Source of the DNA: a virus
Reading direction: 5' to 3' (one strand)
Virus record (IMG/VR): IMGVR_UViG_3300042478_002123
Location: 1-28,372 of that record
Length of the DNA: 28,372 nucleotides
Positions 1 through 28,372 of this stretch are shown one piece after another. Under the pieces are notes generated by a model. That model was not told where the DNA came from and searched no databases. It saw only the letters and a program-made list of their open reading frames with translations. How positions within the stretch are numbered: position 1 is the stretch's first letter; every line of letters begins with the position of its first letter. The position numbers and the translations under genes are program-made.

Positions 1-1867
1 TTTGTATCACAAGCCAGTCATTATTATATAGGTTTACTGAATTTTCGGACAAGGTTATGGAAGATCCGCTGGTTTGATAGGACTGCCTAGAGGTATATAA
101 ATCATAATGATTAATAATCTTATTATAATCTAATGAATTTTGGTAAAATGACATATATTGATATAGAGCCTTTACCGATCCATTAGATTTATGATTTATA
201 GTTAATTCCCCTTCTACTGGCTCCGTTAAGTTAATGACTACATGATATAAATTATTATATTTAAATATATTAGAAATATTAGTTTCTGGGGTCGCATCCA
301 CACCATTTACGTATATAGAGTCAATATTATCTTTATTGACATTTCCTAGACTATCCCAATAATACCCAGTTTCTGTTGAATCTTGTAAAATTAATCCGCT
401 AAATTTAGGAAGTAGGTCTACCACTTCTGCTGGGTTTACGTCTATAGTTTCTGTATTTGGATTAATTTCAGCATTAATAACATTGTTTTGAGATAAAGGA
501 ATGTTTACAATTTCTGCATCGGTTACTGGAAGCAGGAAAAATGGGGTATAAAAAAACTCAATGCTTTTTATTTTATTAGTTAAATTAATTTTAAATCCAG
601 ATTCGCTTGGCGATAATATCCCATTTCTTAAATCTCTAGATACAACTGAATATTTTTTTGATCCCAAATAGTATTCTAAATTTTCAATTTTGGATAAATA
701 CCCTGATCCATTTTTTGAATACATAATTTGATTATTATAAAAGCTAATATTTAAATTATATAATTTTGGTAAATATTTAGATATATCTTCAGAAGAGATT
801 GTTATTCTTATATTTAAAAGTCTACTATCATTAAATTCTAAAGAATTATATTGTGGTATAGATTCTCCATTTGAACATAAAAAATAATTTATTCCGTCTG
901 TGCTAGTTTCTACAGTAACTCCACTGTCTCCAAACCAATCTATTTTTGAAGAATTCATTGTTATTGCAGCTGGCAAAAATATAGTGTCTTCTAAAACAAT
1001 ACTTTTTTCTTCTGGGATTTCACTACTTTTTATTTGTATATATTGATTTGTTTGATCATAATAAAGATCTTCTGTTATTAATTCTTGCCATGATCTATTA
1101 AATGGATATGAATATGAAAAAACTTTACTAATGTCTGTATCATAGAACTCAAAAATTTCTCCGTTGTCAGATTGTGATATTTGTGCTGGACTGGTGTAAC
1201 TATCATTTAAATAATGATCTAAAATTTTTGTACTTGGTAGCCCATATCTATATATTGCTACATCATCTATCAAAAAAGTATCTTGTGTGTCAGATGTAGG
1301 GCCAGATGATATTAATACTTGAGTATTTGTAAATGGATTGCCTTCTATATTTTTACTAATACATAATATGCCGTCTATATAGATATGAGCCTCTTTGACT
1401 AAATAAACACATACAATGTGAATTGATTTATTTACATATGGAAGATTATACTCTAAAGACTCTTGGTCTAATTTAAAAATTATATTTTTATCTTTATAGA
1501 ATATTCCAATATTTTTAGAAGCATCTCCAAGTATTTTTGTTATTTTATCCGTATATATTTTAGGATATATCCAGCATTCTAATGTAAAATCATTATCTCC
1601 GTAATAAACTGTGCCGAATCCTCCTGGGAAATTATTCTGGTAGTACCCGTTTATTATTGGAAAATTTATATTATTGTCTGAATTAACCTCTAAACAGTTT
1701 TGTCCGCCTAATGATAATGGTATCATTTTGGTTGATGTATCAAAAATTCCACTATATGATGCATCATTATTGCATCCAGAAAAATCTTTTAGCGTGCCAT
1801 TTTGAGCACTATCAAGTGTCCAGAATCCTATTGGGTTATCTTTCATAACCATTAATTTATTAGACAT
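1..1867 (-). CDS. LamG-domain phage structural protein, C-terminus beyond the window
   Basis: An open frame starts with ATG at 1867 and runs leftwards through the window edge, giving 622 visible codons. Residues about 8-210 look like a LamG/concanavalin-A-like lectin domain: an N-terminal GFWTLD strand, later DFTLECWIYPK, then a HIYIDGI strand and a closing FLIDDVAIYRYGLP, the usual 'activity/iconic' segment of LamG folds. The rest is Asn/Ser/Ile-rich and beta-strand-like with no named motif. LamG domains in phages are commonly carbohydrate-binding parts of fibres or baseplates, and I infer that role here. It lies just downstream of the oxygenase operon but has its own strong promoter with only 6 nt between the -10 box and the ATG; no good Shine-Dalgarno is present. 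The product is probably made in large amounts. The LamG call is fairly secure; the exact virion position is unknown. Confidence 0.75.
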   Translation of the reverse strand, partial: MSNKLMVMKDNPIGFWTLDSAQNGTLKDFSGCNNDASYSGIFDTSTKMIPLSLGGQNCLEVNSDNNINFPIINGYYQNNFPGGFGTVYYGDNDFTLECWIYPKIYTDKITKILGDASKNIGIFYKDKNIIFKLDQESLEYNLPYVNKSIHIVCVYLVKEAHIYIDGILCISKNIEGNPFTNTQVLISSGPTSDTQDTFLIDDVAIYRYGLPSTKILDHYLNDSYTSPAQISQSDNGEIFEFYDTDISKVFSYSYPFNRSWQELITEDLYYDQTNQYIQIKSSEIPEEKSIVLEDTIFLPAAITMNSSKIDWFGDSGVTVETSTDGINYFLCSNGESIPQYNSLEFNDSRLLNIRITISSEDISKYLPKLYNLNISFYNNQIMYSKNGSGYLSKIENLEYYLGSKKYSVVSRDLRNGILSPSESGFKINLTNKIKSIEFFYTPFFLLPVTDAEIVNIPLSQNNVINAEINPNTETIDVNPAEVVDLLPKFSGLILQDSTETGYYWDSLGNVNKDNIDSIYVNGVDATPETNISNIFKYNNLYHVVINLTEPVEGELTINHKSNGSVKALYQYMSFYQNSLDYNKIINHYDLYTSRQSYQTSGSSITLSENSVNLYNNDWLVIQ

Positions 1868-1873
1868 CTTTTA

Positions 1874-1903
1874 ATTATACCCTAAATTTTAAAAAATTGT
1901 AAA
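1874..1903 (-). promoter_or_regulatory. Sigma70-type promoter giving a probably leaderless mRNA for the LamG gene
   Basis: On the minus strand a -35 TTTACA (1898-1903), an 18-bp spacer and a perfect -10 TATAAT (1874-1879) are followed by 6 nt and then the ATG at 1867. This predicts that transcription starts at or within a base of the ATG. The -35 reaches to the base before the stop codon of the upstream oxygenase gene. Confidence 0.7.
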
Positions 1904-2506
1904 TTACCAAAATTTCTCTTTAAACCAAAAAAGAGGTATCATATATTTTAAACCAGATTTTGTTGGTTTTGGATCATGCATATATGGCTGATAAGATGGA
2001 AAAATTACTAAGCTTCCAGCAGATGGCTTAATCTTAATTCCTTGATTTGGAAACTCTATTTCTCCACCCTCATAATCATCGTTTAAATAGAATACCATTG
2101 AAATTGATGGTTGCTTAATGTTATAAATATCTTCCGTATCTACGTGAGGACCCATGTATGCACTTGTATTATATTTTCTTATTGTAAAATGGTCTGGCAT
2201 GTACCCAGAATCTTGATTAGTTTTTTTACAATAATCCTCTACACAAAAATCTATTAAGTTTTTAAGAGTTTTTGCAATAATAAAAGAACTTGATTCTTCA
2301 TTACAATTATTTAATATATTTGTAAATGAAGCCTCTCTAAATTCTCCATATAGCACATTTGCATTACTAGCATACCATGGCTTCCAATTAGAAAAAATAT
2401 TTGCATTTTCTTGTTCTACATCATTAATTAAATTAATAAAATGATTTAAATCATCAATTAAATTTTCATAATATACAACATTATCACATAGTATTGTTGT
2501 TTTCAT
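1904..2506 (-). CDS. 2OG-Fe(II) oxygenase, prolyl-4-hydroxylase-like (operon gene 8)
   Basis: 200 residues, a full-length single-domain member of the P4H-type double-stranded beta-helix oxygenases. The iron ligands are visible: H121-x-D123 in GPHVDTED and the distal H177 in PYMHDPKP. The family's core strand YLNDDYEGGEIEF follows the HxD motif. The position that normally carries the 2-oxoglutarate-binding Arg/Lys is K187 (GLKYMIP). Such enzymes couple 2-oxoglutarate decarboxylation to hydroxylation, most often of Pro, Lys or other residues in proteins; the substrate here is unknown. The start lies inside the end of the preceding gene (23-bp overlap) with no clear Shine-Dalgarno, so it is probably translated by coupling. 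It is the last gene of the eight-gene operon. Confidence 0.88.
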   Translation of the reverse strand: MKTTILCDNVVYYENLIDDLNHFINLINDVEQENANIFSNWKPWYASNANVLYGEFREASFTNILNNCNEESSSFIIAKTLKNLIDFCVEDYCKKTNQDSGYMPDHFTIRKYNTSAYMGPHVDTEDIYNIKQPSISMVFYLNDDYEGGEIEFPNQGIKIKPSAGSLVIFPSYQPYMHDPKPTKSGLKYMIPLFWFKEKFW

Positions 2507-3302
2507 TATTTTTCATTTTTTCTGAATACTTTATTTGTTTTCCATCTTCAAAATAAAGCATTGCTTCTGGCATTTCTCTTTTAATTCTTTCTTCTTCTAT
2601 TTTAAGCCATTCTCTAGGTCCATAAATTTTTTGACTATTTAACCAAGATTGTGACCCGTCTGAAATATAGGTAATAAAGTTTCTTACAAAAAACTTTTCT
2701 CCTTTTTTAATTGTTTTTACTCCATGAAAATATGGTGGCACTGAAGGGAAGACTAAAATGTCTCCCGCTTTTGGCTTGTGTGAAACAAATTGTCCATCTA
2801 TAAAAAATTCAATATCTCCACCATCATAGTCGTCATTAATGTATGTTGTGCATGTTAAAAAAAACTTTGAACCTGGCCATTCAGCTTCAAATATTTTAAA
2901 ATCTGTGTGATACTGCATTGCTAGATTATTTTCTAAAACATCTAAATCTTTTTTATATTTTGAAAATGAGGAAGACATTAATTGCGCTCCCTCTGGCATA
3001 ACAACATTATTGTTTTTTATATATTCATTTATTGCAATGTTATATGCTTCATAAACACTATCAGATAAAAGTTTTTCTTTATCATACATTTCGCCATACT
3101 CTCTAGCTTCTGAATCTTCGTGTTTTTGTTGAGTATAGGTTCCAAAAACTGACCACTTATCCCATTTTCTTAAATAGTATTTGCCATCAGATGTTTTTTC
3201 AGATTCTTTCATAGTTTGATATAAATCTTCTACATTTGGCAATAAATTTCTATATACCTCTATTTTTGGATAAATTACTATTCTTTGATACTGGTTACTC
3301 AT
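2484..3302 (-). CDS. 2OG-Fe(II) oxygenase, prolyl-4-hydroxylase-like (operon gene 7)
   Basis: 272 residues, the longest oxygenase of the left operon. The metal triad is H132-x-D134 (YHTDF) and H193 (PYFHGV). The conserved core strand YINDDYDGGDIEFF and the turn KPKAGDILVFPS precede the distal His. A basic residue for 2-oxoglutarate is present as K203 or R207 in GEKFFVRNF. It resembles the gene at 23631-24605 more than its operon neighbours, sharing the HGVK and the F[VI]R motifs and a long charged C-terminal tail (residues about 215-272). An AAGGAG Shine-Dalgarno lies about 10 nt before the ATG, which overlaps the previous stop codon (ATGA). Substrate unknown. Confidence 0.88.
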   Translation of the reverse strand: MSNQYQRIVIYPKIEVYRNLLPNVEDLYQTMKESEKTSDGKYYLRKWDKWSVFGTYTQQKHEDSEAREYGEMYDKEKLLSDSVYEAYNIAINEYIKNNNVVMPEGAQLMSSSFSKYKKDLDVLENNLAMQYHTDFKIFEAEWPGSKFFLTCTTYINDDYDGGDIEFFIDGQFVSHKPKAGDILVFPSVPPYFHGVKTIKKGEKFFVRNFITYISDGSQSWLNSQKIYGPREWLKIEEERIKREMPEAMLYFEDGKQIKYSEKMKNNENNNTM

Positions 3303-4024
3303 GCATTTTTCTCCTTTTCGTATTTACTCTTATATGTTGGAATTATTCCATTTTGTCTATCTTGTTCCCATTTTTTATACATTAAATCTTGTTCTGATCT
3401 TATTCCCTTTAGTTCCACTTCCCATTTAGCTTTTTCTTCATCTGTGTAGACTGCATCTGCATCGTCCCAAAATGATCCAATAGTATATCTCTCTCCATTT
3501 TTAACTGTAGTTACTTCGTGCTCATTCTTATATCCACCTTTAAATATTGAAATCATTCCAGTTTTTGGTTTTATATTAATTGGATAATGTTCAAAATTTA
3601 AATTTCCACCATCAAAATTATCATTTAAATATAAAAATATTGCATATTTACTTCTTTGAAATGCTGTAGGGTTACCGTGTTCATCAGAGTTATCGGAATG
3701 AAATCCTGCAAATGCTCCTTCTGTCCATTTTTGTGCATGATAACTAATTTCAGACAGCTTATTGTTAAAACAAATTTCTCCAGCATTTTTTATTTTTTCT
3801 TTAAGGCTGTGAAAATATTTTGGGTCAAAACCAAACGGAATTAAATTATTATCATATTCCCAAAAACCCATAGCATACGATTCATAAAAAGAAATTTGAT
3901 TCCATTTTATGTAATCATTCTGCACAGACATTTCTAAATAATCTATAATTCTTTTGCATTCGTCTTCATTTAAAAAGTTATCTATTGTAAAAACATCGTC
4001 TTTATGTTGTTTTATATCATACAT
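3299..4024 (-). CDS. 2OG-Fe(II) oxygenase, prolyl-4-hydroxylase-like (operon gene 6)
   Basis: 241 residues from the chosen start. Two ATGs are possible, at 4033 and 4024; I chose 4024 because AAAGG sits about 9 nt before it but directly abuts the other. The metal ligands are H109-x-D111 (FHSDNSDEHG) and H169 (NEHEVTTVKNG), with the core strand YLNDNFDGGNLNF between them. R179 in NGERYTIGSFW is the expected 2-oxoglutarate-binding Arg, a more canonical arrangement than the Lys of several neighbours. The N-terminus (IDNFLNEDECKRIIDYL) is the helix typically found ahead of the catalytic domain in this family. It overlaps both neighbours by a few bases. Confidence 0.88.
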   Translation of the reverse strand: MYDIKQHKDDVFTIDNFLNEDECKRIIDYLEMSVQNDYIKWNQISFYESYAMGFWEYDNNLIPFGFDPKYFHSLKEKIKNAGEICFNNKLSEISYHAQKWTEGAFAGFHSDNSDEHGNPTAFQRSKYAIFLYLNDNFDGGNLNFEHYPINIKPKTGMISIFKGGYKNEHEVTTVKNGERYTIGSFWDDADAVYTDEEKAKWEVELKGIRSEQDLMYKKWEQDRQNGIIPTYKSKYEKEKNA

Positions 4025-4736
4025 TATTGTCATCCTTTAATTTAGTTATGGTCCAAAACCAAGGAGATGTGTATCTACATCCTTCTTTAACAACATTAAC
4101 CCCGTGAATATAATTCATATCTCCAGGGAAAAAATATGCTGCTCTAGCTTTTGGTTTAAATGATATATTTTGTTTTGGAAAATGTAACTCCCCGCCTTCA
4201 TAGTCATCATTTAAATAAAATATTGTTCCTAAATCGTACCATGGGAAGTCATTTTCTTTTCCTGCGTCTGGGCCCTCGTGTAACTCTTTATCTGCATGGG
4301 GGAATTGATATGTTCCTTTTGGCCAACGTACAATAGCTGGGTGGGTAGACATGGCCTCTACATTATAAAATGATTCAATAACAGGTTTTAATCTATCTAT
4401 AATATTTCTTAGCATTAGAACAACATCTTGATTTGCTTTCATTAAAGTATTAAGTGTGGCTACTCTATTTTCCCATACCCTATGATCATAAATTATTGTT
4501 CCATTTTCATTATAATGGGATTCTGTAACATCCCAAATTTTATTATTTTTAGCAAAATTTAATAAAAATTCTTGTTCTTCATTTGTTAAAAAGTTTTCTA
4601 TTTCTTGTATCATATCTGAAGATGATCCGAAATAGCCAGAAGGTGTTATTGATTGCCTTGCTGTTCTAATATACTTATTATCGTTTATAGAATCAACATT
4701 TTGAATTATGTCTTTTCCTTTAGCGTTTTCAAACAT
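4017..4736 (-). CDS. 2OG-Fe(II) oxygenase, prolyl-4-hydroxylase-like (operon gene 5)
   Basis: 239 residues. The catalytic core runs from about residue 130 to 230: H147-x-D149 (FPHADKELH), core strand YLNDDYEGGELHFP, distal H211 (NYIHGVNVV) and R221 (GCRYTSPWFW). An N-terminal extension of about 40 residues comes before the family's usual starting helix (IENFLTNEEQEFLLNFA). The start codon is preceded by a near-perfect AGGAGG at about 7 nt, so this gene should be well translated independently of its upstream neighbour, the unknown protein at 4746-5465. Confidence 0.88.
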   Translation of the reverse strand: MFENAKGKDIIQNVDSINDNKYIRTARQSITPSGYFGSSSDMIQEIENFLTNEEQEFLLNFAKNNKIWDVTESHYNENGTIIYDHRVWENRVATLNTLMKANQDVVLMLRNIIDRLKPVIESFYNVEAMSTHPAIVRWPKGTYQFPHADKELHEGPDAGKENDFPWYDLGTIFYLNDDYEGGELHFPKQNISFKPKARAAYFFPGDMNYIHGVNVVKEGCRYTSPWFWTITKLKDDNNV

Positions 4737-4745
4737 ATGTGCCTC

Positions 4746-5465
4746 CTATTTATATTCCTTTGGTACCCAAATATTTTTTTTATAAATTCCTCCGCCTTTT
4801 ACTCTAAAATTTTTAGCAGTCTTAACGTGTTTTTTTACCATTTCTTTTTTTTCATGAAGGACTGGATCCATCGACCAATCCTCTCTTTTAAATGGAATTA
4901 CTTGTGCATACGGAGTTCCTTTTGGAATTAACCCGACAAAATCATTTTTTAAAAAAAATGGAATAAGGCCAGATATAGTATACATATCACTATCTATAAT
5001 ACCATTAGTTGTTAAAAATGGTAAATCAAATCTATTAAGGGGATTTAAAACTAATAAGCTATATCCTTTGGGGGTCTCCATAGCCCAATTTGGCCACCAA
5101 TGAAAATGAGTTTCTCTATATCCACTTGGTACCACAAACTCTGGCATTTTTTCTCTTCTTGCACAAAACTCTTCATATCCTTTTGGCGTTTCTACGTATA
5201 TCTCACCTTTATATTCGTAAAAAGCTAAATCACATGGAGTTTTTAAAAGATACCCTAAAGAAAATGAATCTAGTAACGCTGGGCAAGACTTAAATCCAAG
5301 TCCTCTTTCTCCAAAATTATCAGTTACATAAGATCCATCATCGTTTTTCCAATATTTACTTGCTTGGGAAAACCAATTGGGAATGCTTAATTTTGCTGGT
5401 ACTGGCAAAAAGTCTTTTGAGTCTTTGTTATATGGCCTTGAAGAATGAAAAATAATTTTATTCAT
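4746..5465 (-). CDS. Uncharacterised beta-rich protein, related to its upstream neighbour
   Basis: 239 residues from ATG 5465 (an alternative ATG at 5480 adds five). No HxD...H oxygenase motif is present. The C-terminal half (GYSLLVLNPLNRF, then a DSDMYTISGLIPFFL strand, then GLIPKGTPYAQVIPFKRE) lines up by eye with the same part of the next protein upstream. In both, a LL.(M/L).P.P.N/R.F strand is followed by a hydrophobic pair of strands and a final GxPxxQVIPF or NQPFISIVPIS strand. That pattern resembles phage families annotated only as domains of unknown function (I recall DUF6065, not checked). Being the fourth gene of an oxygenase operon, it could be a partner, adaptor or substrate-binding protein. 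The start overlaps the previous stop by 8 nt, suggesting translational coupling. Confidence 0.6.
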   Translation of the reverse strand: MNKIIFHSSRPYNKDSKDFLPVPAKLSIPNWFSQASKYWKNDDGSYVTDNFGERGLGFKSCPALLDSFSLGYLLKTPCDLAFYEYKGEIYVETPKGYEEFCARREKMPEFVVPSGYRETHFHWWPNWAMETPKGYSLLVLNPLNRFDLPFLTTNGIIDSDMYTISGLIPFFLKNDFVGLIPKGTPYAQVIPFKREDWSMDPVLHEKKEMVKKHVKTAKNFRVKGGGIYKKNIWVPKEYK

Positions 5466-6162
5466 TTTTATTATTAACATAAAGTCTTATTGCTTTTACT
5501 TCATGCTCTCCTATTTTTTGACCTTTATAGTTTACTGCATCTCTGTAAAAATTAGTCCACTTACCGCTATCTGTTTTTTCTTTAACAATTTTAACGTGCT
5601 CTTCTTCTTTTAAAACTACATTATTTTTTATATTTTTATAATTGTCAATTTCAATTATAGAGTTTTGTAAATATGATAAAGATATTGGAACAATTGATAT
5701 AAATGGTTGATTAGCTTTTATAGTAATTTTTGTAAAAGGTTTAGTAATTCTTAATGCACAGGGAAACTCTCCTTTAAAAAATGATGTACTTATAATTGTA
5801 GTAAATGCTTGTGCCCCATCTATAAACATATTTGGAACTGGCATTTGTAACAAACTAACATCTTTATCTGTTTCAAATACTATTCCAGTTTTAAAACTTA
5901 TTGTTGCATTAGCTCTTTCTGTATAGCAGTATTCTTCGCCTTCTAATATTTTAACATGATTTCCAGATGTGTCTGATATTCCGTCCCATACAAAAGAAAT
6001 ATCTTTTGGAAATGAAAGGCCCCACCCTAAGCCATTTGCTAATGTTACTGGAAAACACTTATATGCATGACCATCTACTGTATTGTCCATCCAGTCTCTT
6101 TTAATATTTATTTGAGAAATATTTGCAGAGTTATTATTTTTATAGGCTGTAACTTTATACAC
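5458..6162 (-). CDS. Uncharacterised beta-rich protein, possible DUF6065-like
   Basis: 234 residues with a GTG start at 6162 that overlaps the TAG of the preceding oxygenase by one base. The segment around residues 34-60 (YKCFPVTLANGLGWGLSFP) followed by FVWDG is what I associate with DUF6065 proteins of phages and bacteria, a tentative memory-based assignment. Residues about 102-165 share strand order and hydrophobic pattern with the downstream protein (4746-5465), so the two look like divergent paralogues. There are no catalytic His/Asp motifs of oxygenases. It lies between two oxygenase genes in the same operon, which suggests a shared pathway; its molecular role is unknown. Confidence 0.6.
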   Translation of the reverse strand: MYKVTAYKNNNSANISQINIKRDWMDNTVDGHAYKCFPVTLANGLGWGLSFPKDISFVWDGISDTSGNHVKILEGEEYCYTERANATISFKTGIVFETDKDVSLLQMPVPNMFIDGAQAFTTIISTSFFKGEFPCALRITKPFTKITIKANQPFISIVPISLSYLQNSIIEIDNYKNIKNNVVLKEEEHVKIVKEKTDSGKWTNFYRDAVNYKGQKIGEHEVKAIRLYVNNKNE

Positions 6163-6857
6163 TATGCATAATTTTCTGTATATTTTTTTTCTATTTCTCT
6201 ATATTCTGGAGTATGTGGTGCTTCTAGATAGTCTAACATAGTTACTATAGAATACTTAACACCTTTTGTGACTGGCATAGCTGCGTGAGAATATATATAA
6301 GATGAAGGAAATAGGTATAGATCGCCAGCCTTTGGTTTAATTTTTAAATTAAATTTATCAAAAAATAACTCTCCGCCTTCATAATCGTCATTTATATATC
6401 CGACTGATGAGAGCACACAGATATAAGAATATCCGTGATCAGAATGAACTTGGAAATGTTGATCTTCTCCGTATTTAACAAAATTAAAGGATTCCCAATA
6501 ATTTAAAGGAGCAAGCCCAAACATTTTGCTATAGTCTTTAACTGGATCTATCTGTGCTACGTATGAATCTTCCCAAATTTTTTCTAAAGCATATTCAGTT
6601 TCTTTTTTATTTTCTGGGGGGACGCTTTCTCCGCCTAGCATCAAATATCCATTAGGATTACTTTTTATTTTAAAATCGGCACAATCTCTATATCTTTTAT
6701 CTTCTAGATTATATCCTGTTTTTGCAGTTTTCCATTTATATGGGTTGTTTTCTTTTGATAATTCATTTTCTAATCTTGCAACTAAATTCATTGACTCTGT
6801 AAAAACATTTCTATAGACCATAATTCCTGGTGCTAAGTATTCTGCATTTTCTAACAT
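6162..6857 (-). CDS. 2OG-Fe(II) oxygenase, prolyl-4-hydroxylase-like (operon gene 2)
   Basis: 231 residues. Metal ligands are H138-x-D140 in FQVHSDHGY and H191 in YIYSHAAMPV, with the core strand YINDDYEGGELFF and the turn KPKAGDLYLFPSS between them. K201 (GVKYSIVTM) takes the place of the usual 2-oxoglutarate Arg. It is clearly a tandem paralogue of the gene just upstream (6858-7475): both share LNYWESFNFVKY, HSDHG, the LYLFPSS turn and KYSIVTM. This copy carries an insertion around residues 68-90. An AAAGGAG Shine-Dalgarno lies about 6 nt before the ATG and overlaps the preceding stop region. Confidence 0.9.
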   Translation of the reverse strand: MLENAEYLAPGIMVYRNVFTESMNLVARLENELSKENNPYKWKTAKTGYNLEDKRYRDCADFKIKSNPNGYLMLGGESVPPENKKETEYALEKIWEDSYVAQIDPVKDYSKMFGLAPLNYWESFNFVKYGEDQHFQVHSDHGYSYICVLSSVGYINDDYEGGELFFDKFNLKIKPKAGDLYLFPSSYIYSHAAMPVTKGVKYSIVTMLDYLEAPHTPEYREIEKKYTENYA

Positions 6858-7475
6858 TTATACTCCTTTATGATGCTTATCGTTATAATCAAACATTGTT
6901 ACTATCGAATATTTTGTACCAGATTTTATTGGTAGCGATTTATGAGAATATATAAAAGAAGATGGGAATAAGTATAATTGCCCAGCTTTTGGTTTAATGT
7001 ATATGTTTAATTTTGGAAAATATAATTCGCCACCATCATAATTATCATTTAAATAACCTACTCCAGAAACTGTACAAACATATGCGTCGCCGTGATCTGA
7101 GTGCTCTTCAAAATGATGACCCTCTGTATATTTAACAAAATTAAATGATTCCCAATAATTTAATTTAATATTATACATACTTGAATAGTCTTCTAAACAT
7201 TCCTTTTGAGCATTATAAGAGTCCTGCCAAATAGATTGTAATTCTAGACTACTTTTATTTTTTATAATAGAAAAATTATTGGATTTTGCAATTTTAAAAT
7301 CTAAACAATTTCTATATTCTGGAATTTTTTTCTTCCATCCTACCATTGCTTCTTTCCAGGAATATATTCCGTTGCTTTGTTTTATTGTACTCTCTACTCT
7401 TTCAATTAAATTAAGAGAATCTGGAAATACGTTTTCATACAGCCAAATACCATATCCTACTTCTATTTTTTGCAA
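6858..7475 (-). CDS. 2OG-Fe(II) oxygenase, prolyl-4-hydroxylase-like (operon gene 1)
   Basis: 205 residues with a TTG start at 7475, preceded by an AGAAAG ribosome-binding site that recurs elsewhere in this genome. Ligands are H125-x-D127 (EEHSDHGDAY) and H178 (IYSHKSLPI), core strand YLNDNYDGGELYF, and K188 (GTKYSIVTM) at the 2-oxoglutarate position. It is the shorter tandem paralogue of the next gene. As first gene of the oxygenase operon it sits right behind the promoter at 7502-7530. Its upstream neighbour is the Pro-Pro-Gly-repeat/Hint protein, which makes that protein a natural candidate substrate (inference). Confidence 0.88.
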   Translation of the reverse strand: MQKIEVGYGIWLYENVFPDSLNLIERVESTIKQSNGIYSWKEAMVGWKKKIPEYRNCLDFKIAKSNNFSIIKNKSSLELQSIWQDSYNAQKECLEDYSSMYNIKLNYWESFNFVKYTEGHHFEEHSDHGDAYVCTVSGVGYLNDNYDGGELYFPKLNIYIKPKAGQLYLFPSSFIYSHKSLPIKSGTKYSIVTMFDYNDKHHKGV

Positions 7476-7501
7476 AATAAATTCTTTCTACTAGTTTATT
7501 T

Positions 7502-7530
7502 ATTATAGCAAAATAATCTAAAAATGTCTA
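7502..7530 (-). promoter_or_regulatory. Promoter of the oxygenase operon (extended -10)
   Basis: On the minus strand TAGACA (7525-7530), a 17-bp spacer and TATAAT (7502-7507), with TGC immediately before the -10 forming an extended -10 element. It lies in the 57-bp gap between the Hint-protein gene and the first oxygenase, so the operon can be transcribed separately from the structural genes. The same TGn-TATAAT form occurs ahead of 8908-11571 and 13667-14224. Confidence 0.6.
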
Positions 7531-7532
7531 GG

Positions 7533-8894
7533 TTATTTATTATGCGTTAATATGCCATTGGCATAAATTAAATCATATGGTTCTGCGTTGAAGGTATGAA
7601 CAGTACATTCTTCGGTAATTACCTCTAAAGATATAATTTCTTCTGAAATAATATTACCGTTCGAATCATGTTTAGATAATATGTCTCCAACCTGAATTGA
7701 TCCAGCCAAAATAAAACTATTTTGTCCGTTTCTAGTAATAAACATTGGATGCTCTGCTGTAAACCTAGAAGAAGGATCATTATTAATAATAATTGTTTCT
7801 TCTGCTAGAGAAGTATATTTATTAATAACTTCTGTTTTTACCAGCTCTCCAAATGTTGCTGTTGGACTTGACCAAAATAATGATGAATAAGCAGCTTCAT
7901 CTGCTGGCAGTTCTTGAATATCTACTGCCCATATCCAGTCACCTTCTTGAACATCTTTTGCTGATTTATACTCAATAGAATCATTTTCACCAACAACTGT
8001 TACTGGCGTGTCATCATGTAAGCATTTGCTAAAGTATGGTGGGCCAAAGAATCTTGGAGGTGCAAAGAATCCTGGAGGTGCAAAGAATCCTGGAGGACTA
8101 AAGAATCCTGGAGGACTAAAGAATCCTGGAGGTGCAAAGAATCCTGGAGGTGCAAAGAATCCTGGAGGTGCAAAGAATCCTGGAGGTGCAAAGAATCCTG
8201 GAGGTGCAAAGAATCCTGGAGGTGCAAAGAATCCTGGAGGACTAAAGAATCCTGGAGGACTAAAGAATCCTGGAGGTGCAAAGAATGACGGTGGAGAAAA
8301 GAAAGTAGTTACTGAGTTCGTGGAAGCACCAGTAGATGTTCCATTAGCATTAATTGCATAAACGGTATAACTTTGTGTCTGCCCACCAGTTTCGTCAATA
8401 TTACGTGATGTGACTGTAATATTTTCATATGATGGCCCATCACTTGATACAACGGTATATGATGAAATTGCTTTACCGCCAGTTTCTGGGGCAGTCCATG
8501 TAACATCATCTCTGTTTGCTACAGAAGAAGATACTGACGGAGAAACTGGTGCCTGCGGTACTGTAGTTACCAATATAGATGAAGATGGGTCTGAAGATAC
8601 AGAGTTTCCGTATGAATTAGTTCCATAAACTGTAAATGTATAACTTGTATTTGATGCTAGTCCAGTCATTGTTAATGGAGAAGACGACCCACTAACTGTC
8701 AATCCTGTAGGACTTGAAGTTACTGTAAAAGAAGATGCTTCTGGTGATCCTGCTGGCAATTCAAAAGAAATAATAGCGGATCCATTATTATATGCTCTTC
8801 CCGTTCCTACATCTGAAACAGAATTAATTATTGGTTTTTGCGGCTCTAAGAAATCGTTTGTCGCTTGTGATTTTCTACCAGATCTTTTGCTCAT
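7533..8894 (-). CDS. Fibronectin-III / Pro-Pro-Gly repeat / Hint-domain virion protein
   Basis: 453 residues in three parts. Residues about 15-195 form two fibronectin-type-III-like domains (SYTFTVYGTNSYG and QSYTVYAINANG are the typical last-strand motifs). Residues 200-289 are fifteen 6-residue units of consensus (A/S)PPGFF. Residues 291-453 are a Hint (hedgehog/intein) domain: C291 begins it (CLHDDTPV), a block-B-like TAEH with H at about 382 follows, and it ends in ILTHNK with H451-N452 one residue from the C-terminus. Since only Lys follows N452, splicing is impossible, but N-S acyl shift at C291 and cleavage or transfer of the N-terminal part is plausible. There is no signal peptide. 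It is preceded by AAGGAG 9 nt before the ATG and lies at the end of the fibre block, so a virion-associated adhesion role is likely (inference). Confidence 0.82.
   Translation of the reverse strand: MSKRSGRKSQATNDFLEPQKPIINSVSDVGTGRAYNNGSAIISFELPAGSPEASSFTVTSSPTGLTVSGSSSPLTMTGLASNTSYTFTVYGTNSYGNSVSSDPSSSILVTTVPQAPVSPSVSSSVANRDDVTWTAPETGGKAISSYTVVSSDGPSYENITVTSRNIDETGGQTQSYTVYAINANGTSTGASTNSVTTFFSPPSFFAPPGFFSPPGFFSPPGFFAPPGFFAPPGFFAPPGFFAPPGFFAPPGFFAPPGFFSPPGFFSPPGFFAPPGFFAPPRFFGPPYFSKCLHDDTPVTVVGENDSIEYKSAKDVQEGDWIWAVDIQELPADEAAYSSLFWSSPTATFGELVKTEVINKYTSLAEETIIINNDPSSRFTAEHPMFITRNGQNSFILAGSIQVGDILSKHDSNGNIISEEIISLEVITEECTVHTFNAEPYDLIYANGILTHNK
8028..8297 (-). repeat. Fifteen tandem 18-bp units coding (A/S)PPGFF
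   Basis: Read on the minus strand, residues 200-289 are 15 in-frame 6-residue units. Twelve are exact (A/S)PPGFF; the outer three are SPPSFF, APPRFF and GPPYFS. DNA units are almost identical, differing mainly between GCA/AGT-type codons for the Ala/Ser position, which indicates recent expansion by slippage or unequal exchange. Each unit presents X-Pro-Gly, the motif hydroxylated by collagen prolyl 4-hydroxylases. Confidence 0.95.
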
Positions 8895-8907
8895 TTATAA
8901 TATCTCC

Positions 8908-11571
8908 TTATGCCTTAAGATCTCCGTATACTACCCAAGAGTTGGTTGCTCTCTTGAATAATGTACATGATGACCATTGAGTACGTAATTTTAATCCAGG
9001 AGTAGCATTTACAGTTACCCCAGTATCTCCTGCAATTGTAATTAAGCCAGTATTTGTACCAAGTATATCTAGAGTTGTTCCAATTGGATAAGCAACTGCT
9101 GAGTTAGTTGGGATTGTTATTGTTACTGGGCTTGTAGAATCTACCTCTATTAATGAGTCTCTTTCAGATAGTTCAGATAATGTGTAGTTTGCAGTTTTTG
9201 AAATAATTGGAGTTCTTGAAGGAACGCCTTCTTTTGTTTGGGTACCATCTGAAAATGCTACTCCAGAAGATGCTGTTATTACTCCTGAGAATGTTGGTGC
9301 ATTTTCTACTGCAATTGTTGCACCATCCTTTGTAATGTTTGTGCCAGCAATTACTGCCTCAGAAGCATTAAACTGTACGTAGCTAATATTTGTAGTTCCG
9401 ATTGTAATTGTTCCTGTTGTACTAACAAGGAAGCCTTTAGAACCATTTGATGAGCCAGATGTTACGAATACGAAGTCTCCAGTTGAAACTTCTCCCGCAG
9501 GACTATTATCGCTGTCTGCTGCACGAGTAATTTGCCAAGGATTTGAACCATCTCCTACAGCGGTAATTGTGTAAATACCATTTTCTTTAGCATCAGTTTG
9601 TGCACGAAGAAGAATTCTATCTCCTACAGCAACTGCTGCTCCGTCGATAGTTCCTATAGATCCATTTGTTGCTTTTGTTAATGTTGCTCCCACTCCAGAA
9701 GTACCATTGTTATATGTTCCAGCAAGGTTTCCTGCAGTTGCTGCAATTACTGGTTGATGAAAGTTAATTCCAGCTGCAAGTCCATCAACATACTGTTTAG
9801 TTACTGCGTGGAGATCTGACGTAGGTGCACCTGAAAGTGTTAGTGCTCCTGTCATTGTTCCACCAGCAAGTGCTAGTTTAGCGTCTAAAGCTGTTTGTGT
9901 AGCAGTTGATACTGGTTTGTTGGCGTCAGATGTATTATCAACATTTCCTAATCCAACCATTGTTGCTGTAATTCCTGTTGCTGTTGTTGTTACTGAAAGC
10001 GTAGGTATTGTTACGGTACCAGTAAATGTTGGTCCTGCTATATTAGACTTTAAATTGTCTGCGTCGTCTACATATGTCTTTGTAGCAAGAGCAGATGTGT
10101 CTGCAATACCGTGTACAGATGTAGTTGCAGAATTGTGATTGGAAACTGCTGTTCCTAGATTTGATGCCGTGGTGATTGCTTCTTGAGTTACAGCATTGTC
10201 TGCATATGTTTTTGTAGCAAGAGCAGATGTGTCTGCAATACCGTGAATATTTGTAGTATCTGATTCGTGGGTTGAAACAGCGCTATCTGCATATGTTTTT
10301 GTAGCAAGAGCAGATGTGTCTGCAATACCGTGAATATTTGTAGTATCTGATTCGTGGGTTGAAACAGCGCTATCTGCATATGTTTTTGTTGCCAATAAAG
10401 ATGTATCTGCAATACCATGAATATTAGTTGTATCAGATTCGTGTGTAGATAAGTCAGTTGATGACGCCTTACTATTTAATTGTGTTTGTATAGAAGATGT
10501 AACGCCGTCTACATAATTAAGTTCTGTTGTAGATAATGTTGCACCGTAAAGTATATTTAACTCTGTAGCGCTTGCTGTTAAAGGCACATCCTCATTAATT
10601 TTAGGGGAATTTAAAGTTTTGTTTGTAACGGTTTGTGTTCCATCTGTTGTAAGAAGCTTAGATGTGTCTGCAATACCATGAATATTTGTAGTATCTGATT
10701 CGTGGGTTTGAACAGCTCCAGTAGTAAAGCTTTCTAGCGTACTTTGTAATGAATCTAAATTATCTAGAATTGCTAATTCTTTTGAATTTGCTGCTCCATA
10801 ATTAGCTACCCATTTATCATTTACTTCATCCCATTGAATAAATGCTGGTAGTGAAGATCCTCGTCTTACAGAGAATGCAGCACTAAGAGTCGGAGCTCCA
10901 GTAGATACATTTGAATTTAAAATAATTTCATTATCTTCTACAAGAAGTTCTGCAGTATTTAATGTTGTTGTATCTCCAGAAACTGTCAAATTTCCAGGAA
11001 CTACTAAATCTCCAGAACTTGTAAATACTGCTACTGTTCCTGTAGCATTTGGAAATGTAATTGTTTGATCTTCTGTAGGATTTGTTACTGTAAGGGTTGT
11101 TTCATATGCGTCTGCAGATGATCCCTCTAAAATAATGCTTGATTTTGGAACCAATAAGTTTCCATCGACATCTAACTTTGCTGGTCCGCCTGCGTTACCA
11201 ACATCTGCTAGTAATACATAATCTGCTGCTGCTGCGTTGTCTAATCCAGTTATTTGATCATCGACATAAGATTTAAGTGCAACAACTGATGAGTCAATAT
11301 TAAGAGAAATTGTATTTGTGCCATCATTGTAAGATTTTGTAAGACCTGCTCCCATTGAAAGTGCTGAGTCGATTGCATCTTGTGCAATTTCTGTAATTCC
11401 TGGTGCATCTGATGCAATGTATGCAAGGCTAGTCCATGCTGTGTTGCCAGTTCCAACTTTAATTTTTCTGGTGTCTGTTTCAACACCCATTTCACCTGCG
11501 GCTAATGTAGGATTTGCTGAGGTCCATTCTGATGCTGTTCCTCGTCTTACTTGAATTCTTACTGTTGACAT
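8908..11571 (-). CDS. Large tail fibre / receptor-binding protein with Mtd-type N-terminus
   Basis: 887 residues. Residues 5-50 (RRGTASEWTSANPTLAAGE, ETDTRKIKVGTGNTAW) match the N-terminal virion-attachment domain of the major tropism determinant family and many phage fibres. The middle carries TxLNTxxxxVEDNExILNSNV and an RGSS..FIQWDEVNDKWVAN module shared with the 525-residue fibre (14649-16226). It also carries TATELNILYGATLSTTELNYVDGVTSSIQTQLN-like modules, here and in the 535-residue fibre, and four or five HESDTTNIHGIADTS repeats. Residues about 590-760 contain the widespread fibre domain with KQYVDGLAAGIN, GDRILLRAQT and ENGIYTI. The C-terminus is beta-rich. An AAGGGG site precedes the ATG, behind an extended -10 promoter. 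It likely forms a trimeric fibre that recognises host surface glycans or proteins (family knowledge plus inference). Confidence 0.85.
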   Translation of the reverse strand: MSTVRIQVRRGTASEWTSANPTLAAGEMGVETDTRKIKVGTGNTAWTSLAYIASDAPGITEIAQDAIDSALSMGAGLTKSYNDGTNTISLNIDSSVVALKSYVDDQITGLDNAAAADYVLLADVGNAGGPAKLDVDGNLLVPKSSIILEGSSADAYETTLTVTNPTEDQTITFPNATGTVAVFTSSGDLVVPGNLTVSGDTTTLNTAELLVEDNEIILNSNVSTGAPTLSAAFSVRRGSSLPAFIQWDEVNDKWVANYGAANSKELAILDNLDSLQSTLESFTTGAVQTHESDTTNIHGIADTSKLLTTDGTQTVTNKTLNSPKINEDVPLTASATELNILYGATLSTTELNYVDGVTSSIQTQLNSKASSTDLSTHESDTTNIHGIADTSLLATKTYADSAVSTHESDTTNIHGIADTSALATKTYADSAVSTHESDTTNIHGIADTSALATKTYADNAVTQEAITTASNLGTAVSNHNSATTSVHGIADTSALATKTYVDDADNLKSNIAGPTFTGTVTIPTLSVTTTATGITATMVGLGNVDNTSDANKPVSTATQTALDAKLALAGGTMTGALTLSGAPTSDLHAVTKQYVDGLAAGINFHQPVIAATAGNLAGTYNNGTSGVGATLTKATNGSIGTIDGAAVAVGDRILLRAQTDAKENGIYTITAVGDGSNPWQITRAADSDNSPAGEVSTGDFVFVTSGSSNGSKGFLVSTTGTITIGTTNISYVQFNASEAVIAGTNITKDGATIAVENAPTFSGVITASSGVAFSDGTQTKEGVPSRTPIISKTANYTLSELSERDSLIEVDSTSPVTITIPTNSAVAYPIGTTLDILGTNTGLITIAGDTGVTVNATPGLKLRTQWSSCTLFKRATNSWVVYGDLKA
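10202..10375. repeat. Two exact 87-bp tandem copies (plus degenerate neighbours) in a fibre gene
   Basis: The 87-bp unit starting GCATATGTTTTTGTAGCAAG at 10202 is repeated at 10289, and a diverged third copy begins at 10376. It encodes a 29-residue module (THESDTTNIHGIADTS, ALATKTYADSAV). Further diverged copies flank it. Exact identity implies recent duplication, probably altering fibre length. Confidence 0.9.
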
Positions 11572-11593
11572 ATTTATTACCCCTTATTTGCTA

Positions 11594-11602
11594 ATTATAG
11601 CA
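11594..11602 (-). promoter_or_regulatory. Extended -10 promoter for the 887-residue fibre gene
   Basis: On the minus strand TGC-TATAAT lies about 22 nt before the ATG at 11571, leaving room for a short leader that carries the AAGGGG ribosome-binding site. No convincing -35 box is visible at 17-18 bp, as expected for extended -10 promoters. Confidence 0.45.
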
Positions 11603-11613
11603 TTTATTTTTTA

Positions 11614-11970
11614 TTAGACTATAACTCCAGAATCAAATGTTAACCCATATGTTGAAGTTGATGGGTCTCCACCGTCTGCGAATTTAGTTGCTGTTGTACT
11701 TACTCCATTTGCCTGAACTGTATAGACTGGAAGACCATTGTAGTCAATAGCTAATCCAATATCCATAAAGCCTATTTCTGCTGTCATGTCTGGAATGTCT
11801 GCCACAAATGCAATTGGGCTCCAGGTTCCATTTAATTGGATCTGTAGTTTGTTTGTTGTTGTGTCAAATCTAAGGGGGGTTGAACCTAATACGACGTTAG
11901 AATCAAATGTAGCATCTCCTGCGACATTTATTCCATTCTTAACTTTAAAGTTTTTATTCTCTGTTGCCAT
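11614..11970 (-). CDS. Small structural protein sharing a fibre N-terminal motif
   Basis: 118 residues. The N-terminus (MATENKNFKVKNGINVAGDA) closely resembles that of the next gene upstream (MATVDKNFRIKNGLVVEGST), the short attachment-like motif frequent at the start of fibre and baseplate-spike proteins in aquatic phages. The middle NKLQIQLNGTWSPIAF is the repeated 'image of data bound to fibre' segment also seen in 14288-14644 and 14649-16226. The C-terminus (YGLTFDSGVIV) is beta-like. I infer a short fibre or fibre-adaptor protein. The AGGGGA ribosome-binding site is rather far from the ATG (about 14 nt). Confidence 0.65.
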   Translation of the reverse strand: MATENKNFKVKNGINVAGDATFDSNVVLGSTPLRFDTTTNKLQIQLNGTWSPIAFVADIPDMTAEIGFMDIGLAIDYNGLPVYTVQANGVSTTATKFADGGDPSTSTYGLTFDSGVIV

Positions 11971-12001
11971 TTAAGTTCACATATCCCCTAATTGTTTTTG
12001 T

Positions 12002-12022
12002 GGGGAGATTCAGGCTCTCCCC
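12002..12022. other. 7-bp perfect hairpin between two fibre genes
   Basis: GGGGAGA (12002-12008) pairs with TCTCCCC (12016-12022) around a 7-nt loop. On the minus strand, the direction of the genes, it is followed by ACAAAAAC rather than a T-run, so it does not look like a classic terminator for them. It may be an mRNA-stabilising or processing hairpin, or a weak plus-strand terminator. Confidence 0.5.
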
Positions 12023-12037
12023 TGGCCTTTTATTTAA

Positions 12038-13645
12038 TTATACTAACAGTGTACCAGTGATTAATACTTCGGTATTGTCATTTGCAGGTGTTACACGAAT
12101 TCTTACATCTGTTCCGCTTACATCTGCTGAAACTGTTTGAAGTGCAACTCCACTTGTTGATGACATTCCATATTCTGTGATATAGACGTTATCTGAAGAG
12201 TCTAGAGTTACCATAATTTTTGCAACTTCTGTGTGATTTCCACTTTTTGACTTAACAAGGAATTCTCCGCTTCGGTATGAAGCCTTTGCCCATGCATAAG
12301 CTGTGGTTGCGGCTGCGGTAGCAATATTACCTGTGGTTGCAGCAATTTGCTTAGCTACTGAGTTAACATTTACTGCTGTAAACGCTGTGGTTCCTGCAGT
12401 TACTCCAGAAAGAGCAGATGATGCTGTGGCTTCTGCTGCTGCTTGAGCGGCGTTAGCCTTTGATGTTGCATCTGCTGATGCTGTGGCTTCTGCTGCTGAC
12501 TGTGCTGCGTCTGCTTCTGCTTTAGCAAAAGCTGTTGTAGCTATTTGAGTAGTATTTGTGTCTGCTGCTGCTGTTGGAGCAGTAGGTACTCCAGTTAATG
12601 CTGGTGATGCTAAAGGAGCTTTTGTTCCTAGAGCTGTTGTAATAGTTGTTGTGTAGTTAGCATCATCATTAATTGCTGCTGCTAATTCATTAAGAGTATT
12701 AAGAAGGTCTGGTGCGCCGTCTACTAAATTGCTAACTGCTGTTGAAATTGCAGCATTACGATTTGATACCTCTGTTGTAATTACTCCGTCAACATAGCCT
12801 TTAGTTGATGCGTCTGTTGCATCTGTTGGTGTTGCAAGGCCAGTAATCTTTTGACTGTTTAAATCTACTGCTGCAGATGGTGCGCCGATAGAGTTTAATG
12901 TAAACTCTGAAGGGTCTACAGAAATTGCTCCTGTTGCATCATCATAATCAAGACCATTGCCTACAGAGTTTCCTACAGCATCTTGTGCTCTTTCGTCTGT
13001 AAAGTAGAGGTTTGTGCCTTCTGAAATATTTGTTGTTGAAGCATTTGCTGAATCAAATTTATTGTTTAATTGTGTTTGAATTGAAGAGGTTACGCCATCT
13101 ACATAGTTAAGTTCTGTTGTAGAAAGTGTTGCACCATCAAGAATGTTAAGTTCTGTAGCGGTTGCTGTAAGGGCTACGTTTTCATTTATGTTTGGTGATG
13201 TTAAAGTCTTATTTGTTAATGTTTCGGTTTTGCTTGCAGTTGACTTATCGTCTAATTGTGTCTGAATTGAAGATGTTACGCCATTAAGGTATCCAATTTC
13301 AGTGTCAGATACATCTGCGACACGAGCCTGAATTGTGGCTGTGTCAACAGATATTGCACCTGTTGTATCGTTGTATGAAAGTCCAGTTCCGACTGCGTTA
13401 CCAACGGCATCTTGTGCTTGCTCGTCTGTGTATGTTACTGCGCCAGTTAAACTAATTGTTCCAGTAGTGTCATTATAACTTACTGAAATGTTTGTATGTG
13501 TTCCGTCTACAAGTTGTGCCGCTACGGTATCTTGAATAAATTCTAGTGAGTTTTCAGTAAGGATATTAGATCCATTTACTGTAGCTGTTGATCCCTCAAC
13601 AACTAAACCATTCTTAATTCTAAAGTTTTTATCTACTGTTGCCAT
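12038..13645 (-). CDS. Tail fibre protein with Ala-rich coiled-coil region
   Basis: 535 residues. The start MATVDKNFRIKNGLVVEG is a probable attachment motif. Residues about 35-260 hold repeated YNDTTGxISxTGAV / YTDEQAQDAVGNAVGTG modules and two ATELNILDGATLSTTELNY / GVTSSIQTQLN modules also found in the 887-residue fibre. Residues about 350-430 are Ala/Thr-rich (AKAEADAAQSAAEATASAD) and predicted by eye as coiled coil. The last 70 residues (FLVKSKSGNHTEVAKIMVT, ending VLITGTLLV) look like a beta-sandwich tip. AGGGG precedes the ATG. A second long fibre or a fibre segment is the likely role. Confidence 0.8.
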   Translation of the reverse strand: MATVDKNFRIKNGLVVEGSTATVNGSNILTENSLEFIQDTVAAQLVDGTHTNISVSYNDTTGTISLTGAVTYTDEQAQDAVGNAVGTGLSYNDTTGAISVDTATIQARVADVSDTEIGYLNGVTSSIQTQLDDKSTASKTETLTNKTLTSPNINENVALTATATELNILDGATLSTTELNYVDGVTSSIQTQLNNKFDSANASTTNISEGTNLYFTDERAQDAVGNSVGNGLDYDDATGAISVDPSEFTLNSIGAPSAAVDLNSQKITGLATPTDATDASTKGYVDGVITTEVSNRNAAISTAVSNLVDGAPDLLNTLNELAAAINDDANYTTTITTALGTKAPLASPALTGVPTAPTAAADTNTTQIATTAFAKAEADAAQSAAEATASADATSKANAAQAAAEATASSALSGVTAGTTAFTAVNVNSVAKQIAATTGNIATAAATTAYAWAKASYRSGEFLVKSKSGNHTEVAKIMVTLDSSDNVYITEYGMSSTSGVALQTVSADVSGTDVRIRVTPANDNTEVLITGTLLV

Positions 13646-13666
13646 TTTTTTGTTTCCCCTTACGCC

Positions 13667-14224
13667 TTAAAACTTTAAGGCGGTTCTATAATATCTAGCG
13701 GTTATAGATCCACTTGTCGGTGTTACTTTCAAACTAATTATACCTGCATTTTCTTCTAATTGCACAGTATAAAGAGAATTATTTGTATTTGATGATATTT
13801 CATATCTATTCATATGTAAGTCTGTTCCATCATTGACTATATCTAGTTGATCAGAAACAAACAAGTTGTCTTTTTTGATTTGTAGTGTATATCTTACTGT
13901 TGAATATAGAGATTTAGCAAAACTGTCTACTGTTGTTTTGTTCTCTATTCCACTTATTGTTAAATCATTATTTCCTTCAAGACCTAACAAAAGTTCTGCT
14001 ACTGAGGTGCTGTTTTCTATGTCAGTTAAAGTTGTTTGTATTGCTGCAATCTTGTATTGAATAGAATTTGAATCATTAGAGCCATTTGCTCCAATTTTTG
14101 TTTCTATTGCTTCAACAGCATCATTAAGATTTATATGCTGTTCAGAGTGCGACGGACTAGATAATGGATCCGTTGAATTAGGATTTACCAATGTATCTAA
14201 TGAGTTTGGAAAGTTTGTTGCCAT
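13667..14224 (-). CDS. Small virion structural protein of the fibre block
   Basis: 185 residues. The N-terminal third (NFPNSLDTLVNPNSTDPL, PSHSEQHINLNDAVEAIETK) is a segment I recognise from many uncharacterised phage baseplate/fibre-region proteins; it probably binds adjacent fibres or the baseplate. The C-terminal third (SLYTVQLEENAGIISLKVT, ITARYYRTALKF) is beta-rich. A GAGG ribosome-binding site lies about 6 nt before the ATG, with an extended -10 promoter further upstream. Function is inferred only from composition and neighbours. Confidence 0.7.
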   Translation of the reverse strand: MATNFPNSLDTLVNPNSTDPLSSPSHSEQHINLNDAVEAIETKIGANGSNDSNSIQYKIAAIQTTLTDIENSTSVAELLLGLEGNNDLTISGIENKTTVDSFAKSLYSTVRYTLQIKKDNLFVSDQLDIVNDGTDLHMNRYEISSNTNNSLYTVQLEENAGIISLKVTPTSGSITARYYRTALKF

Positions 14225-14252
14225 GTTTACCTCTTAATTATGACTTAAGATA

Positions 14253-14261
14253 ATTATATCA
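14253..14261 (-). promoter_or_regulatory. Extended -10 promoter ahead of 13667-14224
   Basis: On the minus strand TGA-TATAAT ends about 28 nt before the ATG at 14224, in the 63-bp gap after the upstream gene. No strong -35 is visible. It matches the TGn-TATAAT form of two other late-region promoters in the window. Confidence 0.4.
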
Positions 14262-14287
14262 TCTGATGTTTATAATTGCCTGAAACA

Positions 14288-14644
14288 TTAAGCTTTTCCG
14301 CCATCTAACAATGATAGTTCTAAGAAGCTAGGATCTTCAACAACATCTGAAGGCTGGCCTCCATCAAACCCTGTTATCTTAGGAAGAGTTTCTGAAACGC
14401 TTGCTGTTGTGTTTATGTCTCTAAACGTTATAGGGTTTTCAATATCAATTGTATGTATTGCTCCATCGTATGTATGAGTGTGTAAATAAAATGGTGCTGG
14501 GTCTGTATTAGTTGCTATTGTTACCCATATTGCTCCGTTGTGAATTTTTAAAGCCTTTTCTGTTGTATTAAAAAAGACATCGCCTTCCGACCCCGCAGGG
14601 TCGGATGCTAATGTTGCTAAATTTAATAAAGACTTTAGTTTCAA
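14288..14644 (-). CDS. Short fibre-associated structural protein
   Basis: 118 residues with a TTG start at 14644, chosen because AGGATAACAAA places AGGA about 8 nt before it and no ATG fits. The first 45 residues (SLLNLATLASDPAG, EGDVFFNTTEKALKIHNGA) are the common 'data-segment' motif seen at the start of the 525-residue fibre (SSPVDGQIYFNTVDKIVYF). HTHTYDGAIHTIDI carries four His residues; a metal-binding trimer axis, as in some fibre tips, is possible but unproven. The stop lies 64 bp before the next gene. A GC-rich perfect hairpin is embedded near its 5' end. Confidence 0.65.
   Translation of the reverse strand: MKLKSLLNLATLASDPAGSEGDVFFNTTEKALKIHNGAIWVTIATNTDPAPFYLHTHTYDGAIHTIDIENPITFRDINTTASVSETLPKITGFDGGQPSDVVEDPSFLELSLLDGGKA
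14587..14604. other. GC-rich perfect hairpin inside a coding region
   Basis: CCGACCC (14587-14593) and GGGTCGG (14598-14604) pair perfectly around CGCA, 14 codons into the gene at 14288-14644. It encodes Ser-Asp-Pro-Ala-Gly-Ser. The 14 paired bases include 12 G or C in an otherwise very AT-rich gene. Confidence 0.7.
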
Positions 14645-14648
14645 TTTG

Positions 14649-16226
14649 TTATCCTATAACTACTACTTTATATGCTCCAGATGATGGTGCGGTTGCAAAT
14701 TTAATTGTTACCGCTGAGTCTGATGTAAGTTCTACATCTGTCTCGACCTTAGAATATGGAGACGCTACTTCTGAAACTTGAACTAACACATCGGCGGATC
14801 CTAAATTATGAGTTACTGTGTAGGATGTTGCAGAGGTTGAAAGAGTTTCTACATACTTTCTAGTAATAGCATGATAATTGGTTCCGTTATTTGTAAGTGT
14901 CCACTTGTCATCTGTTTCATTCCAAATAATTGATGTATTTGTAGAGTCTCCACGCTCTACTTCAATTCCAGCGTTTGCTAATGGAGAGCCTGTAACGTTG
15001 CTATTTAAAACAACTACGTTATCTTCAATTGTTACTTGTTCAGTATTTAAAGAAGTTAATGTTCCATTAACTGTTAAATTTCCACCAACTGTTAAATCGT
15101 TGGTAATTGTTACGCTATCTGGAAGTCCAATTGTTACTGCTGAATTTTCAGATCCAGAGCCAGAAACTTCAATTTCATTAGCTGTTCCAGCAATTGTTGC
15201 AATATAGTTACCAGTTGTCTGTGTTGCAAGATCAACATTTTTGATACTTACTGCGCCATCTGTTACAGTAAAGTCTGCTGTAGCAAAGGAAGCAACACCA
15301 CGATTTGTAGTTGTTGCAATTTCTGCATCTACTGTTAGAGTTCCTGCGTTGTCATCGTATGTTACATCAATGCCTTCGCCTGCAACAATTTGTGAGGATA
15401 CAATATCTTGTACACGCTCAGCGTTTAATGTTACTGCTCCAGATGTTACTGTAAAATCTGTTGAATCAAAGCTGGCAACACCTTTGTTTGATGAGGTTGC
15501 ATCTTCTGCTGATACAGTAATTGATGTTCCTGTATGTGTTACATCAACGCCTTCTCCACCAAGAATTGATATTCCATGTGCTGATGGGGTAAGTGCTCCA
15601 GAATCAGTTGTAATTGCTTTAACAACTGTATCTTTTAGTTCTGCGTGTCCTGCTGTTACATTAAAGTCATCTGTATTAAATGATGCGGCACCCTTGTTGG
15701 TTGTAGAAGCATCTTCTGAGGATATTGTAATTGTGTTTTCTGTTACATCAACATTAATACCTTCTCCTCCAGCTACAGTTAAACCTTCTGTAAGCAAAGA
15801 GATTGAAGTTGTGCCAGTATCGCCAGTAATATCTAGCTCTGTAGCTACGTCTACTGTTCCTGCTGCAGTCAAACGACCTTGTGCATCTACTGTAAATGTA
15901 GGAATTGCTGTTGCAGATCCGTATGATCCAGCTGTTACCGCTGTGTTGTCTAAATCAATTGTTGTAGTGCCTGTTGAGTCACTATATGTTGCTGTTAAGC
16001 CAGTGCCACCAGAAACGTATGCTCCAATAGCATCTTGAATTACTTCTAGTGAGCCAGATGTAGAGATCCAGTTTGTTCCGTCATAAAAGTATACAATTTT
16101 ATCTACTGTATTAAAATATATTTGACCGTCTACTGGGCTTGAAGGCGCAGAGCTGAGGTTTTGAATTCGAGCATTTTGTAATTCATTTTTGTTAAGGTCT
16201 AAGCTAACTAAAAATTTTCTTGCCAT
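14649..16226 (-). CDS. Tail fibre protein with three internal repeats
   Basis: 525 residues. The start (LVSLDLNKNELQNARIQNL, then SSPVDGQIYFN and KIVYFYDGTNW) is the classical fibre N-terminal module. Residues about 175-330 contain three repeats of the form (E)(D/I)A(S/T)(T/S)(T/S)N(K/R)G(A/V)ASF.(T/S).DF.VT.G.(A/V). Residues about 375-450 carry GNLTVNGTLTSLNTEQVTI, EDNVVVLNSNV and NTSIIWNETDDKW, shared with the 887-residue fibre. The C-terminus (SYTVTHNLGSADVLVQV, ending GAYKVVVIG) is a fold-back tip domain also partly seen in 16239-16694 (VSITHNLGFFP). GGAG lies about 8 nt before the ATG. Confidence 0.8.
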   Translation of the reverse strand: MARKFLVSLDLNKNELQNARIQNLSSAPSSPVDGQIYFNTVDKIVYFYDGTNWISTSGSLEVIQDAIGAYVSGGTGLTATYSDSTGTTTIDLDNTAVTAGSYGSATAIPTFTVDAQGRLTAAGTVDVATELDITGDTGTTSISLLTEGLTVAGGEGINVDVTENTITISSEDASTTNKGAASFNTDDFNVTAGHAELKDTVVKAITTDSGALTPSAHGISILGGEGVDVTHTGTSITVSAEDATSSNKGVASFDSTDFTVTSGAVTLNAERVQDIVSSQIVAGEGIDVTYDDNAGTLTVDAEIATTTNRGVASFATADFTVTDGAVSIKNVDLATQTTGNYIATIAGTANEIEVSGSGSENSAVTIGLPDSVTITNDLTVGGNLTVNGTLTSLNTEQVTIEDNVVVLNSNVTGSPLANAGIEVERGDSTNTSIIWNETDDKWTLTNNGTNYHAITRKYVETLSTSATSYTVTHNLGSADVLVQVSEVASPYSKVETDVELTSDSAVTIKFATAPSSGAYKVVVIG

Positions 16227-16238
16227 TTTACTTCTCCT

Positions 16239-16694
16239 TTATGACAGGTACGCTGTCCCTGAAAATGGTTGAGCCATTGTCAGTTTAATTGTGTTTGTAT
16301 TAACATATTCTAGTCCAGTTTCAACTGTTTCACCTGAACTATCTTTTGTTGTTACGTTTGGAAAAAATCCTAAATTATGTGTTATCGATACTGAATATAT
16401 TCCAAGTAACGGTCCAGTCACTTGAGCTATTTCCCATGATTGAGAAAATGCAAAATCTGCACCTTCTGCAGCCAATTGAATTATGTTTGCGTCAGTCCAA
16501 GATGTGTCTGTAAGTTTTGGTCCATAGAATTGATGTGTAGTATTATTAACATAAAAATCTCCTGTGACCCCAAGATTGTTTGATGGGGCAGAGTTTCCAT
16601 TTAATATAGTTTTTCCAGCAGGGCCTTGTGGTCCTGGTGATTTTATAATTACTTTATTTTTTACTTCTGTTACTATTACTTTTTCTGCTGACAT
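16239..16694 (-). CDS. Short fibre protein with collagen-like GPQGPAG motif
   Basis: 151 residues. A very short collagen-type triplet stretch, SPGPQGPAGKT at about residues 19-29, precedes a data-segment module (TGDFYVNNTTHQFYGPK) and a C-terminal tip domain (YSVSITHNLGFFPNVTT, ending FSGTAYLS) related to that of the 525-residue fibre. Collagen-like triplets are frequent in phage fibres, where they help trimerise. The start ATG overlaps the previous stop as TAATG. It offers a second X-Pro-Gly-type site for the window's hydroxylases (inference). Confidence 0.72.
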   Translation of the reverse strand: MSAEKVIVTEVKNKVIIKSPGPQGPAGKTILNGNSAPSNNLGVTGDFYVNNTTHQFYGPKLTDTSWTDANIIQLAAEGADFAFSQSWEIAQVTGPLLGIYSVSITHNLGFFPNVTTKDSSGETVETGLEYVNTNTIKLTMAQPFSGTAYLS

Positions 16695-17044
16695 TATATA
16701 GTTACCGATCTACTGAGAGTTAAAAACCCTTCAAGGAGTTTTATTTTATTCCCGTTAGAATCGACAACCATAATGTCATAAGAAGATTTTGGATAAAAGA
16801 GTTTATTTGTCTGGGTAGGTGTCATTTTAACGGTTAGTGTTCCAGTTGCGCCATTAATTGTTATACCACCAGAGGGTGATGTTAGTGTAAATGCTAGTTT
16901 GGATCCACCTTTAGTATCACGTACTTGCATCTTTGCAGTTGCATTTACTAAACTTATTGGTGTGACTTCATCTTCTAAGGTGTATTGAACCTCAAAGGTG
17001 AATGTAGCATTTTGATCTACTTCAAAATTCTTTTGTACTGCCAT
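16694..17044 (-). CDS. Ig-like baseplate/fibre-region protein
   Basis: 116 residues from ATG 17044, preceded by GGAG about 9 nt upstream; a TTG two codons earlier is less likely. The sequence (ATFTFEVQYTLEDEVTPISL, NATAKMQVRDTKGG, GTLTVKMTPTQTNKL, then SYDIMVVDSNGNKIKLLEG) is all beta strands and resembles small Ig-like proteins frequently encoded just ahead of fibre genes in phages. The role is probably fibre attachment or baseplate decoration. It begins the leftward structural operon behind the terminator-like hairpin. Confidence 0.68.
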   Translation of the reverse strand: MAVQKNFEVDQNATFTFEVQYTLEDEVTPISLVNATAKMQVRDTKGGSKLAFTLTSPSGGITINGATGTLTVKMTPTQTNKLFYPKSSYDIMVVDSNGNKIKLLEGFLTLSRSVTI

Positions 17045-17063
17045 TTTCAAAATCTCCTAAAAT

Positions 17064-17097
17064 AGGAAAACTCCTATGCTTATTTTAGCACAGGAGC
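17064..17097 (-). terminator. Rho-independent terminator of the holin-like gene
   Basis: A 10-bp stem with one mismatch (17071-17080 with 17087-17096) and a 6-nt loop is followed, on the minus strand, by TTTT. It lies 23 bp after the stop of the gene at 17120-17347. The loop strand reads TGC-TAAAAT on the minus strand, which could double as an extended -10 for the next operon. Confidence 0.6.
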
Positions 17098-17119
17098 TTT
17101 CTTAATTCAGTTTACTAAA

Positions 17120-17347
17120 TTACTTAGCTGACTTGAAACCAAACTCTTGATTGCTTGGTGAAAGAGCCTTTAAAATTACTGGGGCTACTGCTGCAATTCC
17201 ACCCATCAAAAGGTCCTTTGGATTTGTATTACCAGTCATATACAAAGCTATTGCTGCTGAAAGGAATGCACGAGCATACGTTCCAACCGCTGCTAGGATT
17301 TGTTCTGTCATTGTTATTACTCCATCGTTATTTAGATCTTTTTTCAT
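17120..17347 (-). CDS. Holin-like small membrane protein
   Basis: 75 residues. The N-terminus MKKDLNNDGVITMTEQIL resembles an EF-hand calcium loop (D-N-N-D-G), a feature I have seen in some small actinophage holins. One hydrophobic segment (about residues 20-40, ARAFLSAAIALYMTG) and a second weaker one (about 47-63, LLMGGIAAVAPVILKAL) are predicted membrane helices, followed by a polar tail. Size and topology fit holins that let endolysin reach the cell wall. A perfect AGGAGG lies 6 nt before the ATG. The lysozyme-like gene is 3 kb away on the other strand, so the lysis-cassette link is indirect. Confidence 0.6.
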   Translation of the reverse strand: MKKDLNNDGVITMTEQILAAVGTYARAFLSAAIALYMTGNTNPKDLLMGGIAAVAPVILKALSPSNQEFGFKSAK

Positions 17348-17416
17348 TAAGATCCTCCTATTTCTGAGCCTTGTGCCCAGGAATTTTGGGGGTTACCCAA
17401 TACTAATATAATACCA

Positions 17417-19351
17417 CTATGCAGAGATATCTACAAGTTCACAATTTCCGTCAGACGTACATGCAAGTGTGGCGTTTGTAGAAGTTCCATCTTCTGTTTC
17501 ATAAAAAGATAAATCTTCCCAACGAATAGACTTTGGCATCTTAGACAACAAGTCTTCGTATTCTTTTTTTGTTATTTCCTGATATGGTGCTTGCTTGTAT
17601 GAATGATCAGAAGAAGGCAAGAATGAGATTCCAGAAACTTCATCAAAGTTTTTGTATACCCAGGCGCCAACTTCCATCCATTCGTCTTCTTTTACTGACA
17701 CAGTAATTGAAGGCTTATGCTCACACCATGCTCTTTGATAAACAAGCCATGTGTTTAAATGATCTATAGCGGTTAAATCATTTCTAACAATTGCATCGTC
17801 TGGAGATTTTATTGGAAAAGAAAATACATATGTTTCTGTTGGTTTCATGACATCATCTTCGACTGGTATGCCCACTTCTTTTAAGAAAACAGAGATTGGG
17901 TCTGTCTTTGATCCACGAACTGTTCTAATATAATATTTAGAGTGCCACGGATGCATTCCAGAAGAAACTCCGACTAGCTGCGAGACTGTACCTGACGGCT
18001 TAACGCAAGTAATTGCTGCTGACTCTTGAATTCCAATTTTTTTAGCCTCTTCAGCATTTACCTTTCTTGCTGATTCACGAAGAGATACAAGAGTTTGCTC
18101 TAGTTTGTCTAAACCTTCTTGTCCAGAAAAGAATTTATGTCCAAATTGTCCTGTTAAAGATACGCCAAGCAGTCTTTCTTCTTCTGTATTATCTTTCCAA
18201 ATTTTACGCAAATATTTAAAGTCTGTTAATGTAGATTGCCACGTTCCTAAAATAGTGGCAAGTCTTACTTTATTCTTAACATCATCAACTGTATCCTTTT
18301 CACGTAATACGACTTCTGAAAGGTTACAAAACTGATAAGGACGCAAAATAATTTCTGAGCAAGGGTTTGTCCCATAGTGTATTTCAGGATCCCGCCTTCC
18401 ATATCTAGCTGCCTGTGCTTGTGCAGCGGCAACATTATAAATTCCACGTTCTCCAGATTTTGAGTCATAAAGATTTTTCCATTCTGCTATAAATTGTGCC
18501 ATTTCTGGTTTTCTAGAATAAGCAACTGAGTTATTTGACAATGCTCTTTGTGGATTGTTCTCCCACCAATTACCTGACTTAGCTGCTGCCATTTCAATAT
18601 CATTAATATTAGAAAGAGATATCATTGCAGATCTACGAACGCCACCAACTACAACAACTTCTCCAATTTTACACATAAGGTCGTGACATTCAATTGGCTT
18701 TAAATTTCTTCCAACTGCATTTTTAAATATTTTAATTGTAAAATCAAAAAGATTTACTAATGGTTGTGGTCCAGAAGATCTTCCGCCCATAGTTTTAAGT
18801 CTTGCGCCTGCGGGTCTAAGTTTAGTTACATCAACTGCTGGAATCTGTCCAGACCAAAGCAATGCTAATAGTTCACGATATGCTTTTGCCCAACCTTGTT
18901 TTGAATCTTCTACTGTAATTACTGTAGTTGATTTTTCTAAAGATTCTGGGACAGCAGGAAGTTTATTAATATACTTATACTCAACAGAAAACCCTACGCC
19001 AGTGCCACACATAAGGATATACATTGTTTCATCAAATGAACGTGGTGAATCAACTGGAACAAATGAACAATTGTATCCAGCAACATGATCTCTTTCTAAT
19101 GCTGGGCCAGAAGTCATTACTGCTCTCATTGATGGCATAACGTTTCTGTCTAAAACTGCTTGTTTTAATTCTGATATTAATTTTGCTGAAGGTTCGTATG
19201 AGTATTCTTTAAATAAATGATCTAGCATAAAAGAAAAATATCTATCTACAGTTTCTTGCCAATTTTCTCTGCGGTTTTCTTCTGGAACCCACTTTGCATA
19301 TCTAGATAATGCAATAAAATTTTCATATGGGTTTTCAATTGTAAATGACAT
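17417..19351 (-). CDS. nrdJ: Class II (adenosylcobalamin-dependent) ribonucleoside-triphosphate reductase
   Basis: 644 residues, close to but shorter than the 739 of the Lactobacillus monomeric enzyme. It converts ribonucleoside triphosphates to deoxyribonucleotides for phage DNA synthesis. Recognisable parts: C95 in GYNCSFVPVD, the GTGVGFSVE loop, GGVRRSAMISLSN, C331 in NPCSEIILRPYQFC with C342 directly after, and CVKPSGTVSQLVGVSSG. C95/C342 would be the active-site redox pair and C331 the thiyl-radical cysteine by family analogy. C631 and C637 form the C-terminal re-reducing pair (CTSDGNC). No N-terminal ATP cone is evident. The enzyme needs B12 from the host. GGAGAAAAGG precedes the ATG. 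No cobalamin riboswitch is visible in the 86-bp gap upstream. Confidence 0.93.
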   Translation of the reverse strand: MSFTIENPYENFIALSRYAKWVPEENRRENWQETVDRYFSFMLDHLFKEYSYEPSAKLISELKQAVLDRNVMPSMRAVMTSGPALERDHVAGYNCSFVPVDSPRSFDETMYILMCGTGVGFSVEYKYINKLPAVPESLEKSTTVITVEDSKQGWAKAYRELLALLWSGQIPAVDVTKLRPAGARLKTMGGRSSGPQPLVNLFDFTIKIFKNAVGRNLKPIECHDLMCKIGEVVVVGGVRRSAMISLSNINDIEMAAAKSGNWWENNPQRALSNNSVAYSRKPEMAQFIAEWKNLYDSKSGERGIYNVAAAQAQAARYGRRDPEIHYGTNPCSEIILRPYQFCNLSEVVLREKDTVDDVKNKVRLATILGTWQSTLTDFKYLRKIWKDNTEEERLLGVSLTGQFGHKFFSGQEGLDKLEQTLVSLRESARKVNAEEAKKIGIQESAAITCVKPSGTVSQLVGVSSGMHPWHSKYYIRTVRGSKTDPISVFLKEVGIPVEDDVMKPTETYVFSFPIKSPDDAIVRNDLTAIDHLNTWLVYQRAWCEHKPSITVSVKEDEWMEVGAWVYKNFDEVSGISFLPSSDHSYKQAPYQEITKKEYEDLLSKMPKSIRWEDLSFYETEDGTSTNATLACTSDGNCELVDISA

Positions 19352-19437
19352 TTATATACGACCTTTTCTCCGCCAACGCAGTTTTAAAATTTGATTGAAG
19401 TCTAAGTGTACCAAACTTTATTTTATTGGTCTAGGTT

Positions 19438-20427
19438 TTAATTAAGTTTTTTTAAAATTTTATCAAATGAATTCTTAGTCAACTGCTCCCAATTATAATC
19501 TTTATGTATTTTAGTTGACTGAGAGAAATAATATCCTGAATATGCATTAAAGTTTATTGAAACATCTCTCATAAGTTCAAGTAGATGTTGATAGTTTGGT
19601 TCAAAAACTTTTCCTTCGTGTGGGAATGGCCAAGGTGAATCTATTAGTTCTGATTTTAATTTTAATGGACCTAAATATTTTTCATAATGTGCCCAGCCGC
19701 TTGTACAAATTGTTGGCATGCCAGTTGCTAGTGCTTGAAGTGGAATAAATCCAAATCCTTCTCCATAGCTTGGATATACTAAAACATCATGAGACTGATA
19801 CAGGCTTACAAGCTCTTCGTCATTTAAAACATCTGTAATCACAGACACATTGTTGTAATATTTATCTGGAACACCTAAAATATTTTTATCTAGATAATTG
19901 TTATATACTCTAGTTGTATTTATTTGATCTGCTTTAATGGTTAACAAATATCCTTCTTTATTTCCAAACAAACTACCAAATGCATCTAGTACCATTTGTC
20001 CAGCTTTTCTTGGTGCTGGTTCTCCTATATGTAAAAATTTAATCACACCGTCTTCTTTTCTTCTATTTGGCATCCACATAGGATCAATGCCGTGTGGGTA
20101 TACATTAGAAACCTTAAAACCATTATCTTCAAATACATTTGCACACCAATCTGAAGTTACCCAAACTTCGTCGCATGCATCCATATAATATTTCCAATCT
20201 TCTGGAATTACAGTAGATTCCCATGGTGTATAACTAATTTGATATTGATTTTTATGTAATTTAAAATGTGATGGTTGTGAAAAATTTAATTGTAATTTAG
20301 ATTTTGGATCTTGAAATGGAGTAAAGTGTCCTAAGTTATTTAAAGATTTTATTATATTTTTACTTGCATATCCATATCCATTATTAGTTCTTAGGTTAAC
20401 TATAGGCGTAGAAAATGAAATATTCAT
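19438..20427 (-). CDS. GT4-family glycosyltransferase
   Basis: 329 residues. The start (NISFSTPIVNLRTNNGYGYA) is a typical donor/acceptor Rossmann entry of GT-B enzymes and the C-terminal signature SYGEGFGFIPLQALATGMP (about residues 220-238) is the EX7E-type donor-binding motif. KFLHIGEPAPRKAGQ marks the linker to the nucleotide-sugar domain. It probably transfers a sugar from a nucleotide donor to a phage or host target; which one cannot be told. It could glycosylate hydroxylated residues on virion proteins, as follows hydroxylation in eukaryotic collagen (speculation). The start has the AGAAAG ribosome-binding site. Confidence 0.85.
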   Translation of the reverse strand: MNISFSTPIVNLRTNNGYGYASKNIIKSLNNLGHFTPFQDPKSKLQLNFSQPSHFKLHKNQYQISYTPWESTVIPEDWKYYMDACDEVWVTSDWCANVFEDNGFKVSNVYPHGIDPMWMPNRRKEDGVIKFLHIGEPAPRKAGQMVLDAFGSLFGNKEGYLLTIKADQINTTRVYNNYLDKNILGVPDKYYNNVSVITDVLNDEELVSLYQSHDVLVYPSYGEGFGFIPLQALATGMPTICTSGWAHYEKYLGPLKLKSELIDSPWPFPHEGKVFEPNYQHLLELMRDVSINFNAYSGYYFSQSTKIHKDYNWEQLTKNSFDKILKKLN

Positions 20428-20439
20428 AAATTCTTTCTG

Positions 20440-20479
20440 GTCAACTGGGTTGACACGCTTAAGTAATCAATGCTACTAT
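20440..20479 (+). promoter_or_regulatory. Rightward promoter with inverted-repeat operator
   Basis: TTGACA (20450-20455), an 18-bp spacer and TGC-TACTAT (-10 at 20474-20479) drive the lysozyme operon. A perfect inverted repeat GTCAAC-TGG-GTTGAC (20440-20454) overlaps the -35, so a repressor or activator probably binds. A minus-strand TATAAT (20478-20483) overlaps the -10, giving a likely divergent promoter for the glycosyltransferase gene. Confidence 0.6.
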
Positions 20480-20511
20480 TATAGTTCGTTATCTCTAAAG
20501 GAGGAATGCCA

Positions 20512-21072
20512 ATGGAGAGAATCAAACAAAGTTTGAGCGATGTAGTTCATAATTGGACTGTTATTATAATGATAACATTATTTTTATTTACAGTCCAGCC
20601 TGGACCTACAATGAGTCAAGCTTTAACAACTGCGCCTGAAAAGGTACAAAAAACCGAAAAACAACTAAAGAGAGAAATAATAAATAAGTTCAGCAATGAA
20701 ACTTATAAGCATTCTGAAATGCTTGCAGCCGAAGATTTAAAAGATTTATTATGGGCTGTGGGATTTGAAGGAATTGCTTTAAAAACAGCTTGGGCTGTTG
20801 CTAGGGTAGAGTCTAACGGAAGACCGCTTGCTCTAAACGACAACAAATCAACTGGTGATAAATCTTACGGGATTTTTCAAATTAATATGCTAGGGGAACT
20901 TGGTGTAGATAGATTAGAAAAATTCAATTTAGTGTCAAATAAGGAATTATTTGATCCAGTAACAAACGCAGAGATAACGTACTATATGACCAAGGGCGGT
21001 AAAGATTGGTCGTCATGGCCTAACTCAATAGGAAAGGCCAAGGAGTTGATTAATCAATTCCCTAAAGCTTAA
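20512..21072 (+). CDS. Membrane-anchored lysozyme/transglycosylase-like cell-wall hydrolase
   Basis: 186 residues. The ATG at 20512 is 6 nt after AAGGAGG; the ATG at 20506 would touch it and is rejected. Residues about 15-29 (VIIMITLFLFTVQ) are a signal anchor, followed by a charged helix (KVQKTEKQLKREII). Residues about 85-184 form a goose-lysozyme/SLT-type fold: catalytic Glu100 in AWAVARVESNGRPLALN and the YGIFQINM strand at about 119-126. Family enzymes cleave the glycan chain of peptidoglycan. The anchor suggests either a signal-arrest-release endolysin or a periplasmic-side enzyme. It heads a four-gene rightward operon. Confidence 0.78.
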   Translation: MERIKQSLSDVVHNWTVIIMITLFLFTVQPGPTMSQALTTAPEKVQKTEKQLKREIINKFSNETYKHSEMLAAEDLKDLLWAVGFEGIALKTAWAVARVESNGRPLALNDNKSTGDKSYGIFQINMLGELGVDRLEKFNLVSNKELFDPVTNAEITYYMTKGGKDWSSWPNSIGKAKELINQFPKA

Positions 21073-21081
21073 GGAGCAATT

Positions 21082-21294
21082 TTGCGACAGATACAATATG
21101 TATCTCAATATATAGCTTTATCAGAAGATGGTCTTGTGCCTAGGCTTGAGTGCCCAATGGACCAAGGCCTTCTTCAATCTAATTTAGATTTGGAAGACAA
21201 TATATACTTATATTGTTTATCATGCTCCTATAAAAAATTTATTGGAGAAAAATTGTATAGCGACATAAAAGAAAGAGTTGATAAAAATGTCTGA
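21082..21294 (+). CDS. Small probable zinc-ribbon protein
   Basis: 70 residues with a TTG start 5-6 nt after AAGGAG. Cys residues occur as RLECPMDQG and YCLSCSYKK, that is two knuckles about 20 residues apart with the second as Cys-x-x-Cys; with the first providing only one Cys the metal site is incomplete but still looks ribbon-like. Similar small zinc-type proteins are common in aquatic phages. The stop overlaps the start of the next gene. Function unknown. Confidence 0.65.
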   Translation: MRQIQYVSQYIALSEDGLVPRLECPMDQGLLQSNLDLEDNIYLYCLSCSYKKFIGEKLYSDIKERVDKNV

Positions 21295-21508
21295 CGATAA
21301 CAAGCAAGCCAAAAATCTTGAAGATAATTTGCCTATGGTAAACTATATAATGCTACATAGAATATACGATGTTTTAACGTTATTAGCAAAATACTCATCA
21401 AAGGATGATGGGGATGAAGTGGCTAAACTAATAGAGTATCATGAAAAGGGATTTTTATTAGGCCCAGCCCCTGCATTTACAACAGAAGGTGGAGACTCAA
21501 ATGAATAA
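21287..21508 (+). CDS. Small hypothetical protein
   Basis: 73 residues from ATG 21287, about 9 nt after GAAAGAG; a TTG three codons upstream is less likely. An acidic N-terminus (MSDDNKQAKNLEDNL) is followed by a hydrophobic helix (VNYIMLHRIYDVLTLLA) and an acidic, Pro/Gly-rich tail. I do not recognise it. It overlaps the genes on both sides by 8 bp, consistent with coupled translation in the lysozyme operon. Confidence 0.65.
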   Translation: MSDDNKQAKNLEDNLPMVNYIMLHRIYDVLTLLAKYSSKDDGDEVAKLIEYHEKGFLLGPAPAFTTEGGDSNE

Positions 21509-21695
21509 AATGCAAGCAATAGAATTAATGGTAGAAAAAATTAATACCAGAAATAGAATTATTGCTGTTGAATCTGGAAATAGTTTAATAGAACTTGAAA
21601 AACAAATACTTGCAGCTCAACCATACTATAGACAAGTTTGTTCTGAAATTTTAGATGCCTTACAGTCTAAAGATTTATTAAAAAATATTGAATAA
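21501..21695 (+). CDS. Small helical hypothetical protein
   Basis: 64 residues from ATG 21501, 6 nt after GTGGAG. It is almost entirely helical (MQAIELMVEKIN, SLIELEKQILAAQ, SEILDALQSKDLLKNIE). Its stop is one base from the stop of the convergent oxygenase gene. No terminator is visible between them, so convergent transcripts may overlap. Function unknown. Confidence 0.65.
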   Translation: MNKMQAIELMVEKINTRNRIIAVESGNSLIELEKQILAAQPYYRQVCSEILDALQSKDLLKNIE

Positions 21696-21696
21696 A

Positions 21697-22239
21697 TTAA
21701 TTTAAGTCTGGGTACAAAGATTTATTGGCACGATCTTTTCTACTTGAATGCCACATTGCAATTGTATACCTAATTCCATTTTTAACTTCATTTACTTTAT
21801 GTAAATATTCAGTACCTGCGCTTGGAAATATAACGGCAGATCCAGATTTTGCTTTATATTTAAATTTTTGATTTGGAAATTCAATTTCTCCACCTTCAAA
21901 ATTTTCATTTAAATAAATAATGCTACTAAATTGAATAAATCCTTCTCCATGTCTAGGATTATCAATGTGCGGCCCAGCGTACCCTCCTTGAACCCATGCA
22001 GTTAAATATGCTTGAGTTGTGTAAAGCTCTGGATAAAAGCCGTATTCGTCTTTATGCAGTTTTGTTAAAATATCAGAATATTTTTTTAATATTAAATTCA
22101 CCTCTTCTGACTCTTCTAAAATTCTTGCGCTTTTGCTATCTTTAAAAACAGATACTTTTCCATTATTAATTAAATTAATAATATCGCTACATTCTTTTTC
22201 GGTTAATAAATTTTCTATAACTTTTATTCTATGACCCAT
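21697..22239 (-). CDS. 2OG-Fe(II) oxygenase, prolyl-4-hydroxylase-like, compact
   Basis: 180 residues, the most compact oxygenase of the nine. Ligands: H91-x-D93 (GPHIDNPRHG), core strand YLNENFEGGEIEFP, distal H147 (EYLHKVNEV) and R157 (NGIRYTIAMW), the canonical 2-oxoglutarate site. It closely follows the family pattern of the 200-residue enzyme at 1904-2506 (shared AYMGPHVD/YAGPHID and EIEFPNQ). An AAAGGA site precedes its ATG, which overlaps the end of the cysteine-cluster gene by 11 bp, forming a two-gene leftward operon. Confidence 0.9.
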   Translation of the reverse strand: MGHRIKVIENLLTEKECSDIINLINNGKVSVFKDSKSARILEESEEVNLILKKYSDILTKLHKDEYGFYPELYTTQAYLTAWVQGGYAGPHIDNPRHGEGFIQFSSIIYLNENFEGGEIEFPNQKFKYKAKSGSAVIFPSAGTEYLHKVNEVKNGIRYTIAMWHSSRKDRANKSLYPDLN

Positions 22240-22675
22240 GTTTTTTCCTTTGCATGAATTTTATTACATTTTCACAAAAAATATTATCTCCTAGATGATG
22301 AAAATTTCCTGAGCTATCATTCCAAATTAATGGTAGTTTATTAAATCTAGCATATTCTATAGCATAAGTTAAAATATCGGGGCTATAACTTTCATATGAT
22401 TTAACTAATCTTAAATATTTTTTATTTTGAAATATTGCAATATCTATTATTGCATTTGCATTTTCTGGCTTAATAAAATCTGGAACATCCTCTTGTTGCA
22501 ACCAAAGACATTTATATTGTTTACATGGATCATCTGGTCTATTTTCATAATCCTTACAAACTCCTCCTATTTCTAAAAAGAAACAAGATTGACCTGGAAA
22601 CATTTCATGACCTCTTACTGTGTTGGCCAGGGTGCCGTCACAGCATTTCGTACAAGATCCACAAGTTTTTATAAT
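22229..22675 (-). CDS. YkgJ-like cysteine-cluster protein with probable non-AUG start
   Basis: About 148 residues. The first ATG (22603) would drop the family's hallmark: in frame upstream lie codons for KTCGSCTKCCDGTLANTV, the Cys-x2-Cys-Cys cluster of YkgJ-type proteins, followed by further Cys at GQSCFF, GGVCKDY, PCKQYKC. The frame stays open back to a stop at 22685-22687 and contains no ATG, GTG or TTG. An AAGGA site precedes ATT (22675) and ATA (22672), either of which could be the start. YkgJ-like proteins are thought to bind zinc or an iron-sulfur cluster. It shares an operon with an oxygenase and a palindromic -10 box with the divergent one. Alternatives are a sequencing error or an inactive copy. 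Confidence 0.6.
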   Translation of the reverse strand: MIKTCGSCTKCCDGTLANTVRGHEMFPGQSCFFLEIGGVCKDYENRPDDPCKQYKCLWLQQEDVPDFIKPENANAIIDIAIFQNKKYLRLVKSYESYSPDILTYAIEYARFNKLPLIWNDSSGNFHHLGDNIFCENVIKFMQRKKHGS

Positions 22676-22687
22676 ATATCCTTTTTA

Positions 22688-22701
22688 TATAGTATACTAT
22701 A
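22688..22701. promoter_or_regulatory. Palindromic bidirectional -10 element
   Basis: TATAGTATACTATA is a perfect 14-bp palindrome, so TATACT occurs on both strands (22693-22698 plus, 22691-22696 minus). On the plus strand the ATG of the oxygenase starts after exactly 6 nt; on the minus strand a transcript would have a leader of about 9 nt before the YkgJ-like gene. No good -35 is visible. Confidence 0.5.
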
Positions 22702-22704
22702 TAA

Positions 22705-23352
22705 ATGGAAAATAATATAGAAATTTTAGAAAATTTTTTATCTGAGGATTCTTGTAATTTTATAATAAATTCATTTAATGACTCTTTTTCAGAAACAGAA
22801 AATTTGGGTATTTATGGTGGTCCAAGTCATGGAATAGAGTCTGCTTGGCAAATAGGTAGTAATAAGAAATTTTCCGAATATTCTGAAAATATTAATAAAA
22901 ATATATCTATAGATTTGTTAACAAGTTCTATTATTTCTATAAAACAAATTTTATCAAAAAAATATAATGTAGAAATAGATTTAAGAACAATTTTTTATAG
23001 TAAAATGACTTCTGGGTCTGAGATTAAAGAGCACTACGATAATTACGAGCCCGACGGATCATTTTATTTGCCATATGGAACAGATCCATTTGCTGCAAAT
23101 GAACTAGGATTAGAGCCAGACTATTCTGCAATACTATATTTAAATAATAATTACATGGGTGGGGAAATTGAATTTCCATTACAAAAATTAAAATTAAAAC
23201 CAAATCCTGGAACGCTTATATTTTTTCGTGGAGATATGAATTTTCCACATTTAGTAAATAAAGTAGAGTCTGGTGAGCGAATTAATTTAATTATGTTTTT
23301 ATGGAAATCAGATTATAGAAAAAAATATTTTAAAAAAATTAATAATAGTTGA
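22705..23352 (+). CDS. 2OG-Fe(II) oxygenase, prolyl-4-hydroxylase-like
   Basis: 215 residues. Ligands: H110-x-D112 (IKEHYDNYEPDG), core strand YLNNNYMGGEIEFP, distal H182 (MNFPHLVNKV) and R192 (SGERINLIMFLW). An N-terminal helix (IEILENFLSEDSCNFIINSF) fits the family. A 25-residue insertion follows the HxD motif. The gene starts 6 nt after a TATACT -10 with no Shine-Dalgarno, so the mRNA is probably leaderless. Its TGA stop overlaps the -35 box of a small-RNA promoter. Substrate unknown. Confidence 0.9.
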   Translation: MENNIEILENFLSEDSCNFIINSFNDSFSETENLGIYGGPSHGIESAWQIGSNKKFSEYSENINKNISIDLLTSSIISIKQILSKKYNVEIDLRTIFYSKMTSGSEIKEHYDNYEPDGSFYLPYGTDPFAANELGLEPDYSAILYLNNNYMGGEIEFPLQKLKLKPNPGTLIFFRGDMNFPHLVNKVESGERINLIMFLWKSDYRKKYFKKINNS

Positions 23353-23377
23353 CTTTAAAAAATATTAATTATACAAT
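23349..23377 (+). promoter_or_regulatory. Strong promoter of a small RNA
   Basis: TTGACT (23349-23354), a 17-bp spacer and TACAAT (23372-23377) predict a start near 23384. The -35 overlaps the stop codon of the preceding gene. Both boxes differ from consensus by one base each. Confidence 0.65.
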
Positions 23378-23383
23378 TATTTT

Positions 23384-23459
23384 GTAGGTCGAGCTTAGGC
23401 TCCTTACGTAGCTACAATAAGTAGCAAAACCCAATCGGATCCGCCTCTGGTTGGGTTTT
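23384..23459 (+). ncRNA. Putative 76-nt structured small RNA with three hairpins
   Basis: Between the oxygenase and the next gene lies no open frame but a promoter, then three hairpins in a row: GAGC-TTAG-GCTC (23391-23402), GCTAC-AATAA-GTAGC (23411-23425) and the terminator AAAACCCAA...TTGGGTTTT (23426-23459). The start near 23384 and end near 23459 give about 76 nt. It does not have a tRNA shape (no T-loop). An antisense regulator or a phage-specific structured RNA are possible; the function is unknown. Confidence 0.6.
23426..23459 (+). terminator. Rho-independent terminator, about 11-bp stem
   Basis: AAAACCCAA (23426-23434) pairs exactly with TTGGGTTTT (23451-23459), extended by two further pairs, around a 12-nt loop. 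The A/T ends make it potentially bidirectional. Confidence 0.8.
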
Positions 23460-23473
23460 ATACTATATTGCTG

Positions 23474-23479
23474 TATAAT
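23474..23479 (+). promoter_or_regulatory. -10 box 6 nt before a leaderless start
   Basis: TATAAT is followed by 6 nt and the ATG at 23486. A poor -35 (TTGGGT, 23451-23456, part of the terminator stem) is 17 bp upstream. No Shine-Dalgarno lies between. Confidence 0.55.
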
Positions 23480-23485
23480 TATACT

Positions 23486-23650
23486 ATGACTCCAAGAAGA
23501 TATTTTTCTGATCAAATGTTTAATCCGTATTTTCAATCAGAACATTATAAAAATGAAAGTCCTGAAATAAAAATGCAAAATAAAATTGAAAATTTTTTTA
23601 AAAAAGTATTTAAACCTAGAAAGTATAAAAATGACACTAAAACCAATTAA
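23486..23650 (+). CDS. Small basic hypothetical protein upstream of an oxygenase
   Basis: 54 residues from ATG 23486, chosen because it sits exactly 6 nt after TATAAT. Aromatic N-terminus (MTPRRYFSDQMFNPYFQSE) followed by a Lys-rich helix (KIENFFKKVFKPRKYKND). No known domain. It overlaps the next gene by 20 bp, so it may work as a leader that couples translation of the oxygenase, as well as being a peptide in its own right. Confidence 0.5.
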   Translation: MTPRRYFSDQMFNPYFQSEHYKNESPEIKMQNKIENFFKKVFKPRKYKNDTKTN

Positions 23651-24605
23651 TTTAGGAAATGGAATTTTATTATTTAAAAATGTATTAAAGGACCCATCTG
23701 CCACTTATGAATTTATAAAAAATTCTAAAAATAGCAATGATCCTTATTTTGGTAAAGAGGTATGGCGTGATTGGCACCCCTGGGGTAATTATGCAAAAGC
23801 CTATCCAATGGATGACCGTTCTTATTTAAGCAATAATAGTCAAGGAGCTGAGCTTCAGAAAGAATGCCTAGATATATTTTTTGAAATTTTAAAAATTTAT
23901 AAAAATGATTTTTATGATTTAGAATATTTTGAAAAAAATAATATACCTAAAAGTATACCTACATCTTTAAAAGATTTAGATGAAGATGTCTCTCCTCATA
24001 GAGTTATGATGGCTGATTTTGTAATTTTTGAAACTAATAAAAATGCCTCTGCAGGTTGGCAGATGGATATTCATCAAGATGTTATAAAAGGAATAGCAAC
24101 AGATCAAAATCATTCATTTAATTTTAACATCTATGTAAATGATGATTATGAGGGTGGAGATATAATATTTTTTGATCATGAAAATATAGAAAAAGCACCA
24201 TATGTAGACTCGGTATCTGGAGAAACTGGAGAGGCCTGGTTAATAGAAAATTATTTTGAGTATAAAATGCAGGCAGGGGATGGATTAATATTTCCAGTAG
24301 ATATTTATCATGGAGTTAAAAAATTAAAAGGTGAAAACTCTAAATATTATATAAGACAATTTTTATCATATGTGGATGGACAAGTAAAAATGAATAAGCT
24401 TGAAGAATACAACTCTTTAAAAAATCCAGAAAAAAGTTTTGATGAATATTTAAATGAATATACTGAAAATGTAAAAAATAATAGAGTAACGCCAGAAATA
24501 TTTAATTCATTAGATTCTATTGCAATAGATAGAGCTAGTGACCCATATAAAAGAATTACTCCTTGTGTTATTAAGAATAATAAAGATATATCGTCTTTAA
24601 TGTAA
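23631..24605 (+). CDS. 2OG-Fe(II) oxygenase, prolyl-4-hydroxylase-like, long form
   Basis: 324 residues from ATG 23631, chosen over an upstream ATG because AGAAAG sits about 8 nt before it. The longest of the nine. Ligands: H148-x-D150 (MDIHQDVIKG), core strand YVNDDYEGGDIIFF, distal H227 (DIYHGVKKL) and R242 (YYIRQFLSY). An insert of about 25 residues (189-214) separates core strands. The C-terminal 70 residues are charged and helical (FDEYLNEYTENVKNNR). It is nearest in style to the 272-residue enzyme of the left operon. No downstream partner gene is in the same direction before the gap. Confidence 0.88.
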   Translation: MTLKPINLGNGILLFKNVLKDPSATYEFIKNSKNSNDPYFGKEVWRDWHPWGNYAKAYPMDDRSYLSNNSQGAELQKECLDIFFEILKIYKNDFYDLEYFEKNNIPKSIPTSLKDLDEDVSPHRVMMADFVIFETNKNASAGWQMDIHQDVIKGIATDQNHSFNFNIYVNDDYEGGDIIFFDHENIEKAPYVDSVSGETGEAWLIENYFEYKMQAGDGLIFPVDIYHGVKKLKGENSKYYIRQFLSYVDGQVKMNKLEEYNSLKNPEKSFDEYLNEYTENVKNNRVTPEIFNSLDSIAIDRASDPYKRITPCVIKNNKDISSLM

Positions 24606-24700
24606 GTGCGTCGAAAGTAGAGAACCCATACTTACCCCTAGCTATATGCCCAGAAAATCGGGATATAGGCCTTAGAGGGCTTTTAAAGGCTATTTTAAAT

Positions 24701-24784
24701 TTAGGCTAAGATGTAAGCAAACGCTATATATGCCATCATAATTATTAAACAACTTGCTACTAATTTCTGATGAATAGAGTTCAT
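24701..24784 (-). CDS. 27-residue membrane peptide, leaderless
   Basis: ATG 24784 to TAA 24701. A short N-terminus (MNSIHQKLV) is followed by one hydrophobic helix (ASCLIIMMAYIAFAYILA). It stands exactly 6 nt after a near-consensus promoter, which supports reality despite its size. It may be a small anti-host or membrane-modulating peptide; unknown. The stretch beyond its stop (24606-24700) shows no further gene, only AT-rich imperfect inverted repeats and a GTGCGTCG motif also found at 26410. Confidence 0.5.
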   Translation of the reverse strand: MNSIHQKLVASCLIIMMAYIAFAYILA

Positions 24785-24790
24785 ATATTT

Positions 24791-24819
24791 ATTATATATC
24801 TAATATATATCTTAGTCAA
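24791..24819 (-). promoter_or_regulatory. Near-consensus promoter for the 27-residue peptide
   Basis: On the minus strand TTGACT (24814-24819), a 17-bp spacer and TATAAT (24791-24796), then 6 nt to the ATG at 24784. It is the cleanest example of the leaderless layout in this window. A decayed look-alike with TCGACT lies at 26622-26627. Confidence 0.75.
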
Positions 24820-24837
24820 CTAGAATATATATGTAGA

Positions 24838-24972
24838 TTATATACTCCACCATATAGCTGGAGGATTAGGACCAACTACGTATGTATGGACCTTATGGCA
24901 TCTATTAATGTATTCCCAATCAGTCTCATGATCTACTGGTATTGGTCTAAGATCAAAGTCCCAAATTCTCAT
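24838..24972 (-). CDS. 44-residue hypothetical protein
   Basis: ATG 24972 to TAA 24838, with the AGAAAG ribosome-binding site about 7 nt ahead, the same site as for other genes of this genome. The sequence (MRIWDFDLRPIPVDHETDW, then RCHKVHTYVVGPNPPAIWW) is rich in Trp, His and Pro and looks like a real folded peptide rather than chance. No family recognised. It ends 18 bp before the -35 box of the peptide gene downstream. Confidence 0.55.
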   Translation of the reverse strand: MRIWDFDLRPIPVDHETDWEYINRCHKVHTYVVGPNPPAIWWSI

Positions 24973-25010
24973 TTTTATCTTTCTTATACTTTAAGCATAT
25001 ATTTATATTA

Positions 25011-25121
25011 TTATGTTCTTTTAATTGGATACTTCCAGATTTGGAGCATACAACCCCTACACCCCTTTTTTTGTAAAAGGACCCCGAAATTGTCTTTTAA
25101 GGTTGTAAGCCTGCAATTCAT
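25011..25121 (-). CDS. Possible 36-residue peptide
   Basis: ATG 25121 to TAA 25011, 38 bp ahead of the 44-residue gene. Contains NCRLTTLKDNFGVLLQKKG followed by CRGCML, that is a Cys-x-x-Cys. No clear ribosome-binding site is present, so this is tentative. From 25122 to 25277 I see no gene or RNA. Confidence 0.25.
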   Translation of the reverse strand: MNCRLTTLKDNFGVLLQKKGCRGCMLQIWKYPIKRT

Positions 25122-25277
25122 CGGTTGAATAATCTATGGATTAGATCATCAGACTAATAACACTTCCGTCATTGTCGCACTTGGAGTTTAACCCCTTGAT
25201 ATTATCTCCGAAAACTGTCCAAGGCTAGAAGTATAACATGGGTAAATAAACTTCGTCAAATCAAATATTTAATATAG

Positions 25278-25283
25278 TATAAT
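25278..25283 (+). promoter_or_regulatory. -10 box 6 nt before a leaderless start
   Basis: TATAAT is followed by GTATAT and the ATG at 25290. No good -35 is visible and there is no Shine-Dalgarno. Spacing matches four other genes in the window. Confidence 0.55.
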
Positions 25284-25289
25284 GTATAT

Positions 25290-26090
25290 ATGGACAATAA
25301 AATAAAAGTATTTGTTGTTGGAGATTGTCATACAGCTAGAGTGTGTGGTCAGCACATAAATGCAAATGCAGGATTTAATCATGAATCGGTGGCGGAACAA
25401 GATAGGGTAAGCAAATATACAATAAATAGATATGCAATTACTTTAGACGATTCAAAATTTATTGCTGATACTAATATACAAGTTGATTTTTGGGGGTATG
25501 CTGGATTTAAATGTTTTGGGCTTGATTTTTCTGAAAACATTAATCAAAACACTATTTCTTCATTAGCCGAAGATACATTTAAACGTGAACATGATAGCGT
25601 AGAACTACAATTTGGGGTTTCGAAAATTTTAGAAGCAGATTTAATTATGCCTTGGTTGGGATACATAGATTGCAGAACCTGGATACCTAAATACAGTAAT
25701 GCCGAACTAATTGTTCAAGACTATGTAGACTGTTTTGTTAATACTTTTCCTTCTAAAAAAATTAGATTTATTGAAGCTTTCCCACAGTTTGAAGAATTAA
25801 ATACATATAATTACCCAAGTTATCCTTATGATGTAAGGATGCAAGCAAACAATGATTTTAATAAAGCTTTGCATGAATTCTCTAAAGAAAAAGGACTGCT
25901 TCCCCCAGTAAGTCAATCCGTAGTATACGAGTCCGTAGGTTCTAACACCTTAAACATAGACCATGCCAGAACTGGCGATTTAGAAATCTATAAAGGAACT
26001 AAAATGGACGGCTTGTTGCCAAAATATACAGAATCTGTTTATAGAAACATTTCTAAAGAAATTATAAAAACTGTAAACACTTTATTTTAG
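25290..26090 (+). CDS. SGNH-like hydrolase domain protein
   Basis: 266 residues. The start VFVVGDCHTARV is a beta-strand plus nucleophile-elbow-like GDCH at residues 11-14 where SGNH esterases have GDS; here Cys would replace Ser. LIMPWLGYIDCRT (residues about 118-130) and KKIRFIEAFPQF (156-167) are the next core strands, and NIDHARTGD (D224, H225) resembles the final Asp-x-x-His region. If active it might act on acyl or acetyl groups of glycans, but the altered nucleophile makes a binding role possible too. Its stop codon abuts the 3' end of the converging tRNA-Glu gene, with no terminator between. Confidence 0.5.
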   Translation: MDNKIKVFVVGDCHTARVCGQHINANAGFNHESVAEQDRVSKYTINRYAITLDDSKFIADTNIQVDFWGYAGFKCFGLDFSENINQNTISSLAEDTFKREHDSVELQFGVSKILEADLIMPWLGYIDCRTWIPKYSNAELIVQDYVDCFVNTFPSKKIRFIEAFPQFEELNTYNYPSYPYDVRMQANNDFNKALHEFSKEKGLLPPVSQSVVYESVGSNTLNIDHARTGDLEIYKGTKMDGLLPKYTESVYRNISKEIIKTVNTLF

Positions 26091-26162
26091 TAGCTCCAAC
26101 GGGAATCGAACCCGTCTTTCCGCCGTGAAAGGGCGATGTCCTATCCGATAGACGATGAAGCC
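26091..26162 (-). tRNA. tRNA-Glu (anticodon TTC)
   Basis: A 72-nt cloverleaf on the minus strand: acceptor GGCTTCA/TGGAGCT with G1.U72 as in actinobacterial tRNA-Glu, D-arm with CTATCGGATAG, anticodon stem TCGCC/GGCGG around CTTTCAC (TTC), and T-arm ACGGG-TTCGATT-CCCGT. CCA is not encoded. The anticodon arm and T-arm look like those of actinobacterial hosts, hinting at host lineage. Confidence 0.95.
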
Positions 26163-26166
26163 AAAA

Positions 26167-26259
26167 TTAAGATGCTATAACAATAGAAAGAATAATCATT
26201 GCTGCCACAAGTGCGCCAATTGCCATTGCGCCCTCTGGTGTCAATTTATTTTGTTTCAT
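26167..26259 (-). CDS. 30-residue membrane peptide between two tRNAs
   Basis: ATG 26259 to TAA 26167, preceded by a near-perfect AAGGAGG about 5 nt before the ATG. MKQNKLTPEGAMA is followed by a hydrophobic helix (GALVAAMIILSIVIAS). The excellent ribosome-binding site supports a real gene. It lies between tRNA-Asn and tRNA-Glu on the same strand, so the tRNAs and peptide probably come from one processed transcript. Function unknown. Confidence 0.65.
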   Translation of the reverse strand: MKQNKLTPEGAMAIGALVAAMIILSIVIAS

Positions 26260-26281
26260 AATTACCTCCTTGTAATTTATG

Positions 26282-26354
26282 CTGGTCCACCAAGGCTCGA
26301 ACCTGGGACATCAGAGTTAACAGCTCTGCGCTCTGCCAGCTGAGCTATGGACCA
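26282..26354 (-). tRNA. tRNA-Asn (anticodon GTT)
   Basis: 73 nt on the minus strand: perfect 7-bp acceptor TGGTCCA/TGGACCA with discriminator G, D-arm TAGCTCAGCTGGCAGAG, anticodon stem CAGAG/CTCTG around CTGTTAA (GTT), and T-arm CCAGG-TTCGAGC-CTTGG. CCA is not encoded. Asn codons AAC/AAT are very frequent in the fibre and oxygenase genes, which may explain retention. Confidence 0.95.
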
Positions 26355-26363
26355 ATGGTATTC

Positions 26364-26399
26364 AGTATACTAAATTCACAAGGAAATTAAAAGTGAATT
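26364..26399 (-). promoter_or_regulatory. tRNA-operon promoter with inverted repeat
   Basis: On the minus strand TATACT (26364-26369) stands 9 nt before the tRNA-Asn 5' end. Upstream, AATTCAC (26373-26379) and GTGAATT (26393-26399) form a perfect 7-bp inverted repeat with a 13-nt spacer covering the spacer and -35 zone, possibly an operator. No clear -35 hexamer is present. Confidence 0.4.
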
Positions 26400-26690
26400 G
26401 CGGAAAAAAAGTGCGTCGGCGGAAATGAAAGACCCTATATACCCATACTAATCAATACAACCCATATACCCCATATAATGCTATATACTGGAATATAACA
26501 TAAATTGCTGAAGATATACCGTAGTAGCTGAAGAGATCCATAATGTATATCTATATCTGGGATATATACGCAATAGATGATACATCTACATCCCCCGCCT
26601 TTTTATATCATATATAATCCTAGTCGACTATAATATTCATATCTACCAAAATGTTAATATAGATTTTATTTGTATGATCCAGGGTTTTAA
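26400..26690. other. AT-rich intergenic stretch, no convincing gene
   Basis: Contains many near-repeats of CCCATATAC and GATATAT and a minus-strand region whose ends resemble those of 24606-24819: a TAGTYGACTA box (here 26621-26630) and, about 215 bp further in the minus direction, CGACGCAC (GTGCGTCG on the plus strand at 26410 and at 24607). A 29-codon minus-strand frame in the middle has no ribosome-binding site and is not annotated. Confidence 0.5.
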
Positions 26691-26691
26691 A

Positions 26692-26788
26692 ATGTCCGAT
26701 TTGTCCAGATAGAGCGACCATATGTGGTTTATCTCACACGATTATTCTAAGATTTATTTTGAAATGTCCGACATGTCCGATTTGTGAT
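26692..26788. promoter_or_regulatory. Two clusters of 9-bp-phased TGTCCGA motifs
   Basis: At 26692-26706 and 26764-26785 the motif TGTCCGA is repeated at exact 9-bp steps (TGTCCGATT-TGTCC; TGTCCGACA-TGTCCGATT-TGTG). The clusters are 72 bp apart ahead of the rightward small-gene operon. They look like binding sites for a regulator or replication protein. Confidence 0.5.
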
Positions 26789-26845
26789 AGGCAAAATGTC
26801 AGTCCCCCCTGTTAGGATTATATTATACAAATTAAATAAAGAATT

Positions 26846-26901
26846 AGAGCGTGAGCCTAGCAAATAATCCCGAAAGGGTGAGCCTAGCAAATAACCGCTC
26901 T
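26846..26901 (+). promoter_or_regulatory. Structured 5' leader with two 17-nt direct repeats
   Basis: AGAGCG (26846-26851) pairs with CGCTCT (26896-26901). Inside, GTGAGCCTAGCAAATAA occurs twice exactly (26851-26867 and 26878-26894), separated by a CCC-GAAA-GGG tetraloop hairpin (26869-26878). The mRNA probably starts near 26830 from an AT-rich -10-like box (26819-26829). It resembles a designed regulatory RNA or protein-binding leader; I do not recognise the class. Confidence 0.6.
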
Positions 26902-26933
26902 CCACGAAAGTATCTTAGAAAGGATAACTTAAA

Positions 26934-27116
26934 ATGAATAAACTAAATGATATTTATACCGAACTTTTGTTCGAATATAATCATGGCGGTATCAAGTCCG
27001 ATACCGTTAGCCGTCTTAGACTTACTAAGTCTGAGCGTGTGGGTCTGATGACCTTAATCATGGCGGAAACGCCACGCTGCTCTGAGGAGTGTGAGGTATC
27101 TCACGCCACGCTCTAA
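26934..27116 (+). CDS. 60-residue hypothetical protein, first gene of the small-gene operon
   Basis: ATG 26934 preceded by AAAGGATAACTTAAA (AAGGA about 10 nt away). The middle (SDTVSRLRLTKSERVGLMT) could be a helix-turn-helix-like pair of helices; the tail has two Cys in CSEEC. Codon use is less AT-rich than in the left 24 kb. I do not recognise the family. A 76-bp gap with no gene follows. Confidence 0.6.
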   Translation: MNKLNDIYTELLFEYNHGGIKSDTVSRLRLTKSERVGLMTLIMAETPRCSEECEVSHATL

Positions 27117-27192
27117 GCGTGTCGTGTTGATATTGTCGGTCAGTAATGATAGTCTTACCTTAATGAACAACCTAACGAAAGAAGGACAGAAA

Positions 27193-27285
27193 ATGGATAA
27201 ACTAAACGAGGCACTAGAGGCCTTACAACAAGCAAACAGAGTGTTTGCTGAAATGTTCGACATAGATGAGAGCGAGGCTAACTAA
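27193..27285 (+). CDS. 30-residue acidic helical peptide
   Basis: ATG 27193 chosen because GAAGGA lies 6 nt before it (an in-frame ATG at 27163 has no site). MDKLNEALEALQQANR and FAEMFDIDESEAN form one amphipathic helix with an acidic end. The stop and the next start share the sequence TAATG. Function unknown. Confidence 0.55.
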   Translation: MDKLNEALEALQQANRVFAEMFDIDESEAN

Positions 27286-27398
27286 TGTTATTTTTTGATT
27301 GGGTAGAGGATTATCCTCATATTGTTTTGCCTATCGTGTTAGGCACGATAACTCTAATTGCTATTGTCGGTGCTATTGTTAGTGGAGGTAATAACTAA
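27285..27398 (+). CDS. 37-residue single-span membrane protein
   Basis: Starts in the TAATG of the previous gene. An aromatic acidic N-terminus (MLFFDWVEDY) is followed by one hydrophobic helix (IVLPIVLGTITLIAIVGAIV) and SGGNN. No Shine-Dalgarno is needed if translation is coupled. Function unknown; the small size and membrane span are typical of phage early proteins that target the envelope. Confidence 0.6.
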   Translation: MLFFDWVEDYPHIVLPIVLGTITLIAIVGAIVSGGNN

Positions 27399-27559
27399 TG
27401 AAACTAACCTACTCAATTTGGCAAGGCTCTTTACAAAAAGGCACACTAACCGCTAAGAGCATTAAAGAAATTATCGCTCTAGTTAATGAATTAAACGAGG
27501 CAAACCCTCCGCTAAAATTCGAATACCTAATACATAAGATAGAGCAGGTGAATAACTAA
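27398..27559 (+). CDS. 53-residue hypothetical protein
   Basis: Starts at the second TAATG junction, with GGAGGT about 10 nt upstream. Mixed strand/helix sequence (MKLTYSIWQGSLQKGTLT, then SIKEIIALVNELNEANPP). No known family; probably cytoplasmic. Confidence 0.6.
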   Translation: MKLTYSIWQGSLQKGTLTAKSIKEIIALVNELNEANPPLKFEYLIHKIEQVNN

Positions 27560-27732
27560 TGATGACTAAATGGGACACTATTCAAGCGGACATAGCAGAC
27601 GCTTATGCCTACTTAGATGAGGCCGAAAAGTTAGACAAACATAACGAGGAAAGTCTATTTGATGAGGACATGATTAGCATGGACGAGGTAATCGAAAAAG
27701 GCTTAACACTAGATTGGGAGGAATACGAATAA
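27559..27732 (+). CDS. 57-residue strongly acidic protein
   Basis: Starts at the third TAATG junction (ATGATG). Very acidic (WDTIQADIADAYAYLDEAE, then ESLFDEDMISMDEVIEKG), helical throughout. Such small acidic phage proteins are sometimes DNA mimics, but nothing specific supports that here. Confidence 0.6.
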   Translation: MMTKWDTIQADIADAYAYLDEAEKLDKHNEESLFDEDMISMDEVIEKGLTLDWEEYE

Positions 27733-27884
27733 TGAACTTAGAATTATTTATAGATAGCGAATACTTTTCGCTATATATTAACGGGCTATGGCCTAATGGT
27801 GTCGGTATAGATATTCCAACATGGCTACTAGTTGGCTCTATTGCTTTTGTTTATTCTATCGTATTACTTAGGAGAGATAAATGA
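27732..27884 (+). CDS. 50-residue single-span membrane protein
   Basis: Starts at the fourth TAATG junction. A polar N-terminus (MNLELFIDSEYFSLYING) precedes a membrane helix (IPTWLLVGSIAFVYSIVLL) and the basic tail RRDK, so the C-terminus is probably cytoplasmic. The stop overlaps the next start as ATGA. Function unknown. Confidence 0.6.
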   Translation: MNLELFIDSEYFSLYINGLWPNGVGIDIPTWLLVGSIAFVYSIVLLRRDK

Positions 27885-28078
27885 AATCACAATTTGAAAA
27901 GGATTTAGAATTAAAGGAAAGTTTCTGCCAGATGTTAGATGAGATTTATCCTACTTATAAAATCGGAGTATCAACATTCACCGCCAGCGAAATCTTAGAG
28001 TGTTGCGATCCGATTGCGTTCTCTATTGGTTTAATTGAGCATGAGGAATATATGCGTGAGGAAGGTCACATAGACTAA
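27881..28078 (+). CDS. 65-residue hypothetical protein, last gene of the coupled series
   Basis: Starts at ATG 27881 with AGGAGAG about 8 nt upstream inside the previous gene. The sequence (LKESFCQMLDEIYPTYKIG, then TFTASEILECCDPIAFSIG) is mixed helix with three Cys. It looks like a small folded protein; no family recognised. Confidence 0.65.
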   Translation: MKSQFEKDLELKESFCQMLDEIYPTYKIGVSTFTASEILECCDPIAFSIGLIEHEEYMREEGHID

Positions 28079-28080
28079 AC

Positions 28081-28214
28081 GGCGTGTCGCCTTGACAAAA
28101 GGCGGAAGCGCCCACAAAAGCTGTGGGGGCAAAATGTGATTTAAGACACATTAAAAAAAAGCCCTGAAATCTGTGGATAACTTTCGGGCGTGTCGTGGCG
28201 TGTCGGGCGTGTCG
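28081..28214 (+). repeat. GGCGTGTCG repeats in a GC-richer control region
   Basis: Exact copies at 28081-28089, 28187-28195, 28197-28205 and 28206-28214, plus an AGCGTGTCG near-copy at 27116-27124. The last three are tandem, spaced 9-10 bp. They lie next to a perfect DnaA-box-like TGTGGATAA (28172-28180). Iterons or operators are possible. Confidence 0.6.
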
Positions 28215-28244
28215 TCCACAGGCTAAATGTGATTAAGAACACAT
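28134..28244 (+). promoter_or_regulatory. Paired ATGTG-N8-CACAT operator-like sites
   Basis: ATGTG-N8-CACAT occurs at 28134-28151 and 28227-28244, 93 bp apart. Further perfect inverted repeats follow at 28248-28260 (TTGAG-CGT-CTCAA) and 28269-28284 (ATTACT-CACA-AGTAAT), just before the promoter of the last gene. The arrangement suggests a DNA-binding regulator. Confidence 0.5.
28153..28189 (-). terminator. Strong minus-strand terminator with a DnaA box in its loop
   Basis: Read on the minus strand, GCCC-GAAA and TTTC-A-GGGC form a stem followed by eight T residues. The loop holds TTATCCACA (28172-28180), the consensus DnaA box. It ends leftward transcription entering from the right of the window, before it meets the rightward small-gene operon. 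Confidence 0.75.
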
Positions 28245-28308
28245 GAGTTGAGCGTCTCAAAATATGGGATTACTCACAAGTAATATGCAAATTGTCGGTG
28301 GGTTAGAG

Positions 28309-28314
28309 TATAAT
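28309..28314 (+). promoter_or_regulatory. -10 box upstream of the last gene
   Basis: TATAAT predicts a start near 28321 and a leader of about 30 nt carrying AAAGGAAG. No good -35 is visible; the upstream inverted repeats may recruit an activator. Confidence 0.5.
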
Positions 28315-28350
28315 ATCGGCATATAACAAAACGAAAGGAAGTGGCTAACA

Positions 28351-28372
28351 ATGGCTAACTTATACACAATAC
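28351..28372 (+). CDS. Start of a gene running off the right edge
   Basis: ATG 28351 after AAAGGAAG (about 9 nt). Only MANLYTI is visible, too short to identify. It has its own promoter and operator-like upstream region, so it may be the first gene of a rightward operon. Confidence 0.55.

Follow-up and report, generated by a model that had tools for sequence, protein, structure and literature searches.

What do the prolyl-hydroxylase-like genes carried by so many environmental phages act upon? The question is raised by the stretch analysed here, all 28,372 nucleotides of the viral record IMGVR_UViG_3300042478_002123 (the window), in which a Pro-Pro-rich repeat protein precedes six 2-oxoglutarate (2OG)-Fe(II) dioxygenase genes. 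Few "auxiliary" genes are commoner in aquatic viruses than those annotated as prolyl 4-hydroxylases (P4H); viral P4HA occurs at 62% of Baltic water stations, with a use that, in the study's passages on it, "remains cryptic" (PMC9301287). A structure-based phage survey places PHROG 61 among the commonest groups with human matches and EGLN3 as the most-matched human protein, and its passages on PHROG 61 name no substrate (PMC12774648).

The span 6858-8894 comprises two genes, that of the repeat (array) protein at 7533-8894 and the first 2OG gene at 6858-7475. The array protein and its upstream neighbor are composed as follows:

7533-8894, minus strand: array protein, 453 aa, FN3 domain plus (PPxFF)15 plus Hint domain
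8580-8789, minus strand: FN3 domain, residues 36-105 (PF00041, E 2.7e-8)
8028-8297, minus strand: array of 15 hexads of (A/S)PPGFF type, residues 200-289
7536-8027, minus strand: Hint/intein-like C-terminal domain, Cys at residue 291, ending THNK
8908-11571, minus strand: Mtd_N tail-fibre-type protein, just upstream (PF18454, E 3e-16)

The array sits between the FN3 and the Hint/intein-like domains. Its hexads read SPPSFF, APPGFF, SPPGFF (twice), APPGFF (six times), SPPGFF (twice), APPGFF, APPRFF, and GPPYFS, and 12 of the 15 are exact (A/S)PPGFF; re-reading thus returned the counts of an earlier note on this DNA, which gave fifteen such units, twelve exact, in 453 residues. At the DNA level, Tandem Repeats Finder assigns positions 8045-8286 a period of 18 and 13.4 copies, and its score of 393 with 94% matches indicates that the array is not a chance pattern. 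Long open reading frames overlying it (8008-8361 on the plus strand and 8000-8281 in a second minus frame) were rejected as repeat shadows, and for the viral arrays in general an origin by chance or as antisense artefacts was likewise rejected. By eye, a second FN3-like stretch follows residues 36-105. As the same note had held, the array is not a collagen: Gly-X-Y triplets are not found, the units being PPxFF[ASG] with period 6, as in the window, or PP[FHY]F with period 4, as in some relatives. The note's placement of the gene directly upstream of a hydroxylase operon also holds, as 57 nt on the same strand separate it from the run of six dioxygenase genes:

6858-7475, minus strand: array-proximal 2OG-Fe(II) dioxygenase, P4H-like model (PF13640, E 1.2e-11)
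6162-6857, minus strand: 2OG-Fe(II) dioxygenase of tree clade 3 (PF13640, E 2.3e-12)
5458-6162, minus strand: DUF6065 protein, conserved cassette member (PF19541, E 3e-28)
4746-5480, minus strand: phrog_7084 protein, conserved cassette member (phrog_7084, E 3.4e-30)
4017-4736, minus strand: 2OG-Fe(II) dioxygenase of core clade 0 (PF13640)
3299-4033, minus strand: 2OG-Fe(II) dioxygenase of core clade 1 (PF13640)
2484-3302, minus strand: 2OG-Fe(II) dioxygenase of core clade 2 (PF13640)
1904-2506, minus strand: 2OG-Fe(II) dioxygenase of clade 4 (PF13640)
2-1867, minus strand: LamG-type putative virion adhesin, cassette neighbor, cut by the window edge (PF13385, E 1.2e-10)

The PF13640 (2OG-FeII_Oxy_3) matches of the genes beginning at 4017, 3299, 2484, and 1904 are above the Pfam cut-off. 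Five of the six enzymes match PHROG 61 (E 3.7e-18 or better), while the sole PHROG match of the enzyme at 2484 is phrog_2297. A distant 2OG gene of the window (22705-23352), used as a query, matched two contigs, both with 100% identity.

The character of the array-proximal enzyme was judged from profile and model. At E<1e-3 its profile matches 29 PDB sequences, which are prolyl/lysyl protein hydroxylases, EGLN1, PKHD-type enzymes, or 3gze (titled algal P4H), with no AlkB or TET among them. A DNA-repair role for the cassette was set aside on this basis; that reading derives from Syn9, where 2OG genes adjoin UvsX/UvsY (PMC2984593). The iron triad (H125, D127, and H178) is present in 56 of 56 aligned rows, and the 2OG-binding position 188 is Lys in 44 and Arg in 12. 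The model of the 6858-7475 protein (pLDDT 95.5) aligns with 3gze, an algal P4H with (Ser-Pro)5, over 172 residues (Z 20.6, rmsd 2.2, 22% identity) and with the chlorella virus P4H 5c5t at Z 17.9. The 50 structure matches listed, with Z from 20.6 to 16.9, are all P4H or PHD enzymes except 3dkq (putative oxygenase, Z 17.8), and Foldseek agrees on a P4H-type fold. In the model, the enzyme shows the fold and the metal triad typical of peptidyl-prolyl hydroxylases, and the description of the neighboring genes as prolyl-hydroxylase-like is upheld by the PDB profile matches and the nearest structures.

At least 229 distinct array ORFs were collected. In viral contigs the module takes two tandem forms, a hexad (PPxFF[ASG]) and a tetrad (PP[FHY]F), preceded by FN3, PASTA, or other domains and then followed often by a Hint and rarely by an S74 tail; judged from sequence, the unit common to both forms is Pro-Pro-x-Phe. 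Among the matches listed (11 ORFs, L131-L143, being outside the array statistics), position 3 is Gly in 690 of 1299 hexad units (53%), with PPG the commonest unit; Gly falls below 30% in 17 of 110 hexad arrays and is absent from two; PPG is missing altogether from 93 of the 105 tetrad array ORFs. Position 4 is Phe, never Tyr or Trp, in 1299/1299 hexad units and position 5 is Phe in 1289/1299, in statistics for which PP and an aromatic pair were fixed by the search rule; codons vary and position 3 is unconstrained. Gly-poor hexads (L153 and L169, for example) and most tetrads lead the same operon type as Gly-rich arrays. No bacterial home of the module was found in the bacterial collection scanned: of 13 stretches matching the pattern, 12 yielded ORFs that by eye were low-complexity or antisense frames lacking the architecture of the phage proteins, and one (L131) yielded no ORF. 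The array protein had no tblastn match in 50,697 isolated-phage records, a search in which BLAST masks low complexity, nor did the DUF6065 protein match isolated phages. Relatives point to hosts among the Actinobacteriota, and for freshwater Nanopelagicales both stable cultures and first phages are reported (PMC10202952). In the literature, "PPGFF" occurred in two papers whose titles suggest no connection.

The array gene heads a co-directional cassette of 2OG dioxygenases and a DUF6065/phrog_7084 pair, set among fibre and head genes. Of 167 non-redundant array genes among the matches listed, 145 have a 2OG gene on the same strand no more than 2.5 kb downstream, whereas none of 131 has one upstream; the 22 array genes that lack such a neighbor include some second arrays. 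PF13640 is found in 50/50 hexad contigs of at least 31 kb (of 52 such contigs, that of L068 and that shared by L115 and L127 being omitted) and in 32/35 tetrad contigs; the other three, G093, G119, and G123, gave no PF13640 match, although the part of G123 examined has a match to our own profile. The repeat protein and the operon thus co-occur across relatives, a check that the earlier note had proposed. Random viral contigs have PF13640 in 1 of 42, a control that is not habitat-matched and includes many isolate-type record identifiers, read as prophages.

A closer control is the set of 38 contigs chosen by the Mtd_N-fibre motif alone, which leaves out a near-copy of the window (L010) and is enriched in the window's kin because the window's own fibre carries this motif. 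All eight contigs with an array have at least five PF13640 genes, compared with 2 of the 30 without (Fisher 9e-7). Some PF13640 occurs in 12 of these 30, and 2OG genes are also found in marine cyanophages, in several cases next to helicase genes, which implies that phage 2OG enzymes also have other roles. One contig of the set, G077, is 100% identical to the window at 22705-23352 and has no array in the part examined. In the reverse direction, loci recovered through DUF6065 (the best 80 of 595, 53 to 100% identity, many on contigs already in the forward set) have an array 0.7 to 3.0 kb upstream in 51 of the 51 with at least 3 kb of upstream sequence. Many relatives with the operon and no repeat protein, the observation that the note had named as damaging to its proposal, are therefore not what these loci show. 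As these phages are related to one another and some contigs recur in both the forward and the reverse set, such counts are not independent events, and an ancient common fibre locus that keeps neighbors together could also cause the co-occurrence. Second loci of a contig (L041, L051, and L105) were dropped before counting, contigs in some pattern searches were chosen from 80 listed of 120 stretches, and one co-occurrence round covered 73 new loci of 80. Beyond the cassette, LamG-type genes follow in most hexad operons whose chain extends that far, and one operon group has collagen-like and S74 fibres there; in tetrad chains, limited to 12 genes, LamG-type genes are rare.

A tree of the enzymes was built from 45 distinct operons with four or more 2OG genes, those with fewer being left out. 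As the operons were collected via their arrays, the array at the head of each is not evidence. Up to ten enzymes occur per operon (L424). Clade 0 is present in 45/45 operons, clade 1 in 39/45, and clade 2 in 32/45, while clade 3 (support 0.42) is seen in hexad operons only and clade 4 in 19 hexad operons and 1 tetrad operon. Hexad operons carry other array-proximal clades than tetrad operons do, except for two tetrads with clade 6 (L231 and L367) and two hexads with clade 5 (L040 and L179). With these exceptions, and with phylogeny as a confounder, the match of array type to enzyme type is only a hint.

The window protein matches PF14890 weakly, below the cut-off. A profile of 20 tails of its family, A4, matches the bacterial intein-like (BIL) domain 2lwy (E 2.3e-8), and several inteins also match; a Cys start and a His-Asn end are each found in at least 90% of its rows, and a coarse rule applied to 68 tails gave Cys as the first residue in 60 and Ser in the other 8. 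On profile and terminal residues, the C terminus belongs to the Hint/BIL domains, differing from known members in forming the end of a putative stalk and in that His-Asn is followed by Lys or by a few residues. No Peptidase_S74 domain was found in the window array protein, where the Hint tail takes its place; two array relatives have this domain after the shaft, above the cut-off (L415, E 3.7e-11; L012, E 7.4e-10).

As to the conserved pair, the DUF6065 protein model aligns with the dUTPase 1duc over 117 residues (Z 10.9, rmsd 4.6; Foldseek E 5.9e-4, TM 0.36 by query length). The modelled fold is dUTPase-like, and dUTPase function is not assumed. The phrog_7084 profile also matches the DUF6065 protein (E 2.4e-6), making the 4746-5480 protein, which has no match among PDB sequences at E<=1, its probable paralogue. 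In the papers searched, DUF6065 is not mentioned.

Taken across many phages from environmental DNA, the PPxF repeat is probably the target of the prolyl-hydroxylase-like enzymes. Sequences and models lead us to favor, with some reserve, a reading in which the array is a phage fibre or appendage stalk and the substrate of the adjoining dioxygenase cassette, its fibre role suggested by the gene block and the Peptidase_S74 tails of two relatives. The enzymes could instead act on Phe, Tyr, or His, or on a different fibre. A cassette whose marks on the array lie elsewhere than on proline, or there as well, on the invariant Phe or the x residue or as different marks set by several enzymes, strikes us as rather unlikely. 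In its favor, a single proline mark hardly calls for the four or more distinct 2OG enzymes that each operon of the tree encodes, Phe varies no more than Pro among these units, and hexad and tetrad operons differ in array-proximal clade, with exceptions; yet the nearest structures to the array-proximal enzyme are prolyl hydroxylases, and no 2OG enzyme of this clade is known to us to hydroxylate aromatic residues.

We consider it unlikely that the array goes unmodified and serves as a hydrophobic or polyproline linker, joined to dioxygenases with another target by an exchanged fibre module, as might be suggested by the three tetrad contigs without PF13640 and by the clustering of array, cassette, and LamG or collagen-like plus S74 fibres within one fibre/adhesin block. 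Such a linker is harder to reconcile with the strict polarity of the downstream and upstream counts (145/167 versus 0/131), the upstream array at 51/51 DUF6065-selected loci with room for one, the rarity of LamG-type genes in the 12-gene tetrad chains, and an enzyme profile that at E<1e-3 matches peptide hydroxylases and no AlkB or TET. Other targets under that explanation are LamG/collagen-like fibres, the host surface, a nucleotide, or a small molecule. The earlier note had argued from X-Pro-Gly, the sequence hydroxylated by collagen P4H. Although PPG outnumbers every other unit, in the window as well as overall (690/1299 hexads among the matches listed), this argument fails, with position 3 only 53% Gly and homologous operons following PP[FHY]F tetrads; collagen-type hydroxylation with an essential Gly is contradicted by Gly-poor hexads and PPG-free tetrads at the head of the same operon kind and is highly improbable.

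If the array is the substrate, the cassette enzymes would be made together with the fibre inside the infected cell and would hydroxylate array prolines, probably to 4-hydroxyproline, with no requirement for Gly. This may yield a stiffer polyproline-II-like rod, greater polarity, or attachment sites. The core enzymes of nearly all operons may oxidize other residues of the array protein or of neighboring fibres, and the Hint tail probably self-cleaves or links the stalk to another virion part.

Known systems are similar in part. Algal and plant P4Hs are single eukaryotic enzymes of the secretory pathway that act on proline-rich wall proteins. Chlamydomonas P4H-1 (3gze), crystallized, per its title, with a Gly-free proline-rich peptide, is the joint nearest modelled fold, whereas here a phage cassette supplies several enzymes and the repeat is PP-x-aromatic. 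The PBCV-1 P4H (5c5t) is also viral and acts on proline-rich repeat peptides, but PBCV-1 is a eukaryotic virus, and we know of no such cassette or DUF6065 pair in it. Amino-acid analysis of purified PBCV-1 found hydroxyproline absent, according to an entry in a review's reference list (PMC7019647). Collagen-like phage fibres likewise pair a proline-rich fibre-type repeat with P4H-like genes; the present array differs in lacking Gly-X-Y, in its period of 6 or 4, and in having aromatics in each unit. PHROG 61 oxygenases and viral "P4HA" genes are of the same family, for which a substrate gene is proposed here.

The PPxF unit, defined in these array ORFs, is a concrete candidate substrate that makes the substrate question testable. 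If the reading is true, phages produce hydroxylated proline-rich fibres, and virion maturation includes an oxygen-, iron-, and 2-oxoglutarate-dependent step. More tentatively, and at present doubtful, the 4 to 10 dioxygenases and dUTPase-fold pair may form a fibre-maturation cassette that brings about patterned multi-residue oxidation of a virus-only PPxF rod, a bacterial-virus counterpart to the chemistry of extensin and mussel adhesive; this would explain many of the viral "prolyl hydroxylase" genes that abound, so far without explanation, in natural waters.

The virus source record has 28,372 bases; these are its features that concern the array protein and the cassette of 2OG-Fe(II) dioxygenase (2OG) genes behind it, with genes named by start coordinate.

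7533-8894 (-): array protein, 453 residues, with FN3, 15 hexads and a Hint-type C-terminal domain
Residues 36-105 of the array protein (-): FN3 domain (PF00041, E 2.7e-8)
Residues 200-289 of the array protein (-): hexad array, 15 hexads, 12 of them (A/S)PPGFF
Cassette, in order (-): 6858 and 6162, 2OG; 5458, DUF6065; 4746, phrog_7084 protein; 4017, 3299, 2484 and 1904, 2OG
Upstream of the array gene: Mtd_N fibre-type gene (domain match)
Downstream of the cassette: LamG-type protein (domain match)

The cassette starts 57 bases downstream of the array gene; its genes overlap or abut, except for one pair, and all six of its 2OG genes pass the Pfam cut-off (PF13640). The repeat position, this gap and the 2OG genes that follow bear out the earlier note, which described a repeat protein with fifteen units, twelve of them exact, just upstream of a hydroxylase-like operon. 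For the Hint-type domain, the window protein alone gives a weak PF14890 match under the cut-off, and a profile from 20 Hint-type tails hits several inteins and, at E 2.3e-8, the bacterial intein-like domain 2lwy. The Mtd_N fibre gene contains an 87-bp tandem repeat (10199-10443, 2.8 copies, 93% matches) coding for THESDTTNIHGIADTS-type units. Two long open frames overlying the array, 8008-8361 (+) and 8000-8281 (-), show KNPGGA and LQDSLH repeats; they shadow the hexad DNA, and neither should enter an annotation as a gene. Outside the cassette, PF13640 is also found at 21697-22239 (-), 22705-23352 (+) and 23586-24605 (+), the last with a weak score, under cut-off, for the halogenase family WelO5 (E 1e-3).

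The module occurs commonly among viral sequences, with at least 119 stretches in IMG/VR matching a two-unit PPGFF pattern. Among 1299 hexad units from 110 distinct arrays, Phe occupies position 4 in all and position 5 in 1289, position 3 accepts many residues (G 690, S 156, A 121, R 95, L 74, V 54 and others), A, S or G fill most of the sixth positions, and codons vary. The search rule fixes PP and the aromatic pair; neither the preference for F over Y and W nor the variety at position 3 comes from that rule. Arrays also come in a tetrad form, PP[FHY]F (period 4), which lies directly upstream of 2OG operons lacking hexads; at least 120 stretches match a tetrad pattern in which the third residue is by design F, H, Y or L. 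Because position 3 of the hexad is open and the tetrad form heads 2OG operons, the unit common to both is Pro-Pro-x-Phe, and X-Pro-Gly, the motif on which the earlier note had relied, does not hold as the defining unit. Across 84,980 bacterial and archaeal genomes, a looser three-unit pattern recovered 13 stretches; the 12 ORFs obtained from them resemble low-complexity sequence or antisense frames and were rejected as examples of the module.

We built a profile from window 6858 and 6162 plus 54 first 2OG genes behind an array; the triad residues are invariant in all 56 of these enzymes. The profile matches 29 PDB sequences at E<1e-3, led by the bacterial prolyl 4-hydroxylase (P4H) 3itq (2.6e-14) and followed by PKHD proteins, prolyl 3-hydroxylase, LH3, PBCV-1 P4H, human C-P4H, a second procollagen lysyl hydroxylase, algal P4H and EGLN1, in that order. 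The 6858 model (pLDDT 95.5) is nearest to a Trichoplax PHD and to algal P4H with bound (Ser-Pro)5 (both Z 20.6), then to Pseudomonas P4H with EF-Tu (20.2), PHD2 (19.7) and PBCV-1 P4H (17.9). Given these profile matches, the nearest folds and the invariant triad, the array-proximal enzyme is best read as a putative peptidyl-prolyl hydroxylase. The (Ser-Pro)5 complex shows that a proline-rich peptide lacking Gly can be accommodated by the P4H fold.

PF13640 occurs in 50/50 hexad contigs of at least 31 kb (2 to 15 copies; over cut-off in 49), in 32/35 tetrad contigs and in 1/42 control contigs found by an arbitrary 15-mer. As an intermediate control, 38 contigs of at least 20 kb were picked by the Mtd_N fibre motif: 20 carry PF13640, 10 of them in at least five copies, and eight bear arrays (2 hexad, 6 tetrad). 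Five or more copies are present in 8/8 contigs with an array versus 2/30 without (Fisher 9e-7), and at least one copy in 8/8 versus 12/30 (p 0.003); since the sets overlap and come from related phages, we describe these p-values as association, not independent events. With duplicates removed, a same-strand 2OG gene lies within 2.5 kb downstream of 145/167 array genes having that much sequence (hexads 83/88, tetrads 62/79), and upstream of 0/131. A reverse search from relatives of 6162 found an array upstream in 63 of 73 new loci. Nine of the ten array-free loci begin no more than 3.6 kb from the start of their contig, and we regard the array as truncated there; the tenth, L178, reads as PPGFF units with ambiguous bases in its ORF. 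A DUF6065-alignment search, which uses neither array nor 2OG, gave an array in 51/51 of the loci with at least 3 kb upstream (42 hexad, 9 tetrad) among the best 80 of 595; in these 80, the array distance is 0.7-3.0 kb in all 68 array-bearing loci, and the 12 array-free ones all have less than 3 kb upstream. Repeat protein and operon co-occur across relatives, which the earlier note had asked to be tested. Two tetrad PPFF arrays, within larger proteins at L380 4421-7171 (+) and L443 1761-2738 (+), are on contigs without a PF13640 match; they may be unmodified and could serve as a control.

The gene-order survey covered 240 unique array ORFs, 11 of them bacterial chance hits, and their downstream genes. 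Where sequence suffices, the recurring order is array, one or two 2OG genes, DUF6065 and/or phrog_7084 (in most tabulated cassettes), further 2OG genes and fibre genes, followed in hexad phages by putative portal, protease and capsid genes (capsid checked by tblastn). A tree was built from 267 enzymes of 45 distinct operons that carry four or more 2OG genes (25 hexad, 20 tetrad). Clade 0, which includes window 4017 (support 0.95), has members in all 45 operons, clade 1 (3299, 0.76) in 39 and clade 2 (2484, 0.99) in 32. The clades nearest the array are not the same for hexads and tetrads, though there are exceptions. The DUF6065 protein (5458-6162; model pLDDT 92.8) has a predicted dUTPase-like fold (Z 10.9, 117 aligned, rmsd 4.6) and, as phrog_7084 is matched by both, is probably a paralogue of its neighbour, 4746-5480.

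N-terminal parts of array proteins include FN3 and, once, PASTA. By a coarse rule, the tails of 229 proteins are Hint (68), S74-like (4), Cys-rich (26), array-ended (90, some cut by contig ends) or other (41, several with Hint-like starts); C-terminal ends are Hint domains, Cys-rich tails or short, and in two relatives, L415 and L012, the array leads into Peptidase_S74, a fibre chaperone. The L370 phage has a second tetrad-array protein with PASTA in front (754-1437 (+), PF03793, E 8.6e-6); here one kind of stalk bears different heads. In one group of relatives a Peptidase_S74 protein (L186 14890-15993 (+), E 1.2e-11) directly follows the cassette; it has GATGATG stretches and a Pfam Collagen score under cut-off (E 0.005), and is possibly a second substrate.

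The window ribonucleotide reductase (RNR) is 65% identical to those of Streptomyces phages (Stanwilliamsviridae), and the capsid protein of one relative is 58-62% identical to Streptomyces phage capsids. In phage Sham of that family, glycosyltransferases are followed by RNR, endolysin, two hypothetical genes (one large, one small), portal, protease and capsid; Sham shares the glycosyltransferase/RNR pair of the window (17417-20427 (-)) but, in the one record examined, has no PF13640. From these identities, the Sham gene order and the lack of PF13640 in Sham, array and cassette belong to the fibre locus of a lineage that resembles actinophages.

Beyond the observed anatomy, linkage and fold of the array/cassette system, we infer the modified residue, timing and effect of the proposed hydroxylation. 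Array and enzymes would be made together during infection, the proximal P4H-like enzymes would hydroxylate prolines of the PPxF stalk, core enzymes may add further marks, and the Hint tail would then cut or join. Against this mechanism count the 22/167 arrays that lack a nearby 2OG gene on their strand, the absence of PF13640 from three tetrad contigs (one of which matches our own 2OG profile), the shared ancestry of the phages, and the negative result for hydroxyproline in PBCV-1 that PMC7019647 cites. Viral P4H genes are known and abundant, their use being unexplained (PMC9301287, PMC12774648); here an array with a new unit, PPxF, is proposed as substrate. Among the open-access papers searched, no title or abstract opening described such a module. 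We rate a P4H acting on a proline-rich repeat as a known kind of system, and the setting and the repeat unit as new.
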